The translations under genes and the position numbers were made by a program. A stretch of DNA of 64,000 bases from Blastococcus capsensis (GTDB lineage Bacteria > Actinomycetota > Actinomycetes > Mycobacteriales > Geodermatophilaceae). Below, one piece after another: positions 1 through 64,000 of the stretch (position 1 is the first letter of the stretch; each line of letters starts with the position of its first letter). The DNA is taken from contig NZ_JASNNW010000001.1 of the NCBI RefSeq assembly GCF_030165005.1, positions 310,001 to 374,000 of the forward strand, given 5' to 3'. Under the pieces are notes generated by a model. The model was not told the origin of the DNA and searched no databases. It was given only the letters and a program-made list of their open reading frames with translations.

Positions 1-2
1 TC

Positions 3-1271
3 ACCACCGACGCGCGCCCCGACCAGGTGCTGGAGCTGCTGCGCGGCTGGGCGCGTTCCACGTGGAACACCGGGATCGCGTTCGGAACCGTGGGGGCCGA
101 CGTCCGCGGGATCCGGGTGGAGATCACCACCTTCCGGGCCGACCGCTACGACCGCGAGTCGCGCAATCCCGAGGTGGCATGGGGCAACTCCCTGGTCGAC
201 GACCTGGCCCGCCGGGACTTCACGGTCAACGCGATGGCCGTCTCCCTGGGATCGGACCGCACGGTCACCGATCCCTTCGGTGGCCTGGGCGACCTGCTCG
301 CCCGGAGGCTGCGCACTCCCGGGGCGGCCGTCGACTCCTTCGCCGACGACCCGCTGCGGATGCTGCGCGCGGTGCGGTTCGTGGCCCAGCTCGGGCTCAC
401 GCCGGACGAGGCGGTCGTCACCGCGATGGCCTCGCTGGCCGGCGAGCTGGCCCGGATCACCCCCGAGCGGGTCAACACCGAGCTCTCGAAGACGCTGCTG
501 CAGGGGTCGCCACGGGCCGCCCTGGAGCTGTTCGTCGCCACCGGGCTGGGTGACGTCGTCCTGCCCGAGCTGTCGGCGCTGCGCATGGAGATCGACGAGC
601 ACCACCAGCACAAGGACGTCTACACCCACTCCCTCACCGTGCTGGACCAGGCGATCGCGCTGGAGCGGGCCGATCCGGAGCACGAGTCGCCGGACCTGGT
701 GCTGCGGCTCGCGGCGCTGCTGCACGACATCGGCAAGCCGGCGACCCGGCGGCACGAGCCCCGGGGGCGGGTCTCCTTCCACCACCACGAGGTGGTGGGC
801 GCCAAGCTGGTCCGCAAGCGGCTCACCGCGCTGCGCTACCCCAAGGACGTCGTCGAGGCCGTGGCCCGGCTGACCTTCCTGCACCTGCGCTTCCACGGGT
901 ACGGCGAGGGTCACTGGACCGATTCCGCCGTCCGCCGGTACGTGACCGACGCCGGGAGCCTGCTGCCCCGCCTGCACAAGCTGGTCCGGTCGGATTCGAC
1001 GACGCGCAACAAGCGGCGGGCCGCGGCGCTGTCGGCCACGTACGACTCCCTGGAGCAGCGGATCGCCGAGCTGGCCGAGCAGGAGGACCTCGCACGGGTC
1101 CGGCCGGACCTCGACGGCAACGTGATCATGGAACTGCTCGGCCTGCCTCCCGGCCCCGAGGTGGGTGCGGCCTGGCGCTTCCTCAAGGACCTGCGGCTCG
1201 AGCGCGGGCCGCTGGATCGCGACGAGGCCGAGACGGCGCTGCGGGAGTGGTGGGCGGGCCGCACCGGCTGA
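3..1271 (+). CDS. cca: CCA-adding enzyme (tRNA nucleotidyltransferase), 5'-truncated
   Basis: Adds or repairs the 3'-CCA end of tRNAs in the cytoplasm. The frame is open to the left edge (TTDARPDQ), so the true start and the catalytic GGxxRD head lie outside the window; the first visible in-frame GTG at 27 is not the real start. Visible family motifs are DLARRDFTVNAMA, the ATP-binding DDPLRMLRAVRF block, and a C-terminal HD domain (DVYTHS near nt 620, LLHDIGKP near nt 720), as in actinobacterial PcnA-type enzymes. A ParB-type palindrome lies inside the gene at 55-68. The downstream gene starts after a 74-base gap on the same strand. The family is certain; nothing can be said about the missing N-terminus. 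Confidence 0.93.
   Translation, partial: TTDARPDQVLELLRGWARSTWNTGIAFGTVGADVRGIRVEITTFRADRYDRESRNPEVAWGNSLVDDLARRDFTVNAMAVSLGSDRTVTDPFGGLGDLLARRLRTPGAAVDSFADDPLRMLRAVRFVAQLGLTPDEAVVTAMASLAGELARITPERVNTELSKTLLQGSPRAALELFVATGLGDVVLPELSALRMEIDEHHQHKDVYTHSLTVLDQAIALERADPEHESPDLVLRLAALLHDIGKPATRRHEPRGRVSFHHHEVVGAKLVRKRLTALRYPKDVVEAVARLTFLHLRFHGYGEGHWTDSAVRRYVTDAGSLLPRLHKLVRSDSTTRNKRRAAALSATYDSLEQRIAELAEQEDLARVRPDLDGNVIMELLGLPPGPEVGAAWRFLKDLRLERGPLDRDEAETALREWWAGRTG
55..68. promoter_or_regulatory. parS: parS-like palindrome, copy 1
   Basis: GTTCCACGTGGAAC is a perfect palindrome matching the ParB-binding consensus TGTTNCACGTGNAACA; the extended 16-mer (54-69) differs from it at one flank. It lies inside the CCA-adding enzyme gene. 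Two identical copies occur at 10977-10990 and 35451-35464. ParB binding is inferred from sequence only. Confidence 0.7.
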
Positions 1272-1345
1272 GATCGCCGCCGGGTGCGGAACGGGCGGCC
1301 CGTCGTGGGCGTTGCGCCCTCCAGGAGAGGAGGGGTGGTGCCGAC

Positions 1346-2302
1346 ATGACGGGTGTGCACCCGCAGGACCCCGGGGTCGACGCTCCCCGCATGCCCATGT
1401 CGCCGAGCGGGCGGACGCCGCAGTGGGTCGTCGACGAGGCGACCGGCACGGCAGCGCCGGCGACGCCTCCGCTCCCCCGCCGTCGCCGGCGGGGCCGGTG
1501 GGCGATCCCGCTGGTCGTCGCGGGCGTGGCCGCGGGCCTGGCCTTCTCCGAGCCGCCGGCTTGGCAGTGGACGCCGGGCGCACCGGCCGCCGCCCCGGTC
1601 CCGCCGGCCGCGACCTCGTCGGCGACGCCGACCGACCGGCCGACCCCGGCGGGGGCGAGGACCCCGCTGGGTCGCCCGCCGCTCCCCCCGCCGGCGGGTG
1701 GGGCGTACGCCTACGCCTCGCTGCAGGAGGACGGGGTCACCCCGGTGACCTACGACCCGTGCCAGGAGATCCACTACGTGCTGCGGCCCGACGCGGCCCC
1801 GCCGGGCACCGAGGGGCTGGTGCACGACGCGGTCGCCCGGATCACCGAGCTCACCGGGCTGGCATTCGTCTTCGACGGCTACACCGACGAGCCGCTCACA
1901 GGTGACCGCCCGCCCTTCCAGCCGGAGCGCTACGGCGACCAGTGGGCTCCGGTGCTGATCGGCTGGCAGGTCGAGGCGGAGAACCCCGCGCTGGCCGGGA
2001 ACGTGGTCGGTGAGGCGGGTAGCACCGCCGTCTCCCTCGGGGACGGGCCGCGGGTCTACGTGACCGGCACGGTGAGCCTGGACGCCGTGCAGGCCCCTGA
2101 CATCCTGGCCGAGCCGGATGGCGCGGCCACGCTGCGGTCGGTGATCCTGCACGAGCTGGCCCACCTGGTGGGGCTCTCCCACGTCGACGACGACCGCGAG
2201 CTCATGTTCCCCGAGGCGCGGCGGGGAGTCGCCGACTTCGCCGACGGCGACCGCACCGGTCTGGCGGTTCTCGGCCAGGGGCCGTGCGTTCCGGAGCTGT
2301 GA
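1346..2302 (+). CDS. secreted/membrane-anchored matrixin-like metalloprotease
   Basis: A 318-residue protein starting at the ATG preceded by a purine-rich ribosome site (AGGAGAGGAGGGG); upstream in-frame codons belong to the tail of the previous gene. It has a cytoplasmic basic patch (RRRRRG), one membrane segment (about residues 50-68), a Pro/Ala/Thr linker and a C-terminal catalytic domain. The HELAHLVGLSH motif begins near residue 269 and fits the zinc-binding HExxHxxGxxH of metzincins (M10-like), followed by DD. Substrate unknown; action at or outside the membrane is likely. It converges on the MFS gene with only 7 bases between the two stops. Confidence 0.75.
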   Translation: MTGVHPQDPGVDAPRMPMSPSGRTPQWVVDEATGTAAPATPPLPRRRRRGRWAIPLVVAGVAAGLAFSEPPAWQWTPGAPAAAPVPPAATSSATPTDRPTPAGARTPLGRPPLPPPAGGAYAYASLQEDGVTPVTYDPCQEIHYVLRPDAAPPGTEGLVHDAVARITELTGLAFVFDGYTDEPLTGDRPPFQPERYGDQWAPVLIGWQVEAENPALAGNVVGEAGSTAVSLGDGPRVYVTGTVSLDAVQAPDILAEPDGAATLRSVILHELAHLVGLSHVDDDRELMFPEARRGVADFADGDRTGLAVLGQGPCVPEL

Positions 2303-2309
2303 CCGGCGT

Positions 2310-3581
2310 TCAGCGGCGGACCATGCGGCCGTGCAGCACGGCGGTGGCCACGTACCCGACGCCGACCACGAGGAGCAGCGGGCGGGAGACCCCGGACTCC
2401 GGCAGGACGAACGCACCGGCCATCAGCGCCGCGACGTACCCGACGTTGAACAGGGTGTCGTAGACGGAGAACACCCGGCCGCGGTGGTCGTCGTCGATGC
2501 ACTCCTGCAGCGTGGTGTCCACGCAGATCTTGACGCCCTGGCCCATGAAGCCGAGCACGAACCCCGCGGCCACCGCCGCCGGTGGCTGCAGCAGCAGCCC
2601 GAGCCCCACCTGCGCCACGCCGCCGACCGCCAGCAGCAGACCGATCCAGCGCGCCTTGCCCATCCGGCGCGCCGCGGCCGGCGTCACCGCCGCGGCGGTG
2701 AGGGTGCCCACGGCACCGGCGGCCACCACCTCACCGAGGCCCACCAGCCCGCCGGGGAACGGCCCGGAGGCCTCGACGAAGGTGTTGCGGTAGAGGAGCA
2801 GCGCCATGAGCGTGAGGACGCCGAACCAGACGCGGTGCAGGCTGATCGCCGTCAGCGCGGCCGCCGCGCGGCGGTGCCGCCAGGCGTGCCGCGCGCCCGA
2901 AGCCATGCCGGCCAGCACCTGCCCGGCCGAGAGCCGTGCGGAGCGGGCCATGTGGTCGGGACCCAGGTGGCCGCGTGAGAACCCCGCGACGACGGCGGCG
3001 GCGGCCAGGTAGGGCAGAGCGGCCGACAGGGCGAGCCCGGCGTAACCGGCATCGTCGGACCCGGTCCACTGCAGCAGGGCCAGGGCGGCACCGCCGCCGA
3101 CCACCGTGGCCACCGCACCGGAGGTCGTCGACACGGCGTTGGCCGAGACCAGCGACGACTCGTCGGTGGTGTGCGGCAACCCGGCCGACAGCGCGGCCAG
3201 GATGAACCGGTTCACCGAGAAGACGGCGAGCCCGGCGGCGTAGAAGGCAGGGCCCTGCACCCCGGCCAGGACGAGGGCGGCCACCACCGCCACCAGGCCC
3301 GCGCGCAGCACGTTGGCGCGCAGCAGCACGTGACGCCGGCTCCACCGGTCCAGCCACACCCCGGCGAACGGCCCGACGAGGGAGTAGGGCAGCAGCAGGA
3401 CGGCGAAGCCCGCGGCGATGTCGACCGGGTCGGCGGCCCGCTGGGGGTTGAACAGGACGGTGCCGGCGAGCGCGGCCTGGAAGACGCCGTCGCCGAACTG
3501 GGACAGCAGCCGGGTTCCGAGCAGACGGCGGAAGTCGCGTCGCACGAGGAGGCCGCGCACGGTCGTCCCCGCCTCGGCCAC
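2310..3581 (-). CDS. MFS transporter
   Basis: A 423-residue polytopic protein with about 12 hydrophobic segments. It belongs to the major facilitator superfamily of the MFS_1/enterobactin-exporter-like type often annotated as drug exporters. Visible signatures are an N-terminal RDFRRLLGTRLLSQFGDGVFQAAL segment typical of this subgroup (described here in short pieces only: FRRLLG, QFGDG) and the loop motif WLDRWSRR between helices 2 and 3. Substrate cannot be told from the sequence. Transcribed away from the YqgE gene; it ends head to tail against the protease gene. Confidence 0.85.
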   Translation of the reverse strand: MAEAGTTVRGLLVRRDFRRLLGTRLLSQFGDGVFQAALAGTVLFNPQRAADPVDIAAGFAVLLLPYSLVGPFAGVWLDRWSRRHVLLRANVLRAGLVAVVAALVLAGVQGPAFYAAGLAVFSVNRFILAALSAGLPHTTDESSLVSANAVSTTSGAVATVVGGGAALALLQWTGSDDAGYAGLALSAALPYLAAAAVVAGFSRGHLGPDHMARSARLSAGQVLAGMASGARHAWRHRRAAAALTAISLHRVWFGVLTLMALLLYRNTFVEASGPFPGGLVGLGEVVAAGAVGTLTAAAVTPAAARRMGKARWIGLLLAVGGVAQVGLGLLLQPPAAVAAGFVLGFMGQGVKICVDTTLQECIDDDHRGRVFSVYDTLFNVGYVAALMAGAFVLPESGVSRPLLLVVGVGYVATAVLHGRMVRR

Positions 3582-3748
3582 CCGGTCACCCTAAGGCGAT
3601 CCACGCGGCCCCCAGGGTCACCGCCACCCCGGGCGCCCGGGACGACCGCGTCGCCGGCACGCCGGGGGACGCCCGGTTCGGTGAGCCGGACCCCCGGACG
3701 GCGGCCGGGCCCGTCGCAGCCGGCCTCATCTGGGGCACACTGGGAAAG

Positions 3749-4411
3749 ATGTCGCCGGTCCCTGCGTCGCCCGAACCCGAGTCCGGTCCGCCCGTGCGTC
3801 CCGCGACAGGACGTCGACGTGCCGGTGCGGTCCCGGCGTTGTCGGTGGGTGGTCTGGACGACGTCGCCCCGGGCTCCCTCCTGGTGGCCATGCCGGTCCT
3901 GACCGACCCCACGTTCGCCGCGGCGGTCGTCTTCGTCCTCGACCACTCCGACACCGGGACGGTCGGCGTCGTGCTCGGCCGGCCCAGCCAGGTCGAGATC
4001 CGCGACGTCCTGCCGGGCTGGTCCGATCTCGCCGTCCCGCCCGGTGTCTTCCACGTGGGTGGACCCTGCGAGACCGACACCGCGCTGTGCCTGGCGACCG
4101 CGCTGCCGGAACTTCCGGCCGCCGGACTGCGCCCGGTGGCCGGCGACGTGCACCTCGTCGACCTCGATGGCGACCCCGAGGCCCTGGTCGGGCACCTGCA
4201 GGGGCTGCGTGTGTTCGCGGGCTACGCGGGCTGGTCCGCGGGTCAGCTCGCCGGCGAGATCGCCGAGGGAGCCTGGGCCTGTGTCCCCAGCCGGCCCGGC
4301 GACGTGCTCGGCGACCTCCCGGGGCCCGAACTGTGGCGCCTGGTGATGGGCCGCCAGACCGGCCGGCTCGCCGTGCTCTCCTCCGCAACGGCTGACCCGA
4401 CCGCCAACTGA
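3749..4411 (+). CDS. YqgE/AlgH family protein (UPF0301)
   Basis: A 220-residue protein with the conserved YqgE/AlgH core: GSLLVAMPVLTDPTF near residue 30, VVFVLDHSDTGTVGVVLGRP, FHVGGPCETDTALCL, and VFAGYAGWSAGQL in the C-terminal half. The family is widespread and has no proven biochemical role; AlgH was linked to alginate regulation in Pseudomonas. The actinobacterial version has an N-terminal extension of about 30 residues rich in Pro/Ser, as here. Divergent from the MFS gene across about 170 bases; followed by a strong hairpin terminator shared with the convergent lipoprotein gene. Confidence 0.9.
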   Translation: MSPVPASPEPESGPPVRPATGRRRAGAVPALSVGGLDDVAPGSLLVAMPVLTDPTFAAAVVFVLDHSDTGTVGVVLGRPSQVEIRDVLPGWSDLAVPPGVFHVGGPCETDTALCLATALPELPAAGLRPVAGDVHLVDLDGDPEALVGHLQGLRVFAGYAGWSAGQLAGEIAEGAWACVPSRPGDVLGDLPGPELWRLVMGRQTGRLAVLSSATADPTAN

Positions 4412-4462
4412 ACCCGGCGCGCCGTGCAGCGTGATCTCCGGCTATCTGGTAGGAAAGAGCCC

Positions 4463-4499
4463 GGGAAGGGGCGGTCTGGGGAAGAGGCCGCCCCTTTCC
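4463..4499. terminator. bidirectional hairpin terminator
   Basis: A 12-bp stem (4463-4474 pairing with 4488-4499, one G-T wobble) with a 13-base loop lies between the convergent yqgE-type and lipoprotein genes. The 3' side ends CCCCTTTCC, a weak pyrimidine tract. Position and structure fit a shared Rho-independent terminator. Confidence 0.7.
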
Positions 4500-4602
4500 G
4501 CTGTCCGCGATCGGCTGACCGCGCGGCGAGCGTGTGCGCTCAGGCGAAGTACGCGGCACGAGAACCGGGCGTCAGCGCCCACGCCGACGGCGAAGGGGTC
4601 CG

Positions 4603-5355
4603 TCAGACCCCGAACGTGTCGGCGATCCCAGGATGGTCCGCCGCGGCGGCGGTCTCCTCCTCGGTGGGCAGCGCGAGCCTGCGGGCGCCGTGGTCGGCCA
4701 GTGTGATCGTCAGCTCGGGTCCGTCGTCGCGGAGCGGGCTGCGGTACTGCACGAGGGTGGTGTCGACGTCGTCGACCGCGACCGTGCGCCCCTCCCGCAG
4801 CCGGTAGACGGTCGTGGGCCGGCCGTCGATCGCCTGCTCGCCCTGCCACCTGTACGGACCGGTCAGGAAGCTCTCCGGCTCGTCGGCGGTCCCGGCGGTC
4901 AGGTTCTGCAGCGCCTGCACGACCACGTCGATCAGCGGGGATTCCGGCGTCCCGGCGGGCAGGGAGCGGCGGAGGTAGCTGGCCGCCGGCGCGCCGTCCC
5001 CGGCGAGGGCCTCGGGAAGTCCGGGCAGGTCACCGGTCCAGAGTTCGTCCCGGTCGAAGAAGAGGGTGCGGGTGTCGACCTCCTCGTCGTCCACCGTCGT
5101 CACCGCCTGCGCCTGCCCGACCCCGCGGCGGAAGTCGATCTCGCCGGTGAGGGTCAGGACCGCGTCGTCGGAGAACGGCGCGGTGGCGACGAAGTCCGCG
5201 CCGCCCTCCTCGTGGTTGCGGTGCAGCAGCCCGGCCAGCACGGCGGCGTCCTCGGCCGTGACCGGCTCACCGGCCACGCGCTCGTCGGAGTCGCAGCCGG
5301 CGAGGAGCACGACGACCAGCCCCGCCCGGGGGAGGAGCGCACGGCGGGCAGGCAT
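4603..5355 (-). CDS. exported lipoprotein, LppX/LprAFG-like
   Basis: A 250-residue lipoprotein. The start chosen is the ATG at 5355: it gives a signal peptide (MPARRALLPRAG, then a short hydrophobic core) ending in a lipobox VLLAGC, so Cys20 or nearby would be lipidated. The longer upstream frame runs through the repeat region and is not credible. The mature domain (about 225 residues) has alternating beta-type stretches such as VLTLTGEIDFRRG and DELWTGDLPG, resembling the LolA-fold LppX/LprG group of actinobacteria, which bind lipids at the envelope. This assignment is by overall pattern only. Convergent with the yqgE-type gene. Confidence 0.6.
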   Translation of the reverse strand: MPARRALLPRAGLVVVLLAGCDSDERVAGEPVTAEDAAVLAGLLHRNHEEGGADFVATAPFSDDAVLTLTGEIDFRRGVGQAQAVTTVDDEEVDTRTLFFDRDELWTGDLPGLPEALAGDGAPAASYLRRSLPAGTPESPLIDVVVQALQNLTAGTADEPESFLTGPYRWQGEQAIDGRPTTVYRLREGRTVAVDDVDTTLVQYRSPLRDDGPELTITLADHGARRLALPTEEETAAAADHPGIADTFGV

Positions 5356-5371
5356 GGCCGAAGGGTAGTGA

Positions 5372-5428
5372 AAGGACCCCCCTGCTCCCCGCCACTCGCA
5401 GGCTCGCGGCGGGTCCCTGCAGGGAGGC
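5372..5428. repeat. dispersed palindromic intergenic element, copy A
   Basis: An imperfect nested inverted repeat: outer arms CCCTGC/GCAGGG and an inner GC-rich stem around CTCGCAGGCTCGCGGCGGG. It is clearly related to the element at 16095-16152. It lies 17 bases upstream of the lipoprotein start, so it would be in that gene's 5' leader or promoter region. Confidence 0.65.
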
Positions 5429-5478
5429 CACCCGATCCGGCGCAGGAACGCGCAGGGCCCGCATCCCCGAAGGAATGC

Positions 5479-5726
5479 GGGCCCTGGTGAGGTGCTGGAG
5501 CGGCCACCCTGCAGGATCCCGCGCCGAGCGTGCGGGGCGTGGGCCCTGGTGAGGTACTGGAGCGGCCACCCTTCAGGGTCCCGCGCCGAGCGTGCGGGGC
5601 GTGGGCCCTGGTGAGGTGCTGGAGCGGCCACCCTTCAGGGTCCCGCGCCGAGCGTGCGGGGCGTGGGCCCTGGTGAGGTGCTGGAGCGGCCACCCTTCAG
5701 GGTCCCGCGCCGAGCGTGCGAGGCGT
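5479..5726. repeat. 62-bp tandem repeat array, four copies
   Basis: The marker GGGCCCTGGTGAGG recurs at 5479, 5541, 5603 and 5665, an exact 62-base period. Units differ by only a few substitutions (for example GGTACTGG against GGTGCTGG in unit 2). Each contains CCGCGCCGAGCGTGCG, which resembles the reverse complement of the core of the dispersed elements at 5372 and 16095. The array fills the gap between the 3' end of ino1 and the lipoprotein gene. Short frames read through it but look non-coding. Confidence 0.9.
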
Positions 5727-5745
5727 GGGGGGAAGGGTGGTCCTT

Positions 5746-6816
5746 CTAGTCGCCCCGGATGAACGCCTCTACCATGTCGCGGGCCTCGCTGTCGCGGTAC
5801 TGCACCGGCGGGCTCTTCATGAAGTACGCCGACGCCGACAGGAGCGGGCCGCCGATGCCCCGGTCCTTGGCGATCTTCGCGGCGCGGACGGCGTCGATGA
5901 TGATGCCGGCGGAGTTGGGCGAGTCCCAGACCTCGAGCTTGTACTCCAGGCTCAGCGGGACATCGCCGAACGCGCGGCCCTCGAGGCGCACGTAGGCCCA
6001 CTTCCGGTCCGACAGCCACGGCACGTGGTCCGACGGGCCGATGTGCACGTTGCCCACGCCCATGTCCCGCTCGATCTGGCTGGTGACGGCCTGGGTCTTG
6101 GAGATCTTCTTGGACTCCAGGCGCTCCCGCTCGAGCATGTTCTTGAAGTCCATGTTGCCGCCGACGTTGAGCTGCATGGTGCGGTCGAGCTGCACGCCAC
6201 GGTCCTCGAACAGCTTGGCCAGCACCCGGTGGGTGATGGTGGCGCCCACCTGGCTCTTGATGTCGTCACCGACGATCGGCACACCGGCGGCGGTGAACTT
6301 GTCCGCCCACTCCTTGGTGCCGGCGATGAAGACCGGGAGCGCGTTGACGAAGGCGACACCGGCGTCCAGCGCGGCCTGCGCGTAGAACTCGGCGGCCTGC
6401 TGGGAGCCCACCGGGAGGTAGCAGACGAGGACGTCGGCCTGCGCGTCGCGCAGGGCGGCGACGACGTCGACCGGCTGCTCGTCGGACTCCTCGACCACCT
6501 CGCGGTAGTACTTGCCGAGCCCGTCGAGCGTGGTGCCGCGCTGCACGGTCACGCCCAGTGGCGGCACGTCGCAGATCTTGATCGTGTTGTTCTCGCTGGC
6601 GACGACCGCCTCGGAGAGGTCGCGGCCGACCTTCTTGGCGTCCACGTCGAACGCGGCGACGAACTCGACGTCGGAGACGTGGTACTCGCCGAACCGGACG
6701 TGCATCAGTCCGGGTACGGACGCCGTCTCGTCGGCATCCCGGTAGTAGTGGACGCCCTGCACGAGCGACGCGGCGCAGTTGCCGACGCCGACGATGGCGA
6801 CCTTGACTGACCCCAT
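5746..6816 (-). CDS. ino1: inositol-3-phosphate synthase (Ino1)
   Basis: Converts glucose 6-phosphate to 1D-myo-inositol 3-phosphate using NAD; in actinobacteria this feeds phosphatidylinositol and mycothiol. The 356-residue product starts at the ATG at 6816 behind a strong GGAGAAGGAGAG site. Its Rossmann motif is [14 protein letters not shown] at the N-terminus, and core motifs include [20 protein letters not shown] and [11 protein letters not shown], all characteristic of the archaeal/actinobacterial Ino1 group. Length fits the family. The padR gene lies just upstream on the same strand (95 bases apart), an arrangement shared with Mycobacterium. Confidence 0.96.
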
Positions 6817-6911
6817 GACTCTCCTTCTCCCTGGACCGTTGGTCCCGTGTACATGAACCGCGAGCGGTCCGGTGCTGTCTGCCGGCGGGGACGGACACCC
6901 CGTCGGTTCGT

Positions 6912-7607
6912 TCAAGTGGTCGGCGGTGGCTCCGCCTCGGTCGGGTCGGGCTGCGTGGTCCCGCCCGCCTCCTGGCGTGCTGTGCTCGGCTCCGACGCCT
7001 CCCGGCGTGCTGTGCTCGGCTCCGACGCCTCCCGGCGTGCTGTGCTCGGCTCCGACGCCTCCCGGCGCTCGCTGTCGATCAGTTCCGAGAGCCAGCGGAC
7101 CTCCCGGTCCACCGACTCCAGGCCGTGGCGCTGGAGCTCGAGCGTGTAGCGGTCGAGCCGCTCGCGGGTCCTGCTCAGCGAGGACCGCAGTCCCTCCCGC
7201 TGCCGCTCCACGGTGCGGCGGCGGCCCTCGAGGATCCGCAGCCGCACGTCCTGGGCGGTGTGCCGGAAGAACGCCAGGCGGACGCCGAAGAGACCGCCGT
7301 CGTCGTAGGCCTCCGGCCCGGTCTGGCCGACCAGCTCGTGGAAGCGTTCCTTGCCGTCCGCGGTGATCGTGTAGACGACCTTTCCCCGCCGGCCGGTGAG
7401 CGGCGGCGCGTCGGCCAGGAGCAGCGCACGCGGCGGTGGCTCATCGGTGGTGATCAGCCCGGCCCCCTGCATCCGCCGCAGCGCGGGATACAGCGACCCG
7501 TAGGAGATGCTGCGCAGTCCCCCGAGCATCTGCGCGAGCTGTTTGCGCAGCTCGTAGCCGTGCATGGGCGTCTGCTGCAGCAGACCGAGGATGGCGAACT
7601 CCAGCAT
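6912..7607 (-). CDS. PadR-family transcriptional regulator
   Basis: A 231-residue regulator. The start at 7607 has a GAGGGAGGGCGAC ribosome site and begins directly with the winged-helix domain ([33 protein letters not shown]). It is followed by the C-terminal dimerising helical domain (about 105-195) typical of the Vir-like PadR subgroup. The last 45 residues hold three copies of a 10-residue unit ([10 protein letters not shown]) encoded by 30-bp DNA repeats. A perfect palindrome 26 bases upstream of the start is its likely operator, so autoregulation and control of the divergent DUF5318 gene are probable. Next to ino1 as in Mycobacterium; the ligand is unknown. Confidence 0.9.
6969..7058. 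repeat. 30-bp in-frame tandem repeat (three copies) inside padR
   Basis: The block TGTGCTCGGC recurs at 6981, 7011 and 7041. The three near-identical 30-base units encode a repeated, disordered Ser/Thr/Glu-rich tail, so copy-number change would alter length without breaking the frame. Confidence 0.9.
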
Positions 7608-7632
7608 GTCGCCCTCCCTCGCTCCGCCCTGC

Positions 7633-7659
7633 GCCGATGTATCGGGACGATACATCGGC
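7633..7659. promoter_or_regulatory. PadR operator candidate
   Basis: A perfect inverted repeat with 12-base arms (GCCGATGTATCG and CGATACATCGGC) and a 3-base centre. It contains the ATGT...ACAT layout reported for PadR-family sites and sits between the divergent padR and DUF5318 genes. Confidence 0.7.
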
Positions 7660-7753
7660 TGCGCACGACGGGCGCAGCCCGGAGTCGTGGGGCCGATGGG
7701 CCGCGCGGGACGTGGCTCGTGCTCGGGAACCGCACGGACGCGGGGCCGGTGCG

Positions 7754-7759
7754 TACATT
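7754..7759 (+). promoter_or_regulatory. -10 element for a likely leaderless transcript
   Basis: TACATT ends 7 bases before the GTG start of the DUF5318 gene. That spacing puts the transcription start at or next to the start codon, as in the leaderless mRNAs common in actinobacteria. Confidence 0.5.
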
Positions 7760-7766
7760 GGCCGCC

Positions 7767-8183
7767 GTGCCCGGACGTCGTTCCGTCGTGGACTACTCGC
7801 TGCAGCGGCGAGCCGTCCTCGCGGGAGTACATGCCGGTCGCACCGGGTTGTTCGAGGTGTGCGACGCCAGCCCCTACCTGTCCCGGGCCGCCAAGTACCA
7901 CGGGCAGCCGACCGACGTGGCCTGCCCGGTGTGCCGCAGGGAGCGCCTCACCCTGGTGAACTACGTGTACGGCGAGCACCTCGGGCCGGTGGCCGGTCAG
8001 GCCAAGACCGAGGCTGAACTCGCCCGCATGGACGCCGCCCAGGACGAGTTCTCCGTGTACCGGGTCGAGGTGTGCCGCGGATGCGGCTGGAACCACCTGG
8101 ACTGCTCGTACGTCCTGGGTGCCGAGCCGGAGCCGGGGCGCCAGCCCCGTCGCGGCCGGCGCCGGACGGCCACCGAGCAGTAG
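7767..8183 (+). CDS. DUF5318 family protein (Rv0049-like)
   Basis: A 138-residue cytoplasmic protein of unknown function. It matches the actinobacterial DUF5318 family in size, in its start (RRSVVDYSLQRRA) and in its genome position just before the class A penicillin-binding protein gene, as in Mycobacterium. Two Cys pairs, ACPVC and VCRGCGWNH, are spaced like a zinc ribbon; metal binding is inferred. The GTG at 7767 is preferred because a -10 element lies 7 bases upstream; in-frame GTG 7749 is an alternative. The tail is Arg-rich. Divergent from padR with the PadR-type operator between them. Confidence 0.85.
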   Translation: MPGRRSVVDYSLQRRAVLAGVHAGRTGLFEVCDASPYLSRAAKYHGQPTDVACPVCRRERLTLVNYVYGEHLGPVAGQAKTEAELARMDAAQDEFSVYRVEVCRGCGWNHLDCSYVLGAEPEPGRQPRRGRRRTATEQ

Positions 8184-8327
8184 CCGGCCGACCGGCAGAC
8201 GGCCCGCGCGACGCGCGGACCTGGGATCGCACCAGGCGGTCCCACCCGCTCCGCACAGCTGAATACAACCGCGCGTCCCGGGCAGGTGCCCGGCGTCGAC
8301 CAAGACAGTTCAGGAAGGGGTGTGCTC

Positions 8328-10901
8328 GTGCCCAGCCACGACGAGACCTCGCCCGTAGCACCGCGGGCCGGCTCGGTCCGCCGGCCGTCGGCCGCCCGTA
8401 CCCGCAGCACCGGTGGTGGAGGCGGGTCCGGCCGCCCCCCCGCCGGCGGGTCGGGTCGCCCGCCGGTCCCGGGGCGCCCGGGCTCGCGCGGTGGCACCAC
8501 CGCATCCCGGGGCGGCACTCCCGCCTCCCGCCGCCCGCCGGCGTCCCGCGGTGGCAGCGCCGCCGCCCGTCCGGCCGGCAAGGGCAAGGGCAAGGGCAAG
8601 GGCAAGGCGGCCCGCACCGCGAAGCAGCGCCGCAACCGCCGGCTGAAGATGGCCGCCGGCGTCATGGGTGGCCTGTTCGCGCTGCTCTGCGTCTTCGTCG
8701 GCGTCGTCTACGCCACCACCGAGGTGCCGAGCCCCGACTCCGTCTCCACCAAGCAGACGACGGTCCTCCACTACTCCGACGGCGTCACCGAGATGGCCCG
8801 CCTCGGCGACGAGAACCGGACGAACGTTCCGCTCGACCAGGTCAGCGAGGCGGCCCAGCGCGCGGTGCTCGCGGCGGAGAACCGCAGCTTCTACACCGAC
8901 CCCGGCATCTCGTTCACCGGCATCGTCCGGGCGGCCTGGAACAACCTGACCAGTGGCGAGACCCAGGGCGGTTCGACGATCACCCAGCAGTACGTCAAGA
9001 ACGCCTTCCTGACCCACGAGCAGACGTTCAGCCGCAAGTTCCAGGAGCTGTTCCTGGCCATCAAGCTGGACAACAACTTCTCGAAGGAGCAGATCCTCGA
9101 GAACTACCTGAACACCATCTACTACGGCCGTGGCGCCTACGGCATCGAGGCCGCGGCGAACACCTACTTCGGGGTCCCCGCCGCCGAGCTGACCCCGCAG
9201 CAGGGCGCCGTGCTCGCCGTACTCGTCCGCAGCCCGTCGGGCTACGACCCGGAGACCAACCCCGAGGGTGCGCAGGACCGCTGGGGGCTGGTGCTCGACG
9301 CGATGGTCGAGGAGGGCTGGCTGACCGCCGAGGAGCGGGCGGCCTCGGTGTACCCGACCGTGCTGCCCAGGACCGGCAGCGCCCTGGGCATCCCCGAGGG
9401 CCCGGAGGGCCTGATCGTGCAGCAGGTGATCGACGAGCTCCTGGGGAAGGGCTACGACGAGCAGCAGCTCAACGCCGGCGGCATGCAGATCACCACGACG
9501 ATCAGCAAGCCGGCGCAGGACGCCGCGGTGGCCGCCGTGCAGCAGGTCATGGAGGGTGAGCCCGAGAACCTGCGGGAGGCGCTGGTCTCCATGGACCCGC
9601 AGACCGGCGCGGTCATCGCCTACTACGGCGGTCCGCAGGGCGCCGGCCAGGGAGTCATCGACTACGCGACAGCGCAGCGGCAGCCCGGATCCTCGGTCAA
9701 GCCCTACGTCCTGGCCGCGGCCCTGGAGCAGGGCATCGGCATCCAGGCGCGCCGCGACGGCAGCTCGCCGCAGGAGTTCGACGACCGGCCCGGTCTGCCG
9801 GTGACCAACTCCGGGAACGCCAGCTGCGCGGCCTGCACGCTGACCGAGGCCATGACCAAGTCGCTCAACACGACCTTCTACGGGCTGGCCTACGAGGTGG
9901 GCCCGGAGAAGGTGCGAGAGGTCATCCGCGCGGCCACCGGTCTGCCGGACGTGTGGGACTCGGGGATCCTGGCGGACAAGAAGGTCCTGGTGAGCGGTGA
10001 AGGCTCCACCGGGTCCTCGATCGGCATCGGCGAGTACGAGCTCCGCCCCTTCGACCAGGCGCAGGGCTTCGCCACCCTGGCAGCCGGGGGCGTCTTCCGG
10101 GACGCGTACTTCGTGTCGAAGGTGACCGACGGCGCCGGCGCGGTGCTCCACGAGCAGCCGGGCCAGGCGGGCGAGCAGGTGCTGCCGGCCGACGTCGTAA
10201 ACGACGTCACCGTGGCCCTGAAGGACGTCGCGTCCTACTCGCGCCGGGACCTGGACGGTGACCGGGAGGTCGCCGCCAAGACCGGTACCCAGGGGCTCGA
10301 CCGGGACAACAACTCCGACGCCTGGATGGTCGGCTACACCCCGTCGGTCGCCACCGCGGTGTGGATGGGCAACGACTCCCCCCGCGACCCGATCATCGAC
10401 TCCCGGGAGCGGATCGTCTACGGCGCCGGCCTGCCCGGCGCCATCTGGCAGGAGTACATGAACGCCGTCCTCGCCGGGACGCCGGAGGAGGACCTGCCGG
10501 ACAAGGCCCTGATCAAGGGGGACACGGGCAACGGCGTGGAGCTCCCGGAGCCCGAGCCGGCGCCCCGGCCGGAGCCCCGGCCGGAGCCGGCGCCCCGGCC
10601 GGTGGTCGTCGACACCGACGGGGACGGCGTCCCGGACGACAAGGACTACTCGCCGCGGGATCCCTCGGTGACCACGAAGCCGAAGCCGAAGCTGGTGGAC
10701 GCCGACGGGGACGGGGTCCTGTCCGACAAGGATCCCGACGACAACGACGCCAACGTCCCGAATCCGCAGCCAGAGTCGGAGCCGGAGCCAGCGCCGGAGC
10801 CGGTGGTCGAGGAGCCGGTTGAGCAGCTACCGGGCGCGCCCGCGCCGCCCGGTGACGGCAACGGTGGCGGCAACGGTGGCGGGAACGGCAGCCAGGGCTG
10901 A
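8328..10901 (+). CDS. ponA: class A penicillin-binding protein (transglycosylase/transpeptidase)
   Basis: Polymerises and cross-links peptidoglycan at the outer face of the membrane. The 857-residue protein starts at GTG 8328, 7 bases after AGGAAGGGG. Order: basic, Gly/Arg/Lys-rich cytoplasmic tail (with a GKGKGKGK run), one membrane anchor (about 110-130), GT51 transglycosylase with catalytic Glu near 184 (AAENRSFY) and GGSTITQQ, then the transpeptidase domain with SxxK at S455-K458, SLN at 512-514 and KTG at 651-653. The C-terminus is unusual: Pro/Glu-rich segments enclose two DxDGDGxxxDxD calcium-loop motifs (VDTDGDGVPDDKD, VDADGDGVLSDKD) like thrombospondin type 3 repeats, followed by a Gly/Asn tail. 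Same neighbours as mycobacterial ponA1. Confidence 0.96.
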   Translation: MPSHDETSPVAPRAGSVRRPSAARTRSTGGGGGSGRPPAGGSGRPPVPGRPGSRGGTTASRGGTPASRRPPASRGGSAAARPAGKGKGKGKGKAARTAKQRRNRRLKMAAGVMGGLFALLCVFVGVVYATTEVPSPDSVSTKQTTVLHYSDGVTEMARLGDENRTNVPLDQVSEAAQRAVLAAENRSFYTDPGISFTGIVRAAWNNLTSGETQGGSTITQQYVKNAFLTHEQTFSRKFQELFLAIKLDNNFSKEQILENYLNTIYYGRGAYGIEAAANTYFGVPAAELTPQQGAVLAVLVRSPSGYDPETNPEGAQDRWGLVLDAMVEEGWLTAEERAASVYPTVLPRTGSALGIPEGPEGLIVQQVIDELLGKGYDEQQLNAGGMQITTTISKPAQDAAVAAVQQVMEGEPENLREALVSMDPQTGAVIAYYGGPQGAGQGVIDYATAQRQPGSSVKPYVLAAALEQGIGIQARRDGSSPQEFDDRPGLPVTNSGNASCAACTLTEAMTKSLNTTFYGLAYEVGPEKVREVIRAATGLPDVWDSGILADKKVLVSGEGSTGSSIGIGEYELRPFDQAQGFATLAAGGVFRDAYFVSKVTDGAGAVLHEQPGQAGEQVLPADVVNDVTVALKDVASYSRRDLDGDREVAAKTGTQGLDRDNNSDAWMVGYTPSVATAVWMGNDSPRDPIIDSRERIVYGAGLPGAIWQEYMNAVLAGTPEEDLPDKALIKGDTGNGVELPEPEPAPRPEPRPEPAPRPVVVDTDGDGVPDDKDYSPRDPSVTTKPKPKLVDADGDGVLSDKDPDDNDANVPNPQPESEPEPAPEPVVEEPVEQLPGAPAPPGDGNGGGNGGGNGSQG

Positions 10902-10925
10902 TCCTCCATCCCGCACACTGCTCCC

Positions 10926-12431
10926 ATGAGCAGCACCACCACGGGCCCGTCCGCCACCGCGGACGGGCCCGTGGTCGTTCCACGTGGAACGCGGGCGGCC
11001 GAGCGGCCGGACCGGGTGATCCCGTCGTGGGACGACCCGGTCGTCCGACAGGCCAGCGAGGCCGTCGGAGGACCGTGGGGCCGGTTCGCCGACACCGGCC
11101 GTGCGCTGTTCTGGACGCCGCTGCGGGTGTGCCTGCTCCTCACCACGCTCGCCGCGGCCGTGGCCTGGCTGAAGCAGGCGCCGTGCTCCGACGGCAACTG
11201 GGTGGGCTTCCTGCAGTACACCCACCTCTGCTACTCGGACGGGGTTCCGCTGTTCGCCCTGTACGGGCTGGGTGAGGGGGCGCTCCCCTACCTGGACTCC
11301 CCCGTCGAGTACCCGGTCCTCACCGGCGGCTTCATGGCCGTGGCGGCCGCGCTCTCCGCCCTGTACGACCGTGCGGCGACCGCTTCGGATCTGCTGCCGG
11401 CCGTGCCGGAGGTGCAGAGCTACTACGCCGTCACCTGCCTGCTGCTGACGGCGTGCGCCTTCCTGGTCGTCCGGAGCACGCTGGCGCTCGCCGGTCGCCG
11501 GCCCTGGGACGCCGCCATGATCGGGCTGTCCCCGCTGCTGGTCGTGCACGCCTTCACCAACTGGGACCTGTTCGCCGTGGCTCTGGCCGGCCTGGGCCTG
11601 TGGGCCTGGGCGCGCTCGCGACCGGTGCTGGCCGGCACCCTCCTGGGCCTGGGTGCGGCCGCCAAGCTCTACCCGGTGCTCCTGCTGCTGACGCTGTTCC
11701 TGCTCTGCCTGCGGGCGGGCCGGCTGCGCACGTGGGTGCGGACGGCCGCGGCGGCCCTGGTGGCCTGGCTGGCGGTCGACGTGCCCGTCGCGCTGCTGGC
11801 ACCGGAGACCTGGTCCCGCTTCTTCAGCCTCAACCGCACCCGGCCGGTCGACCCGGACAGCCTCTGGAACATCGCCCTGCACCTGAGCGGGAACCGGCTG
11901 TTCGACGGGCCCCTGGCCGAGGGCGAGACGCCGACCGTGCTGAACTCCGTCGTCGCCGTCACCCTGCTGGCGGGCGTGGCCGCGGTGGCGTGGCTGACGC
12001 GCGTCGCCCCGGTCCGCCCACGGGTGGCCCAGGTGGCCTTCCTGCTGGTGGCGGTGTTCCTGCTGACCAACAAGGTCTGGAGCCCGCAGTACTCGCTGTG
12101 GCTGCTGCCCCTGGCGGTGCTGGCCCGCCCGCGGTGGCGGTCGCTGCTCGCCTGGCAGGCCACCGAGGCGCTGCTGTGGGTGCCCCGGATGCTCTGGTAC
12201 CTCGCCCCGGAGAACAACGGCGTCGACGTGGAGTGGTTCTTCCTCGCGGTGACCGTGCGGGACGTCGCCGTCGTCGTGCTGATGGCGTTGGTCGTGCGGG
12301 ACGTGCTCGACCCCGACCGGGACGTCGTCCGGACCAGCTGGCCCGGCGTCGACGACCCGGGCGGGGGCCCGCTGGACCACGCCCCCGACCGCGTCCCCCC
12401 GCGGCCGGCGCGCCATGATCAGCTCACCTGA
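10926..12431 (+). CDS. GT87-like polytopic membrane glycosyltransferase (Rv0051-like)
   Basis: A 501-residue protein with about ten membrane helices, resembling the DUF2029/GT87 group of GT-C glycosyltransferases that use polyprenyl-phosphate sugars. Motifs include PYLDSPVEYPVLTGGF after helix 1 and NWDLFAVAL and LGLGAAAKLYPVLLL, typical of this family. It follows ponA with 24 bases between, as in Mycobacterium. No clear ribosome site precedes ATG 10926, and a perfect 17-bp hairpin and a parS-like site lie in the first 65 bases of this frame; GTG 10971 is a possible alternative start. The acceptor is unknown but is expected to be a cell-envelope glycan. Confidence 0.82.
   Translation: MSSTTTGPSATADGPVVVPRGTRAAERPDRVIPSWDDPVVRQASEAVGGPWGRFADTGRALFWTPLRVCLLLTTLAAAVAWLKQAPCSDGNWVGFLQYTHLCYSDGVPLFALYGLGEGALPYLDSPVEYPVLTGGFMAVAAALSALYDRAATASDLLPAVPEVQSYYAVTCLLLTACAFLVVRSTLALAGRRPWDAAMIGLSPLLVVHAFTNWDLFAVALAGLGLWAWARSRPVLAGTLLGLGAAAKLYPVLLLLTLFLLCLRAGRLRTWVRTAAAALVAWLAVDVPVALLAPETWSRFFSLNRTRPVDPDSLWNIALHLSGNRLFDGPLAEGETPTVLNSVVAVTLLAGVAAVAWLTRVAPVRPRVAQVAFLLVAVFLLTNKVWSPQYSLWLLPLAVLARPRWRSLLAWQATEALLWVPRMLWYLAPENNGVDVEWFFLAVTVRDVAVVVLMALVVRDVLDPDRDVVRTSWPGVDDPGGGPLDHAPDRVPPRPARHDQLT
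10938..10975. terminator. perfect 17-bp hairpin at the ponA/GT87 junction
   Basis: Bases 10938-10954 pair perfectly with 10959-10975 around a CACC loop. It may terminate the ponA message or act in the leader of the next gene, if that gene starts later than 10926. No T-tract follows. It is immediately followed by a parS-like site. Confidence 0.55.
10977..10990. promoter_or_regulatory. parS: parS-like palindrome, copy 2
   Basis: GTTCCACGTGGAAC, identical to copies at 55 and 35451, one base after the 10938-10975 hairpin. Confidence 0.7.
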
Positions 12432-12497
12432 TCATCAATGGTCATACCTCAGCGTGGGCAGTGAGGGAGGGCTGCCCCAGGTGCGGGAGGACGGACG

Positions 12498-13152
12498 CTA
12501 GGCCAGCGCTTCGCGCAGGAGGGCGATCGCTTCGGCGTGGCTCGCCTCGTCGCCGGGGGTCTCCAGCACGACGGGGCAGTCGGCGCGCCGTGCCACCTCG
12601 AGCAGCAGGTCGGCCGGGATCTCACCGCCGGCGAGGGGCGCGTGCCGGTCCCGCCCCGAGCCGGCGCGGTCGCGGCTGTTGTCGAGGTGCACCAGGTCGA
12701 TGCGGCCGGTGACCGCGCGCACCGCCTCGGCGACGGTGGCCAGGTCCCAGCCAGCGGCCCAGGCGTGACAGGTGTCCAGCACGAAACCGGTGCCGAACTC
12801 GCCGACCGCTTCCCACAGCCGGCCGATCACGTCCAGGTCTCGGGTCATGGCGTTGCCACCGCCGGCGGTGTTCTCGATCAGCACCGGCACCGGGAAGCCA
12901 CCCTGGTCGGCCTGGCGGGCGAAGGTCTTGTGCCAGTTGTCCACGCCGACGGCCGGGTCGCCCTTCGCCAGCACGTGTTCGCCGTGCACCACCAGGCCGC
13001 GGGCGCCGACGGCGGCGGCCGCCCGCGCATGCTGGTCGAGCAGCTTGCGGCTGGCGGATGCGGTTGTTCGTCGACGCGACGTCGAGCAGGTAGGGCGCGT
13101 GGACCACGACCAGCACGTCGCCCACGTGTACGCCGATCGGGTGCAGACCCAT
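12498..13152 (-). pseudogene. endonuclease IV (Nfo/End) relic: internal deletion plus frameshift
   Basis: Remnant of the AP endonuclease IV of base-excision repair. Reading from 13152, MGLHPIGVHVGD resembles the family N-terminus (IGxHV) but runs straight into VVVHAPYLLDVASTNN; the roughly 45 residues normally between these parts are missing. At about 13045-13050 the frame breaks within NNRIR-SRKLLDQ; the rest is clear in another frame (12498-12992): VVHGEHVL, VLIENTAGGGNAM, GFVLDTCHAWAAG, IDLVHLDNSRD, GSGRDRHAPLAGG, all metal-site blocks of the family. Two lesions suggest a true pseudogene rather than one sequencing error. A C-terminal product of 164 residues could start at GTG 12992 but would lack half the barrel. 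Confidence 0.7.
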
Positions 13153-13277
13153 GCTCGGACTCCCGATTCCGGATCAGCTCGAGGTTCATCCGTATCGCCC
13201 GGGCCACATCATCGTTCTCAACGTGACGAGGGTTACTCACCGGTAAGGGTGAGGTGTCCAGGTGGAGGTAGGCAAAC

Positions 13278-14333
13278 ATGGCAACGGGTCGCATCCGTCG
13301 CTCGGCCCGTCGCGGTATCGCCGTGGCCGTCCTCGCCTGGCTGGGCGTGGCCGGGGCTTCCGTCGTGGCGCCACTCGCCCTCGCCACCCCCTCGGTCACC
13401 GTCCCGATCCGGGACCTGACCGCACCGGTGGTCTCCGTGGACGCCGGCGGCTCCGTCACGTTCGTCAACGAGATCCAGGACAAGACGGTCCAGGTCGGTG
13501 GCGGCGGCCTGCTGCCGACGCTGGTCAGCGTCACGGCGTCCACCGAGGTCACGCTCGGTCTCCCCTCGGGCGAGAAGCTGCTCACCGCACCCGGCACCCC
13601 CGGGGCCTCGGTCACCGAGCGCTTCGACCGCAGCTGCGCCACCTGCACCATCACCTACGCCTACGAGCTGCAGAGCAACGGCTCGCTCACCGCGCCCCTC
13701 ACCGACGCCGCGCTCGAGGCCCTCCCGCCGCTGCCCGCGCCCACGCCCTTCGTCGTCAACACGATCCTGCCGGCCGTGCCGAACCTGCAGGGAGCGAACC
13801 TGCCCCCGCTGCCGGCGGTCAGCCTGCCGCCGCTGCCGACCAGGCCACCCGCGCCGCCCGCGCCGTCCGCGCCCCTCGCGCCGCCCGCGCCCGGCGATGA
13901 CCGCGAGGAGGCGGTCGTCCAGACCCCGCCCGCCGCCCCTCCGGCGATGCAGGACCCGCCGGGCAGCCAGTACACGTACGACGTCGGCGCCGGTGCGGTC
14001 CGGCTGTCCCCCTCGGACACCACTGCGGCCGCAGCCTTCGACCCCTCGCGTCTCGTCGTGCCAGGGCAGAGGCTCGGCGGTGCCGACCGGGCCGGCTCGG
14101 CCGGTGCCGGTGGGGTCGCCGGCTCCTACGACGGGGCCTCGGTCCCGGTCTTCGGCCAGCTGGCCGGCCTGGACCCCCCCGCCCCGGACGAGGGCGCCAC
14201 GAGCGAGGTCGTCACGGCGTCGGAGGCCCGACCGCTGACGCTGCCGGCCGCCGCGCTCGCCGCGGTCGTCGCACTGGCCGCGGTCACCACCGCCCTCGTC
14301 CGCACCTCGCAGGCGGCCCGCGAATCGCGCTGA
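13278..14333 (+). CDS. secreted, C-terminally anchored proline-rich protein
   Basis: A 351-residue protein with no recognised family. The ATG has a good GGAGGT site. It has a signal peptide (about 1-37, ending LALATPSV), a beta-rich domain of about 100 residues with one Cys pair (CATC near 120) that recalls a cupredoxin-like or blue-copper-type fold without the copper ligands being recognisable, a long Pro/Ala linker (LPPLPxx repeats, about 150-220), a Gly/Ala-rich segment, and a C-terminal membrane helix followed by a basic tail (RTSQAARESR). That layout fits a cell-surface protein anchored in the membrane. Function unknown. A 15-bp hairpin terminator follows. Confidence 0.65.
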   Translation: MATGRIRRSARRGIAVAVLAWLGVAGASVVAPLALATPSVTVPIRDLTAPVVSVDAGGSVTFVNEIQDKTVQVGGGGLLPTLVSVTASTEVTLGLPSGEKLLTAPGTPGASVTERFDRSCATCTITYAYELQSNGSLTAPLTDAALEALPPLPAPTPFVVNTILPAVPNLQGANLPPLPAVSLPPLPTRPPAPPAPSAPLAPPAPGDDREEAVVQTPPAAPPAMQDPPGSQYTYDVGAGAVRLSPSDTTAAAAFDPSRLVVPGQRLGGADRAGSAGAGGVAGSYDGASVPVFGQLAGLDPPAPDEGATSEVVTASEARPLTLPAAALAAVVALAAVTTALVRTSQAARESR

Positions 14334-14393
14334 GCCTGAGCACATCCGTCCCGGCCGCCGGGCAGTCGCCCGGACCCGGACATGCGCCGGTAC

Positions 14394-14426
14394 GCGGCCG
14401 TCGTCCCCCCAGGGGACGGCGGCCGC
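14394..14426 (+). terminator. hairpin terminator after the secreted protein gene
   Basis: Bases 14394-14408 pair with 14412-14426 (15 bp, one wobble, 3-base loop). The hairpin lies about 60 bases after the stop codon and before the rpsF promoter region. No T-tract, as is common in GC-rich genomes. Confidence 0.65.
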
Positions 14427-14472
14427 GCTCGTCCGCCGGCCGGGGCGCTCCGCGGCGCTGGTAGGGTGGTGA

Positions 14473-14502
14473 GCGCGCGTTCCGGCTCATGCCGGGGCGC
14501 GC
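14473..14502 (+). promoter_or_regulatory. hairpin in the rpsF leader
   Basis: Stem GCGCGC (14473-14478) with GCGCGC (14497-14502) and inner CCGGC/GCCGG, with an asymmetric bulge, about 70 bases before rpsF. A TAGGGT -10-like hexamer lies just upstream (14462-14467). It could be an S6:S18-type autoregulatory leader, but the diagnostic bulge is not clear. Confidence 0.35.
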
Positions 14503-14570
14503 GACGCGTGTACGACCCTCCTGCTGCAGATGTCCTGCAGCCGCTGAGACCAGAGGAGGTGGGGTTCTCC

Positions 14571-14861
14571 GTGCGTCACTACGAACTGATGGTCATCCTC
14601 GACCCCGATCTCGAGGAGCGCACGATCGCGCCCTCGCTCGACCGGTTCCTGACCGTCATCACCAAGTCCGGTGGGACGGTCGGCAAGGTCGACATCTGGG
14701 GCCGTCGCCGCATGGCCTACGAGATCGACAAGCAGGCCGAGGGCATCTACGCGGTCATCGACATCGATGCCGAGCCCGCCGCCGTCTCCGAGCTCGACCG
14801 GCAGCTCAACCTGAACGAGTCGGTCCTGCGCACGAAGCTGATGCGGCCCGAGGTCCACTGA
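14571..14861 (+). CDS. rpsF: 30S ribosomal protein S6
   Basis: Binds S18 in the platform of the small ribosomal subunit. The product is 96 residues, normal for the family, starting at GTG 14571 behind a near-perfect AGGAGGTGGGG site; the longer upstream frame is rejected. Conserved blocks are [30 protein letters not shown] and EGIYAVIDI. First gene of the rpsF-ssb-rpsR-rplI cluster; ssb begins 2 bases after its stop. Confidence 0.98.
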
Positions 14862-14863
14862 CC

Positions 14864-15355
14864 ATGGCCGGCGAAACCGTCATCACCGTCATCGGCAACC
14901 TGACCGCCGATCCGGAGCTGCGCTTCACGCCGTCGGGCGCCGCCGTCGCCAACTTCACCGTGGCCTCCACGCCGCGGACCTTCGACCGTCAGTCGCAGGA
15001 GTGGAAGGACGGCGAGGCGCTGTTCCTCCGCTGCAACGTGTGGCGCCAGGCGGCCGAGAACGTCGCCGAGTCGCTGACCCGCGGATCGCGGGTCATCGTC
15101 AGCGGCCGGCTGAAGCAGCGCTCCTTCGACACGAAGGAAGGCGAGAAGCGCACCGTCATCGAGCTGGAGGTCGACGAGATCGGCCCGTCGCTCCGCTACG
15201 CGACCGCCAAGGTCACCCGCGCCTCGCGCGGTGAGGGCGGTGGCAGCTTCGGCGGCGGCGGCGGTGGCGGCGGTGGCGGCTTCGGTGGTGGCGGCGGCGG
15301 GGCGAGCGACCCGTGGTCCACGCCCGCCGGGCCGTCCGACGAACCGCCGTTCTGA
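14864..15355 (+). CDS. ssb: single-stranded DNA-binding protein
   Basis: Coats single-stranded DNA during replication, repair and recombination. The 163-residue protein has the OB fold in residues 1-115 ([48 protein letters not shown]), a Gly-rich linker with long Gly runs (about 122-145), and the acidic tip DEPPF that recruits partner proteins. It starts at ATG 14864, two bases after rpsF. Cotranscribed with rpsF and rpsR, the usual bacterial arrangement. Confidence 0.98.
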
Positions 15356-15396
15356 TCCCCCACTTCCTCTTTCACTGAATCTCTCTGGAGAACCAG

Positions 15397-15633
15397 GTGC
15401 CCAAGCCCCCTGTTCGCAAGCCCAAGAAGAAGGTCTGCCAGTTCTGCAAGGACAAGGCGACCTACATCGACTACAAGGACACGACCCTGCTGCGGAAGTT
15501 CATCTCCGACCGCGGCAAGATCCGTGCCCGCCGCGTCAGCGGCAACTGCAGCCAGCACCAGCGCGACGTCGCAACGGCCGTGAAGAACAGCCGTGAGATG
15601 GCGCTGCTGCCCTACACCTCGACGGCGCGCTGA
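15397..15633 (+). CDS. rpsR: 30S ribosomal protein S18 (cysteine-containing form)
   Basis: A 78-residue S18 that pairs with S6 in the small subunit. Starts at GTG 15397 after CTGGAGAACC. Conserved blocks are [19 protein letters not shown] and [12 protein letters not shown]. It keeps CxxC (CQFC, residues 14-17) and a later Cys, so it is the zinc-binding C+ paralogue type; actinobacteria may carry a Cys-free copy elsewhere. Separated from rplI by 2 bases. Confidence 0.97.
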
Positions 15634-15635
15634 TC

Positions 15636-16091
15636 ATGAGCACGATGAAGCTGATCCTCACGCAGGAGGTCACCGGTCTCGGCTCCTCCGGCGACACCGT
15701 CGAGGTCAAGGGCGGCTACGGCCGCAACTACCTCCTGCCCCGCGGGCTGGCCATCCAGGCCACCCGGGGTGCCGAGAAGCAGGTCGAGTCCTTGCGCCGG
15801 GCGCGGGCCGCCCGCGACGTGCGGTCCCTCGAGGAGGCGCAGGCCGTGGCCGGTCGCCTGGGCGGGCTCACCGTCCGCGTGCCGGCTCGCGCCGGTGACG
15901 GCGGCCGCCTGTTCGGCCGGGTCACCACCGCCGACGTCGCCGCCGCGGTCACCGCGGCCGGTGGCCCGGAGCTCGACCGTCGCCGGATCGAGCTGCCCAG
16001 CAGCATCAAGACCACCGGCCAGCACACCGTCACCGTGCGGGTGCACCCAGAGGTCACCTCCCAGCTGACGATCGACGTCGTCGCCGGCTGA
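15636..16091 (+). CDS. rplI: 50S ribosomal protein L9
   Basis: A 151-residue large-subunit protein that helps keep reading frame and stability at the L1 side. The N-terminal signature [21 protein letters not shown] and [13 protein letters not shown] is unmistakable, followed by the connecting helix (about 42-75) and the C-terminal domain ending [15 protein letters not shown]. Met4 (15645) could also serve as the start. Last gene of the ribosomal/SSB cluster. Confidence 0.98.
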
Positions 16092-16094
16092 TTC

Positions 16095-16152
16095 AAGGAC
16101 CCTCCTGCCCCCACCGCTCGCACGCTCGCGGCGGGACCCTGCAGGAGGGCCT
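16095..16152. repeat. dispersed palindromic intergenic element, copy B
   Basis: Outer arms CCCTCCTGC (16100-16108) and GCAGGAGGG (16141-16149) enclose a GC-rich core with CTCGCACGCTCGCGGCGGG. It shares most bases with copy A at 5372-5428. It begins just after the rplI stop, so it could fold as a terminator. Confidence 0.7.
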
Positions 16153-16177
16153 GACGCGCCCATGTGGCGTGCACCGT

Positions 16178-16217
16178 CCCCGAGGGGCGTCGGACTGCGG
16201 TCCGGCGCCCCTCGGGG
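16178..16217 (+). terminator. long hairpin downstream of rplI
   Basis: CCCCGAGGGGCG (16178-16189) pairs with CGCCCCTCGGGG (16206-16217). After one T-G pair, inner CGGAC pairs with GTCCG around a 4-base loop, giving an 18-bp stem. Likely end of the ribosomal operon message. Confidence 0.65.
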
Positions 16218-16654
16218 CGTCTCAGGGTCCCTGCGGGGGACAGCTCGGTATGGGCCGTGCGGGGACCGCCGATGCGGCGCAGGGTGGGTTCCTTGCCCCT
16301 GGTGGGCCTGCAGCACGCCCACTGCGGGAGCAGCGCCACCAGAGCGGGTCGGACCGCGCCGGTCGCTTCCGCGCACCGCTGTGACTCGTGGTGCGACGCG
16401 GGAAGATTTCTTCCGGGGAATCTTGGGTCCACATCCGGCGTGCGGCGTCCGTGCAGGTCAGCCCGGTGGCTGGTGCACAGGTGGCCGCTGCGTCCCCCGA
16501 TCCGTCCACATGTCGACACGCCTCCGTCCACCGACTTGTCCACAAGTTGTGCAGATCGGGGTGCACAGCGGTGGTGGACTCTCCCGCCGCAGCTTCCTAA
16601 CGTCCTCTCTGGCCGCCGGCGGGACGGAACTGTCAGTCCGCTCCGGTAGGCAAT

Positions 16655-16674
16655 GACCGAACGGACGTTCGGTC
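16655..16674. promoter_or_regulatory. TetR-type operator-like palindrome upstream of dnaB
   Basis: GACCGAAC and GTTCGGTC (8-base arms, 4-base centre) lie about 80 bases before the dnaB start. Size and symmetry resemble sites of TetR-family repressors; no such regulator gene is adjacent. Confidence 0.45.
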
Positions 16675-16756
16675 CGGCGCCGCCCGCCGAGCTCGCGTAC
16701 TTCCCCTGCGCGCAGTGGTGATGCGAGCGCGCCCGCAAGGAGAAGGAGGTACCCCC

Positions 16757-19405
16757 GTGGCGGTGGCCGACGAGTTCAGCCGACCGTCCCCGACGGCGCC
16801 CGAGTACGACCGGCAGCCGCCGCAGGACGTCGCGGCAGAGCAGTCGGTGCTCGGCGGCATGCTGCTGAGCAAGGACGCGATCGCCGACGTCGTGGAGGTC
16901 TTGCACGGCAACGACTTCTACCGGCCGGCGCACCAGGTGGTCTTCGACTGCGTCCTCGACCTCTACGGGCGGGGCGAGCCGGCCGACGCGATCACCGTGG
17001 CCGCGGAGCTCAACCGCACCGACCAGTTGTCGAAGATGGGCGGCGCGGTCTACCTGCACACGCTGATCGCTTCGACGCCGACGGCGGCCAACGCCGGCTA
17101 CTACGCGGCGATCGTCGCCGAGCAGGCCGTGCTCCGCCGCCTGGTCGAGGCGGGTACCCGCGTGGTCCAGCTCGGGTACGGCGCGGCCGGGGGCAAGGGC
17201 GACGTCGACGACATCGTCGACCGCGCCCAGCAGGAGATCTACGACGTCACCGAGAAGCGGATGAGCGAGGACTACTCGCGCCTCGAGGACGTCCTCCAGC
17301 CCACGATGGACGAGCTGGACGCCATCGCGTCCCGCGGCGGCACCGCCCGCGGCGTGCCGACCGGCATCCGCGACCTCGACGAGCTGACCAACGGTCTGCA
17401 GGCCGGTCAGATGGTCGTCATCGCGGCCCGGCCTGGGGTGGGCAAATCGACGCTAGGGCTTGACATCGCTCGGTCAGCTACGGTAAAGCACCAGATGCCC
17501 GCGGTGATCTTCTCGCTCGAGATGAGCAAGCACGAGATCACGATGCGTCTGCTTTCGGCCGAGGCGAAGGTGCCGCTGCACCACATGCGCGCCGGCACGC
17601 TCTCGGACGAGGACTGGGCGAAGCTGGCCCGCCGGATGGGCGAGGTGGCCGACGCCCCGCTCTACATCGACGACTCGCCGAACATGACGATGATGGAGAT
17701 CCGGGCCAAGGCGCGGCGGCTCAAGCAGCGCAACGACCTCAAGCTCGTGGTCATCGACTACCTCCAGCTGATGACCTCGGGCAAGCGCGTCGAGAGCCGG
17801 CAGCAGGAGGTCTCGGAGTTCTCCCGAGCGCTGAAGCTGCTGGCCAAGGAGCTCGAGGTCCCGGTCATCGCGATGTCGCAGCTCAACCGTGGCTCGGAGC
17901 AGCGTCAGGACAAGAAGCCGATGCTCTCCGACCTCCGCGAGTCCGGTTGCCTGACGGCCGACACGCGGATCCTGCGCGCGGACACCGGCGCGGAGACCAC
18001 GATGGGGCAGCTGTTCGAGACCGGGGCTACCGACGTGCCGGTGTGGTCGCTCGACGACAACCTTCGCTACGTCCGGCGCCACCTCACGCACGTCTTCTCG
18101 ACCGGCCGAAAGCAGGTCTTCCAGCTGACGACGTCGTCGGGCAAGACGGTGCGAGCTACGGCCAACCACCCCTTCCTCACCTTCGACGGTTTCCGGGCAC
18201 TGGGGGAGTTGGCACTGGGTGACCGCATCGCGGTCCCCCGCCATGTGCCGGCCCCCGATCGGATGACGGTCTGGGAGGACGAGAAGGTCACCCTCCTGGC
18301 GCACTTGATTGGTGATGGCAGCTTCGTCAAGCGACAGCCGCTGCGCTATGCGTCGATCGACGAGGCCAACCTCCGAGCGGTCACGACGGCGGCGCTCCAC
18401 TTCGGCGTGGTCGCGGTTCGCGACGAGTACCCCGCGGCTCGGTGCACGACCTTGCGGCTGCGGGCACCGTTCCCCCTCACCCACGGAAACCGCAATCCGA
18501 TCGCCGCCTGGCTCGATGAGCTGGGGCTGATCGGGCTGCGGAGCCACGAGAAGTTCGTGCCGGAGCCCGTGTTCTGCCTTCCCAAGAAGCAGATCGCCAT
18601 GTTCCTGCGCCACCTCTGGGCCACCGACGGATCGGTGACGGTGAACAAGAACGGCCGTGGCGGCCGTGTCTACTACGCGTCGACCAGCCGGCAGCTCGTC
18701 GACGACGTCTCCCGCCTGCTGCTCCGATTTGGCATCTCCTGCCGAGTCCGCCGGGTCAGCAAGAGCGGCTACCGCGACGGTTGGACGCTCGACATCAGCG
18801 GCTGCGACGACCAGCGGCGGTTCCTCGGGGAGGTCGGCGTCCACGGGGCACGCGGTGAAGCCGCTGAGCGCCTTCTGGAGATCGTGCGGGGGCTCTCCGG
18901 GAACACGAACGTGGACACCATCCCCACGCAGGTCTGGGAGCGCGTTCGTGACGTCCTGGCGGAGCGGGGCATGAGCCACCGCGCGTTCGCCGCCGCCATG
19001 GGGTCCGCGTTCTGCGGAAGCACGATGTGGAAGCACGCCCCCAGTCGGGAGCGTCTGGGGCGGGTCGCCGAGATCCTCGGCGCCGCTGACCTGGAGATGC
19101 AGGCGGTCAACGACCTGCTCTGGGACGAAATAGTCTCCATCGAGGCGGGTGCCGTGGAGGAGGTCTACGACGCCACTGTGCTCGGTGGCCACAACTTCGT
19201 GGCGGAGGGAATCGCCGTCCACAACAGCATCGAGCAGGACGCCGACATGGTGATGATGATCCACCGCGAGGACATGTACGAGAAGGAGTCTCCGCGGGCC
19301 GGCGAGGCCGACATCATGCTGGTGAAGCACCGCAACGGCCCGACCGCGAACGTCACGGTCGCCTTCCAGGGTCACTACAGCCGCTTCGTCGACATGGCGA
19401 ACTGA
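16757..19405 (+). CDS. dnaB: replicative DNA helicase DnaB with intein
   Basis: Unwinds DNA at the replication fork. Starts at GTG 16757, 6 bases after AAGGAGGT. The precursor is 882 residues; removal of the 426-residue intein leaves 456, normal for DnaB. N-terminal domain: PPQDVAAEQSVLGGMLLS. The RecA-like domain has Walker A ARPGVGKST (Lys near 230), Walker B LVVIDYLQLM, and MSQLNRGSEQR. The intein interrupts SDLRESG/SIEQDADMVMMIH, the same point as the well-known Synechocystis DnaB intein. The mature C-terminus ends GHYSRFVDMAN. Position after rplI matches Mycobacterium, whose dnaB also carries an intein. Confidence 0.97.
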   Translation: MAVADEFSRPSPTAPEYDRQPPQDVAAEQSVLGGMLLSKDAIADVVEVLHGNDFYRPAHQVVFDCVLDLYGRGEPADAITVAAELNRTDQLSKMGGAVYLHTLIASTPTAANAGYYAAIVAEQAVLRRLVEAGTRVVQLGYGAAGGKGDVDDIVDRAQQEIYDVTEKRMSEDYSRLEDVLQPTMDELDAIASRGGTARGVPTGIRDLDELTNGLQAGQMVVIAARPGVGKSTLGLDIARSATVKHQMPAVIFSLEMSKHEITMRLLSAEAKVPLHHMRAGTLSDEDWAKLARRMGEVADAPLYIDDSPNMTMMEIRAKARRLKQRNDLKLVVIDYLQLMTSGKRVESRQQEVSEFSRALKLLAKELEVPVIAMSQLNRGSEQRQDKKPMLSDLRESGCLTADTRILRADTGAETTMGQLFETGATDVPVWSLDDNLRYVRRHLTHVFSTGRKQVFQLTTSSGKTVRATANHPFLTFDGFRALGELALGDRIAVPRHVPAPDRMTVWEDEKVTLLAHLIGDGSFVKRQPLRYASIDEANLRAVTTAALHFGVVAVRDEYPAARCTTLRLRAPFPLTHGNRNPIAAWLDELGLIGLRSHEKFVPEPVFCLPKKQIAMFLRHLWATDGSVTVNKNGRGGRVYYASTSRQLVDDVSRLLLRFGISCRVRRVSKSGYRDGWTLDISGCDDQRRFLGEVGVHGARGEAAERLLEIVRGLSGNTNVDTIPTQVWERVRDVLAERGMSHRAFAAAMGSAFCGSTMWKHAPSRERLGRVAEILGAADLEMQAVNDLLWDEIVSIEAGAVEEVYDATVLGGHNFVAEGIAVHNSIEQDADMVMMIHREDMYEKESPRAGEADIMLVKHRNGPTANVTVAFQGHYSRFVDMAN
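17948..19225 (+). mobile_element. DnaB intein with LAGLIDADG homing endonuclease and HTH-like segment
   Basis: Self-splicing protein insert of 426 residues, from Cys398 of the precursor to the Asn before extein Ser. Splicing motifs: block A CLTADTRIL, block B RATANHPFLTF, block F VYDATVLGGHNFVAEG, block G GIAVHN/S. Two dodecapeptide motifs, LLAHLIGDGSF and FLRHLWATDGSV (near residues 513 and 616), mark a DOD homing endonuclease; the acidic residues are kept, so it may be active. After the second motif, VLAERGMSHRAFAAAMG with PSRERLGRVAEIL resembles a Xre-type helix-turn-helix, an added DNA-binding module. Codon choice looks slightly less GC-biased than in the exteins. Confidence 0.95.
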
Positions 19406-19420
19406 CCGGCACGCAGCGCT

Positions 19421-19454
19421 GCGGGGCCCGGGACGAGTCGGTCCCGGACCCCGC
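19421..19454 (+). terminator. hairpin terminator after dnaB
   Basis: GCGGGGCCCGGGAC (19421-19434) pairs with 19441-19454 (14 bp, one mismatch, 6-base loop), 16 bases after the dnaB stop. The rest of the gap to 19642 contains no gene I can see. Confidence 0.7.
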
Positions 19455-19642
19455 GCCGTACGGCCACGATGGGTGCCGGAAGGCCGCAGGGATCGCGCCA
19501 TGGCGCGTCATTGGGCTGGGAGCACTCTGGGAGGACCGTTCCGTTCAGCGCTGCGCTACGAGTTGTCGCGACGGCCCTACGGCGAGTTGTGGCTCACATC
19601 ACGGCCGGTTAGGAAGAGGTCCCCTGAAACATTGGAGACCCA

Positions 19643-21553
19643 GTGCCCTATCCCTCACGGCGTCACGTCGCAGGCTCGGTCCTCGGCGTCCTGGCCCTGA
19701 CGGCCACCGTCTCGGTCACCGCCACTCCCGCGGCGGCCGACCCCCTCAAGCCCATGGTGGTCTCGGTCTTCCCGTCCGACGACCTCACGGTCCGCGACCC
19801 GAATCAGCTGACCGGACGCCGGATCGCCCTGCCCGCCGGGAACTGCGCGCAGCCGGTCCTCTGCGGGCTGGTCCGCGAGCTCAACGAGCTCGACGGCTTC
19901 GACCTCGACCCGCGGATCGCCGTCCGGTTCACCCAGCCGGTCGACCCGGAGGGGGCCGCCCAGCGGATCACCCTCGAGGCCCCCGACGGTGGGCGGACCG
20001 GTGTCGACCGGGTCGTCTGGGACCCGGCGGCGAACACCCTCTACGCACACCCGGCCGAGCAGCTGGCTCCCGGCACCACCTACCGGCTCCGCGTGCACGA
20101 CGCTCCAGGCCACGAGGCCACGGACGAGACGTTCACGACGATGAGCGCCACCGACGGGCTGCTCGACCTGCGTCGCCAGATCGACAGCGGCGCGGCCTTC
20201 GCCGCCGTCGGCATCGAGCAGCCCGGCCTGCAGGTGGACGGCGTCTTCCCCGTGGGCGGCACGACGCTCACCTGGGCCAAGGACGGTGGCACCACGGATC
20301 CGGATCCGGCGCCGCAGCCGCTCGCCCAGCTGCCGCCCACCAGCACGCTGGCCTTCGGCTCGTTCCTCGCGCCCTCCTGGCTGGGCCCGGACGTCACCCT
20401 CCCGCAGACGCCTACGCGGGACGCCGGGCCCGAGCCCGTCGAGGCGGAGCGGCTGCCGTTCCTCGCCGTCCTGCCGCCCGGCGCGCCGCCGGCCGGTGGG
20501 TGGCCGACGGCGGTGTTCGGGCACGGCTTCACCCGGTCGACCGCCGACGTCCTCCTGGCGGCTATCACCAACGCGCAGAGCGGCATCGCCACCATCGCGA
20601 CCAACGTGGTCGGGCACGGAACCGGGCCGGAGAGCGCGTGGCTGATCAGCAGCGGGACCGAGCAGACGAGACTGCTCACCTACGGCCGGGGCGTCGACCA
20701 GAACGGTGATGGGGTCATCGGCAGCACCGAGGGGTCATCGGCCACCGGCGACGCCGCGCCCGCCTCGTCCCGCGACGCGCTCCGGCAGACCGCCGCGGAC
20801 GTCATGACGCTGGTGCGCTCGCTGGGCGGCGCCGACGTCGACGGCGACGGAGCGCCGGACCTCTCCGGCGACGAGGTGACCTACTTCGGGCAGAGCTTCG
20901 GCGGCATCTACGGCACCATGCTCACCGGCGTCGACGGGCAGGTCGCCCGCTCGGTGCTCAACGTCCCCGGCGGCCCGATCAGCGAGATCGCCCGGCTCTC
21001 GCCGGCTTTCCGCCCGCTCACCACGAAGGCGCTGCGCGCCGCCGGGCTGCTCAACAGCGACGACCCGACCCGCAACTTCTTCCACGAGCAGCTGCCGCTG
21101 CGTGGTGAGGGCCCGGTGACGGTGACCGTGGACGGTGCCGTGGAGATCCAGGAGTACCTGGCGCGGGCGACGTGGTTGTCCCGCTCGGGCAGCCCGGAGA
21201 CCTTCGCGCCGCTCATCGAGCCGGAGCGGGTGCTCGTGCAGGTGGCGTTCGGCGACGAGACGGTGCCCAACCCCACGTCCTACACCCTCGTCGACGCCGG
21301 CGGCCTGTGGTCGCGGACCAGCCTGTACCGCAACGACCTGACGGCCCAGAGAGAGCTCAACCCGCACAGCTTCCTGCTCAACGTGCCGCAGTTCCCGACG
21401 GGGGCGCTGCAGGCGCAGGAGCAGGTCGCCGAGTTCCTCGGCAACGACCAGGTGGTCGATCCCGACGGCCTCGGCCCGGTGTGGGAAGCGCCGATCAGCG
21501 ACCCGGCTCTGCTGCTGCCGCTGAACTACCCCTCCCCCGCAACGCGCCCCTGA
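19643..21553 (+). CDS. secreted alpha/beta hydrolase, extracellular lipase-like
   Basis: A 636-residue exported protein. A signal peptide covers about residues 1-33 (ends ATPAAADP). Residues 35-165 look like the beta-rich, Ig-like N-terminal domain of bacterial virulence-factor lipases (RIAVRFTQPVDPE, TLYAHPAEQLAPGTTYRLRV). The hydrolase domain begins near 275 (FLAVLPPGAPPAGGWPTAVFGHGF); the nucleophile elbow is GQSFGG with Ser near 418, and a calcium-like DVDGDGAPD insertion precedes it. Acid and His of the triad are probably in GDETVPNP and NPHSFLL. Starts at GTG 19643 after TTGGAGACC. Substrate is probably an ester or lipid, but this is inference. Confidence 0.78.
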   Translation: MPYPSRRHVAGSVLGVLALTATVSVTATPAAADPLKPMVVSVFPSDDLTVRDPNQLTGRRIALPAGNCAQPVLCGLVRELNELDGFDLDPRIAVRFTQPVDPEGAAQRITLEAPDGGRTGVDRVVWDPAANTLYAHPAEQLAPGTTYRLRVHDAPGHEATDETFTTMSATDGLLDLRRQIDSGAAFAAVGIEQPGLQVDGVFPVGGTTLTWAKDGGTTDPDPAPQPLAQLPPTSTLAFGSFLAPSWLGPDVTLPQTPTRDAGPEPVEAERLPFLAVLPPGAPPAGGWPTAVFGHGFTRSTADVLLAAITNAQSGIATIATNVVGHGTGPESAWLISSGTEQTRLLTYGRGVDQNGDGVIGSTEGSSATGDAAPASSRDALRQTAADVMTLVRSLGGADVDGDGAPDLSGDEVTYFGQSFGGIYGTMLTGVDGQVARSVLNVPGGPISEIARLSPAFRPLTTKALRAAGLLNSDDPTRNFFHEQLPLRGEGPVTVTVDGAVEIQEYLARATWLSRSGSPETFAPLIEPERVLVQVAFGDETVPNPTSYTLVDAGGLWSRTSLYRNDLTAQRELNPHSFLLNVPQFPTGALQAQEQVAEFLGNDQVVDPDGLGPVWEAPISDPALLLPLNYPSPATRP

Positions 21554-21564
21554 CCGATCGCGGT

Positions 21565-21613
21565 TGAACGGGAGAGGCCCAGAACCGTCTCGGTTCTGGG
21601 CCTCTCCCGTTCA
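21565..21613. terminator. perfect 23-bp bidirectional terminator
   Basis: Bases 21565-21587 pair without mismatch with 21591-21613 around a TCT loop. It lies between the convergent secreted-hydrolase and desaturase genes, 12 and 31 bases from their stops, and can serve both strands. Confidence 0.93.
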
Positions 21614-21643
21614 CTGCCCCGCCCGGAGAGGTGGGGTCCTTCC

Positions 21644-22840
21644 TCAGGCGGCGGCGCGCATCAGCTGGCGGCGGACCTTCTTGCCCCCGGTCGTCATGCG
21701 GACCAGCTTCACCACCTGCGCCGGGGCGTTCTTCGGCGTGGTCTCGGCCAGCCAGCCGTTGGGGAGCGACAGCCGGATGACCTTGTGCCAGGCGCTCGCG
21801 ACCTGCTTGTAGAGCGGGGCGGAGTGGTAGGTGAGGCCGTACCGGTCGAAGATCTCCTTCACCCGTGGGGCGATCTCGGCGTACCGGTTGCTGGGGAGGT
21901 CGGGGAACAGGTGGTGCTCCACCTGGTGCGACAGGTTCCCGGTCATGATGTGCATGGCCTTGCTGCCGGAGATGTTGGCCGAGCCGAGCATCTGCCGGAC
22001 GTACCACTCACCGCGGGTCTCGCCGTCGATCGAGGTCTTCTCGAAGGTCTCGACGCCCTCGGGGAAGTGTCCGCACATGATCACCGAGTGCGACCAGAGG
22101 TTGCGCACCACGTTGGCGGTGAAGTTCGCGGCCAGGGTCGGCAGGAACGACGGGCCCGACAGCAGCGGGTGGACGACGTAGTCCTTGGCCGCCTGGTTGC
22201 GGATCTTCTTCAGCACCTGCTTGGTGGCGGCCCTGAACTTCGGGTCGTTGCGGCGCTTCTTGGTGGCCAGGTTCTTGCCCAGCTCGAGGTCGTAGGCGGC
22301 GATGCCGTACTCGAAGAAGCAGGCGTTGATGAAGTTCCACAGCGGCTGCGCCAGGTACATCGGGTGCCACTTCTGGTCCTCGTCGACGCGCATGATGCCG
22401 TAGCCGAGGTCGTTGTCCTTGCCGATCACGTTCGTGTACGTGTGGTGCAGCTCGTTGTGCGAGTGCTTCCACTGCTCGGCCGGGCTGGCCATGTCCCACT
22501 CCCAGGTCGTGGAGTGGATCTTCGGGTCGCGCATCCAATCCCACTGACCGTGCAGGATGTTGTGCCCGATCTCCATGTTCTCGAGGATCTTGGCCACCGA
22601 GAGACCGGCGGTACCGAGCACCCAGGCCGGCGGGAACTTCGAGAACAGCAGCACGGCGCGGCTGCCCAGCTCGAGCTTGCGCTGCACGTCGATGACCGTC
22701 CGGATGTACTTCGCGTCGTCCGCGCCGAGGCTGTCGCGCACCTCCTGGCGGATGGTGTCGAGCTCCTTGCCGATGAGCTCGATGTCCTCACGGGTGAGGT
22801 GCTCGATCGGGTTCTCGGGCTTCTTCTGGATGACGGTCAT
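21644..22840 (-). CDS. membrane fatty-acid desaturase, DesA3-like
   Basis: Oxygen-dependent, di-iron acyl desaturase of the inner membrane. The 398-residue product starts at ATG 22840. The three His boxes are present: GHNILHGQWDW, HSHNELHHTYTN and HQVEHHLFPDLPSNRY. Hydrophobic stretches lie between them (AVLLFSKFPPAWVLG, FINACFFEYGIAAY, NLWSHSVIMCGHF). It resembles the mycobacterial stearoyl-CoA desaturase DesA3, and its partner reductase gene lies 28 bases upstream on the same strand, exactly as for DesA3. A divergent PucR-type gene beyond the reductase may regulate the pair. Confidence 0.92.
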   Translation of the reverse strand: MTVIQKKPENPIEHLTREDIELIGKELDTIRQEVRDSLGADDAKYIRTVIDVQRKLELGSRAVLLFSKFPPAWVLGTAGLSVAKILENMEIGHNILHGQWDWMRDPKIHSTTWEWDMASPAEQWKHSHNELHHTYTNVIGKDNDLGYGIMRVDEDQKWHPMYLAQPLWNFINACFFEYGIAAYDLELGKNLATKKRRNDPKFRAATKQVLKKIRNQAAKDYVVHPLLSGPSFLPTLAANFTANVVRNLWSHSVIMCGHFPEGVETFEKTSIDGETRGEWYVRQMLGSANISGSKAMHIMTGNLSHQVEHHLFPDLPSNRYAEIAPRVKEIFDRYGLTYHSAPLYKQVASAWHKVIRLSLPNGWLAETTPKNAPAQVVKLVRMTTGGKKVRRQLMRAAA

Positions 22841-22868
22841 GGTCCGGCGCTCCTCTGGTCGGGCTGGA

Positions 22869-23975
22869 TCAGTGGTCGATGTCGCAGGCGCCGGCGGCGG
22901 CGCTGATGCAGGTCTGGATGAGGACGCCGTCCCCGGGGGCGGCGGTGGTGATCTCGCCGTTGCGCAGGTCCCGGACGGCGCCCTCGCGCATGGGGAGGAC
23001 GCAGCCGAAGCAGATCCCCATCCGGCAGCCGCTCGGCATGAGCACACCGGCGTCCTCGGCGGCGTCGAGGATCGGCGTCGCGCCGTCGGCCTCGATCGTC
23101 GTGCCGTTCTTCGTGAACGTGACGGTGCCGCCCTCGCCGGTGACCAGGATCCGCGGGCGGAACCGCTCGGTGTAGAGCCGGTCGGCCAGCCCCGCCTCCG
23201 CCCAGTGCTCCTCCAGCGCCTCGAGCATCCCGACCGGGCCGCAGGCCCAGGTGGCGCGCTCGTGCAGGTCGGGCACCAGTTCGGCGATGGACCGGGCGTC
23301 GAGCATCCCGGCGGTGTCGGTGTGCTGCTCGATGAGCCGGATCCGGCCCTCGGCGGCCAGGCGGCGCAGCTCATCGCCGAAGACGACGTCGTCGGCGGTG
23401 GGGGACGAGTGGACGAGGACCGTGTCGGTCAGCTGCTCGGCGGAGTTGCGCAGGATGCCCATGACCGGGGTGATGCCGGAGCCGGCGGTGACGAACAGCG
23501 CCTTGGCCGGCGCCTGCTCCGGGAGGCAGAACTCCCCCGTGGCCTGGTCGAGCTGGATGATCGTGCCCGGGCGCGCCCGGCGCACCAGGTAGTTGCTCAC
23601 CTTGCCGTCGGGAATGGCCTTCACGGTGATCGTGAAGCAGCCGTCGGCGCGATCGAGGATCGAGGTGATCGAGTAGGCGCGCCACTGGCGCACACCGTCC
23701 ACGTCGATGCCGATGCGGACGTACTGGCCCGGCACGTGGGGGAGCCAGTCGCGGCCGGGGCGGATGACGATCGTCGCCGCGTCCCGGGTCTCCGGCTGGA
23801 CGGCCTCGATCCGCCCGCGCAGGGCGGCCCCGGAACGGAGCGGGTCGAACAGGTCGAGGTAGTCGACGGGCAGCAGCGGGGTGGTCACCAGCTCGGCGAA
23901 CTTGAGCACCCGATCGCGCAGCGCGGTCCGCGCCGGCGTGCGGGTCACGGCGGAACGCGGGGCGGTGGCTGTCAT
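22869..23975 (-). CDS. ferredoxin reductase (FAD/NAD(P)H plus 2Fe-2S) partner of desaturase
   Basis: Passes electrons from NAD(P)H to the neighbouring desaturase. The 368-residue protein has an FAD-binding barrel (PGQYVRIGIDVDGVRQWRAYSI in the first third), an NAD(P)-binding domain (FVTAGSGITPVMGIL, WACGPVGMLEAL), and a C-terminal plant-type ferredoxin domain with CRMGICFGC and a final Cys in LIQTCIS. Resembles Rv3230c, the electron donor of DesA3. First gene of a two-gene operon; its start faces the PucR regulator gene across 92 bases. Confidence 0.93.
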   Translation of the reverse strand: MTATAPRSAVTRTPARTALRDRVLKFAELVTTPLLPVDYLDLFDPLRSGAALRGRIEAVQPETRDAATIVIRPGRDWLPHVPGQYVRIGIDVDGVRQWRAYSITSILDRADGCFTITVKAIPDGKVSNYLVRRARPGTIIQLDQATGEFCLPEQAPAKALFVTAGSGITPVMGILRNSAEQLTDTVLVHSSPTADDVVFGDELRRLAAEGRIRLIEQHTDTAGMLDARSIAELVPDLHERATWACGPVGMLEALEEHWAEAGLADRLYTERFRPRILVTGEGGTVTFTKNGTTIEADGATPILDAAEDAGVLMPSGCRMGICFGCVLPMREGAVRDLRNGEITTAAPGDGVLIQTCISAAAGACDIDH

Positions 23976-24067
23976 GTACTCAGTTTTCCCGGTGCGGCGA
24001 CCAAATACCTGTGCCCGGGACGTGAATCGACGGGTAGGTTCTGTTCGCCGAGGACAAAGGAGCCCAG

Positions 24068-25282
24068 ATGACGCCGGACCTCCCTCCGTTCCCCGAAGCG
24101 GTCGCGGAGGCGATGCGCGCCGAGTTGCCGAAGGTGGCCGAGCGGGCGGTCGAAGAGATCATCGTCGCGGTGCCGAGCTACGCCGACGCCTTTCTCGGCC
24201 CGATGGGCCGCAAGATATCCACCGCCGTCGAGCTGACCCTGCGCGGGTTCCTCCAGCTGGCTTCCGCCGGAGGCAACGCCGACGCCGCCACCCCGGGCGG
24301 GTCCGTCGTCGAGGCCGCGTACGCCCTGGGCCGGGGTGAGGCGCGCGGCGGCCGCTCGATGGACGCGCTGCTGGCCGCCTACCGCGTCGGGGCGCGGGTC
24401 TCCTGGCGCGACATGAGCGCCGCCGCGGTCGCCGCCGGCCTGGGCCCGGAGCCGGTGGCCCGGTTCGCCGAGCTGGTCTTCGCCTACATCGACCGGCTGT
24501 CGGCGGCGAGCGTCGCCGGGCACGCCGACGAGCTCGCCTCCAGCGGCCGGGCCCGCCAGCGGCTGCTGGAGCGCCTCGCGCACGGCCTGCTCACCGGCAG
24601 CCCGCGCACCGAGCTGGCCGCCATGGCCCAGCGCGCCGAGTGGGCGTCGCCGCGCACCCTGACCGTCGTGCTGCTCCCGGAGGGCAGGGCGCGCGGCGCA
24701 CTGGCGTCCCTCGACCCGCGCACCCTGGTCGCCGCCGAGGACGTCCCGGACCTGGACCGGACCGGTGATCTCGCGGTGCTGCTGGTGCCCGACGCGGAAG
24801 GCGCCGCGAGGGGCGCCCTGCTGCGCGGTCTGGGCGGCCGCGAGGCGGTGGTGGGGCCGGCACGGACCTGGTGGCACGCGCATGCCTCCTACGGCCGGGC
24901 GCTCCGCGCGCTGCGCCTCGGGATGACCTCCGTCGACGGCGGGCCGGTGGACACCGACGCCCACCTCGCCGAGCTGGTCCTGCGCGCCGACGAGGAGGCG
25001 CTGGCCGACCTGCGGGCCCGGGTGCTGGCGCCCCTGGAGTCGGTCGGGGACACCGCGCGGGAGAAGCTCACCGAGACGTTGCGCAGCTGGCTGATGCACC
25101 AGGGCCGGCGTGACCAGGTGGCCGCGGCGCTGTTCGTCCACCCGCAGACGGTGCGCTACCGGATGACGCAACTGCGCGAGCTCTACGGACCCAAGCTGGA
25201 GGACCCGCGCACGGTCCTGGATCTCACCGTCGCGCTGGGGGCGGTGACTCCCACCGGCGAGGTGCCGGGGAACGCCTGGTGA
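24068..25282 (+). CDS. PucR/CdaR-type transcriptional regulator
   Basis: A 404-residue protein whose C-terminus (about 340-400) is the PucR-type helix-turn-helix: LFVHPQTVRYRMTQLRELYG, then DPRTVLDLTVAL. The N-terminal two thirds is a helical/GGDEF-like sensory region with AAYRVGARVSWRDM, seen in many actinobacterial members. It faces the reductase-desaturase operon, so control of membrane-lipid desaturation is a reasonable guess. A TAGGTT hexamer at 24035-24040 may be its -10. The effector is unknown. Confidence 0.85.
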   Translation: MTPDLPPFPEAVAEAMRAELPKVAERAVEEIIVAVPSYADAFLGPMGRKISTAVELTLRGFLQLASAGGNADAATPGGSVVEAAYALGRGEARGGRSMDALLAAYRVGARVSWRDMSAAAVAAGLGPEPVARFAELVFAYIDRLSAASVAGHADELASSGRARQRLLERLAHGLLTGSPRTELAAMAQRAEWASPRTLTVVLLPEGRARGALASLDPRTLVAAEDVPDLDRTGDLAVLLVPDAEGAARGALLRGLGGREAVVGPARTWWHAHASYGRALRALRLGMTSVDGGPVDTDAHLAELVLRADEEALADLRARVLAPLESVGDTAREKLTETLRSWLMHQGRRDQVAAALFVHPQTVRYRMTQLRELYGPKLEDPRTVLDLTVALGAVTPTGEVPGNAW

Positions 25283-25400
25283 CCGTCTCGCTGTCCCGTC
25301 GGAACCGGCGCTGGTCGTTGGTGGCGACGACGTGCTCGAGCTCGGCGCGGGTCAGCCGCACCACCGCCGGCAGCTCGTCGACGTCGGCCCCGCCACGAAT
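25281..25400 (-). pseudogene. KptA/Tpt1 RNA 2'-phosphotransferase fragment
   Basis: Forty codons on the minus strand read GADVDELPAVV then LTRAELEHVVATNDQRRF. This matches the winged-helix middle of KptA (compare E. coli GWADIDKL and LTRALLDTVVATSDKKRF). The N-terminal part and the whole catalytic C-terminal domain are missing, and the fragment abuts the 3' end of the PucR gene. KptA removes a splice-junction 2'-phosphate from tRNA and is sporadic in bacteria. This is a relic with no function expected. The bases up to 25526 hold nothing else recognisable. Confidence 0.65.
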
Positions 25401-25526
25401 GCGACGACGTCGTGGCGATCGGGCCGTGATGGCCACGAGTTCGTCGCACTCGGCCGGAGCGGTGCAGCTACTACCGCCGTCCGCCCGGTCTGGTGTCGAG
25501 CGGGCACCGGACGGCAGGGTGACGGG

Positions 25527-26414
25527 ATGACCGTCGACCTGGCCGCTGCCGCAGGGTTCCTCGCCACCTCCGCCCGCGTGCTGGACCGTCGCCGGTTCGA
25601 CCTGCTGACCGGTGCGGGCGGGCCCGAGCCCGTCCTGGCCGCCGTCGACGGCTACCGGAACCCGGACGGCGGGTACGGCTGGGGCCTGGAGCCGGACCTG
25701 CGCTCGGCCACCAGTCAGCCGGGCGGCGCACTGCACGCGCTCGAGGCGTTCGCCGACGTGGTTCCGGCCACCACCCCACGAGCCGTGGAGCTGTGCGACT
25801 GGCTGGCGGCGGTGAGCCTGCCCGACGGGGGGCTGCCCTTCGCGCTCCCGGTCCCCGACCCGGTGGCGTGCGCCCCGTTCTGGGCCGGGGCGAACGCCGG
25901 CGCCTCCTCCTTGCAGATCACCGCCGGGGTGGCCGCGGCCGCCCACCGGGTCGCCGCGGTCGACCACGCGGTGGCCGGACACCCGTGGCTGGCCCGGGCG
26001 ACGGAGTACTGCCTGGCCGCCATCGGCGGGCTCGGGGACGATCCGCACGCGATGGTGCTCGCCTTCAGCGCCCAGTTCCTGGACGCCGCGGTGCCGGCCG
26101 AGCCCCGTGCGACCGAGCTCGTCGAGCAGCTGCGGAGCCACGTCCCCGCCGACGGGCTGGTGCACGTGGCGGGCGGTGCGGAGGGGGAGTTCATGCGACC
26201 GCTGGACTTCGCGCCTCTCCCGGGCGGCCCGGCCCGCGGTCTGTTCGCTCCCGACGTGGTGGAGGCCGAGCTCGACCGGCTGGCGGCCGCGCAGCAGCCG
26301 GACGGCGGGTGGTCCGTCGACTTCGACAGCTACTCGCCGGCGGCGACGCTGGAGTGGCGCGGGCACTCCACCGTGCAGGCCCTGGTGCTCCTGCGGGCCA
26401 ACGGCGTCTTGTGA
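25527..26414 (+). CDS. terpenoid-cyclase/prenyltransferase-like alpha-alpha toroid protein
   Basis: A 295-residue protein from ATG 25527. It contains QW-like repeat motifs of the squalene-cyclase/prenyltransferase toroid: NPDGGYGWGLEPDLRS near 50, LPDGGLPFAL near 105, and QPDGGWSVDFDSYSP near 255, all typical of a family of small actinobacterial proteins of unknown role. The DxDD cyclase acid motif is not seen, so enzymatic cyclisation is not supported. No signal peptide. The next small frame overlaps its stop. Confidence 0.6.
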   Translation: MTVDLAAAAGFLATSARVLDRRRFDLLTGAGGPEPVLAAVDGYRNPDGGYGWGLEPDLRSATSQPGGALHALEAFADVVPATTPRAVELCDWLAAVSLPDGGLPFALPVPDPVACAPFWAGANAGASSLQITAGVAAAAHRVAAVDHAVAGHPWLARATEYCLAAIGGLGDDPHAMVLAFSAQFLDAAVPAEPRATELVEQLRSHVPADGLVHVAGGAEGEFMRPLDFAPLPGGPARGLFAPDVVEAELDRLAAAQQPDGGWSVDFDSYSPAATLEWRGHSTVQALVLLRANGVL

Positions 26415-26611
26415 CGGTGTGCTCCGAGAAGGAGACCGACGAGCTGGCCGATTGGTTCCATGAGGTCGGTCGGCGTGTCGCCGAGGTCGGCCCACGGAAG
26501 ATCGCTTGGCGGCAGTGGCCTGCCCCAGTGACGCCTTCACGTGACGTCTGGACCGATGGACAATGGCGGGCCGTAGAAGCCGAGTCGGTGCTCACGCAGG
26601 CAGGAGCGTGA
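26411..26611 (+). CDS. small hypothetical protein
   Basis: A 66-residue frame starting at GTG 26411 in a 4-base overlap with the previous stop. It is hydrophilic and Trp-rich (DWFHEV, WRQWPAP, DVWTDGQWRAVE), and less GC-biased than its neighbours. No family recognised. The translational-coupling overlap favours a real gene; its 3' end overlaps the tail of the broken vapC on the other strand by 20 bases. Confidence 0.4.
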   Translation: MTVCSEKETDELADWFHEVGRRVAEVGPRKIAWRQWPAPVTPSRDVWTDGQWRAVEAESVLTQAGA

Positions 26612-27010
26612 ACGCCTCGATGTGGGCGGGCCGCACGACGCTGAAGTGTCGGCGGTCGAATGTGGCGATGCGCTCGACTCCCAACCGCTCGGCCAACGCG
26701 ATCACCGACGCGTCGGTGCCGCCGAGGCCGAGATCCGAGTACCGATCGACCAGCTCGGCCATCGTGCCAGATCAGTCGGGGTCAGCTCGGCAAGCTCGAG
26801 CACGCCGGCGGAGAACGACCGCAGGAACCGGGCCTCGGCGGCCGCGCCACCGCGGTCCCGGCTGCCAATGAGGTGACAGACCTCGGCGATCACTGTGGCC
26901 GGCACCAGCAGTCGGTCGGCTTCGGCCTCCAGCAGCTCGCGAGCCGCGCGATGGTGAGAGTCGGCGGCGTTGGCCACTGCGACGAGGACGTTGGTATCGA
27001 CCAGGATCAC
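26592..27010 (-). pseudogene. VapC-like PIN-domain toxin, frameshifted
   Basis: PIN ribonuclease toxin relic. The first frame starts at ATG 27010: MILVDTNVLVAVANAADSHH with the first catalytic Asp, and VIAEVCHL with the Glu. At about 26762-26768 one base is missing (LAR|MAELVDRYSD); the remainder continues in another frame through GGTDASVIALAERLG and IATFDRRHFSVVRP to a TGA at 26592. Both late acidic residues are lost from the frame-1 product (102 residues), which should be inactive. A sequencing error is possible. It overlaps the antitoxin gene by 4 bases. Confidence 0.75.
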
Positions 27011-27267
27011 TCGCGACCGAAATCCCGCCGCAGGTACTCATCGGTGCGCTCCGAGAGATCCGGCTCCGCAGAGAAGGACGCAGCGAAGTCGAAGCTCCGA
27101 GGCGACGTCCCGGCCGGCCCGGGCTGCGTCGCTGCCTCCTCGCCGGACCCGGTGGCTTTCACCACGTGCAGGCGCTGGCCGGGTCGCACGCCATGGCGAA
27201 GCAGCTCAGCCAGCAGCTCAGCGGCGTCCTCGGGAACGGTGAGCTCCCAGCCATCTGCGGTGCTCAT
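27007..27267 (-). CDS. VapB-like antitoxin
   Basis: An 86-residue protein ending SEPDLSERTDEYLRRDFGRE-like sequence (key residues: a Ser/Phe patch then an acidic, Arg-rich tail), typical of antitoxins that precede PIN toxins in actinobacteria. The N-terminal part (WELTVPEDAAELLAELLRHGVRPGQ, in brief an AbrB-like swapped-hairpin pattern) would bind its own promoter. ATG/TGA 4-base overlap with the broken toxin gene. Intact while its toxin is frameshifted, as expected for a decaying module. Confidence 0.7.
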   Translation of the reverse strand: MSTADGWELTVPEDAAELLAELLRHGVRPGQRLHVVKATGSGEEAATQPGPAGTSPRSFDFAASFSAEPDLSERTDEYLRRDFGRE

Positions 27268-27283
27268 GATCCGAGGTTAGCGG

Positions 27284-27463
27284 TTACTCGAAGAAGTCCT
27301 CGTCGACCTCGACCAGGCGGTACATGTGCTTGGTCTGGACGCCGACGCCGTACTGGATCATCAGCCGGGCGAGCTTGTCGCCGTCGATCAGGATGACGCG
27401 GGCGTTGATCGTCGCCGCGTACTCGGTGGCCTGTGGGGTGAAGCGGCTGGTCGTGAACTGAGA
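27284..27463 (-). pseudogene. Mrr-like restriction endonuclease, C-terminal fragment
   Basis: Reading on the minus strand, 60 codons end at TAA 27284: FTTSRFTPQATEYAA, ARVILIDGDKLARLM, QYGVGVQT, VDEDFFE. This is the conserved C-terminal strip of the Mrr_cat domain (T-x-F/RFT...A, VxLIDGxxLAxLM), just after its catalytic QxK. An in-frame TAG lies immediately upstream and no start exists, so only the tail of a former type IV-like restriction gene remains. Confidence 0.7.
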
Positions 27464-27515
27464 CTAAACGCCAGCGGTGAGCAGCCAGGCCGAGACAGGC
27501 GGCGATCTCTCCTGC

Positions 27516-28121
27516 TCACGCCGGCCGGAGGAGGGCGACCAGGAAGTCGGAGGTACCGGTGAACGGCCGCAGGTCCCAGGTGGCCAGCAGCAGGTCCGGC
27601 GTCCAGCCGGCGGCGCGGGCGTCGTCGAGGAACTCGTCGAACTCGTATCCGCGCCCCGCGCCGAACCCGATCGCGGCCCGGCCGTCGGGGGCCACGTGCG
27701 CCCGAAGCCGGCGGAGGACCGCGCCCCGTGTCGACGGCGCCAGGAAGGTGACCACGTTGCCGGCGCACACGATCACGTCGAACGGGTCGGCCTCCCCCGC
27801 CGCCGGAAGCTCCAGTTCGGCGAGGTCGCCGACCAGCCACCGGGCCGCCGGGTGCTGCCCCCGCGCCTCCGCCACCAGCACGGGGTCGCCGTCCACGCCG
27901 ACCACGCGGTGGCCGGCGGCGGCGAGGAAGCCGCCGATGCGCCCGGTGCCCGATCCGGCGTCGAGCACCCGCGCCCCCCGCGGGAGCATCGCGTCGACCA
28001 GCCGCGCCTCGCCCACGAGGTCGTGCCCGGCCTGCGCCAGGTCCCGGAAGCGCTGGATGTAGGCGGCCGAGTGCTCGGGGTTCTCCTCGGTCAGCCGCGT
28101 CCACATGCTCGGTTCGGTCAT
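27516..28121 (-). CDS. class I SAM-dependent methyltransferase
   Basis: A 201-residue cytoplasmic methyltransferase. Motif I is VLDAGSGTGRIGGFLA (near 50), motif II VVGVDGDPVLV, and the post-I acidic stretch is DLAELELP, followed by FDVIVCAGNVVTFL (motif IV region). The substrate is not predictable; the C-terminal half is small. It starts 9 bases after the stop of the FAD oxidase gene on the same strand, suggesting cotranscription downstream of dinB. Confidence 0.88.
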   Translation of the reverse strand: MTEPSMWTRLTEENPEHSAAYIQRFRDLAQAGHDLVGEARLVDAMLPRGARVLDAGSGTGRIGGFLAAAGHRVVGVDGDPVLVAEARGQHPAARWLVGDLAELELPAAGEADPFDVIVCAGNVVTFLAPSTRGAVLRRLRAHVAPDGRAAIGFGAGRGYEFDEFLDDARAAGWTPDLLLATWDLRPFTGTSDFLVALLRPA

Positions 28122-28130
28122 GACGCCGTT

Positions 28131-29693
28131 CTACACGGGGTCGATCAGCACGCCGGGATTGAGCACCCCGGCGGGGTCGAGGACGGCCTTGGCGGCCCGG
28201 AGGGCGACGGCGAACGGCTCCGGTCGCTGCCGGTCGTAGCCGGGCCGGTGGTCGCGGCCGACGGCGTGGTGGTGGGTGATCGTCGCGCCGAGTCGGCCCA
28301 GCACCTCCGACGCCGCGGTCTTCACCTCGTCCCACATCGCCACCTCCGATCCGGGCCGGCCGGCGGCGACGACGGTGAAGTACGGCGCCGCCCCGTCGGG
28401 GTAGACGTGGGTGAACCGGCAGGTGATCCGCCCCGGGCCGCCGGTCACCTCGCGCACCGCGGCCCCGACCTCGGCGCCGACCGTCGCGTAGAGCTCGGCC
28501 ACCCGGTCCCAGGTGCACGCCGTCTCGAACGTCTCCACGATCGCGCTCATCCGGGCCAGACCGTCGCGCACGTAGGGCATCCGCAGGAACGCCGTCCGCC
28601 AGGTGTCGGCGGCGGCATCGCGGCCGCCGTCGCGCGGAGCGACCGCTCCCCCGCAGCTCCGGGCCAGGTCCGTCAGCTCGTCGAGCCGGTGCGCCACCGG
28701 GTGCGCCGCCGACTCCACGCCCAGGACCAGCACCCACTCCCCGGTCGACGTCCCCGCCAGCTCCGCCTCGCCCGGGTCGAGCAGCCGGCAGTTCGCCGGG
28801 TGCAGCCCGGACTGCGCGATGGCCCGGACGGCGTCCACCGCGGCGCCGGCCTCGCGGAACGTCACGGACGCCGACGCCTTGGACCGGGGCCGGTCCTGCA
28901 GCCGCATCCACGCCTCGGTGATGACGCCCAGCGTCCCCTCCGAGCCCAGGAACAGCCGGTCCGGGGACGGCCCGGCTCCCGAGCCGGGCAGCCGCCACGA
29001 CTGGCTGACCCCGGTCGGGGTCACGACGCGGAGCGACTCGACCAGGTCGTCGATGTGCGTGTGCAGCGTGGCGTAGTGCCCACCCGCCCGCGTGGCCAGC
29101 CAGCCGCCGAGCGTGGAGAACTCGAAGCTCTGCGGAAAGTGCCGCAGCGTGAGGTCGTGGGGCCGCAACTGGTCCTCCAGCACCGGACCGAGCGCGCCGG
29201 CCTGGATGCGGGCCGCCCGGCTGACCGGGTCCACCTCGAGCACCCGGTCCAGGCCGGTGAGGTCCAGCGAGACCCACGGCCGCTCCCCGCGGTACTCCAC
29301 GCCTCCGACCACCGAGCTGCCACCGCCGAAGGGCACCACCGCGATCCCGGCCGACCCGGCCCAGTCGAGCACGTCGACGACGTCGCGCTCGTCGCGCGGG
29401 AAGCCGACGGCGTCCGGCGCGCCCACCAGATTGCCCGAAAGCGCACGGACGACGTCGCGGCAGGCCTTGCCGTAGGTGTGCCGGGCGCGGTCCGGCACGG
29501 AGCGGGACAGTGGCAGGGAGGACGGCGGGGACACCCGCGACTCCGGCAGGGCGAGCTCGGCCAGGGCCGGCACCGGTCGAGGCCGGTCGGGGAGCCCTGG
29601 CAGGAGCGCGCCGGCCGCGGCGCACTCGTCGTCGCTCAGCGCCCGGTCGGTGGTGCCCCAGCCCCACCAGGAGCGTTCCGCGGTTCCGGTCAC
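28131..29693 (-). CDS. FAD-binding oxidase, alkyl-DHAP synthase-like
   Basis: A 520-residue VAO/PCMH-fold flavoenzyme. The start is GTG 29693, overlapping the dinB stop by 4 bases. FAD-binding features: VVPFGGGSSVVGGV near 135, and GSEGTLGVITEAWMRLQ near 270. GGWLATRAGGHYATLHTHIDDLV resembles the alkyldihydroxyacetonephosphate synthase (AGPS) group; the C-terminus ends DPAGVLNPGVLIDP as in FAD-linked oxidases of glycolate/lactate and AGPS type. Actinobacterial AGPS-like proteins are common, but true ether-lipid synthesis is unproven, so the substrate stays open. Confidence 0.86.
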   Translation of the reverse strand: MTGTAERSWWGWGTTDRALSDDECAAAGALLPGLPDRPRPVPALAELALPESRVSPPSSLPLSRSVPDRARHTYGKACRDVVRALSGNLVGAPDAVGFPRDERDVVDVLDWAGSAGIAVVPFGGGSSVVGGVEYRGERPWVSLDLTGLDRVLEVDPVSRAARIQAGALGPVLEDQLRPHDLTLRHFPQSFEFSTLGGWLATRAGGHYATLHTHIDDLVESLRVVTPTGVSQSWRLPGSGAGPSPDRLFLGSEGTLGVITEAWMRLQDRPRSKASASVTFREAGAAVDAVRAIAQSGLHPANCRLLDPGEAELAGTSTGEWVLVLGVESAAHPVAHRLDELTDLARSCGGAVAPRDGGRDAAADTWRTAFLRMPYVRDGLARMSAIVETFETACTWDRVAELYATVGAEVGAAVREVTGGPGRITCRFTHVYPDGAAPYFTVVAAGRPGSEVAMWDEVKTAASEVLGRLGATITHHHAVGRDHRPGYDRQRPEPFAVALRAAKAVLDPAGVLNPGVLIDPV

Positions 29694-31033
29694 TCGGTCG
29701 TCCTCCAGTCGGGCGGCTCGGCGGGGTGCAGCAGCGGGTCGTCGGCGGCCAGCGTGCGCACCGGTCCGGGCGGCGTCAACGGCCCCTCGAAGCGGACCGT
29801 GACCCGCCCGAGCCCGCGGCCCCACACCCAGCCGGCACCGAGCTCGTCGTGGCGCACGTCCTGCCCCGGCCACCAGCGCTTCTCGATGGGCAGCTCGGCC
29901 GGTTCGGGCTCCGGCTCGGCCTCGGGCGCGGCAGTGAGCTCCGGCTCCGGCCCGTCGTCGGTCGCGAACAGGTCACCCTGCGCGTAGAGCGACAGCCCCG
30001 AGACGCCGACGCCGAGCAGGCGCAGCCCGCCCGCGGCGCCGGCCTCGGCGAGCAGCCGGCGGGCCGTGGCGGCGATGAGCCGGGCGTCGTCGGTGGGCTG
30101 GGGCAGCGTCTGCGAGCGGGTGAGCGTCGTGAAGTCGTAGCGGCGCAGCTTGACGGTGACGGTCCGCCCGGAGTACGCGGACTTCCGCAGCCGGGCCCCC
30201 ACCCGCGCGGCCATCGAGTCGATCTCCCGGCCCAGGACGTCGAGGTCGGTGAGGTCGCGCTCGAACGTCTCCTCGTGCGAGACCGACTTGACCTCCCGGT
30301 CGGGGACGACGGCGCGGTCGTCCTCGGCCCGGGCCAGCGCGTGCAGCCCGGCGCCGTGGGCCCGGCCGGCCAGCGCCACCAGGTCGGGCAGCGACTTGGC
30401 CGCCAGGTCGGCGACCGTCTTCACCCCGACCTGGTGCAGCCGCTCCGCCGTCGCCGGTCCGACGCCGCCGAGCCGGGTGACCGGGAGCGGGTGCAGCACG
30501 GTCAGCTCCTGGCCTGGCGGGACGACGACCAGCCCGTCGGGCTTCTGCAGGTCGGAGGCGATCTTGGCCATGAGCTTCGAGCTGCCGATGCCCACGGACC
30601 CGGTGACCCCACCGGTGGCCGCCGCGATGCACTCCTTGAGCCCCCGGGCCAGTTCCGTCACGTCCGAAACCGACAGGTCGTTGCCGGGTCCGGCGGTGAG
30701 GTCGACGTAGGCCTCGTCGATGGAGACGGGCTCCACGAGGGGGGAGAGCTCGCGCAGCAGGTCCATGACGACGTCGGAGGTGCGCCGGTAGGCGGCGAAC
30801 CGCCCGCCGAGGAACGCCGTCCCGGACGGGCAGCGGCGCCGGGCCTCCGCCGTCGACATCGCCGAGCGCGCCCCGTACGCCCGCGCCTCGTAGGAAGCGG
30901 TGGCGACGACGCCCCGCCCACCTACGCCGCCGACGACGACCGGCCGGCCGCGCAGCGACGGCTTGTCGCGCTGCTCGACCGCAGCGAAGAAGGCGTCGAG
31001 GTCGAGGTGCAGGATGCTCGCCTCCCGCCGCAT
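29690..31033 (-). CDS. dinB: DNA polymerase IV (Y family)
   Basis: Low-fidelity translesion polymerase. The 447-residue protein begins MRREASILHLDLDAFFAAVE, with the first metal-binding Asp pair, then VVATASYEARAYG and the palm motif SIDEAYVDLT (second acidic pair). HhH-like region LPVTRLGGVGPATAERLHQ; little-finger domain to about 350. The C-terminal 90 residues are Pro/Glu-rich and end in a domain with KRWWPGQDVRHDELGAGWVWG, seen in actinobacterial DinB2-type polymerases; a beta-clamp motif may lie there. Overlaps the FAD oxidase start by 4 bases. Confidence 0.96.
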   Translation of the reverse strand: MRREASILHLDLDAFFAAVEQRDKPSLRGRPVVVGGVGGRGVVATASYEARAYGARSAMSTAEARRRCPSGTAFLGGRFAAYRRTSDVVMDLLRELSPLVEPVSIDEAYVDLTAGPGNDLSVSDVTELARGLKECIAAATGGVTGSVGIGSSKLMAKIASDLQKPDGLVVVPPGQELTVLHPLPVTRLGGVGPATAERLHQVGVKTVADLAAKSLPDLVALAGRAHGAGLHALARAEDDRAVVPDREVKSVSHEETFERDLTDLDVLGREIDSMAARVGARLRKSAYSGRTVTVKLRRYDFTTLTRSQTLPQPTDDARLIAATARRLLAEAGAAGGLRLLGVGVSGLSLYAQGDLFATDDGPEPELTAAPEAEPEPEPAELPIEKRWWPGQDVRHDELGAGWVWGRGLGRVTVRFEGPLTPPGPVRTLAADDPLLHPAEPPDWRTTE

Positions 31034-31068
31034 GCCTCCGATGATCCCTGAGTGGCCTCAGGCCTGAC

Positions 31069-31881
31069 TCATGCCGGCCAGATCCCGGCGAAGTGGTGCA
31101 CCGGTCCGTGCCCGGAGCCGATGCCCAGGGACGCGCCCGCGGCGAGCGACCGCTGGAGGTAGTCCCGTGCCTCCTCCACCAGGGCAGGCCAGTCGGGCCG
31201 CCCGCCCGCGCGCGCCGCCAGGGCGGTGACCGCCGATGACAGCGTGCAGCCGGTGCCGTGCGTGGCCGTCGTCGACAGCCGGGGGCGCCGGGTCACCGTC
31301 GTCCCGGTGGCCGTGGCGAGGACGTCGACGCTGTCCGTACCACCGAGGTGCCCGCCCTTCAGCAGCACCGCGCCGGGGCCGAGGCCCAGCAGGGCCCGGG
31401 CCTGCTCGAGCAGGCCGTCGACGTCCGTGGCGGGGACGACGTCCAGCAGCGCCGCTGCCTCGGGGACGTTCGGCGTGATCAGGTCGGCCACCGGCAGCAG
31501 GTCGTCCCGGACGGCGGCCACCGCCTCGTCGTCGATCAGCCGGTCACCGCTGGTCGCGACCATCACGGGGTCGCACACCACCGGTCCGGGGCGCCGTGCG
31601 GCGAGCACGGCTGCCACCTCGCGCACCACCTCCGCGCTGCCCAGCATGCCGAGCTTGGTGGCGTGCACCTCGACGTCGTCCAGGAGGGTGTGCAGCTGCT
31701 GGCCCACGAATGCGGCCGGCACGGCATGGACCCCGGTGACGCCGCGGGTGTTCTGAGCTGTGAGCGCGGTGAGCACGGCAGTGCCGTAGGCGCCCAGCGC
31801 GCTGAAGGTCTTGAGGTCGGCCTGGATCCCGGCGCCGCCACTCGGATCGCTGCCGGCCACGGTGAGGGCGGTGGGAGTCAC
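31069..31881 (-). CDS. thiD: hydroxymethylpyrimidine/phosphomethylpyrimidine kinase
   Basis: Phosphorylates HMP and HMP-P in thiamine synthesis and salvage. The 270-residue product has the ribokinase-like core: TVAGSDPSGGAGIQADLKTF at the N-terminus, VVCDPVMVATSGDRL, DLITPNVPEAAALL, and LSTTATHGTGCTLSSAVTA with the catalytic Asp-equivalent region. GTG start overlaps thiE by 4 bases. Third gene of the riboswitch-controlled thiM-thiE-thiD operon; thiC is not nearby, so this set looks dedicated to salvage. Confidence 0.96.
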   Translation of the reverse strand: MTPTALTVAGSDPSGGAGIQADLKTFSALGAYGTAVLTALTAQNTRGVTGVHAVPAAFVGQQLHTLLDDVEVHATKLGMLGSAEVVREVAAVLAARRPGPVVCDPVMVATSGDRLIDDEAVAAVRDDLLPVADLITPNVPEAAALLDVVPATDVDGLLEQARALLGLGPGAVLLKGGHLGGTDSVDVLATATGTTVTRRPRLSTTATHGTGCTLSSAVTALAARAGGRPDWPALVEEARDYLQRSLAAGASLGIGSGHGPVHHFAGIWPA

Positions 31882-32540
31882 CGTGCACCCACCGGGGCGA
31901 GCGCCGCCCGGAGCCGGGCTGCGGCGGCGCGGGGGTCGGCCGCGGCGCAGATGTCGGAGACCACGCAGATCCCGTCCACCCCGGTGGCGGCCACGGCGGC
32001 CGCGCGGGTGGCGTCGATGCCCCCGATCGCCACGGCGAGCAGCCCGCCCGTGCGGGCGGCGGCGGCCAGCTCCTGGACCGCAGCCAGGCCGAGTCCCGGC
32101 CCGGCTTCGGGCTTGGTGGGCGTCGCCCAGACCGGGCTCAACCCGACGACGTCGAGAGTGCCGGGCGGTAGCCGGAGGGCCTCGGCCAGGTCGTCGGCGC
32201 TCTCCACGGAGAGGCCGATCAGCCGGTGGGGCCCCAGCAGTCGCCGCACCTCCTCAGCAGGCAGGTCCTCCTGGCCCACGTGCACGCCGTCGGCGCCGGC
32301 CAGCAGGGCGACGTCCACGGCGTCGTTGACCACGACCGGCACGTCCGGCCGGTCGGCGACGGCCGCCTGCACCGCGCGGGTCAGGGCCAGCAGCTCGCGG
32401 CGGGAAGCATGCTTGTCCCGCACCTGGACGGCGGTGACCCCACCGGCCACCGCCGCGCGCACCACGTCGGCCACCGGGCGCGGGCGGCACAGCTCCGTAT
32501 CGGTGACCAGGTACAGCGTCGGGTCGAACGGCGGCCGCAT
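31878..32540 (-). CDS. thiE: thiamine-phosphate synthase
   Basis: Joins HMP-PP and thiazole phosphate to form thiamine phosphate. The 220-residue TIM barrel starts at ATG 32540, which overlaps the thiM stop by one base. Conserved blocks: YLVTDTELC, GGVTAVQVRDKHASRREL, VVVNDAVDVALLAGADGVHVGQEDLP, GLSPVWATPTKPEAG and VAIGGIDATRAAAV. The long upstream extension of this reading frame is a shadow of thiM. Middle gene of the operon. Confidence 0.96.
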   Translation of the reverse strand: MRPPFDPTLYLVTDTELCRPRPVADVVRAAVAGGVTAVQVRDKHASRRELLALTRAVQAAVADRPDVPVVVNDAVDVALLAGADGVHVGQEDLPAEEVRRLLGPHRLIGLSVESADDLAEALRLPPGTLDVVGLSPVWATPTKPEAGPGLGLAAVQELAAAARTGGLLAVAIGGIDATRAAAVAATGVDGICVVSDICAAADPRAAAARLRAALAPVGAR

Positions 32541-33334
32541 CAGCCGGCCCGGACGTCCGCGGTGGCGAGGTCGTCGGGACCGACCGCGTCCAGGGCGTCG
32601 AGCCAGGCGGGGGCGAAGGTGCCGGGACCGGCGGCCGTCCGGGCCGCGCGCTCCGCGGCGACGGCGACGTGCGCGTGGGCGGCCACCGCACCGGTCAGCG
32701 GGTCGCCGACCGCTGCGACGTAGGCGGCCACCAGCGCGCCGAGGGCGCAACCGGCGCCGGTGGTGCGGGTCAGCAACGGGGAACCGCCGCCGACTCGGAC
32801 GGTGCGGGCGCCGTCGGTGAGCAGGTCCACCTCGCCGCTCACCGCGATCACCCCACCCGTGCGCGCCGCGAGTTCCCGGGCCGCCGTCACGGCGTCGTCG
32901 GCGCCCGCGGTGCTGTCGACCCCCCGGCCACCGGCGCCGGCCCCCGCCAGCGCCATGACCTCCGAGGCGTTGCCCCGCACGACGGCCGGGGACAGCTCCA
33001 GCAGCTCGCCGGCCAGCGCCGTCCGGTAGGCCAGCCCACCGACGGCCACGGGGTCGAGCACCCAGGGCGTGCCCGCCGCACCGGCCGAGCGGGCGGCCAG
33101 CCGCATCGCCTCGGCGGTGCGCTCGTGCACCGTGCCGACGTTGATCAGCAGGGCGGAGGCGACGGCGGCGAAGTCGCCCGCCTCCTGGGGTGCGTCCACC
33201 ATGGCCGGAGCCGCGCCCACGGCCAGGAGGGCGTTCGCCGTGAAGGTCTGCACGACCGTGTTGGTCAGGCAGTGCACCAGAGGTGCGTTCTCGCGCAGCG
33301 CCGTCCGGGCCGCCCGCAGGTCGATGGCTTCCAC
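32540..33334 (-). CDS. thiM: hydroxyethylthiazole kinase
   Basis: Phosphorylates the thiazole alcohol during thiamine salvage. The 264-residue protein starts at GTG 33334, about 10 bases from the purine-rich end of the TPP riboswitch. Family motifs: PLVHCLTNTVVQTFTANALLA, APAMVDAPQEA, LDPVAVGG, VVRGNASEVMALAG and TRTTGAGCALGALVAAY with the catalytic Cys/Gly region. First gene of thiM-thiE-thiD; expression should fall when thiamine diphosphate is plentiful. Confidence 0.96.
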   Translation of the reverse strand: MEAIDLRAARTALRENAPLVHCLTNTVVQTFTANALLAVGAAPAMVDAPQEAGDFAAVASALLINVGTVHERTAEAMRLAARSAGAAGTPWVLDPVAVGGLAYRTALAGELLELSPAVVRGNASEVMALAGAGAGGRGVDSTAGADDAVTAARELAARTGGVIAVSGEVDLLTDGARTVRVGGGSPLLTRTTGAGCALGALVAAYVAAVGDPLTGAVAAHAHVAVAAERAARTAAGPGTFAPAWLDALDAVGPDDLATADVRAG

Positions 33335-33341
33335 GCCGGTG

Positions 33342-33420
33342 ACATCCCTTCGCCAGTGCGAGCTGGAGCAGGTTCGACGGGTGTGATCTCAGTCCCGGGC
33401 GGGACACCCCGTGCCACGTA
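33342..33420 (-). promoter_or_regulatory. TPP riboswitch in front of thiM-thiE-thiD
   Basis: Minus strand carries the conserved THI-box blocks in order: GGGGTG, CTGAGATCACACCC, GAACCTG and CTGGCGAAGGGA, running into the thiM ribosome site. The GAAGGGA end overlaps the region that would pair with 30S, so control of translation initiation is likely. Confidence 0.93.
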
Positions 33421-33495
33421 CGGGCCGAACGTAACACCCCCTCGGCCGAGGGGCCGGGGGGCCGGGACGGTGGTACACCGCTACCGTTCTCCCGT

Positions 33496-33584
33496 ACCGC
33501 GGGAGCCCATCGCAGTGGGCTGAGAGGACGGCTGCGGCCGCCGACCGTTCGAACCTGTCCGGGTCATGCCGGCGTAGGGAGGCA
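33496..33584 (+). promoter_or_regulatory. TPP riboswitch in front of a zinc alcohol dehydrogenase
   Basis: Plus strand: GGGAGCCC, then GTGGGCTGAGAGG, GAACCTGTCCGGGTCATGCC and GGCGTAGGGAGG in the canonical order and spacing. The AGGGAGG at its 3' end is also the ribosome site for ATG 33589, so ligand binding would hide it. It starts about 75 bases from the divergent thiM riboswitch. Confidence 0.92.
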
Positions 33585-33588
33585 ATCG

Positions 33589-34599
33589 ATGCGTGCAGTC
33601 CGTTTCCACGGGCAAGGCCGGCCGGTCGCGGTCGAGGAGGTCGACGAGCCGCGGCCCGGGCCCGGGGACGTGCTGATCGACGTCGCCGCGGCCGGCATCT
33701 GTGGCACCGAACTCCACTTCCTCGACGGGCTGCTGACCCCGGCCCGCACCCCCATCACGCTGGGGCACGAGGTGGCCGGGGTCGTCGCCGAGGTCGGCGC
33801 GGAGGTGGCGGGGGTGGCCGCGGGTGACCGCGTCGCGGTGCACTACCTGCACGCCTGCCACCGGTGCCGTCCGTGCCGGGCCGGGAACGACCACCTGTGT
33901 GACCAGCCGCTCGGCTTCCTCGCCTTCGTCACCGACGGCGGCTTCGCCGACCGGATCGCCGTGCCGGCATCGGCCGTCGTGCCGGTCCCCGAAGAGGTCG
34001 ACCTGCCGGTCGCCGCCACCCTGTGCTGCAGCGCCACCACGGCGCTGCACGCCGTCGACGTGGCGGGGGTCCGGCCGGGGGACGCGGCGGTCGTCTACGG
34101 GACCGGGGGCGTCGGCCTGGCCATGGTGCAGGTGCTCCGTGAGGCCGGGGCGCGCCCGATCGCCGTCGCCCGGAACCCGGAGCGACTGGCCCTGGCGCGC
34201 GAGCTCGGGGCGGAGGTCACGGTGGACGGCACGGGGGACGTCGCCGCGGGCGTTCGCGCGGCCACCGACGGGGTGGGCGCCGACGTCGTCTTCGAGCTGG
34301 TCGGCAGCCGGGAGACCGGTGCCGCCGCGCTCGCCTCCCTCGGCAAGCGCGGAACGCTGGTCTACGTCGGCTACAGCTTCGACACCGTGGAGGTCTCCCC
34401 GCTCTCCCTCGTCGTCCCGGAGCAACGGATCGTCACGTCGGTCGGCAACCGGCGCTCGGAGCTGGTGGCGGCGCTCGACCTGGCCGCCCGCGGCCGGCTG
34501 CGCACGCCGATCACCGAGCACCCACTGGAGGAGGCGCCTCGGGCGCTCGAGGATCTGCGCGCCGGGCGGGTGCTGGGGCGTGCGGTGCTCCGCCCGTGA
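33589..34599 (+). CDS. zinc-dependent alcohol dehydrogenase under a TPP riboswitch
   Basis: A 336-residue medium-chain dehydrogenase. GroES-like half: catalytic zinc ligands in ICGTELHF and GHEVAGVV, structural-zinc cysteines CHRCRPCRAGNDHLC. Rossmann half: VVYGTGGVGLAMVQVLREAGA near 168-190; an Arg/Asn after the second strand (VARNPERL) leaves NAD or NADP open. Related to threonine/sorbitol-type dehydrogenases. A complete TPP riboswitch ends at its ribosome site, which is not a usual setting for this family and links it to thiamine status: a role in handling a thiazole or pyrimidine alcohol/aldehyde is an inference. Transcribed away from thiM; a convergent helicase gene lies 9 bases after its stop. 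Confidence 0.88.
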   Translation: MRAVRFHGQGRPVAVEEVDEPRPGPGDVLIDVAAAGICGTELHFLDGLLTPARTPITLGHEVAGVVAEVGAEVAGVAAGDRVAVHYLHACHRCRPCRAGNDHLCDQPLGFLAFVTDGGFADRIAVPASAVVPVPEEVDLPVAATLCCSATTALHAVDVAGVRPGDAAVVYGTGGVGLAMVQVLREAGARPIAVARNPERLALARELGAEVTVDGTGDVAAGVRAATDGVGADVVFELVGSRETGAAALASLGKRGTLVYVGYSFDTVEVSPLSLVVPEQRIVTSVGNRRSELVAALDLAARGRLRTPITEHPLEEAPRALEDLRAGRVLGRAVLRP

Positions 34600-34608
34600 C
34601 CGACGACT

Positions 34609-36357
34609 TCAGCCCTCGGTGAGAGCGGTGGCGGGCAGCCAGTCGGCCTCGAGCAGCTCGGCGATCTCCTGCAGCGAGGCGGTGTCGGCACCGGCGGTCG
34701 AGCCGCTCACTGCCAGCCGTTCCACCATGACGCGGGCCACCTGCTCCTCCACGGTGTCGGCGGCGAACGCGACCCGCCAGGGCGAGCTGCGCCCGTCGCG
34801 GTGGGTGCGGCCGGTGACCTGCCGGGCCTGGATGCCGGAGAACCGCGGCTGGTGGAACAGGCCCACCCGGGGCGCCTCCGACGCCGCCCGGCCGTCGGGC
34901 AGCAGCTCGCCGGCGTGCAGGCTGATCGACGCGGTCACCGTGAACACGCAGACCGCCGCCTCCCCCCGCTGGAAGCGCAGCCGCTCGGCCTCGACGTCGA
35001 ACCGGTCGCGGCCGTAGATGCCGGCGACCGGGATGCCCGCGTCGAGCAGCGCCTCGCGGATCGGATCGGCCGCCGTCTCGACGAACTCCACCGACACCGC
35101 CACCTGGCGCTCGGCCTCCACCTGGGCCCTGATCCATTCGACGGTGGCCTGCACCCGGATCAGCCCGGCCTTCTGCCGGAACCGCAGCAGCGCGGCCCGG
35201 CCACGGGCGGTCTGCCGGCCGCGCCGGGCCAGCTGCATCTCGGCGCGGAACTCCGACCATTCGGCCTCGTACTGCGCGCGCTCGGCGGGGGTCAGCACCA
35301 CGGGGGTGCCGGTCACCGAGACCGGCCCCCAGGGTGCGGGGCGGTGCAGGGTGGCCGGCGGGTCGGCCTGCGCCAGCCAGGTCTGCAGCCGGGCCAGGTC
35401 GGCCCGGCGCTCGTCGGCGTCCTCGGTCCACTGCCAGCCGTAGCGGCCACGTTCCACGTGGAACGTGTGCCGGGCCAGCGCCGCCGGCAGGTCGGCCCAC
35501 TCCCGGATCGACTCACCGTGCCGGGCGGCGAACTCCGGCGCCAGGTAGGGCAGTTCGAGCGGGGTGTGCGCCGGGGTCGCCGTGGCGGCGAGGACGTACG
35601 GCGTCCCCTTCACCCGGGCGGCGCCCGAGACGGCCTTCCAGTGCTTCCAGCGCTGGGTCGTCGTGTGCCGCACCATGTGCGCCTCGTCGGCGACGACGAC
35701 GTCGAAGCGGAGCTTCGCCACCTTCCCCAGCCGGTCCCAGGTGGTCACGCACCAGCGCAGGCCACCGTCGCCGAAGCCGGCGATCGAGCGGGTCCAGTGC
35801 GCGATGGTGATGGCGGCGGGCCGGTCGGCGATCACCAGGACGGTGCGGACGTCCCGCTGCTCCGCGACGGCCTTCACCGCGAGGATCGCGGTGCCCGTCT
35901 TGCCGACGCCGGGGTCGTCACCGAGCAGGAACACCCGGCCACCGGCCGCCGCGTGCGCGGCGATCACGTCGGCGCCGTCGCACTGCTGCTCGCGCGGGGT
36001 GAGCGACCGGGCCGGGGCGATCGGCCGGGGCTGCTCGTTCAGCTCGTCCTCTAGAAAACGCTCCAGGGTGTACGGCGGCGGGTCGTAGGGCGCCAGCTCC
36101 GGCGGCAGCTCGCGGCCCACCCACACGTGGGCCTGCAGTTCCGGGTGCCAGACGGCGCCGGGCGCCGGCGCGCGGAACGGCACGGCGAGCACCCACACCC
36201 GCTCCCCCGGCCCTGCGGTGGGCGGCTCGGCGGCGGCCTTCCTCGGTGCCGGCTTCCGCGGGGCCGCCTTCCGCGTCGTCGCCGCCGTCGCCCGGCGGGT
36301 GCGCGTGCTGCTGCCCGTGCTGCGGCGGCTGCTCGCGTTCCGGCGTCGTCCTGGCAT
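34609..36357 (-). CDS. SNF2-like DEAD/DEAH-box helicase, stand-alone
   Basis: A 582-residue superfamily 2 ATPase. ATG 36357 is chosen for its GAGGGG site. The N-terminus is a basic Lys/Ala/Pro/Arg-rich tail (KAAPRKPAPRKAAA). Motif I: LLGDDPGVGKTGTAIL (near 155). Motif II: VVVADEAHMV. Motif III: AATATPAHT. C-terminal lobe: IPVAGIYGRDRFDVEAE, and motif VI RQVTGRTHRDGRSS, consistent with SNF2-type translocases such as those of phages and defence loci. No nuclease or methylase partner is adjacent. A parS-like palindrome lies inside the gene. Role unknown; DNA remodelling or defence are both possible. Confidence 0.8.
   Translation of the reverse strand: MPGRRRNASSRRSTGSSTRTRRATAATTRKAAPRKPAPRKAAAEPPTAGPGERVWVLAVPFRAPAPGAVWHPELQAHVWVGRELPPELAPYDPPPYTLERFLEDELNEQPRPIAPARSLTPREQQCDGADVIAAHAAAGGRVFLLGDDPGVGKTGTAILAVKAVAEQRDVRTVLVIADRPAAITIAHWTRSIAGFGDGGLRWCVTTWDRLGKVAKLRFDVVVADEAHMVRHTTTQRWKHWKAVSGAARVKGTPYVLAATATPAHTPLELPYLAPEFAARHGESIREWADLPAALARHTFHVERGRYGWQWTEDADERRADLARLQTWLAQADPPATLHRPAPWGPVSVTGTPVVLTPAERAQYEAEWSEFRAEMQLARRGRQTARGRAALLRFRQKAGLIRVQATVEWIRAQVEAERQVAVSVEFVETAADPIREALLDAGIPVAGIYGRDRFDVEAERLRFQRGEAAVCVFTVTASISLHAGELLPDGRAASEAPRVGLFHQPRFSGIQARQVTGRTHRDGRSSPWRVAFAADTVEEQVARVMVERLAVSGSTAGADTASLQEIAELLEADWLPATALTEG
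35451..35464. promoter_or_regulatory. parS: parS-like palindrome, copy 3
   Basis: GTTCCACGTGGAAC inside the helicase gene, identical to those at 55 and 10977. Here the flanks extend the palindrome (CACGTTCCACGTGGAACGTG). Confidence 0.7.
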
Positions 36358-36578
36358 CTGCATCCCCTCGTCGATCCCCCGGCACGGTAGAGGCCGGGAG
36401 CGACGGCTCCGGGCAGGAGGCGAGCGTGCCGTCGGCGGATCGTCACGCGATGGACATGCCACCGGGCGGTCGCGATGCGGTAGACCGGTCGGCGACAGCA
36501 GCCGGTGCGATCGGTCCCCGCCGTCCGCCGGCCGACCTCGACCGGATGCGTGGGTCGCTGCCCGCGCCGGAGGACCTC

Positions 36579-37838
36579 ATGGCCAGAGTCCCGCGTCTCC
36601 TCCTCGCCGTGCTGGTCGCTCTGGCGGCGGTGGTCCTGCACCCCGCCGGCGCCTCTGCCGCGGAGCGGACGGTGACCTACACGGTCTCCACCCGGGGGGC
36701 GGTCGTCGGCGACCTCGGCCACTTCGCGGACGTCGCCCGCGAAGCGCTCACCGACCCCCGCGGCTGGAGCCTCGGCGGGACGCTGGGGTTCCAGCAGGTG
36801 GCCTCGGGCAGCGACTTCGACCTCGTCCTCGCCTCGCCGTCGGTGATCGCGGCCGCGTCCCCGGGGTGCAGCGCCCAGTGGAGCTGCCGGGTGGGGCGCT
36901 CGGTCTTCATCAACGACCAGCGCTGGCGGTTCGGGACGAGCGCCTGGCCGCACGGTCTGGCGCTCTACCAGCGGTACGTGATCCAGCACGAGGTCGGGCA
37001 CTGGATCGGCATCCCGCACACCGATTGCCCGACCGCAGGCCGGACCGCCTGGGTGATGCAGCAGCAGTCGATCTCGCTGCAGGGCTGCCAGGCCAACGTG
37101 TGGCCGGTCATCGCCGAGCGGGAGCTGGCGGGGTCGCGCATGGGCGTCTCGGTCGCCTGGTCGGCGGTCGAGGCGCGGTATCGCGCGCTCGGTCAGGGGA
37201 GCGGCCTGCTGGGCGTGCCGGTGACGTGGGAGCACATGGCCCCCGACCAGGTGGGCCGGTACCAGCACTACAGCCGGCCGGGTGGTGCCTCGATCTACTG
37301 GACCGCGGCCACGGGGGCGCACGAGGTCTACGGGGCTATCCGGGGGCGGTGGGCGGAGACGGGCTGGGAGCTGGGGCCGCTGGGTTATCCGGTGACCGGT
37401 GAGTTGGGTACGCCGGACGGGCAGGGGCGGTTCAACCACTTCTCGCGGCCCGGTGGCGCCTCGATCTACTGGACCGCGGCCACGGGGGCGCACGAGGTCT
37501 ACGGGGCTATCCGGGGGCGGTGGGCGGAGACGGGCTGGGAGCTGGGGCCGCTGGGTTATCCGGTGACCGGTGAGTTGGGTACGCCGGACGGGCAGGGGCG
37601 GTTCAACCACTTCTCGCGGCCCGGTGGCGCCTCGATCTACTGGACCGCGGCCACGGGGGCGCACGAGGTCTACGGCCCGATCCGCACGGCGTGGGCCGAG
37701 ACGGGCTGGGAGCTGGGGCCGCTGGGCTACCCGACCAGCGGCGTCCAGGCCGTCGAGGGCGGGAGCCGGGTCGAGTTCCAGCAGGGCCACATCACGCTGG
37801 ACGACGGCACCGGCGAGACCGAGGTCGTGCTGGACTGA
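36579..37838 (+). CDS. secreted DUF3152 metalloprotease-like protein with LGFP repeats
   Basis: A 419-residue exported protein. ATG 36579 has CCGGAGG 5 bases upstream and opens a signal peptide (RLLLAVLVALAAVVL, cut near ASAAE). Residues about 28-200 are the DUF3152 domain: VTYTVSTRGAV, VFINDQRWRFG and IQHEVGHWIGIPHTDC, a zinc-type HExxHxxGxxH; two Cys pairs suggest disulfides. The rest consists of LGFP repeats (GYPVTGELGTPDGQGR, HFSRPGGASIYWTAATGAHEVYG), which bind or associate with the cell wall in corynebacteria and relatives. Probably a wall-associated protease; the target is unknown. Divergent from the helicase gene. Confidence 0.82.
   Translation: MARVPRLLLAVLVALAAVVLHPAGASAAERTVTYTVSTRGAVVGDLGHFADVAREALTDPRGWSLGGTLGFQQVASGSDFDLVLASPSVIAAASPGCSAQWSCRVGRSVFINDQRWRFGTSAWPHGLALYQRYVIQHEVGHWIGIPHTDCPTAGRTAWVMQQQSISLQGCQANVWPVIAERELAGSRMGVSVAWSAVEARYRALGQGSGLLGVPVTWEHMAPDQVGRYQHYSRPGGASIYWTAATGAHEVYGAIRGRWAETGWELGPLGYPVTGELGTPDGQGRFNHFSRPGGASIYWTAATGAHEVYGAIRGRWAETGWELGPLGYPVTGELGTPDGQGRFNHFSRPGGASIYWTAATGAHEVYGPIRTAWAETGWELGPLGYPTSGVQAVEGGSRVEFQQGHITLDDGTGETEVVLD
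37287..37740. repeat. 171-bp tandem repeats encoding LGFP units
   Basis: GCCTCGATCTACTGG recurs at 37287, 37458 and 37629, an exact 171-base (57-codon) period. The first two units are almost identical at the DNA level; the third diverges in its second half. Recent duplication or gene conversion is likely. Confidence 0.88.
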
Positions 37839-37881
37839 CTGCGAGGCGGCACGGCACCGTGCCCTCTGGTGGAATCGCCCG

Positions 37882-38781
37882 GTGACGGAGAACGCCGAAA
37901 AAACCCTGCACGCCCGGACGCTGGGTGAGGCCGGCCCGCGCGTCGTCTTCGTGCACGGCCTGTTCGGCCAGGGGAAGAACTGGACGACGATCGCCAAGGG
38001 CCTGGCCGACGACCACCGGGTGACGCTGCTCGACCTGCCCAACCACGGCCACTCCCCGTGGACCGAGCGGGTCGACTACGTGGACATGGCGGAGCTGGTC
38101 GCCGCGGAGCTGGAGTCCTTCGGGGAACCGGCCACGCTCGTCGGCCACTCGATGGGCGGCAAGGTCGCGATGCAGCTGGCGCTGCGCCGGCCCGAGCTGC
38201 TGCGCTCGCTGGTCGTCGTCGACGTCGCCCCGGTCGAGTACCCGCTCCAGGGCGGCCGGACCAGGGACCCCGACGAGGAGGCCTCCCCGTTCGCCGCCTT
38301 CATCGCCGCAATGCGGGCGATCGACCTGGGTGCGCTGGAGTCCCGCTCCGACGCCGACGCCGCCCTGCGCGCCGCCGTCCCTAGCCGGATGGTGCGCAGC
38401 TTCCTGCTGCAGAGCCTGAGCCGGGAGGAGTCGGGCGACGGCTGGCGGTGGCGGCTGAACCTGGAGCTGCTCGAGCGCGACCTCGGGGAGCTGCGCGGCT
38501 TCCCCGACCCTCCGCCGGACGCGGTGTTCGACGGGCCGGTTCTGTGGATCGCCGGGGCGAACTCCCACTACGTGCTCCCCGAGGACCGGCCGCACATGGA
38601 CGCGCTGTTCCCCTCCACGCGACTGGTGAAGGTCAAGAACGCCGGGCACTGGGTGCACTCCGAGCAGCCCGACGTGTTCCTGGAGACGCTGCGCCGCTTC
38701 ATCGACGGAGTCGAGGAGAGGTCGCAGGGTCTCGACGGAGTCGAGGAGAGGTCGCAGGGTCTCGACGCGGTGGAGCAGTGA
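37882..38781 (+). CDS. alpha/beta hydrolase (YbfF-type esterase)
   Basis: A 299-residue cytoplasmic hydrolase from GTG 37882. Oxyanion region [20 protein letters not shown], nucleophile elbow [12 protein letters not shown] (Ser near 95), acid in [11 protein letters not shown] region and His in [13 protein letters not shown]. Closest to the YbfF/acyl-thioesterase-like esterases. The C-terminal tail carries an exact 30-bp duplication ([10 protein letters not shown] units, 38704-38763). It overlaps the YnfA gene by 4 bases. Confidence 0.88.
38704..38763. repeat. 30-bp in-frame duplication in the esterase tail
   Basis: Two identical 30-base units (38704-38733 and 38734-38763) encode a ten-residue repeat beyond the folded domain. 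Confidence 0.9.
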
Positions 38782-39113
38782 CCGTCGTCCGCTCCCTGGT
38801 GCTCTTCGCGCTGGCGGCGCTGGCCGAGATCGGGGGTGCCTGGCTGGTGTGGCAGGGCGTCCGCGAGCACCGCGGCTGGGCCTGGATCGGGGCGGGGGTG
38901 ATCGCGCTCGGCTTGTACGGCTTCGTGGCCACGCTGCAGCCCGACGCGAACTTCGGCCGGATCCTCGCCGCGTACGGCGGCGTCTTCGTGGCCGGGTCGC
39001 TGGCCTGGGGCATGGTGGTCGACGGATTCCGGCCCGACCGCTTCGACGTCGCGGGCGCGCTGATCTGCCTCGTCGGCGTCGCGGTGATCATGTACGCCCC
39101 GCGCGGCGCGTAG
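38778..39113 (+). CDS. YnfA family membrane protein (UPF0060)
   Basis: A 111-residue inner-membrane protein with four helices. Family signatures: [17 protein letters not shown] at the N-terminus, [33 protein letters not shown], and [13 protein letters not shown]. It belongs to the small-multidrug-resistance-like YnfA group; substrate not established. GTG start overlaps the esterase stop (GTGA), so the two are translationally coupled. Confidence 0.92.
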
Positions 39114-39151
39114 CGAACGGCGGACGACTCCCGCTCGTACGGGGTGCCGCA

Positions 39152-39181
39152 TTGGTTGCGAGACGCATCAGCTCTTATCGT
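39152..39181 (+). promoter_or_regulatory. promoter of the hsdR-hsdS operon
   Basis: TTGGTT (39152-39157) and TATCGT (39176-39181) with an 18-base spacer. Transcription would start within a few bases of ATG 39192, leaving little or no leader. Confidence 0.45.
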
Positions 39182-39191
39182 TCCGAGGACC

Positions 39192-41960
39192 ATGACGAAG
39201 ACGGGGGACGTGCCCCAGCTGACCGCCGAGCAGCGGGCGCGCGTGCTGATCGACCGTCAGCTGCGCACTGCCGGCTGGGCGGTGCAGGACCGGGCCCAGG
39301 CCAATCTGAGCCTGCCGGGCGTCGCTGTCCGCGAGGCCGTCATGGCGCAGGGGCACGGACGGGCGGACTACCTGCTCTACATCGACAAGCGTGCGGTCGG
39401 GGTCATCGAGGCCAAGCCGGAGGGGACGACGCTGTCCGGCGTCGAGTGGCAGTCGGCGCGCTACGCAAGCGGCCTCCCCCCGGCGGTGCGGCTGCGCGCG
39501 CTCACGCTCGACGACCGGTTGCCGTTCGTCTTCGAGGCCTCCGGCTCCGAGGTCCATGTCACGAACGGCTACGACCCGGTGCCGCGGGCCCGGCGGCTGT
39601 TCACGTTCCCCCGGCCCGAGACGCTGGCCCGCACGATCCGCGAGGCAGAGACCGACGCGACCGCGGCCACCTGGCGGGCGAAGGTCCGCACGATGCCGCC
39701 GCTGATCACCGAGGGGCTGCGGCCGGCACAGATCACGGCCATCGAGGGGGTCGAGCGGTCGCTGGCCGAGCAGCGGTACAGCCGGTCGCTGGTGCAGATG
39801 GCGACCGGCGCCGGCAAGACCTACACCGCCGTGACCACCTGCTACCGGCTGCTCAAGCATGGCGGTTTCCGCCGGATCCTCTTCCTGGTCGACCGGAACA
39901 ACCTCGGCTCGCAGACCCTCGCGGAGTTCCAGAACTACGCCACGCCGGACGACGGGCGGCGGCTGACCGAGATCTACAACGTCAACGCGCTGACCAGCGC
40001 TGGGATGCTGGACTCGTCGTCGGTGGTGATCTCGACGATCCAGCGCGTCTACGCGGCGTTGCAGGGACGCACGGTCGAGGACGTCGACGACCCGGGTGTG
40101 GACGGCTACGTCCCCGATGCGCCGGTCGACGTCTCGTACAACCCCCAGATGCCGCCGGAGTCGTTCGACCTGGTGGTCGTCGACGAGGCGCACCGGTCGA
40201 TCTACGGGGTGTGGCGCGGAGTGCTCGAGTACTTCGACGCGCACGTCGTCGGGCTCACCGCGACGCCGGTGAAGCAGACGTTCGGGTTCTTCCAGCAGAA
40301 CCTGGTCTCGGAGTACACGTACGCGGAATCCGTCGCGGACAACGTGAACGTCGACTTCGACGTCTATCGGATCAAGACGCAGATCTCCGACGCCGGAGCG
40401 ACGATCGAGGCGGGCACCGTTGTCCCGAAGGTCGACCGCCGGACCCGCGTGCAGCGGTACGAGTCCCTGGACGAGGACGTCGTCTACACGCCCGGTCAGC
40501 TGGATCGGGCGGTGACGTCGAAGAACCAGATCCGCCTGGTGCTGGAGACCTTCCGGGACCGGCTGTTCACCGAGATCTTCCCGGGCCGGTCGACCGTGCC
40601 GAAGACGCTGATCTTCTGCAAGGACGACAACCACGCCGAGGAAGTCGTGACGACGGTCCGGGAGGTGTTCGGGCAGGGCAACGACTTCGCCGCGAAGATC
40701 ACCTACAACGCCCAGGACCCGAAGGGGGCGCTCAAGGCGTTCCGGACGTCGCCCACGCTGCGCGTGGCGGTGACCGTGGACATGATCGCGACCGGCACCG
40801 ACGTCCGGCCGCTGGAGTGCGTGTTCTTCATGCGCGACGTGCGCTCGGCGTCCTACTTCGAGCAGATGAAGGGCCGCGGCTCGCGGACCATCTCATCCAC
40901 CGACTTCCAGCTGGTGACGCCGGACGCGACGGCGAAGGACCGGTTCGTGCTGGTGGACGCCGTCGGCGTCACCGAGCACCCGCACGTCGATGCCACGCCG
41001 CTGGAGCGGAAGAAGTCGGCCTCGCTGAGCCGGCTGCTCGACAAGGCGGGCATGTACGAGCTCGACGAGGACGGGACGGCGACGCTGGCCTCGCGGCTGG
41101 CGAAGCTGGAGCTGGACCTGAGCCCGGCGGAGCGCGCAGAGCTCGACGAGGTGGCCGGCGGGTCGATGCGGGCGATCGTGCAGGGCCTGGTGCGGGCCGT
41201 CGATCCCGACGAGCAGGCGAAGGCGGTCGCCGCCCGTCCCGGGGACCCGGCTGCTGCCGTGCATGACTTGCTCGACGAGGCGCTGGAGCCGCTGGCCGCG
41301 CGGCCGGAGCTGCGGGAGCGGATCAAGGAGCTGCGGCGCCAGCACGATCAGCTGATCGACGACGTCAGCCCGGATGTGCTGCTGGACGCCGGCGGCGTCG
41401 TGGACACCGAGAAGGCGCGCTCGGTGGTGACCTCGTGGAAGCAGTACCTGGAGGAGCACCGCAGCGAGATCACCGCGCTGGAGCTGCTGTACTCGCAGCC
41501 CGAGGACAAGAGCGTCACGTTCGCGGAGCTGCGGGAGCTGGCGGAGCGGATCAAGCGGCCGCCGCACAACTGGACGCCGGACCTGATCTGGCGGGCGTAC
41601 GAGGCCATCGAGGTCAGCAAGGTCACCCACGCCGACCGGCACGCGGTGACGGATCTGGTGTCGCTCGTGCGGTTCACTCTCGGGGCCGACGACCGGCTCG
41701 AGCCCTTCGCCGCGAAGGTGACCGAGCGGTACCGGGCGTGGCTGACGCAGCAGGAGCAGGCCGGGGCGGCCTTCACCGAGCGCCAGCGTTGGTGGCTGGA
41801 CCGCATGGCCGACGTGATCGCCGCGTCGGCAGGCATCACGGAGGACGACCTGGACAACGTGCCCTTCACGGAGCAGGGCGGCGTGGACGGCCTGATCCGC
41901 GACCTCGGCGACAAGGCCGGCATCTACCTGGCTGAGCTCAATCGCGAGCTAACCGCGTGA
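39192..41960 (+). CDS. hsdR: type I restriction enzyme, R subunit
   Basis: Motor and nuclease subunit of a type I restriction system. The 922-residue protein starts at ATG 39192. N-terminal nuclease: ADYLLYID with VGVIEAKPEG, the D-(E)xK core. SF2 motor: Walker A MATGAGKTYTAV, DEAH VVVDEAHRSIYG, motif III LTATPVKQT, ATGTDVRPLEC and QMKGRGSRT. The C-terminal helical region (about 580-920) should dock onto the methylase. The sequence type is close to EcoEI-like HsdR. hsdS overlaps its stop by 4 bases; hsdM is 4 kb away. Confidence 0.95.
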   Translation: MTKTGDVPQLTAEQRARVLIDRQLRTAGWAVQDRAQANLSLPGVAVREAVMAQGHGRADYLLYIDKRAVGVIEAKPEGTTLSGVEWQSARYASGLPPAVRLRALTLDDRLPFVFEASGSEVHVTNGYDPVPRARRLFTFPRPETLARTIREAETDATAATWRAKVRTMPPLITEGLRPAQITAIEGVERSLAEQRYSRSLVQMATGAGKTYTAVTTCYRLLKHGGFRRILFLVDRNNLGSQTLAEFQNYATPDDGRRLTEIYNVNALTSAGMLDSSSVVISTIQRVYAALQGRTVEDVDDPGVDGYVPDAPVDVSYNPQMPPESFDLVVVDEAHRSIYGVWRGVLEYFDAHVVGLTATPVKQTFGFFQQNLVSEYTYAESVADNVNVDFDVYRIKTQISDAGATIEAGTVVPKVDRRTRVQRYESLDEDVVYTPGQLDRAVTSKNQIRLVLETFRDRLFTEIFPGRSTVPKTLIFCKDDNHAEEVVTTVREVFGQGNDFAAKITYNAQDPKGALKAFRTSPTLRVAVTVDMIATGTDVRPLECVFFMRDVRSASYFEQMKGRGSRTISSTDFQLVTPDATAKDRFVLVDAVGVTEHPHVDATPLERKKSASLSRLLDKAGMYELDEDGTATLASRLAKLELDLSPAERAELDEVAGGSMRAIVQGLVRAVDPDEQAKAVAARPGDPAAAVHDLLDEALEPLAARPELRERIKELRRQHDQLIDDVSPDVLLDAGGVVDTEKARSVVTSWKQYLEEHRSEITALELLYSQPEDKSVTFAELRELAERIKRPPHNWTPDLIWRAYEAIEVSKVTHADRHAVTDLVSLVRFTLGADDRLEPFAAKVTERYRAWLTQQEQAGAAFTERQRWWLDRMADVIAASAGITEDDLDNVPFTEQGGVDGLIRDLGDKAGIYLAELNRELTA

Positions 41961-43249
41961 CACAGACTGCATACCCTTGGCCGGTCCGCCGTCTCCAGGA
42001 CGTCGCGGCGGTCCGGGCCGGACGCACTCCGAGCAAGCTGGAGGCGTGGCTGGCCGACCGACCACGCGACGACCGTACGGTGCCGTTCTACAAGGTCGGC
42101 GACATGAACGCTCATGCGTCGGAGTTGAAGCTGGCGCGCACATATGTTGCGCCCGACGAGTTGGCGACCCTGGGTCTCGAAGAGATTCCGGTGGGCAGCA
42201 GCGTGTTCCCCAAGGTGGGTGGAGCAGTACTCACCAACAAGAAGCGATTGGTCACCGCCCCCGGCGCCGTTGACCTCAACACCATGGCGATCGTGCCTGG
42301 GGAAGCCCTGGAACCGCGCTTTCTGCGCGCTTGGCTGGAGCGTCTGGACCTGCGGACTCTGGTCGACGGGTCAGTGCTGCCTCAGATACCGAAATCTCGG
42401 ATCCAGGCGCTGTTGATCCCCGTGCCAGGCGTCAGTGAGCAGCGGCGCATCGTCGACCTGCTGGAGGACCACCTTTCCCGACTCGACGCGGGAACGTCCC
42501 TCTTGTCTGCGGCCGAACGTCGCTCCGAGGCCTGGATGCAGGCGGTGGTGCGCGACGTCTACTCCACTCGCGCGCGGACGGAGCGGTGGCCCGTCGTCGC
42601 GCTGGAGGACTTGGCGACCACGCCCCGGGCGATCGTGGATGGTCCCTTTGGCTCGAAGCTCGCCAGTCGACACTACGCAGATGACGGCGCCCGGGTCGTG
42701 CGGCTCCAGAACATCGGGAACGGGGTCTTTCGACAGGCTGATGCCTTCATCAGCCTGGAGCGCTATGAGGAACTAGCGGGGCATGGCGTCCGGCAGGGAG
42801 ATGTTGTGGTTGCCTCCCTCGGCGACGACGCGCCGAGAGCCGCTGTCGTGCCAGACTTGGGCGGGCCAGCCATTGTGAAGGCGGACTGCATCCGAGTTCG
42901 CCTGGACGACGGCATCCAACCCGAGTGGGTCGTGTGGGCATGCACGTCGCGGGAACTCAAGACCTGGGCGGCCAACCGGATGCACGGCGTCGGGCGTCAG
43001 CGGTTGGGCTTGGCCGGAATTCGCAAGCTGCCCATCCCGCTCGGGCCAGCCGAGCTGCGCTCGCGCCTACTGGCCCACGTCGCTGAGCAGGCGTCGGCCG
43101 CCGAGCGTCTTCGCGCTGCGATCGAGCGGGAGCGCACCCATGCAGCCGCGATGCGTCGAGCCATCCTGGAGGCAGCGTTCTCCGGCCGGCTGACGGGGCG
43201 CAACGCGGACACCGAGATCGTCGAGGAGCTGGTAGCCGCCGGGGCGTGA
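41957..43249 (+). CDS. hsdS: type I restriction enzyme, specificity (S) subunit
   Basis: Recognises the bipartite DNA target. The 430-residue protein has two target-recognition domains (about 1-160 and 205-370), each followed by a conserved helical spacer: EQRRIVDLLEDHLSRLDAG in the middle and SRLLAHVAEQASAAERLRAAI at the end. Closing LEAAFSGRLTGR is a family hallmark. GTG start overlaps hsdR by 4 bases. The first domain carries somewhat less GC-biased codons, as expected for shuffled specificity domains. Followed by a toxin-antitoxin-like pair rather than hsdM. Confidence 0.93.
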   Translation: MTQTAYPWPVRRLQDVAAVRAGRTPSKLEAWLADRPRDDRTVPFYKVGDMNAHASELKLARTYVAPDELATLGLEEIPVGSSVFPKVGGAVLTNKKRLVTAPGAVDLNTMAIVPGEALEPRFLRAWLERLDLRTLVDGSVLPQIPKSRIQALLIPVPGVSEQRRIVDLLEDHLSRLDAGTSLLSAAERRSEAWMQAVVRDVYSTRARTERWPVVALEDLATTPRAIVDGPFGSKLASRHYADDGARVVRLQNIGNGVFRQADAFISLERYEELAGHGVRQGDVVVASLGDDAPRAAVVPDLGGPAIVKADCIRVRLDDGIQPEWVVWACTSRELKTWAANRMHGVGRQRLGLAGIRKLPIPLGPAELRSRLLAHVAEQASAAERLRAAIERERTHAAAMRRAILEAAFSGRLTGRNADTEIVEELVAAGA

Positions 43250-43316
43250 ATCCGCGTCAGGCGAGTCCGACCGCCGTGGGAGCATCGTCCCCGATTAATC
43301 GCAGGAGGTGAGTGCC

Positions 43317-44165
43317 GTGAAGCCCAACGATCTGGAGTTGAAGCTGTCCGGCCTGCCGACCCCCGACGGGGAGATCGCCCTCGCCGACCTGGTGGCTATC
43401 ACCAGTCCCCTGCAGGAGCTGGCCCTGAGAGTCGGGCGCCTCGCCGCCGACGAGGAGCGCCCCGGACGGAGCCATGCCGCCGTTGAGAACGTGGCGCGGC
43501 TGAGGCTCACCGGGGTGGTAGAAGGAAGCACCCGACTGTTGATTGCTTACGGGCAGCCCGACGTCCTCCCCATCGACGATGGTTTGGAGCAGCGCACGGC
43601 CGACCTCTTCTGGGACGTCGTCTATGCGCTTGGCTCGGACCGGAAACCCGACTGGACGACCCCGTTGATCGACGAAAGTGCTGTCCGGTTGCTCGATGGC
43701 CTGAGCCGGGCCGACGAGGTCGCGCTCGCGCGTGGTGCCGAACAACCGATGACATTCCGGCCGGCGTCGGTCGACCGGGCGCCGTGGACACGCAGCAGGC
43801 GCGTGGCGGATGAAGAGGCCACGATGGTCGGGCTGCTGGAGGCCGTCGACCTCGCGTCAGGGCGGTTCAGGCTGCGGGACGACGTCGGCAACCGGGTCCC
43901 GCTGCAGAGGGTCGTCGATCCGCACGGCGCGGCCAAGCTCGTCGACCAGAAGGTGTCCGCCACGGGTCACCCGATCCGCAGCGCGATGGGCGAGTTCCGT
44001 GGCCTCGACTCCGCGGCGCTCGAGCCGTTCGTCCTGCCGCAGGAGTGGACCGCTGATGCACGGACGGATTGGCACGCGATTCTCTCCCGTCCGGGCCCCG
44101 ATCCCGACGGCGGCGATCTCACGGACGACGAGTTCGCAGCGTTCATGGCTGCACTCGAGGGCTGA
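43317..44165 (+). CDS. unknown protein paired with PIN toxin (putative antitoxin)
   Basis: A 282-residue cytoplasmic protein with no family I recognise. Starts at GTG 43317, 7 bases after AGGAGGT. The first 120 residues show a beta/alpha pattern (LELKLSGLPTPDGEIALADLV, ARLRLTGVVEGSTRLLIAYG); the middle (about 180-240) contains VGLLEAVDLASGRFRLRDDVGNRVPL, which looks like a small beta barrel; the C-terminus is acidic and ends DDEFAAFMAALEG. Its TGA is in the same frame as, and immediately before, the PIN gene, which supports an operon and an antitoxin-like role. That role is inference. Confidence 0.6.
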   Translation: MKPNDLELKLSGLPTPDGEIALADLVAITSPLQELALRVGRLAADEERPGRSHAAVENVARLRLTGVVEGSTRLLIAYGQPDVLPIDDGLEQRTADLFWDVVYALGSDRKPDWTTPLIDESAVRLLDGLSRADEVALARGAEQPMTFRPASVDRAPWTRSRRVADEEATMVGLLEAVDLASGRFRLRDDVGNRVPLQRVVDPHGAAKLVDQKVSATGHPIRSAMGEFRGLDSAALEPFVLPQEWTADARTDWHAILSRPGPDPDGGDLTDDEFAAFMAALEG

Positions 44166-44168
44166 GCG

Positions 44169-44630
44169 ATCAGCGTTCCTGCCGCGAGTGGCGTCGTCCT
44201 GGACACCGACGTCTGGAGCCCGCTGTTCATGCCCGGAAGGAAGGCTCATCCCTCCGTCGCGCGCTGGAGAACGCTCCTGACCGGACGAACCATCGTGATC
44301 TCGGAGCAGACCCGAGCCGAGGTCATTGGTGGTCTGCTCGACGCGGGAATGGGCCCGGCTCGGGCTCGGGCCGCCATCGACCAGCTGAACCGCACGGCCA
44401 CGGTGCCAGTCGATGACGCACTCGCCGACACGTGTGCTCAGGTGTACGCCAACTGCAAGCGCATCGGACACCCGCTGCACGCCAAGGACCACACTGGCGA
44501 CCGGTGGATTGCCGCAACGGCGATCCACACTGGTCTGCCGTTGCTCTCGAACGACGGGATCTTTCGGGATGTCCCAGGCCTTGTTCTTCTGGAGCAGGCT
44601 CAGGTCGCTGATGAAGACAACGGCGGCTGA
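44169..44630 (+). CDS. PIN-domain toxin-like ribonuclease with ATC in place of a start codon
   Basis: About 153 residues if translated from ATC 44169. PIN catalytic residues are all present: first Asp in VVLDTDVWSPL, Glu in ISEQTRAEVIGG, and the late acidic pair in HTGDRWIAATAI and LLSNDGIF. The first ATG in frame (44229) lies after the first catalytic Asp, so it would give an inactive protein. No ATG, GTG or TTG occurs between the upstream TGA (44163-44165) and that Asp; ATC at 44169 stands where an ATG would be expected, one base from it. Either the toxin is silenced, or a rare ATC/CTG start or readthrough is used. Partner gene directly upstream. Confidence 0.7.
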   Translation: MSVPAASGVVLDTDVWSPLFMPGRKAHPSVARWRTLLTGRTIVISEQTRAEVIGGLLDAGMGPARARAAIDQLNRTATVPVDDALADTCAQVYANCKRIGHPLHAKDHTGDRWIAATAIHTGLPLLSNDGIFRDVPGLVLLEQAQVADEDNGG

Positions 44631-44641
44631 CGCCGCCCTGG

Positions 44642-45934
44642 TCAGGGACCGGCGCGGCTGAGGATCTCGGTGCCGTCCGGCCGGTAGGTGTGCCAGCGGC
44701 CGGTGCCGGGATCCCGCCGGATCGTGAACCCGCCTTCGTGACAGCACGTATGGTGTCGTTCGCAGAGCAGCGCCCCGTTGTCGCAGCTCGTCGGCCCGCC
44801 GTGGGCCCAGTGCACGACGTGGTGGTAGTCGCACCACTCCGGCGGGGCGTCGCAGCCGGCGAAGATGCAGTGGCCGTCACGGATCTCGAGGGCTCGCCTG
44901 ATCGCCACACTCGACGAGCGCTGGGCACGACCGACGTCCAGTGGGAGTCCGTCGGGGCCGGTGATGATCCGGACGACGCTCGCGTCGCAGGCCAGCCGGC
45001 GCGCCGTCTCGGGGTTGATCGGACCGGCCCAGCCGAGCGAACCGCCGGCGATTCCCGGAGCGCCGCGCTCGGCGCACAGCGCCATCCAGTCGATGGTCAC
45101 GCGCACGTGCGGGCGTTCGCCGCGGACGTCGGGCAGCGAGCCGCCGTCCAGAGCACCCCGCGCGAGCGCGACCAGCGCGTCGGCCTGCCGCTCCGCGTGG
45201 CTGCGGCGGTCACCGGCCGGCCGGTCACCGTTCATCAGCGCGGCGAGCGCGCTGTGCAGGTACTCGCCCCCGGCCGCATCCAGGTCGCCGCGCAGGTGAA
45301 CGCGCCCGTCGAGGCCCGACGCCATGGTGAAGCGACGGCGGGTGTCAGCAGCGTCGTCCAACGTCCCGTCGGGGTCCACCCCGGCGACCCACTGAGCCAC
45401 CCCGCGGGCCGTCTCGTTCGGCGCCGTGGCCCGTGCGAGGTCGGCCAGGATGCCGTCGGTCTCGCCGAGGTCGATCCCGGCCTCCGCCGCCTTGGCGATC
45501 CGGCCGGGCGTCATGGCCCGCGTGATGACCCGGGCGTGCGCCGCGCTGATCTCACCGGCGGCGAAGGCCGCGGCCGTCTCGGGCAGCTGCTCGAGCCGCC
45601 GCCCCGTCGATACCGTCGCCGTCGCCTGGTCGGGAGCCATCCGGCAGCTGCCGCGCAGCCAAGCCTTCATCGATGCCGCGCCGTCGCGGCGGTACGCCTC
45701 CCGGCGGTCGGCCGCGCGGACCGCCGAGGTGAGCGCGGCAGCCATCCGGTTGCTCGCGGTGACCAGGCTGCCGACGAGGTCGAGCAGGCCGTCCTCGGAG
45801 AGCTCGGAGAGGTCGACGGCGGCCAGCTCGTCGAGGGCGGACAGCAGCTCGGACACCGCGCCCCTCCTCCCTGCCGAGACCTCGTCGACGAACCCCAGAC
45901 TAGGTGGGGGGTACGACAGAAAAGTCCTGCTCAT
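44642..45934 (-). CDS. DUF222 / HNH endonuclease (13E12-type)
   Basis: A 430-residue protein of the multi-copy actinobacterial DUF222-HNH family. Residues about 30-290 are the helical DUF222 region (LLDLVGSLVTASNRMAAAL, ISAAHARVITRAM, RVHLRGDLDAAGGEYLHSAL). The C-terminus is the HNH nuclease: CIFAGCDAPPEWCDYHHVVHWAHGGPTSCDNGALLCERHHTCCHE region with paired Cys and His-Asn-His spacing (cited in parts: CDYHHVVHW, CDNGALLC, RHH). These proteins are thought to be mobile or housekeeping nucleases without a settled function. Opposite strand to the hsd genes, between the PIN gene and hsdM. Confidence 0.92.
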   Translation of the reverse strand: MSRTFLSYPPPSLGFVDEVSAGRRGAVSELLSALDELAAVDLSELSEDGLLDLVGSLVTASNRMAAALTSAVRAADRREAYRRDGAASMKAWLRGSCRMAPDQATATVSTGRRLEQLPETAAAFAAGEISAAHARVITRAMTPGRIAKAAEAGIDLGETDGILADLARATAPNETARGVAQWVAGVDPDGTLDDAADTRRRFTMASGLDGRVHLRGDLDAAGGEYLHSALAALMNGDRPAGDRRSHAERQADALVALARGALDGGSLPDVRGERPHVRVTIDWMALCAERGAPGIAGGSLGWAGPINPETARRLACDASVVRIITGPDGLPLDVGRAQRSSSVAIRRALEIRDGHCIFAGCDAPPEWCDYHHVVHWAHGGPTSCDNGALLCERHHTCCHEGGFTIRRDPGTGRWHTYRPDGTEILSRAGP

Positions 45935-46088
45935 CAGGCATATCGGTGACGATCTCGGGTGCCCCTGGGCCAGCCGGGTGAGACGACATGGCAGCGGCCG
46001 CGGCCGCCGCGACGGCCGGATCGCGACGGGCACATGCGAACATCGACCAGCGGCGCCAGCCAGGCCCCCGCAGACCACGAGGAGACGC

Positions 46089-47591
46089 GTGACCGAGGCT
46101 CGCCGGCTGGTCGACAAGCTGTGGAGCTACTGCAACGTCCTCCGCGACGACGGCGTCTCGACGATCGAGTACACCGAGCAGCTCACCTACCTGCTCTTCC
46201 TCAAGATGGCGCACGAGCGCGAGACCCGGCCGCTGAAGCCGGAGCGCATCGTCCCCGCCCACTGCTCCTGGCAGCGCCTGCTCGACGCCGACGGCGACGA
46301 CCTGGAGATCACGTACCGGCACATGCTGGAGGACCTCGCCCGGCAGCCCGGCGTGCTCGGGGTCGTCTTCCGCAAGGCGCAGAACCGAATCCAGGACCCC
46401 GCCAAGCTCAAGCGCCTGGTCGTCGACCTGATCGACAAGGAGAACTGGTCGGCGTCGGGCACCGACATCAAGGGCGACGCCTACGAATCGCTGCTGGCCA
46501 AGGGCGCCGAGGACATCAAGTCCGGCGCCGGCCAGTACTTCACGCCGCGGCCGCTGATCCAGGCCATGGTCGACTGCCTGCAGCCCACGGCGTCCGACAC
46601 CGTCATCGACCCGGCCGCCGGCACCGGCGGCTTCCTCCTCGCCGCGCACGAGTACGCGGCCCAGCACGCCGGGGACATGACGCCGGAGGAGCGGGACCAC
46701 CTGCGGGACGCGTTCGTGCACGGCATCGAACTCGTTGACGGCACGGCCCGGCTGGCCGCGATGAACCTGATTCTGCACGGCATCGGCAAGCCGAACGGGC
46801 AGAGCCTCATCGAGGTGAAGGACGCCTTGCTCGCCGACCCCGGACAGCGCTGGTCCGTCGTCCTGTCCAACCCGCCGTTCGGGCGGAAGTCCTCGATCAC
46901 CATGGTCGGCGCGGACGGGCGCGAGGCCCGCGAGGACCGCGAGATCGAGCGCGCCGACTTCATCGTCACGACGGCGAACAAGCAGCTCAACTTCCTGCAG
47001 CACATCGCCACGATCATGAAGATGAACGGCCGGGCCGCCGTGGTCCTGCCCGACAACGTGCTGTTCGAGGGCGGCGCGGGCGAGGCGATCCGCAAGAAGC
47101 TGCTCCGCGACTACGACGTCCACACGTTGCTGCGCCTGCCGACCGGGATCTTCTACGCGCAGGGCGTCAAGGCCAACGTCCTCTTCTTCGACAAGCGCCC
47201 GGCCGCCGATCACGCCTGGACCGAGCGGCTGTGGGTCTACGACCTGCGGGTCAACCAGCACTTCACGCTGAAGCAGAACCCGCTCCGGCGCAGCCACCTG
47301 GAAGAGTTCGTCAAGTCCTACCGGCCGGGGCGGCCGCGCTCCGAACGGGTCGAGAGCGAGCGATTCCGCTCCTTCTCCTACGACGAGCTCATCGCCCGCG
47401 ACAAGGCGAACCTCGACATCACCTGGCTCAAGGACGCCTCGCTGGAGGATCTCGACGACCTGCCGGCTCCCGAGGTGATCGCGCGGGAGATCGTCGACGA
47501 CCTCACCGCAGCACTCGCCGAGTTCGAGGCGGTGGCGCTCGCGCTGGAGGAGGCCGGGGGTTCGGGCATGCTGGGCTCCCTGGAGCCCTGA
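46089..47591 (+). CDS. hsdM: type I restriction enzyme, methylase (M) subunit
   Basis: N6-adenine methyltransferase that also forms the core of the restriction complex. The 500-residue product starts at GTG 46089 after GAGGAGA. The N-terminal helical HsdM_N domain has LWSYCNVLRDDGVSTIEY, YLLFLKMAHERE. SAM motif I: DPAAGTGGFLLAAHEY (Asp174); catalytic NPPF at 261-264; GQYFTPRPLI before motif I. C-terminal coiled helix ends EFEAVALALEEAG. Separated from hsdR-hsdS by the TA-like pair and the HNH gene, and must rely on its own promoter within 45935-46088. Confidence 0.95.
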   Translation: MTEARRLVDKLWSYCNVLRDDGVSTIEYTEQLTYLLFLKMAHERETRPLKPERIVPAHCSWQRLLDADGDDLEITYRHMLEDLARQPGVLGVVFRKAQNRIQDPAKLKRLVVDLIDKENWSASGTDIKGDAYESLLAKGAEDIKSGAGQYFTPRPLIQAMVDCLQPTASDTVIDPAAGTGGFLLAAHEYAAQHAGDMTPEERDHLRDAFVHGIELVDGTARLAAMNLILHGIGKPNGQSLIEVKDALLADPGQRWSVVLSNPPFGRKSSITMVGADGREAREDREIERADFIVTTANKQLNFLQHIATIMKMNGRAAVVLPDNVLFEGGAGEAIRKKLLRDYDVHTLLRLPTGIFYAQGVKANVLFFDKRPAADHAWTERLWVYDLRVNQHFTLKQNPLRRSHLEEFVKSYRPGRPRSERVESERFRSFSYDELIARDKANLDITWLKDASLEDLDDLPAPEVIAREIVDDLTAALAEFEAVALALEEAGGSGMLGSLEP

Positions 47592-47676
47592 CCGTCCCGC
47601 TGCCATCCTGGCCGCATGCGGAGGGACGGCGCGGAGGGGCCCGCCCGCCCCGCTGACCCCGGCGCCCGTCCGCGCC

Positions 47677-47698
47677 GAGCTTTATGGCGATAAAGCTC
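47677..47698. promoter_or_regulatory. 9-bp-arm palindrome upstream of pgm
   Basis: GAGCTTTAT and ATAAAGCTC, perfect 9-base arms with a GGCG centre, lie 64 bases before the pgm start. They are AT-rich against a very GC-rich background. This suggests an operator; a terminator for hsdM is a weaker alternative. Confidence 0.5.
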
Positions 47699-47761
47699 CG
47701 GCCTGGACGCCGGGAGGTGCAGATCTCGCGCGGATGCCGCCAGGGCGTCAAGATCAACGGC

Positions 47762-49396
47762 ATGAGCGACGCCCGCGCCGGACAGCCCGCCCAGCCCTCC
47801 GACCTCATCGACGTCGCCGCGCTGGTCACCGCGTACTACACCCGAGAGCCGGATCCGGCCGACCCGGCGCAGCAGGTCGCGTTCGGCACCAGCGGGCACC
47901 GTGGCTCGTCGTTCGACTCCGCCTTCAACGAGGCGCACATCCTGGCCACCACGCAGGCCATCTGCGAGTACCGGGCGGCGCAGGGGGTCGACGGGCCGCT
48001 GTTCCTGGGCCGCGACACCCACGCGCTCTCCGAGCCCGCGTGGTCCAGCGCCCTGGAGGTGCTGGCCGCCAACGACGTCCTCGTGCTCGTCGACGCCGCC
48101 GACCGCTACACCCCGACGCCGGCGGTCAGCCACGCGATCCTGCGGGCGAACGCCGGCCGCACCTCAGGCCTGGCCGACGGCATCGTCGTCACCCCGTCGC
48201 ACAACCCGCCCCGGGACGGCGGCTTCAAGTACAACCCGCCCAGCGGGGGCCCGGCTGACACCGATGCCACCGGCTGGATCGCCGACCGGGCCAACGAACT
48301 GCTGCGCGCGGGGCTCAGCGGCGTCCGGCGGGTGCCGCTCGACCAGGCCCGCTCGGGTGCGGAGACCTACGACTTCCTCGGCAGCTACGTCGACGACCTG
48401 CCCGAGGTGGTCGATCTCGAGGCGATCCGGCGGGCGGGCGTGCGGATCGGCGCCGATCCGCTCGGTGGGGCCAGCGTCGACTACTGGGCGGCCATCGCCG
48501 AGCGCCACGGCCTCGACCTGACCGTGGTGAACCCGCTGGTCGACCCCACCTGGCGGTTCATGACGCTGGACTGGGACGGCAAGATCCGGATGGACTGCTC
48601 CTCGCCGTCGGCGATGGCCTCGCTGGTCGACCGGCGGGCGGAGTTCCAGATCGCCACCGGCAACGATGCCGACGCCGACCGGCACGGCATCGTGACCCCC
48701 GACGGCGGGCTGATGAACCCCAACCACTTCCTGGCCGTCGCCATCGCCTACCTGCTCAGCCACCGTCCGGGCTGGGCCAAGGACACCGCCGTCGGCAAGA
48801 CGCTGGTGTCCAGCTCGCTCATCGACCGCGTGGTGGCCGACATGGGGCGCCGGCTGATCGAGGTGCCGGTCGGCTTCAAGTGGTTCGTGCCCGGTCTGCT
48901 CGACGGGTCGGTCGGGTTCGGCGGTGAGGAGTCGGCCGGGGCTTCTTTCCTGCGTCGCGACGGCAGCGTCTGGACGACGGACAAGGACGGCATCCTGCTG
49001 GCCCTGCTGGCGAGCGAGATCCAGGCGGTGACGGGCCGGTCCCCCTCGAAGCTGCACGATCAGCTCACCCAGCACTTCGGGAAGTCGGCCTACGCACGGA
49101 TCGACGCGCCGGCCACCCGCGAGCAGAAGGCGGCGCTGGCCAAGCTCTCCCCGGAGGACGTGACCGCCACGGAGCTGGCCGGCGAGCCGATCGTGGCCAA
49201 GCTGACGCGGGCACCGGGCAACGACGCCCCGATCGGCGGCCTCAAGGTGGTCACGGAGAACGCCTGGTTCGCCGCCCGGCCCTCCGGCACCGAGGACGTG
49301 TACAAGATCTACGCCGAGTCGTTCTCCGGCCCCGAGCACCTCGTCCAGGTGCAGCAGGAGGCGCAGGCCGTGGTCAGCGCCGCCCTGGGCGGCTGA
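47762..49396 (+). CDS. pgm: phosphoglucomutase (alpha-D-glucose phosphate-specific)
   Basis: Interconverts glucose 1-phosphate and glucose 6-phosphate. The 544-residue length equals the E. coli Pgm type. Motifs: FGTSGHRG near 40, catalytic phosphoserine in [22 protein letters not shown], metal loop [10 protein letters not shown] (near 300), substrate loop [10 protein letters not shown], and phosphate-binding [16 protein letters not shown]. Start at ATG 47762; a frame extending upstream to 47684 is unlikely. Supplies glucose 1-phosphate for glycogen, trehalose and cell-wall sugars. An M20 peptidase gene follows after one base. Confidence 0.97.
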
Positions 49397-49397
49397 G

Positions 49398-50486
49398 GTG
49401 GCCGCCGGGGACCTGGACCGGGTCGCGCCGCTGCGCGAGCTGGTCGGTCGGGTCACCGTCTCCGGGGACCCCGTGCCGCAGCGTGACGCCATGGGGCTCG
49501 TCACCGAGGTCGTGCGGGAGGGGGCACCGCACCTGGAGGCCACCACGGGCCCGGACCGCCGCCACCCGTGGACGCTGCTGAAGACGCCGACCGATCCTGC
49601 CCGTCCCCATCTCCTGCTGGCCTGTCACGTCGATACCGTCCCGGCGGCGGATCCCGGCAGCTGGCAGCGCGATCCCTTCGGGGCCGACCTCGACGAGGGC
49701 CGGATCTGGGGCCGCGGGACCAGCGACATGAAGGCCGGTGTCGTGGCGGCTGCCGCGGCCCTGGCCGCAGCGGACCCCGAGACGCCACTGGCACTCCTGT
49801 TGACCAGCGATGAGGAGACCGGCTCGCAGGGGGCGGCGGCCGCGGCGGCTGCTCTCGCCGGGCATCGCATCGGCGCGGTGGTGGTCCCCGAGGCGACCGG
49901 CAATCAGGTGCTTCTCGGCCACCGAGGAGCACTCTGGCTGGCGGTCCGGACCGTCGGGCAGGCAGCGCACGGCAGCACTCCCGAGCGCGGCCACAACGCC
50001 GTCCTCGACCTGGTGGCATTGCTCGGGCGCGTCCGGAGGGAGCTGCCGCTGCGCACGGATCCGTTCCTGGGCGGCGAGACGTGGAATCCCGGGGTCGTGG
50101 CCGGCGGAACCGTCCCGAACATCGTCCCCGACCGCGCGGAGGTTCTGGTGGACATGCGCACCGTGGGCGACGGGCGGCAATTGCTGGCGTGGTGGCGCGA
50201 CCAGCCGGAGGTCGCCGATGTCGAGGTGCACGTCGACCTGCCTCCGGTTCGCACCGCTGCCGACGACCCCTGGGTGTCCAGCCTGCCTGCGCCGGTGCTG
50301 GCGGATCCGGCCACCTACTTCACCGACGCATCCGTGCTCGCACCGGCGGTTTCCGGCGCGCCGATCGTGGTGTGGGGCCCTGGCACGCCAGCGGTCATGC
50401 ACGCCCGCGACGAGTACGTCGAGCTGGCCGAGCTGCACCGGGCGGCCGCGCTGTTCTCCGAGGTGGCCCGCCGCTGGCCCGGCTGA
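49398..50486 (+). CDS. M20-family peptidase, DapE/ArgE-like
   Basis: A 362-residue zinc amidohydrolase. Metal ligands: HVDTVP (near 75), RGTSDMKAG with the bridging Asp, catalytic TSDEETGSQG, ligand in VPEATGN, and a C-terminal His in VMHARDEYVEL. The lid domain contains AHGSTPERGHNAV. It is most like succinyl-diaminopimelate desuccinylase/acetylornithine deacetylase, but the first strands are shorter and true DapE activity is uncertain. GTG start, one base from the pgm stop, so cotranscribed with it. Confidence 0.85.
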   Translation: MAAGDLDRVAPLRELVGRVTVSGDPVPQRDAMGLVTEVVREGAPHLEATTGPDRRHPWTLLKTPTDPARPHLLLACHVDTVPAADPGSWQRDPFGADLDEGRIWGRGTSDMKAGVVAAAAALAAADPETPLALLLTSDEETGSQGAAAAAAALAGHRIGAVVVPEATGNQVLLGHRGALWLAVRTVGQAAHGSTPERGHNAVLDLVALLGRVRRELPLRTDPFLGGETWNPGVVAGGTVPNIVPDRAEVLVDMRTVGDGRQLLAWWRDQPEVADVEVHVDLPPVRTAADDPWVSSLPAPVLADPATYFTDASVLAPAVSGAPIVVWGPGTPAVMHARDEYVELAELHRAAALFSEVARRWPG

Positions 50487-50512
50487 ACTGCGCCGGCCGT
50501 GTGGCCCGGCCG

Positions 50513-51523
50513 TCAGTCGCCGCGGTCGGTGCTGGCGCGGACTACCAGCGATGGCGCCAGCGCGATCCGCTCGGGCGGGCCCGCACCCGGGCCGAGGGCT
50601 CGCTGCAGCAGCCGGACGGCTTCGGCGGCGATCTGCTCCTGGGGCTGGTGCACCGTGGTCAGCGGTGGTGCGGACAGGGCCGAGAAGGGGATGTCGTCGA
50701 ACCCGGTCACCAGGACGTCGTCGGGGACGCCGATCCCGCCCGCCGCGCAGCCTTCCAGGACGCCGAGCGCGATCAGGTCGTCGGCGCAGATGATGGCATC
50801 CGGCAGCGGCCCGTCAGCGAGGAGCTGGGCGGCGGCCTCCCGGCCCCACGCGATCGAGTAGTCACCCAGCAGGATCTGTCGTTCGTCGACGGCGATGCCC
50901 AGGCGTGTCGTGTGCCGCCGGAGCCCCGACAGGCGCAGTTCGGTCGAGGAGTTGGTGAGCCGGGAACTGACGAAGGCCGCCGTCCGGACGCCCCGCTGGG
51001 CCAGGTGGTCCGCAATCAGGCCGAGCGCCGCGTGGTCGTCCACTCCGACCCAGTGGCTGTCCACGCCGGTCACGTACCGGTCGACCTGCACGAGAGGTAG
51101 CTGGTCGGCGGCCCAGGCCACCGCCGCAGTGCTCTCCGTGCCGTGGACGGGGCTGATGACGATGCCGTCGACCTGTCGGGCGACCAGGGTGCGCAGCCGC
51201 TGCGCCTCCAGCCCTGGGTCCGAGCGGGAGGAGCACAGGAACAGCTGCTGGCCAGCCTGCTGCAGGGCGTGCTCGGCACTTTCCACCAGAGAGGTGAAGA
51301 ACGGGTTGGCGATGCTCGGGACCACCATGCCGACGGTGTCCGTACGGCTGCGGCGGAGCGCGCTGGCTATGCCGTTCCCCGCGTAGCCGAGCTCCTCCGC
51401 GGACCGGCGCACCTGCTCGACGACCTCCGCCGACACGGGACGGGCGCCGGACAGGGCCCGGGAGACCGTCGCCGTGGAGACACGGGCGTGTCGTGCGACG
51501 TCGCGGATGGTGACGCGGGACAC
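50513..51523 (-). CDS. LacI-family repressor of the BtpA-TenA operon
   Basis: A 336-residue regulator starting at GTG 51523 behind GGAGGAGGC. Helix-turn-helix and hinge: TIRDVARHARVSTATVSRALSG, RRSAEELGYAGNGIASALR. Periplasmic-binding-protein-like sensor: DTVGMVVPSIANPFFTSL, VDGIVISPVHG, GVDDHAALGLIADHL and VTGFDDIPFSALSAPPLTTV. It faces the eight-gene operon across 143 bases containing two GTAATCGATT-type LacI operators, so it most likely represses that operon and itself. The inducer is probably the imported compound or a breakdown product. Confidence 0.93.
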   Translation of the reverse strand: MSRVTIRDVARHARVSTATVSRALSGARPVSAEVVEQVRRSAEELGYAGNGIASALRRSRTDTVGMVVPSIANPFFTSLVESAEHALQQAGQQLFLCSSRSDPGLEAQRLRTLVARQVDGIVISPVHGTESTAAVAWAADQLPLVQVDRYVTGVDSHWVGVDDHAALGLIADHLAQRGVRTAAFVSSRLTNSSTELRLSGLRRHTTRLGIAVDERQILLGDYSIAWGREAAAQLLADGPLPDAIICADDLIALGVLEGCAAGGIGVPDDVLVTGFDDIPFSALSAPPLTTVHQPQEQIAAEAVRLLQRALGPGAGPPERIALAPSLVVRASTDRGD

Positions 51524-51585
51524 GAGCCTCCTCCGGCCGGCTGGAGTACTGCGCCCCTGGCCGGGCGTGCAGTCGCAACCGGAAT

Positions 51586-51597
51586 GTAATCGATTGC
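51586..51597. promoter_or_regulatory. LacI operator, distal
   Basis: GTAATCGATTGC, one arm degraded relative to the perfect site at 51642. Lies just upstream of the -35 box. Confidence 0.75.
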
Positions 51598-51599
51598 TC

Positions 51600-51630
51600 T
51601 TGACGTGTCCCGCGCCACACGCGCTAGGTT
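51600..51630 (+). promoter_or_regulatory. promoter of the BtpA-TenA operon
   Basis: TTGACG (51600-51605) and TAGGTT (51625-51630), 19-base spacer, placed between the two LacI operators; initiation would be around 51637. Confidence 0.6.
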
Positions 51631-51641
51631 CACTCACCTCG

Positions 51642-51653
51642 GTAATCGATTAC
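51642..51653. promoter_or_regulatory. LacI operator, proximal
   Basis: Perfect palindrome GTAATCGATTAC, 12 bases after the -10 box and just ahead of the ribosome site of the first gene. Repressor bound here would block transcription; a loop with the distal site 56 bases away is possible. Confidence 0.85.
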
Positions 51654-51666
51654 ATGGAGCCGCCGC

Positions 51667-52506
51667 GTGTCCCAGCCATTCGGGGTCTTCCCGTCCAAGC
51701 CGTCTGCCATGGGCAGCCTCTTCGGGGACGGCACGACCCTGATCGGTGCGGTCCACCTGCCGCCTCTCCCGGGCAGCCCGGCCTACCGCGGCCAGACGGT
51801 CGCGGAGCTGTGCCGCTTCGCCGTCGAGGAGGCGCGGGCCTACACCGGCAACGGCTTCGACTCCGTCATCGTCGAGAACCACGGGGACCTGCCCTTCCTC
51901 AAGCCGGGCGAGCACGGGTACGAGGTGGCCGCGACGATGGGCGTGGTCACCGCTGCGGTGGTCGCCGAACTCGGGCCCCGGGTGGGCGTGAGCGTGCTCT
52001 CGAACGCCGGCGAGTGCTCCGTGGCAGCCGCCTGGGCCGCCGGAGCGGGATGGGTCCGGGTCAACCAGTGGGCCAACGCCTACGTCGCCAACGAGGGGAT
52101 CATCGAGGGGCAGGCCGCCCGTACCACCCGGTACCGGCACGGAATCGGCGCAGATGACGTCAAGGTCTTCGCCGACGTGCACGTCAAGCACGGCGCCCAC
52201 GCGATCGTCGCTGACCGCACGCTGGCCGAGCAGACGGAGGACGCGGAGTTCTTCGACGCCGACGTGCTGATCGCCACCGGCTCGCGGACCGGCCACGCCA
52301 CGTCCGTGGCGGAGGTCATCGGGATCCGTGACCACACCCAGCTCCCGGTGATCATCGGGAGCGGGGTGGATCCGACCAACGTGGCCACGCTGCTCGCCGA
52401 GTGCGACGGCGCGATCGTCGCCTCGGCGGCGAAGGAGAACGGCCGCTGGTGGGGCCGCGTCGCACCCGAGAAGGTGCGCACCCTGGCGCGGGCGGCCGGG
52501 CGGTGA
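51667..52506 (+). CDS. BtpA/SgcQ-family TIM-barrel protein
   Basis: A 279-residue member of the BtpA/SgcQ family. Family blocks: LIGAVHLPPLPGSP near 30, GFDSVIVENHGDLPF, GVSVLSNAGECSVAAAWAAGAGWVRVNQW, VKVFADVHVKHGAHAI, DVLIATGSRTGHATS and PVIIGSGVDPTNV, the last typical of phosphate-binding barrel ends. BtpA was linked to photosystem I stability and SgcQ to a cryptic sugar operon; no catalytic activity is settled. First gene of the LacI-controlled operon; its TGA overlaps the kinase GTG, so the two are coupled. Confidence 0.92.
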   Translation: MSQPFGVFPSKPSAMGSLFGDGTTLIGAVHLPPLPGSPAYRGQTVAELCRFAVEEARAYTGNGFDSVIVENHGDLPFLKPGEHGYEVAATMGVVTAAVVAELGPRVGVSVLSNAGECSVAAAWAAGAGWVRVNQWANAYVANEGIIEGQAARTTRYRHGIGADDVKVFADVHVKHGAHAIVADRTLAEQTEDAEFFDADVLIATGSRTGHATSVAEVIGIRDHTQLPVIIGSGVDPTNVATLLAECDGAIVASAAKENGRWWGRVAPEKVRTLARAAGR

Positions 52507-53411
52507 TCGTCTTTTGCGGCTACGCCAACCTCGACGTCGTCGCGCGCGTTCCGGAGTTCCCCCGTCCGGACGAGCGCGTCCACGCGACCGGGATGGAGCA
52601 CCTGCCCGGCGGGATGGCCGCCAACGCCGCGGTGGCCGCCGCCCGAGCCGGCGCCGTCGTCGCATTCTCGGGGGCGGTCGGTGACGACGCGCTGTCGCGG
52701 CGGTTCCTGGAGCAGCTGGCCGACGAAGGTATCGACGTGACCTGGACCGACCGGTCCTCCTTCCTCTCGACCGCGGTGGTGCTGGTAGACGTCGAGGGCC
52801 GCCGGGCCGTCGTGAGCCAGGACGACGCACTCGGAACCGGCCACGTCCTGGCCACGGCGGAGCGGCTGGGCGCTGCGGGAGGCGGGCTCCTCTACCTCGA
52901 CGGCTACCGCGCCGCGCACGTGGGCGTGGCCGCACGTCCGGGGATCACCGTGGCGGTCGACCTCGACGGCTGCGAGGACCGCGATCAGGCTCTGGACGCC
53001 ATCGGGTCCGCGGGGCATGTCGTGATCGGCCGACGGAGGCTGGAGGAGCTGCTCGACGTCCCCCGTGACACGTGGGCCGGGCTGGCCGCGACGACGGGCA
53101 CCCACCTGCTCGTCACCGACGGCTCCCGCGGCTGGCTGCTGCACGAACCCGGCGGGGCCGTGGTCACCAGCCCCGCTCTGCCCGTCGCCGTGGTGGACGA
53201 CACCGGCGCGGGCGACTGCTTCACCGGCACCTATCTGGCCGGTATCGACGCCGGTCTCAGGCCCGCGCGAGCGGCCGCCCGCGCCGGGGTGGCGGCGAGC
53301 CTGTCCTGCAGCGTCCACGGCGCGCGGGGCGCTCCCGGACCGGCGGCCGTCGACACCGCTCTCGTGCGCGTCCCCACGACGGACCGGGAGGAGGTCCCGC
53401 GAACCGGATGA
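52503..53411 (+). CDS. PfkB-family carbohydrate/nucleoside kinase
   Basis: A 302-residue ribokinase-fold kinase from GTG 52503. Motifs: FCGYANLDVVARVPEFPRPDERVHA (first PfkB signature region), GGMAANAAVAAARAGA, and the catalytic VVDDTGAGDCFTGTYLAG with DTGAGD anion hole and base Asp. Substrate class (sugar or nucleoside) cannot be fixed from sequence. Placed between the BtpA-type barrel and an ABC importer, it probably phosphorylates the imported compound or a sugar released from it. Confidence 0.92.
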   Translation: MIVFCGYANLDVVARVPEFPRPDERVHATGMEHLPGGMAANAAVAAARAGAVVAFSGAVGDDALSRRFLEQLADEGIDVTWTDRSSFLSTAVVLVDVEGRRAVVSQDDALGTGHVLATAERLGAAGGGLLYLDGYRAAHVGVAARPGITVAVDLDGCEDRDQALDAIGSAGHVVIGRRRLEELLDVPRDTWAGLAATTGTHLLVTDGSRGWLLHEPGGAVVTSPALPVAVVDDTGAGDCFTGTYLAGIDAGLRPARAAARAGVAASLSCSVHGARGAPGPAAVDTALVRVPTTDREEVPRTG

Positions 53412-53528
53412 CAGGTACGGCACGGCACGAGACGCCCTCCCGCGGCGCCCGGCGCGCCACTGCCCCGAGCCACCCGACATGCGTCACCACGTAGGCCCCG
53501 CAACCGCACCGCCACCCCTGGAGGAACC

Positions 53529-54545
53529 ATGAGAAGGACCCTCGCCCTTGCCGCCGGCATCTCGATGCTGGCCTTGAGCGCCTGTGACAGCGCCTCCCCG
53601 GAGCCGGCGGACCCGGCGACGACGGAGGGAGACGCGGCCGCCACCAGCTCGCTGCCCGAACCGAGCATCCAGCCGGAGGGCTGCGAGAACGTCGACGAGT
53701 TCGAGATCGGGCTCGTGACCATCAACCTGCAAGCCCTCTTCTTCAACCAGATCAACGACGCGGCGCAGGCGATGGCCGACGAGTACGGCGTCGACCTGCA
53801 GATCATCAGCGGCAACGACGACTCCGTGACGCAGGCCAACGCCATCAACACCCTCGTGGCGGACGGAGCCGACGCGATCATCGTGGCCGCGGTCGACACC
53901 GAGGGCATCAAGCCCGCGATCCGAGCGGCCGACGAAGCGGGCATCCCCGTGGTCGCCGTCGACGCGATCGTGGACGATCCGGCGGTCGACGCCCAGGTCG
54001 GGACGGCGAACGCGGAGGGCGGCGCCCAGATCGGCGAGCTGCTGGTCGAGCAGGCGGGCGGGGAGGGCACCGTCGGCATCGTCGGCGCACTGAACAGCAC
54101 GATCCAGCTCGAGCGTCAGCGGGGCTTCGAGGAGGCTGTGACCGCCGCGGGGATGGAGATCGGCACCGTCGTCGACGGCCGCAACATCCAGGAGAACGCC
54201 CAGACCGCCGCGGAGAACCTGCTCACCGGCAACCCCGACCTGCAGTACGTGTACGCGACCGGTGAGCCGGCGCTGATCGGCCTGGCTGCCGCAGTGCGCA
54301 GCCAGAACGCGCAGGACCGGATCACCGTCGTCGGCTGGGACCTGGCCGAGCCCGTGGTGGAGGGGCTGGAGGCCGGCTGGATCGCCGGCGTCGTGCAGCA
54401 GAACACCTACGAGTTCGGCTACCAGGCGATGGCTGCGGCCATCGACGCGGCCTGCGGCAACCCGGTGCAGGAGGAGTACCCGGTGGACACGCAGATCGTG
54501 ACCCCCGAGAACTACGAGGACTACCTCTACTACCTGGAGGGCTGA
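53529..54545 (+). CDS. ABC importer substrate-binding lipoprotein (sugar type)
   Basis: A 338-residue lipoprotein with signal peptide and lipobox LALSAC (Cys20). The Peripla_BP_4 fold of ribose/galactose-binding proteins: IGLVTINLQALFFNQINDAA near 60, DAIIVAAVDTEGIKPAIRAADEAGIPVVAVDA (in parts: DTEGIKP, IPVVAVDA), GTVGIVGALNSTIQLERQRGF, and VVGWDLAEPVVEGLEAGWI. The ligand pocket cannot be read, but the fold is used for pentoses, hexoses and nucleosides. 117 bases separate it from the kinase gene; ATPase follows after 3 bases. Confidence 0.93.
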   Translation: MRRTLALAAGISMLALSACDSASPEPADPATTEGDAAATSSLPEPSIQPEGCENVDEFEIGLVTINLQALFFNQINDAAQAMADEYGVDLQIISGNDDSVTQANAINTLVADGADAIIVAAVDTEGIKPAIRAADEAGIPVVAVDAIVDDPAVDAQVGTANAEGGAQIGELLVEQAGGEGTVGIVGALNSTIQLERQRGFEEAVTAAGMEIGTVVDGRNIQENAQTAAENLLTGNPDLQYVYATGEPALIGLAAAVRSQNAQDRITVVGWDLAEPVVEGLEAGWIAGVVQQNTYEFGYQAMAAAIDAACGNPVQEEYPVDTQIVTPENYEDYLYYLEG

Positions 54546-54548
54546 GAC

Positions 54549-55319
54549 ATGGCTGGCGAGACCGAGGACCTCCTCGTCGAGCTCAAGGGCATCACCAAGT
54601 CCTACGGGCCGGTGCAGTCGCTCCGAGGCGTCGACCTGACCCTGCGTCGCGGGGAGGTTCTCGGCCTCGTCGGCGACAACGGTGCCGGCAAGTCCACGCT
54701 GATGAAGGTGCTGGCCGGGGCCGTGCAGCACGGGGGCGGGGAGATCCGTGTCCACGGCCGGCCGGTTCGCTTCGCCAACCCGGCGGACGCCCAGGCCGAG
54801 AAGATCGGCATCGTCTACCAGGACCTCGCGCTCTGCGACACGATCGACGTCGCCGGGAACCTCTTCCTCGGCCGGGAACCCCGCAAGGGCCCCTTCATCG
54901 ACCGTCGGACGATGCACGAGCAGGCCGCCCAGATCCTGTCAGACCTGCACGTCAAGGTGTCCTCCACGCACCAGGAGATCGGAACGCTCTCCGGGGGACA
55001 GCGGCAGACGGTGGCGATCGCCCGGGCGGTTTCCTTCAAGCCCGACGTGCTGATCCTCGACGAGCCCACGGCGGCCCTCGCGGTCGCCGAGGTGGAGTCG
55101 GTGCTGCGCCTCATCACGGACGTCGCTGCCCGAGGGGTCGGCGTCATCCTCATCACCCACCGTCTGCAGGACCTGTTCCGCGTCTGCGACCGGATCACCG
55201 TGATGTACGAGGGGCAGAGCGTGGACGACGTCCCGATCGACCAGCTCGACATCGAGAAGCTGGTCGCGCTCATCACCCGCTCGGAGCCGCAGAAGGCACA
55301 GAAGGAGGTGTCACCATGA
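54549..55319 (+). CDS. ABC importer ATP-binding protein (sugar type, single domain)
   Basis: A 256-residue ATPase with one nucleotide-binding domain: Walker A GLVGDNGAGKSTLMK, Q-loop YQDLALCD, signature LSGGQRQTVAIARAV, Walker B VLILDEPTAAL, H-loop ITHR. Ribose-type transporters often have a fused double ATPase; this is the single-domain form (FrcA-like), which acts as a homodimer. Overlaps the permease start by 4 bases. Confidence 0.95.
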   Translation: MAGETEDLLVELKGITKSYGPVQSLRGVDLTLRRGEVLGLVGDNGAGKSTLMKVLAGAVQHGGGEIRVHGRPVRFANPADAQAEKIGIVYQDLALCDTIDVAGNLFLGREPRKGPFIDRRTMHEQAAQILSDLHVKVSSTHQEIGTLSGGQRQTVAIARAVSFKPDVLILDEPTAALAVAEVESVLRLITDVAARGVGVILITHRLQDLFRVCDRITVMYEGQSVDDVPIDQLDIEKLVALITRSEPQKAQKEVSP

Positions 55320-56344
55320 CGGCGACCACCGCACCGGCGTCCACGGAGACCACCCGGCAGCTGGCCCGGCAGCAGTCCTGGTGGGAGCGGTCGAACAAGG
55401 CCACGATGGTCATGGCCGGCGTGACGGCGGCCGTGTGCGTCTTCTTCGCGCTGGCCTCCGACACCTTCCTGACGTTCGCCAACGTCTCGAACCTGGCGAC
55501 CCAGGTGGCCCCGGTCCTCATCGTCGCCGTGGCGATGACCTTCGTGATCACCGCGGGCCAGATCGACCTGTCCGTGGGGTCGATCATCGCGTTCGTCTCC
55601 GCCGTGAGCGCCCAGTTGCTGGCCGCCGGTTGGGACTCGTCGATCGTGCTGATCGCCGGCCTGGTCATGGGCGCCGGCTGGGGGATGGTCAACGGCTGGT
55701 TCACCGCCTATGCCGGCATCCCGGCGTTCATCGTCACCCTCGCGACCCTGTCGGTCATCCGGGGCATCGCCCTGCTCACCACGCAGGGCTTCTCGGTGCC
55801 GATCGACTTCGACACCTTCTTCGCCCAGCTCGGGTCGGCGCGGTGGCTCGGGCTCTCCAGCAGCGCCTGGATCGCCCTGGTCGTCGTCGTGCTGGGCCTG
55901 GTCGTCCTCCACCGGACGCCGTTCGGCCAGTACGTCATCGGCACCGGCGCGGCCGAGGAGTCGGTCCGGCGGGCCGGGGTGAACGTCCGTCGGGTGAAGT
56001 TGATGGCGCTGACGCTGTCCGGCCTCGCCGCCGGTATCGCCGGGATCCTGGTGGCCGCGCGGCTCGGTTCCGGGTCGGCCAACTCCGCCCAGGGCTTCGA
56101 GCTGACGGTCATCGCCGCCGTCGTCCTCGGCGGCACGAGCCTCTTCGGCGGCCGGGGCACGGTGGTGGGCACGCTCATCGGCGCCATCCTGATCACCGTC
56201 ATCGCCAACGGCCTGACGCTCGTCGGGGTCAGCCCGTTCCTGACGCCGATCATCACCGGCACCGTGCTCCTCGCGGTGATCTGGGTCAACCTCCGCGGCA
56301 AGGACATCGGTCAGGCGCTCCGCTCTCTGGTCGCCGGCAGATGA
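55316..56344 (+). CDS. ABC importer permease (RbsC type)
   Basis: A 342-residue inner-membrane permease with about nine helices. RbsC-like marks: AMTFVITAGQIDLSVGSIIAF, PAFIVTLATLSVIRGIALL, GTGAAEESVRRAGVNVRRVK (coupling-helix region, EESxRxxGxN), and AVVLGGTSLFGGRGTVVGTLIGA. Pairs with the adjacent ATPase and binding protein. ATGA overlaps on both sides (with the ATPase upstream and the hydrolase downstream) show tight translational coupling. Confidence 0.95.
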   Translation: MTATTAPASTETTRQLARQQSWWERSNKATMVMAGVTAAVCVFFALASDTFLTFANVSNLATQVAPVLIVAVAMTFVITAGQIDLSVGSIIAFVSAVSAQLLAAGWDSSIVLIAGLVMGAGWGMVNGWFTAYAGIPAFIVTLATLSVIRGIALLTTQGFSVPIDFDTFFAQLGSARWLGLSSSAWIALVVVVLGLVVLHRTPFGQYVIGTGAAEESVRRAGVNVRRVKLMALTLSGLAAGIAGILVAARLGSGSANSAQGFELTVIAAVVLGGTSLFGGRGTVVGTLIGAILITVIANGLTLVGVSPFLTPIITGTVLLAVIWVNLRGKDIGQALRSLVAGR

Positions 56345-57390
56345 GCGTCGTCCGGACGGTGCTGGGCGACGTGCTGTCGTCCGACCTCGGGGTGGTGCTG
56401 CCGCACGAGCACCTGGCGAACGACAACGGAGCTGCGTTCCGGCCGGCCGCCGACCCGTGGGTCGCCGCCCTGCTCGACCGACCCGTCAGCGCCGGGCTGG
56501 CGTGGGTGCTCGGCGACCATCCGTACGAATCACGGGACAACTGCCGCCTGGACGACGACGACGCCATGGCCGCCGATCTGCGTTCCTTCGCCGCGGCGGG
56601 GGGCCGGACGGTGGTCGATCTGACCCCGCCCGGCATCGGCCGGGCACCGGAGCGGCTCGTCGCGCTCTCCCGGGACACCGGGGTGCAGGTGGTGATGGGG
56701 TCGGGGTGGTATCTCGGCCACACCCACCCGGAGCACCTGGCCACCGCGACGGAGGAGGCGTTGACGGCCGAGCTCGTCGCCGAGTTCGATCCCTCCCGCG
56801 ACCTGCGGCCCGGCGTGATCGGGGAGATCGGCGTCTCGCCCTCGTTCACGGCTGAGGAGCGGAAGGCCCTGCGCGCGGCCTGCGCGGCGCAGCGGGTCGT
56901 CGGCGTGCCGCTGTTCATCCACCTCCCTGGCTGGCAGCGGCGGGCGCACGAGGTGCTCGACGTGGTGGTGGACGAGCAGGGCGTGGAGCCGGCGGCCGTG
57001 GTCCTCTGCCACCTGGACCCGTCCGGATCCGACCGCGGCTACCAGTCGTCGGTGGCCGACCGCGGGGTGTCGCTGGCGTTCGACATGATCGGGATGCCGT
57101 TCGACTTCCCCGGCGAGGGACTCTCCCCCGCCCCCGCGGAGTCCGCACGGGCGATCGCCGCCCTCGTGGCGGCCGGCCACGCCGGCCGGATCCTGCTCTC
57201 CCACGACCTCTTCCTGAAGGCCATGCTGACCCGCTTCGGCGGCAACGGGCTGGCCTACGTCCCCGTGGTGTTCGCCGACCGTCTGCGGCGGGTGGGTGTG
57301 CCGGCGAACCTCGTGACCGCACTGATGACCGACAACCCGCGACGGCTGTTCGAGGCCGCCGCGGCCACCTCTGCACCCGAAGGGCGCTGA
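56341..57390 (+). CDS. phosphotriesterase-family metal hydrolase
   Basis: A 349-residue amidohydrolase-superfamily barrel. Metal ligands: HxH in VLPHEHLAND (near 20), bridging carboxylate in VIGEIGVSPSF (Glu replaces the carboxylated Lys of classical enzymes), His in PLFIHLPGW and VLCHLDPSG, final Asp in ILLSHDLFLKAM. The Glu-bridged group includes sugar-lactonase-like and other non-phosphotriesterase hydrolases. In this operon a lactone, amide or ester intermediate is the likely substrate, which is inference. ATG overlaps the permease stop by 4 bases. Confidence 0.9.
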   Translation: MSVVRTVLGDVLSSDLGVVLPHEHLANDNGAAFRPAADPWVAALLDRPVSAGLAWVLGDHPYESRDNCRLDDDDAMAADLRSFAAAGGRTVVDLTPPGIGRAPERLVALSRDTGVQVVMGSGWYLGHTHPEHLATATEEALTAELVAEFDPSRDLRPGVIGEIGVSPSFTAEERKALRAACAAQRVVGVPLFIHLPGWQRRAHEVLDVVVDEQGVEPAAVVLCHLDPSGSDRGYQSSVADRGVSLAFDMIGMPFDFPGEGLSPAPAESARAIAALVAAGHAGRILLSHDLFLKAMLTRFGGNGLAYVPVVFADRLRRVGVPANLVTALMTDNPRRLFEAAAATSAPEGR

Positions 57391-57398
57391 ACTGTCCC

Positions 57399-58148
57399 AT
57401 GGCACGCATCCTCATCGCCGGCGAGAGCTGGATGACGACCTCTACCCACGTGAAGGGCGTCGACGAGTTCTCCGTGCACTCCTATGTGGAGGGGGTGGGC
57501 CCGCTGCGGGACGCGCTCACCGCCAGCGGTCACGAGGTCGTCCACCTGCCCGCTCACCTCGTGCCCACGGACTTCCCGGGCACCGCCGACGCCCTGTCCG
57601 CCTACGACCTCGTGGTGCTGTCCGACATCGGCGCGAATTCCATCCAGCTGGCCCCCGGGGTCTTCGAGCACTCCCGGCCGGGCCACGACCGGCTGGCGGC
57701 ACTGCGGGACTGGGTCGAGAGCGGCGGCGCTCTGCTGATGATCGGGGGCTACCTGTCCTTCAGCGGCTTTCAAGCGCGAGCCGCCTTCCGGCAGACGCCG
57801 ATCGCCGATGTCCTGCCCGTTCTCATGCTGTCCGAGGACGACCGCGTGGAGTGCCCGGCCGGCGTCCGTCCCGCTGTGGTCGATGCCGAGCATCCGGTCG
57901 TCCATGGCACGGGCAGCGACTGGCCCCTGCTGCTCGGTTACAACCGGGTGGTCGCCAAGGAGACGGCGCAGGTGCCCGTCCGGGTCGGCGCGGATCCCCT
58001 CGTCGCCGTCGCCGACTACGGGCGTGGTCGCGCGGGTGCCTTCACCTCGGACTGCTCGCCGCACTGGGCCCCGCCGGCCTTCTGCGAGGAATGGCCCGGC
58101 TACGGGCAGCTGTTCGACGGACTCGTGCGCTGGTTGGTCGGGCGGTGA
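57399..58148 (+). CDS. glutamine-amidotransferase-fold protein (PF07090-like)
   Basis: A 249-residue cytoplasmic protein that resembles the putative glutamine amidotransferase family related to ThuA/GATase1 folds: RILIAGESWMTTSTHVKGVDEF at the N-terminus, YDLVVLSDIGANSIQL, GGALLMIGGYLSFSGF (elbow position lacks Cys), and AFTSDCSPHWAPPAFCEEWPGY near the end. Without a nucleophilic Cys at the elbow, amidotransferase activity is unlikely; a binding or isomerase-like role is possible. 8 bases after the hydrolase; overlaps the TenA-like gene by 4 bases. Confidence 0.8.
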   Translation: MARILIAGESWMTTSTHVKGVDEFSVHSYVEGVGPLRDALTASGHEVVHLPAHLVPTDFPGTADALSAYDLVVLSDIGANSIQLAPGVFEHSRPGHDRLAALRDWVESGGALLMIGGYLSFSGFQARAAFRQTPIADVLPVLMLSEDDRVECPAGVRPAVVDAEHPVVHGTGSDWPLLLGYNRVVAKETAQVPVRVGADPLVAVADYGRGRAGAFTSDCSPHWAPPAFCEEWPGYGQLFDGLVRWLVGR

Positions 58149-58804
58149 TCCCCGGCGAGGGGAGGGCAGCGGCCCTCGTGGCCCGGCAGGCCGGTGCGCT
58201 CGACGATGCCTGCGGCTGCCGATTCGTCCGTGCCGCCGTCGACGGCACCCTCTCCGACGACGACTTCGCTCGGTACCTCTTCATCGAGGAATCCTTCGTG
58301 CTGACCGCAGCACGTGTTCTCGGGCGGGTGGTGTGGGAGTCGACCACCTGGGAGACGCTCCTCCCGAACGCTCGGTCACTCACCAATCTCGTCACCGACC
58401 AGCGGTCCTACTTCGGTTCCCTGCGTGGTCGGTGGCCGGTGTCCGGGACGGAGGTGGCCGAGACGGCGGCGCGTGCAGCAGTGCTCTCCGACGTCGTTCT
58501 GGCCCAGGTGCGCGACGGCGGCCGGCCGGCCGCGGTCACCGGGATGCTCGCCGCGGAGACGATGTACGCCCGGTGGTGCACGGCCGCCGCTGCCGCGCCG
58601 CCGGCCGCCCGGTCACGGAGGCAGCCCGACCTGCAGGCATGGATCGACCTGCACACGCAGCAGGATTTCCTCGACCAGGTGAAGGCGCTGGAGGCCGACG
58701 TCGACCGGTTGGGCGAGGACGAGGCGGACGACGGTGACCTCGACCGTTGGTTCGCCGGGGTGCTCGAGGCCGAGATCGCATTCCACGACGCCGTCCGTCC
58801 CTGA
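58145..58804 (+). CDS. TenA/PqqC-like protein (TenA_E type)
   Basis: A 219-residue helical-bundle protein of the TenA/THI-4/PqqC superfamily: FVRAAVDGTLSDDDFARYLFIEESFV near the N-terminus (key residues D, Y, E), LAAETMYARWC in the active-site helix, and EAEIAFHDAV at the end keeping the catalytic Glu (ExxF). The Cys of classical TenA (LPC-F/W) is replaced by Ala, placing it with the TenA_E group. TenA proteins hydrolyse aminopyrimidine parts of damaged thiamine or, in the E group, related amines. Last gene of the operon; no riboswitch controls it. Confidence 0.82.
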   Translation: MIPGEGRAAALVARQAGALDDACGCRFVRAAVDGTLSDDDFARYLFIEESFVLTAARVLGRVVWESTTWETLLPNARSLTNLVTDQRSYFGSLRGRWPVSGTEVAETAARAAVLSDVVLAQVRDGGRPAAVTGMLAAETMYARWCTAAAAAPPAARSRRQPDLQAWIDLHTQQDFLDQVKALEADVDRLGEDEADDGDLDRWFAGVLEAEIAFHDAVRP

Positions 58805-58955
58805 GTCCGGCGAACGCGGGCTTCCGGCCACGTGCGGTCATCCGTCGCTCGCACGAGCAGCTCCTGGCCGGCTCCCCACCGCCCTTCGCGCGGGGTCGCC
58901 GCTATCGGCGGATGACCATGCGGGTCGGACGCCGGATCGCGGGTAGGGCGAGAGG

Positions 58956-60617
58956 ATGTTCGACCCGGCCGTCAGCGACCAGTGGTGGAAGAACGCCGTC
59001 GTCTACTCCGTGGACGTCGAGACGTTCATGGACTCCGACGGCGACGGGATCGGCGACTTCCGGGGTCTGACCCATCGCCTGCCCTACCTGTCCGGCCTGG
59101 GCGTGACCTGCCTGTGGTTGCTGCCCTTCTACCCGACTCCGGGACGGGACGACGGCTACGACGTGAGCGACTACTACACCGTGGACCCCCGGCTGGGCAC
59201 GCTGGGCGAGTTCGTCGAGTTCGTCCGCACCGCGCGGGACCTCGGGATCCGGGTGGTGATCGACCTCGTGGTGAACCACACCTCCAGCGAGCACCCCTGG
59301 TTCCAGGAGGCCCGCCGCGACCGCAACTCCCGGTACCGCGACTGGTACGTGTGGGCCGACCAGCCGCCGGAGGACGAGGCCAAGGTCATCTTCCCGGACG
59401 AGGAGGACAGCAACTGGGCCTGGGACGAGGAGGCCGGGCAGTTCTACCTGCACCGCTTCTACTCGTCGGAGCCCGACCTCAACACCGCCAACCCCGACGT
59501 CCGCGACGAGATCCACCGGATCATGGGTTTCTGGCTCGAGCTCGGGGTCTCCGGGTTCCGGGTGGACGCCGCGCCGTACCTCATCGGGGACGCCGGGATC
59601 GAGAACCAGATGCCGCAGGACCCGCACCTGATCCTGCAGGACATGCGCGGCTTCCTCTCCCGTCGCCGCGGGGACGCCGTGCTGTTCGGCGAGGTCAACC
59701 TGGACCCCGGGGACCGCGAGACCTTCTTCGGTGACGACGGCGACGAGATGACCGGGCTGTTCAACTTCATCCTGTCCGGCGCGGTGTTCACCGCCCTCGC
59801 CCGCGGCGAGGCGGCCCCCCTGGCCGAGCACCTCCGGCGGACGCCGCCGCCGCCGCGGACCTCCCAGTGGCTGAACTTCCTGCGCAACCACGACGAGCTG
59901 AACCTCTCTCGGCTGCCGACCGAGGAGAAGGAGGAGGTGATGGCCGCCTTCGCCCCGGAGCAGGACATGCGGATCTACGGCCGCGGCATCCGGCGGCGGC
60001 TGCCCCCGATGGTCGGCGGCGACCGCAGGCGGATCGAGCTGGCGTTCAGCCTGCTCCTGACCCTGCCCGGGACCCCGGTGCTCCTCTACGGCGAGGAGAT
60101 CGGGATGGGCGACGACCTGGCGATCGAGGGGCGCAAGAGCGTCCGCACGGTCATGCAGTGGACCGATGGGCGCAACGGCGGCTTCTCCGGTGCCGACGAG
60201 CTCGTGGCCCCCGTCGTCGACGACGGCCCGTTCCGCTACCAGGAGGTCAACGTCGCCGAGCAGCGCCGGCGCGAGGACTCCCTGCTCAACCGGGTGGAGC
60301 GCGCGATCCGCGTCCGCAAGGAGTCCCCCGAGTTCGGCTGGGGCACCTGGACGGTGCTGGACTCCGGCGACCCGCGGATCCTCGCCCACCGGTGCGACTG
60401 GCTGGACGGCACGGTGCTCGCCGTGCACAACCTGTCCGGCGACGACGTCGAGACCCGGATCGACCTGGCCGACGGCAACCGACTCGAGGAGGTCAGCGAC
60501 ATCTTCGGCGGCGACCGCTACGAGCCGCTCGACCCGGACGATCCTCGCGTCTCCCTCGCGCCCTACGGCTATCGGTGGCTGCGCGCGAGGCCCGCGGGCA
60601 GCGGGACGGCGCTGTGA
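58956..60617 (+). CDS. GH13 alpha-amylase-family enzyme, trehalose synthase-like
   Basis: A 553-residue cytoplasmic glycoside hydrolase/transglycosidase. Start region WWKNAVVYSVDVETFMDSDGDGIGDF (key: calcium-type DSDGDGIGDF). Conserved regions: DLVVNHTSSEHPWF (I), GFRVDAAPYL with the nucleophile Asp (II), LFGEVNLDPGD with the acid Glu (III), LRNHDELNL (IV). The pattern is close to TreS-like maltose-trehalose isomerases, but without the usual maltokinase partner; exact reaction unproven. 150 bases upstream are non-coding. Followed by a coupled alpha-glucosidase gene. Confidence 0.88.
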   Translation: MFDPAVSDQWWKNAVVYSVDVETFMDSDGDGIGDFRGLTHRLPYLSGLGVTCLWLLPFYPTPGRDDGYDVSDYYTVDPRLGTLGEFVEFVRTARDLGIRVVIDLVVNHTSSEHPWFQEARRDRNSRYRDWYVWADQPPEDEAKVIFPDEEDSNWAWDEEAGQFYLHRFYSSEPDLNTANPDVRDEIHRIMGFWLELGVSGFRVDAAPYLIGDAGIENQMPQDPHLILQDMRGFLSRRRGDAVLFGEVNLDPGDRETFFGDDGDEMTGLFNFILSGAVFTALARGEAAPLAEHLRRTPPPPRTSQWLNFLRNHDELNLSRLPTEEKEEVMAAFAPEQDMRIYGRGIRRRLPPMVGGDRRRIELAFSLLLTLPGTPVLLYGEEIGMGDDLAIEGRKSVRTVMQWTDGRNGGFSGADELVAPVVDDGPFRYQEVNVAEQRRREDSLLNRVERAIRVRKESPEFGWGTWTVLDSGDPRILAHRCDWLDGTVLAVHNLSGDDVETRIDLADGNRLEEVSDIFGGDRYEPLDPDDPRVSLAPYGYRWLRARPAGSGTAL

Positions 60618-62176
60618 CCGGCGGGCCGGCCCCCGGCGCGCCGTGGTGGCGCAGCGGCGTGGTCTACCAGATCTACCCCCGGTCCTTCGCCGACTCCTCC
60701 GGCGACGGGATCGGGGACCTGGAGGGGATCCGGGCCCGGCTGGACCACCTGAGCTGGCTCGGCGTCGACGCGCTGTGGCTCTCGCCGGTCTACCGCTCGC
60801 CCATGGCCGACGCGGGGTACGACATCGCGGACCACTGCGACATCGATCCCCTGTTCGGCGACCTCGCGGCCTTCGACCGGCTCCTGGCCGACGTCCACGA
60901 CCGGGGCATGCGGCTGATGCTGGACTGGGTGCCCAACCACACCAGCGACCAGCACCCGTGGTTCCTCGACTCCCGCAGCTCCCGCGACTCTGCCCGCCGC
61001 AACTGGTACCTGTGGCGGGACGGCGAGCCGGGCACGCCGCCGAACAACTGGCTGGCGCAGTTCACCGGCGGCCCTGCCTGGACCTGGGACGAGGACACCA
61101 CGCAGTGGTACCTGCACCTGTTCCTCCCCGAGCAACCCGATCTCAACTGGGCCGATCCCGCCGTGCAGGAGGCGATGCACGACGTCCTCCGGTTCTGGCT
61201 GCGGCGCGGCGTGGACGGTTTCCGCGCGGACGTCGTCCACCTGATCGGCAAGGACCCGGAGCTGCCCGACCACCCCCCGGAGCTCGTCGGCACCAACGTC
61301 GTGCACAGCCACGACCTGCCGGCGACCCACGGCCTGCTGCGCGGGATCCGGGCGGTGCTCGACGAGTTCCCCGGGGACCGCGCCATGGTCGGTGAGGTCA
61401 ATCTGCGTTCGCCCGCCCTGATCGCCCCCTACTACGGCGCGGGCGACGAGCTGCACCTGGCCTTCAACTTCGTCCCGCTGTCCGGCCCCTGGGAGGCGTC
61501 CTTCTGGCGCTCGGTGGTCGAGGAGACCCTCGCGGCGCTGGAGCCCGGCGGTTCCTGGCCGACCTGGGTGCTGTCCAACCACGACAACCCGCGCCACCGC
61601 ACCCGCTACGGCGGGTCGGAGGCACGGGCGCGGGCGGCCGCCGTCCTGCTGCTGACCCTGCCGGGCACGCCGTTCCTCTACGCGGGCGAGGAACTGGGGC
61701 TCGAGGACGCCGTCGTCCCGCCGGACCGGCGGGTCGACCCCGGGGGCCGCGACGGGTGCCGGGCACCGATCCCCTGGACGGCGGACGACGGCCACGGCTG
61801 GCCGCCGGAGCCCTGGCTGCCCTTCGCCCCGGACGCCGGCGCGCGCAGCGCCGCCGCACAGCGGGCGGACCCGACCTCGGTCCTGCACCTCTACCGGCGG
61901 CTCCTGGCCGCCCGGCGCCGCTCGCCCGCCCTCTCCACGGGTGCCTGGAGGGCCGTGCCGGCTCCCGACGGGGTGCTGGCCTACGAGCGGCAGGCCGGCG
62001 CCGACCGACGGGTCGTCGCGGTGAACTTCACCGATGCGCCGGCCCGGTTCCCGCTGGACGAGCCCGCGGCCGTGGAGGTCTCGTCGACCTGTAGCACCGA
62101 GGGTGCTGCCTGGGCCGGTGCCCTGGGGCCCGACGCGGCCGTCCTGCTCGCCCCGGCGGGGACGCCCACCGGATGA
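60614..62176 (+). CDS. GH13 alpha-glucosidase
   Basis: A 520-residue enzyme starting at GTG 60614, overlapping the previous stop by 4 bases. Motifs: VVYQIYPRSFADSSGDGIGDLEG, MLDWVPNHTSDQHPWF (I), VDGFRADVVHL with nucleophile Asp (II), MVGEVNLRSP with acid Glu (III), VLSNHDNPRH (IV), and LYAGEELGLEDA. These fit exo-acting alpha-glucosidases/oligo-1,6-glucosidases. With the preceding TreS-like enzyme it probably handles maltose, trehalose or isomalto-oligosaccharides in the cytoplasm. Confidence 0.93.
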   Translation: MTGGPAPGAPWWRSGVVYQIYPRSFADSSGDGIGDLEGIRARLDHLSWLGVDALWLSPVYRSPMADAGYDIADHCDIDPLFGDLAAFDRLLADVHDRGMRLMLDWVPNHTSDQHPWFLDSRSSRDSARRNWYLWRDGEPGTPPNNWLAQFTGGPAWTWDEDTTQWYLHLFLPEQPDLNWADPAVQEAMHDVLRFWLRRGVDGFRADVVHLIGKDPELPDHPPELVGTNVVHSHDLPATHGLLRGIRAVLDEFPGDRAMVGEVNLRSPALIAPYYGAGDELHLAFNFVPLSGPWEASFWRSVVEETLAALEPGGSWPTWVLSNHDNPRHRTRYGGSEARARAAAVLLLTLPGTPFLYAGEELGLEDAVVPPDRRVDPGGRDGCRAPIPWTADDGHGWPPEPWLPFAPDAGARSAAAQRADPTSVLHLYRRLLAARRRSPALSTGAWRAVPAPDGVLAYERQAGADRRVVAVNFTDAPARFPLDEPAAVEVSSTCSTEGAAWAGALGPDAAVLLAPAGTPTG

Positions 62177-62312
62177 CGGCGGCGGTCGTCGAGAGAGAGT
62201 CGACCGGACGGCCGGTGATCCTCGTCGGATCCCGCCCCGCCCGGGTGACCGGGACCGGTGTCGAGGCCCGTTCCCGGACGGGTGGCGGGCAGACTGAACC
62301 GCATGAGCGACG

Positions 62313-62999
62313 GTGAGCACTGGGGCGCCCCTGCGTCGGGCGGGGAACCGGGGCCGGAGCAGCCGGGCACCCAGGCCATCGGGTACGGCGCCGTACGGCC
62401 AGCCGCCCTACGGCCAGTCTCCGTACTCGCAGGCTCCGTACTCGCAAGCTCCGTACTGGCAACCTCCGTACGGCCAGCCGCCCTACGGCCAGGCTCCGTA
62501 CTGGCAACCTCCCTACGGCCAGCAGCCCTACGGCCAGCACCCCTACGGCCAGCACCCCTACGGGCAGGCCCCCTATGGCCATCCCGGCTACGGCGGGTGG
62601 CAGTCCCCCAGGACTCGCCCGACCGTGGTGACCTCGGCCGGCGTCCTCGGCATCGTGACCGGCGCGCTCACCGCCCTCGGCTCGCTGGTCATGCTCATCG
62701 CGGCGTTGAGCGGCGAGCGCGACGCCGTGACCACGCTGCTGATCCTCGGCCTGCCGTGCGCGGTCGGCCTGATCGCCGGCGGGGTCCGCCTGCTGCAGAG
62801 GCACGCACCGGGCCTCCTGTTCGGCTCGGCGCTGGCCGCGATCGGCGTCCTCGCCGTCGCGCTGGTCGCCGGAATGCTCACCCTCGGCGACGAGGACCGG
62901 GTCGCCGTCGCCGTCTTCGTGCTCTTCGCCTGCGTGCTGCCGGCCATCACCGCGGTCTTCGCCCGGCTGCGCGCGGTCACCCACTGGGTCGGGGGCTGA
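62313..62999 (+). CDS. PYGQ-repeat membrane protein, apparent N-terminal frameshift
   Basis: A Pro/Tyr/Gly/Gln-repeat cytoplasmic tail ([10 protein letters not shown] units, about nt 62390-62590) followed by four membrane helices ([73 protein letters not shown]). Function unknown; proline-tyrosine tails of this kind are common on small actinobacterial membrane proteins. GTG 62313 opens the frame, but the neighbouring frame from ATG 62303 ([20 protein letters not shown]) looks like the natural N-terminus; a one-base loss near 62385-62397 (GYGA|PYGQ) would explain this. The native gene may be 62303-62999. Confidence 0.7.
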
Positions 63000-63038
63000 G
63001 GTCGGAGCCGAACGGCACCGGTCGAGGGCCCGACGGGC

Positions 63039-64000
63039 TCAGCTGACGTCCTCGTCCACCCAGTCCAGCGACTTGGTCACCGCCTTCTGCCAGTTGCGGT
63101 AGTTCCGCTCCCGCTCCTCGGCGGGCATCCGCGGCTCCCAGCGCCGGTCCTCCGACCACTTCGCGGTCAGCTCGTCGAGGCCGGACCAGAAACCGACGGC
63201 CAGGCCCGCGGCGTACGCCGCGCCCAGGGCGGTGGTCTCCGCGATCGTCGGCCGGATCACCGGGACGTCGAGCAGGTCGGCCTGGAACTGCATGAGCAGC
63301 TCGTTGCCCACCATCCCGCCGTCGACCCGCAGCTCGGTCAGGTCCACGCCGGAGTCGGCGTTCATCGCGTCGAGCACCTCGCGGGTCTGGTACGCGGTGG
63401 CCTCGAGCACCGCCCGGGCCAGGTGCCCTTTCGTGACGTAGCGGGTGAGCCCGACGATGGCGCCGCGGGCGTCCGCGCGCCAGTGCGGGGCGAACAGCCC
63501 GGAGAAGGCGGGCACGACGTACGCACCGCCGTTGTCCTCGACGGATCGGGCCAGGTCCTCGATCTCGGGGGCTGCCGATATCAGCCCCAGGTTGTCGCGG
63601 ACCCACTGCACCAGCGACCCGGTGACGGCGATCGAGCCCTCCAGCGCGTACACCGGCTTGGCGTCCCCGAGCTGGTAGCACAGCGTGGTGAGCAGGCCGT
63701 TCTCCGACCGGACCGCCTCCTCTCCCGTGTTGAGCAGCATGAAGTTGCCCGTGCCGTAGGTGTTCTTGGCCATCCCGCGCTCGAAGCAGACCTGCCCGAA
63801 CGTCGCCGCCTGCTGGTCGCCCAGCGAACCGGCGATCGGCACCCCGGCGAGAAAGCCGGACGGGCGTCCGCGGCCGTACTCCTCGGAGTTCGACCGGATC
63901 TCCGGGAGCATCGAGACCGGGATGCCCATCTCCCCGGCGATGGACTCGTCCCAGGCCAGCGTCCGGTAGTCCATGAGCATGGTGCGGGAGGCGTTGGAGA
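63039..64000 (-). CDS. glpK: glycerol kinase, C-terminal part (cut by window end)
   Basis: Phosphorylates glycerol to glycerol 3-phosphate. 320 codons are in the window; the N-terminal ATP/glycerol lobe lies beyond 64000. FGGY-kinase motifs visible: [17 protein letters not shown] at the window edge, [29 protein letters not shown] (parts: GDQQAA, GTGNFML), [37 protein letters not shown] and [36 protein letters not shown] closes the domain. Convergent with the PYGQ protein gene, 39 bases apart. Confidence 0.96.

Follow-up and report, generated by a model that had tools for sequence, protein, structure and literature searches.

A conserved LacI-linked operon of Blastococcus capsensis with BtpA, PTE, GATase1_like and TenA_E genes: a candidate route for catabolism of modified nucleosides

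An operon of eight genes in Blastococcus capsensis is conserved as a unit, and with it the twin operators that precede it. We read it, with moderate confidence, as a catabolic operon under LacI repression that serves a compound made of ribose and a second part with amide or ureide bonds, a modified or damaged nucleoside being the likeliest candidate. The operon occupies 51667-58804 of the window, by which we mean the whole 64,000-nucleotide stretch of DNA analysed, and profile scans together with the sequence bore out all eight genes of a preliminary description, with their families and coordinates (Table 1). That description knew of no pathway with exactly this gene set, which holds among the open PubMed Central papers that the searches listed.

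Table 1. Features of the operon and its flank (positions in the window).
Feature	Position	Strand	Evidence or comment
M20 deacylase (ArgE/DapE-like)	49398..50486	+	Convergent with lacI; absent from the preliminary description's list
LacI-family repressor	50513..51523	-	PF00356 and PF13377 above cut-off; divergent from the operon
Operator 1 (GTAATCGATTGC), operator-like palindrome	51586..51597		1 mismatch
Weak promoter-like hexamers TTGACG (51600) and TAGGTT (51625), 19-base spacer	51600..51630	+	Putative, from reading the sequence
Operator 2 (GTAATCGATTAC), operator-like palindrome	51642..51653		Exact palindrome
BtpA/SgcQ-family barrel	51667..52506	+	PF03437 203.4 bits (cut-off 30); TIGR00259 185 (cut-off 153.4)
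PfkB-family kinase	52503..53411	+	PF00294 118.6 bits; GTG start overlaps BtpA stop
Substrate-binding protein (SBP), RbsB-like	53529..54545	+	Nearest solved relative 5HSG, presumably from Klebsiella
ABC ATPase, single-domain, 256 aa, CUT2 type	54549..55319	+	Profile matches
CUT2-type permease	55316..56344	+	PF02653
PTE-family metal hydrolase	56341..57390	+	PF02126; PDB 3K2G 299 bits
GATase1_like protein	57399..58148	+	PF07090 302.6 bits
TenA_E-type protein	58145..58804	+	PF03070 31.7 bits; profile alignments

Organization and operators

The genes are tightly packed, with four 4-base overlaps, at 52503-52506 (BtpA/PfkB), 55316-55319 (ABC/permease), 56341-56344 (permease/PTE) and 58145-58148 (GATase1_like/TenA), rather than the five counted previously. 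The remaining junctions are gaps of 3 bases (SBP/ABC), 8 bases (PTE/GATase1_like) and 117 bases (PfkB/SBP). Of the single promoter flanked by two LacI operators that had been proposed, the operator-like palindromes stand, but the promoter comes down to weak hexamers between them; a scan for terminators and, by strict sigma-70 criteria, for promoters gave nothing.

The twin operators are conserved. Allowing up to 2 mismatches, the operator pattern matches four times in the window against 0.11 expected, the other two matches (at 9654 and 17750) having 2 mismatches each. Operators 1 and 2 are the two exact copies of the searched pattern in the whole genome, where no further exact copies were found and one-mismatch sites lie on contigs 11, 35 and 49. 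A LacI 47-92% identical adjoins the operon in 55 loci, taken as those with LacI at ≥45% and including several genomes twice; two operator sites (≤2 mismatches) lie upstream of LacI in 48 of them, one site in 6 and none in 1. Additionally, an M20 homologue adjoins LacI in 26 of the 32 actinobacterial BtpA-type core loci (defined below). The M20 protein here scores 156.2 bits against NCBIfam TIGR01910, under the cut-off of 217.6, and its best PDB matches are DapE/ArgE proteins.

Conservation of the gene set

We collected the best 80 of 549 GATase1_like candidates, so that GATase1_like is present in all 80 loci by construction, and defined core loci as those with SBP, PTE and GATase1_like each at ≥40% identity (n=52 among the best 80 of 549). 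Presence was counted from tblastn with identity thresholds of 40% for BtpA and 33% for nucleoside hydrolase, and distant BtpA matches of 25-30% (L058, L059, L060, L128) were not counted as BtpA. Two loci (L126, L144) fall outside the core set because their contigs end within the operon; several of L043-L061 are the same genomes as other loci, with identical PTE rows; and the plasmid loci were hand-picked from match lists, the PLSDB gene tables being incomplete.

These genes stay together across the loci. Of the 39 BtpA-type core loci in this sample (best 80 of 549), 31 keep the strict order LacI-BtpA-PfkB-SBP-ABC-permease-PTE-GATase1_like-TenA; the rest comprise seven rearranged alphaproteobacterial loci and one locus lacking TenA. 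Joint conservation of BtpA, PTE and TenA, on which the preliminary description had staked its proposal, is thus what we observe, with the order recurring across many genera, and loci retrieved independently via BtpA have the same gene order. BtpA also occurs without GATase1_like, in stretches L057, L163, L167 and L173.

Nucleoside hydrolases at related loci

BtpA and nucleoside hydrolase do not occur together in the core set: 39 of the 52 loci have BtpA, six have a nucleoside hydrolase, none has both and seven have neither (best 80 of 549), three of these seven being cut by a contig end. The six form a sister clade (L116, L118, L122, L131, L132, L135) that lacks BtpA and TenA and instead carries a nucleoside hydrolase together with a ribokinase with the motif GGKGANQ. 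A search of the six genomes, several of them assembled from metagenomes, found no BtpA; in five, the locus supplied the only nucleoside hydrolase found. At the observed density of 20 matches in ~81 Mb, ~0.005 nucleoside hydrolases are expected per 20-kb locus. The hydrolase of L116, the one scanned, is nearest to UriH and RihA, under both cut-offs. The RihA/UriH type of nucleoside catabolism, by nucleoside hydrolase plus ribokinase, has its counterpart in the sister clade, where these two enzymes accompany homologous SBP, PTE and GATase1_like genes; at that place the operon here encodes BtpA and TenA along with a divergent kinase. Against a riboside substrate, the exchange of BtpA and nucleoside hydrolase needs one event only on the PTE tree. 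Both proteins are encoded in adjacent operons at the plasmid locus L063, and L060 and L128 have a nucleoside hydrolase as well as a distant BtpA match (25-30%).

Among the 28 non-core GATase1_like loci (best 80 of 549), a nucleoside hydrolase is present in 11, including L126, a core-type locus truncated by the end of its contig. Purine nucleoside phosphorylase occurs in 3 and a Bmp-type importer protein in 13. Counting against a riboside, 14 have neither nucleosidase nor Bmp protein, and L121, L124 and L144 of these are short or cut. Some relatives have ureide-type partners: two ureidoglycolate-lyase-like proteins, one creatininase, amidohydrolases with weak dihydroorotase/hydantoinase matches and the HyuC-type M20 of L064. 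At the Mycobacterium locus L136, which also fits a riboside poorly, the importer is of the NMT1/THI5 type, and neither a kinase nor a nucleosidase was matched.

The BtpA barrel

The barrel protein belongs to the BtpA/SgcQ family and scores well below the photosystem I biogenesis BtpA model (NF045918, 153.1 bits against a cut-off of 400). Its predicted structure (pLDDT 82.8) has HisF, TrpC, TrpF and TenI as fold neighbours, with Foldseek TM-scores by query length of 0.5-0.6 in the top rows, and aligns to MJ1099 (Z 20.2, rmsd 2.7, 212 aligned), ThiE (Z 18.7, rmsd 2.8, 191 aligned) and HisF (Z ~18). By this model BtpA is a predicted phosphate-binding barrel, HisF/ThiE-like and with the ribulose-phosphate-binding-barrel fold. 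Many of the most conserved residues lie in loops with model pLDDT <50, and a common barrel fold alone establishes no BtpA reaction. To our knowledge, neither BtpA/SgcQ nor GATase1_like, both found in many bacteria, has an established reaction. BtpA, GATase1_like and TenA had no match in PHROGs.

The BtpA model also resembles PRA isomerase and PriA, which are Amadori isomerases. This is consistent with a different substrate, a glycated amine such as an Amadori-type ribulosamine or fructosamine, with PfkB as the kinase and BtpA as the deglycase, roles like those of FrlD and FrlB, and the hydrolases trimming the amino acid part. On a Ti plasmid, a GATase1_like protein (36%) adjoins a fructoselysine 6-kinase, a SIS-domain protein and an oxoprolinase; elsewhere GATase1_like occurs with M20, proline-iminopeptidase-like hydrolases and an APC permease, the latter two together on the E. 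coli plasmid L159. We consider this reading unlikely, as the Ti-plasmid protein is a distant family member and related loci carry nucleoside hydrolases, purine nucleoside phosphorylases and Bmp importers.

Kinase, importer and hydrolases

The SBP, whose N-terminus resembles a lipoprotein signal, keeps FF, D89, R141, D215 and Q235 in a phmmer alignment with RbsB and has changes at N13, R90 and N190, these being what we take to be the RbsB ligand residues and their numbering. The kinase scores 111.8 bits against the RbsK equivalog TIGR02152 (cut-off 299.65) and has GGMAANAAV in place of the ribokinase motif GGKGANQ. GGMxANA is found in actinobacterial loci and GGKGANQ in most alphaproteobacterial BtpA loci, which rules out that GGKGANQ is restricted to nucleoside-hydrolase loci. 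Since the motif tracks lineage, it is no proof that the kinase precedes BtpA.

An operon for uptake of plain ribose or another pentose, with the extra hydrolases acting on ester- or amide-linked pentosides, would suit the RbsB-like SBP and its retained residues, and the Salmonella PfkB RikA, a neighbour of GATase1_like and PTE, is described as having ribokinase activity in vitro (PMC13432705), a finding that also suits the riboside reading. However, the three changed SBP residues and the kinase score far under the ribokinase cut-off speak against it, the authors of that work suggest that the ribose activity may be off-target (PMC13432705), and BtpA and TenA are left unexplained; we regard such an operon as quite improbable.

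The Glu bridge attributed to the PTE protein is confirmed, with HxH, Glu, H, H and D invariant in all 76 aligned rows (70 different sequences). Against the organophosphate hydrolase model NF041153 it scores 55.8 bits (cut-off 500). The label 'amidotransferase' proved misleading for GATase1_like, a family without the conserved Cys: no class I glutamine amidotransferase Cys was found in the invariant or near-invariant columns of 24 sequences. It matches the STM3548 structure with Z 36.6, and fold searches with its model returned ThuA-like and GH42-domain matches of no helpful function. No GATase1_like relative was found in viral contigs, and the PsuG glycosidase family of pseudouridine catabolism was not found among ten proteins scanned.

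The TenA_E assignment holds in profile alignments, with E138 aligned with the Cys of 2RD3 and E210 kept; TenA_E is defined by a Glu replacing the TenA_C Cys and a second, retained Glu. Alphaproteobacterial gene sets have TenA, a HyuC-type M20, both or neither: Neorhizobium L170 has both, which rules out mutual exclusion, three Mesorhizobium core loci lack both, and the M20 of L064 scores above the HyuC/allantoate-amidohydrolase subfamily cut-off. Salvage of a thiamine pyrimidine such as N-formyl-aminomethyl-pyrimidine, with TenA_E and HyuC-type M20 as a counterpart of the TenA/YlmB pair, would account for the TenA_E residues and for the many alphaproteobacterial loci with either or both genes, but is very unlikely, since Rfam models, TPP riboswitches among them, matched nothing at 48000-61000, thiamine biosynthesis models all fell under cut-off in the ten proteins scanned, the set includes a sugar-kinase-family protein with PTE, GATase1_like and BtpA, TenA is absent where nucleoside hydrolase is present, and Sagittula stellata E-37, with a reported TenA_E that may or may not be the TenA of L167, did not grow on this compound (PMC10470507).

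Comparison with described loci

The BtpA protein shares its family (TIGR00259) with SgcQ of the E. coli sgc locus, which is devoted to PTS sugar uptake and not known to include PTE, TenA or GATase1_like. We know of no reaction for SgcQ. A closer counterpart, present in Salmonella and other Enterobacterales, is the rikA-STM3548-STM3549-STM3550 cluster, published in 2026 without an assigned function or substrate (PMC13432705). Both sets unite PfkB, GATase1_like and PTE; the Salmonella cluster has a DMT transporter where the operon here has an ABC importer, and its description names no BtpA or TenA (PMC13432705). A Streptomyces plasmid locus (L156) with the order M20-LacI-GATase1_like-DMT-PTE is intermediate between the two.

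Proposed pathway and significance

In the nucleoside pathway that we favour, the RbsB-like SBP and a half-size CUT2 importer would take up a riboside, and the riboside or a product of it would release LacI from both operators. BtpA would separate sugar and base, probably after phosphorylation of the riboside by PfkB; alternatively, the free riboside may be the BtpA substrate, with PfkB then yielding ribose 5-phosphate. PTE, M20 and TenA_E (or the HyuC-type M20) would act on the base, hydrolysing its amide, ester or amine groups, and GATase1_like would take an unspecified step. The earlier proposal of import, phosphorylation, cleavage by the barrel and hydrolysis of a nucleoside-like conjugate is thus supported in part; it fits the joint conservation of the genes, the nucleoside hydrolase of the sister clade, where BtpA and TenA are absent, and the phosphate-binding-barrel fold of the BtpA model. 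The results weigh neither for nor against amino sugars or C-glycosides as substrates. A bolder and doubtful extension would make this a widespread, undescribed ureide-type nucleoside scavenging route for ribosides of oxidised or ring-opened purines or hydantoin-like bases, in which BtpA would be a new enzyme class cleaving the phosphorylated riboside, TenA_E and HyuC-type M20 would act on the nucleoside-derived base and not on thiamine fragments, and GATase1_like would be the signature enzyme.

The exchange of BtpA and nucleoside hydrolase yields a specific hypothesis about BtpA that can be put to the test, and the operon offers a route to finding the role of this orphan family. The exchange also sets the Salmonella rikA cluster within a broader group of related gene sets, and it cautions that a TenA_E gene by itself need not imply thiamine salvage.

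Organization and control of the operon

An operon of eight genes behind LacI was proposed in the preliminary description, and sequence reading and family profile searches recovered eight co-directional genes of the families it named. Four neighbouring gene pairs overlap by four bases when the sequence is read, one fewer than the five overlaps first counted. The two LacI operators were borne out as operator-like sites by a pattern scan: allowing ≤2 mismatches, the pattern matches four times in the window against 0.11 expected, and these two sites are the best. Twin operators are present in 48 of 55 loci examined; a further 6 have a single site and 1 has no site, and some genomes contribute twice to the 55. 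The promoter placed between the operators stands in part, with weak hexamers found by reading (TTGACG and TAGGTT, 19 bases apart) and no match to a strict promoter scan of the region.

Loci in which the substrate-binding protein (SBP), PTE, and GATase1_like occur together at at least 40% identity are here called core loci, and BtpA-type if BtpA also reaches that level. The M20 deacylase gene that converges on LacI is counted with the gene set because a homologue adjoins LacI in 26 of 32 actinobacterial BtpA-type core loci. A frame that reads in translation as a phosphoglucomutase ends one base ahead of the M20 start, so the two may be co-transcribed. Another frame lies upstream of it. Beside the operon, a GH13 gene scores 586 bits against the trehalose synthase N-terminal model (cut-off 678) and is followed by a second GH13 match; a GH13 gene is also found there in one relative (genome G252) and is absent there from the other same-family loci compared.

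Coordinates of the operon, its neighbours, and BtpA contexts in compared loci
Feature	Record	Position	Strand	Remark
HsdM-like N6-adenine DNA methyltransferase frame	window	45426-47591	+	translation reading only
Phosphoglucomutase-like frame	window	47684-49396	+	translation reading only
M20 deacylase gene	window	49398-50486		
LacI gene	window	50513-51523		divergent from operon
Operator-like site	window	51586-51597		
Operator-like site	window	51642-51653		
Operon	window	51667-58804		BtpA, PfkB, SBP, single-domain ABC ATPase, permease, PTE, GATase1_like (PF07090), TenA
GH13 gene	window	58956-60617	+	
Second BtpA context	L167 (Sagittula plasmid)	7992-9066		
Second BtpA context	L173	9849-10867		
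Distant BtpA (27%)	L163 (Mycobacterium)	8388-9140		

Conservation and distribution

Searches across 249 genomes of the order located BtpA at ≥68% identity in 14, Blastococcus capsensis included, and the surrounding gene order is identical wherever the contig is long enough. The operon is rare in the genus: none of 10 congeners has BtpA, and 1 of 22 has a TenA that matches strongly. A GATase1_like alignment scan of 84,980 species, one genome each, gave 549 candidates. Among the best 80 of these 549, 52 are core loci, 39 of them with BtpA, and 31 of the 39 keep the strict order LacI-BtpA-PfkB-SBP-ABC-permease-PTE-GATase1_like-TenA, confirming the conserved co-occurrence of BtpA, PfkB, PTE, and TenA that the preliminary description had asked about. 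BtpA-type core loci include those of Klenkia, Modestobacter, Geodermatophilus, Rhodococcus erythropolis, Prauserella, Actinomadura, and Streptomyces. Another seven of the 39 come from rhizobia and are ordered SBP-ABC-permease-PTE-GATase1_like-PfkB-BtpA, with a HyuC-type M20 in 4/7 and TenA in 0/7. Plasmid loci of Rhodobacterales, Rhizobiales, and Pantoea, hand-chosen among the matches, carry the set with TenA, HyuC-type M20, or both (Neorhizobium). A Roseomonas locus (L067) carries just three members of the set, GATase1_like, BtpA, and PfkB, alongside an ABC importer of another kind.

Exchange of BtpA and nucleoside hydrolase

Six core loci (L116, L118, L122, L131, L132, L135), from Coriobacteriia, other actinobacterial assemblies, Microbispora, and Sphaerimonospora, have neither BtpA nor TenA. 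They carry instead a nucleoside hydrolase gene (PF01156; the two that were scanned score 328 and 340 bits), and the PfkB that follows it has the ribokinase motif GGKGANQ. Searches of the six genomes, several of which are metagenome assemblies and may be incomplete, turned up no BtpA, and in 5/6 the operon copy is the sole nucleoside hydrolase found genome-wide. At the background density of nucleoside hydrolase matches, 20 in ~81 Mb, a 20-kb locus would be expected to hold ~0.005. In a PTE tree built from 76 rows (70 distinct), the rows of these six loci and of L126, a non-core locus with a nucleoside hydrolase, form one clade, which groups at full support with the BtpA rows from alphaproteobacteria and Pantoea; this amounts to a single exchange, not several. 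One plasmid (L063) holds both BtpA and nucleoside hydrolase, in neighbouring operons. The remaining seven core loci carry neither gene: contig ends truncate three (L070, L074, L076), and the other four are from Frigoribacterium, whose genomes yielded no BtpA and, in 3/4, a nucleoside hydrolase elsewhere. The Blastococcus capsensis genome also has one nucleoside hydrolase gene, ~151 kb from BtpA.

Proteins of the operon

The AlphaFold model of BtpA (pLDDT 82.8, pTM 0.86) drops below pLDDT 50 in loops 136-146 and 173-182, where many of its best-conserved positions lie. The top Foldseek neighbours are HisF, MJ1099 with PRPP, IGPS, PRA isomerase, and TenI, at 12-18% identity, and VIA-align gives Z 20.2 to MJ1099, 18.7 to ThiE, and ~18 to HisF, hexulose-phosphate synthase, and KDPGal aldolase. 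The glycine-rich segments IIGSGV and IVASAAK sit where such barrels bind phosphate. Sharing this modelled fold does not establish a reaction.

The GATase1_like model (pLDDT 94.4) is nearest to STM3548 (Z 36.6) and STM1381 (34.7), then 3RHT (29.0) and ThuA-like structures (≤18.9). It is not an amidotransferase of the usual kind, since its alignment contains no conserved Cys. In profile alignments TenA has Glu at the Cys position, retains the second Glu, and has Glu at the TenA Asp. PfkB falls far below the ribokinase cut-off and has the motif GGMAANAAV, and the binding protein scores 226 bits to 5HSG and 94 to RbsB. The PTE metal ligands are invariant in all 76 aligned rows, and its closest solved relative is 3K2G, which is probably Rsp3690. 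One paper describes metal-stimulated esterase activity for Rsp3690 and Pmi1525 (PMC5341072).

Other contexts of GATase1_like and BtpA

The 28 non-core loci among the best 80 of 549 candidates include 11 with a nucleoside hydrolase (L126 among them), 13 with a Bmp-type importer protein, and 3, all Streptomyces, with a purine nucleoside phosphorylase and a TRZ/ATZ-type amidohydrolase; 14 have no nucleoside hydrolase, purine nucleoside phosphorylase, or Bmp-type protein. In the one Streptomyces locus scanned (L139), the phosphorylase exceeds the DeoD cut-off and the amidohydrolase falls below its own. Within this group of 14, L119, L130, and L147 share ECF-like importer ATPases, an amidohydrolase, and two M20 genes; L130 also encodes CbiQ along with an S component that scores under its cut-off, and the L119 and L130 amidohydrolases, both scanned, match dihydroorotase/hydantoinase models weakly and always below cut-off. 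Also in the 14 are L111, in which two ureidoglycolate-lyase-like proteins exceed the Pfam cut-off, and a Mycobacterium locus (L136) with an NMT1/THI5-type importer protein and no match there to a kinase or nucleosidase. L128, one of the loci with a nucleoside hydrolase, has a creatininase as well. On the Sagittula plasmid, a divergent GntR gene separates allE and an M20 (distant, 36% to HyuC-type) from a neighbouring PfkB-BtpA-BtpA-TenA run, in a stretch with no GATase1_like, PTE, or matching SBP. Cyclic amide and ureide hydrolases are thus found repeatedly among some relatives.

In the second BtpA context, BtpA precedes two small proteins (~240 and ~105 aa), and neither protein of the Sagittula pair matches a Pfam family. 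The distant Mycobacterium BtpA likewise follows a kinase, in a run interpreted as a sugar-kinase/sugar-ABC locus. On a Rhodococcus aetherivorans plasmid (L155), GATase1_like-LacI-PfkB adjoins ribose-phosphate pyrophosphokinase, nicotinate phosphoribosyltransferase, and a flavin-dependent oxidoreductase, a set that may serve a ring compound degraded as a riboside. In Agrobacterium pTiA47a (L162), a distant GATase1_like gene is flanked on one side by trb genes and on the other by a hydantoinase/oxoprolinase-SIS-fructoselysine kinase cluster that probably serves opine catabolism. An E. coli plasmid (L159) bears blaTEM-1 and a PfkB-GATase1_like-hydrolase-APC permease segment flanked by two IS26 copies.

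Proposed pathway

We favour, at about even confidence, a pathway in which a riboside would be taken up, its ribose released by BtpA together with PfkB, and the remainder dismantled by the hydrolases. The remainder may be an amide- or ureide-bearing base, proposed because cyclic amide and ureide hydrolases recur in those relatives. The modelled phosphate-binding barrel of BtpA suggests that the kinase would act first, an order that the PfkB motif does not back across lineages. Rival readings are that Amadori compounds are the substrate or that the operon serves a plain ribose route. Salvage of thiamine pyrimidines, a third rival, is disfavoured, because the locus (48000-61000) has no Rfam match and the operon no thiamine genes.

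A Salmonella study puts forward the rikA-STM3550 cluster (PfkB, GATase1_like, DMT transporter, PTE) as a potential route for using an unknown carbon source (PMC13432705). Our operon shares its PfkB, GATase1_like, and PTE, and the DMT transporter is a feature of the Salmonella cluster. A search of open PubMed Central papers found none on the BtpA-TenA version. Sagittula stellata E-37 is described in another paper as having TenA_E (the TenA type with Glu in place of Cys) yet not growing on formylated pyrimidine (PMC10470507). Should this be the TenA that neighbours BtpA on the E-37 plasmid (L167), the gene set would explain the non-growth of E-37.
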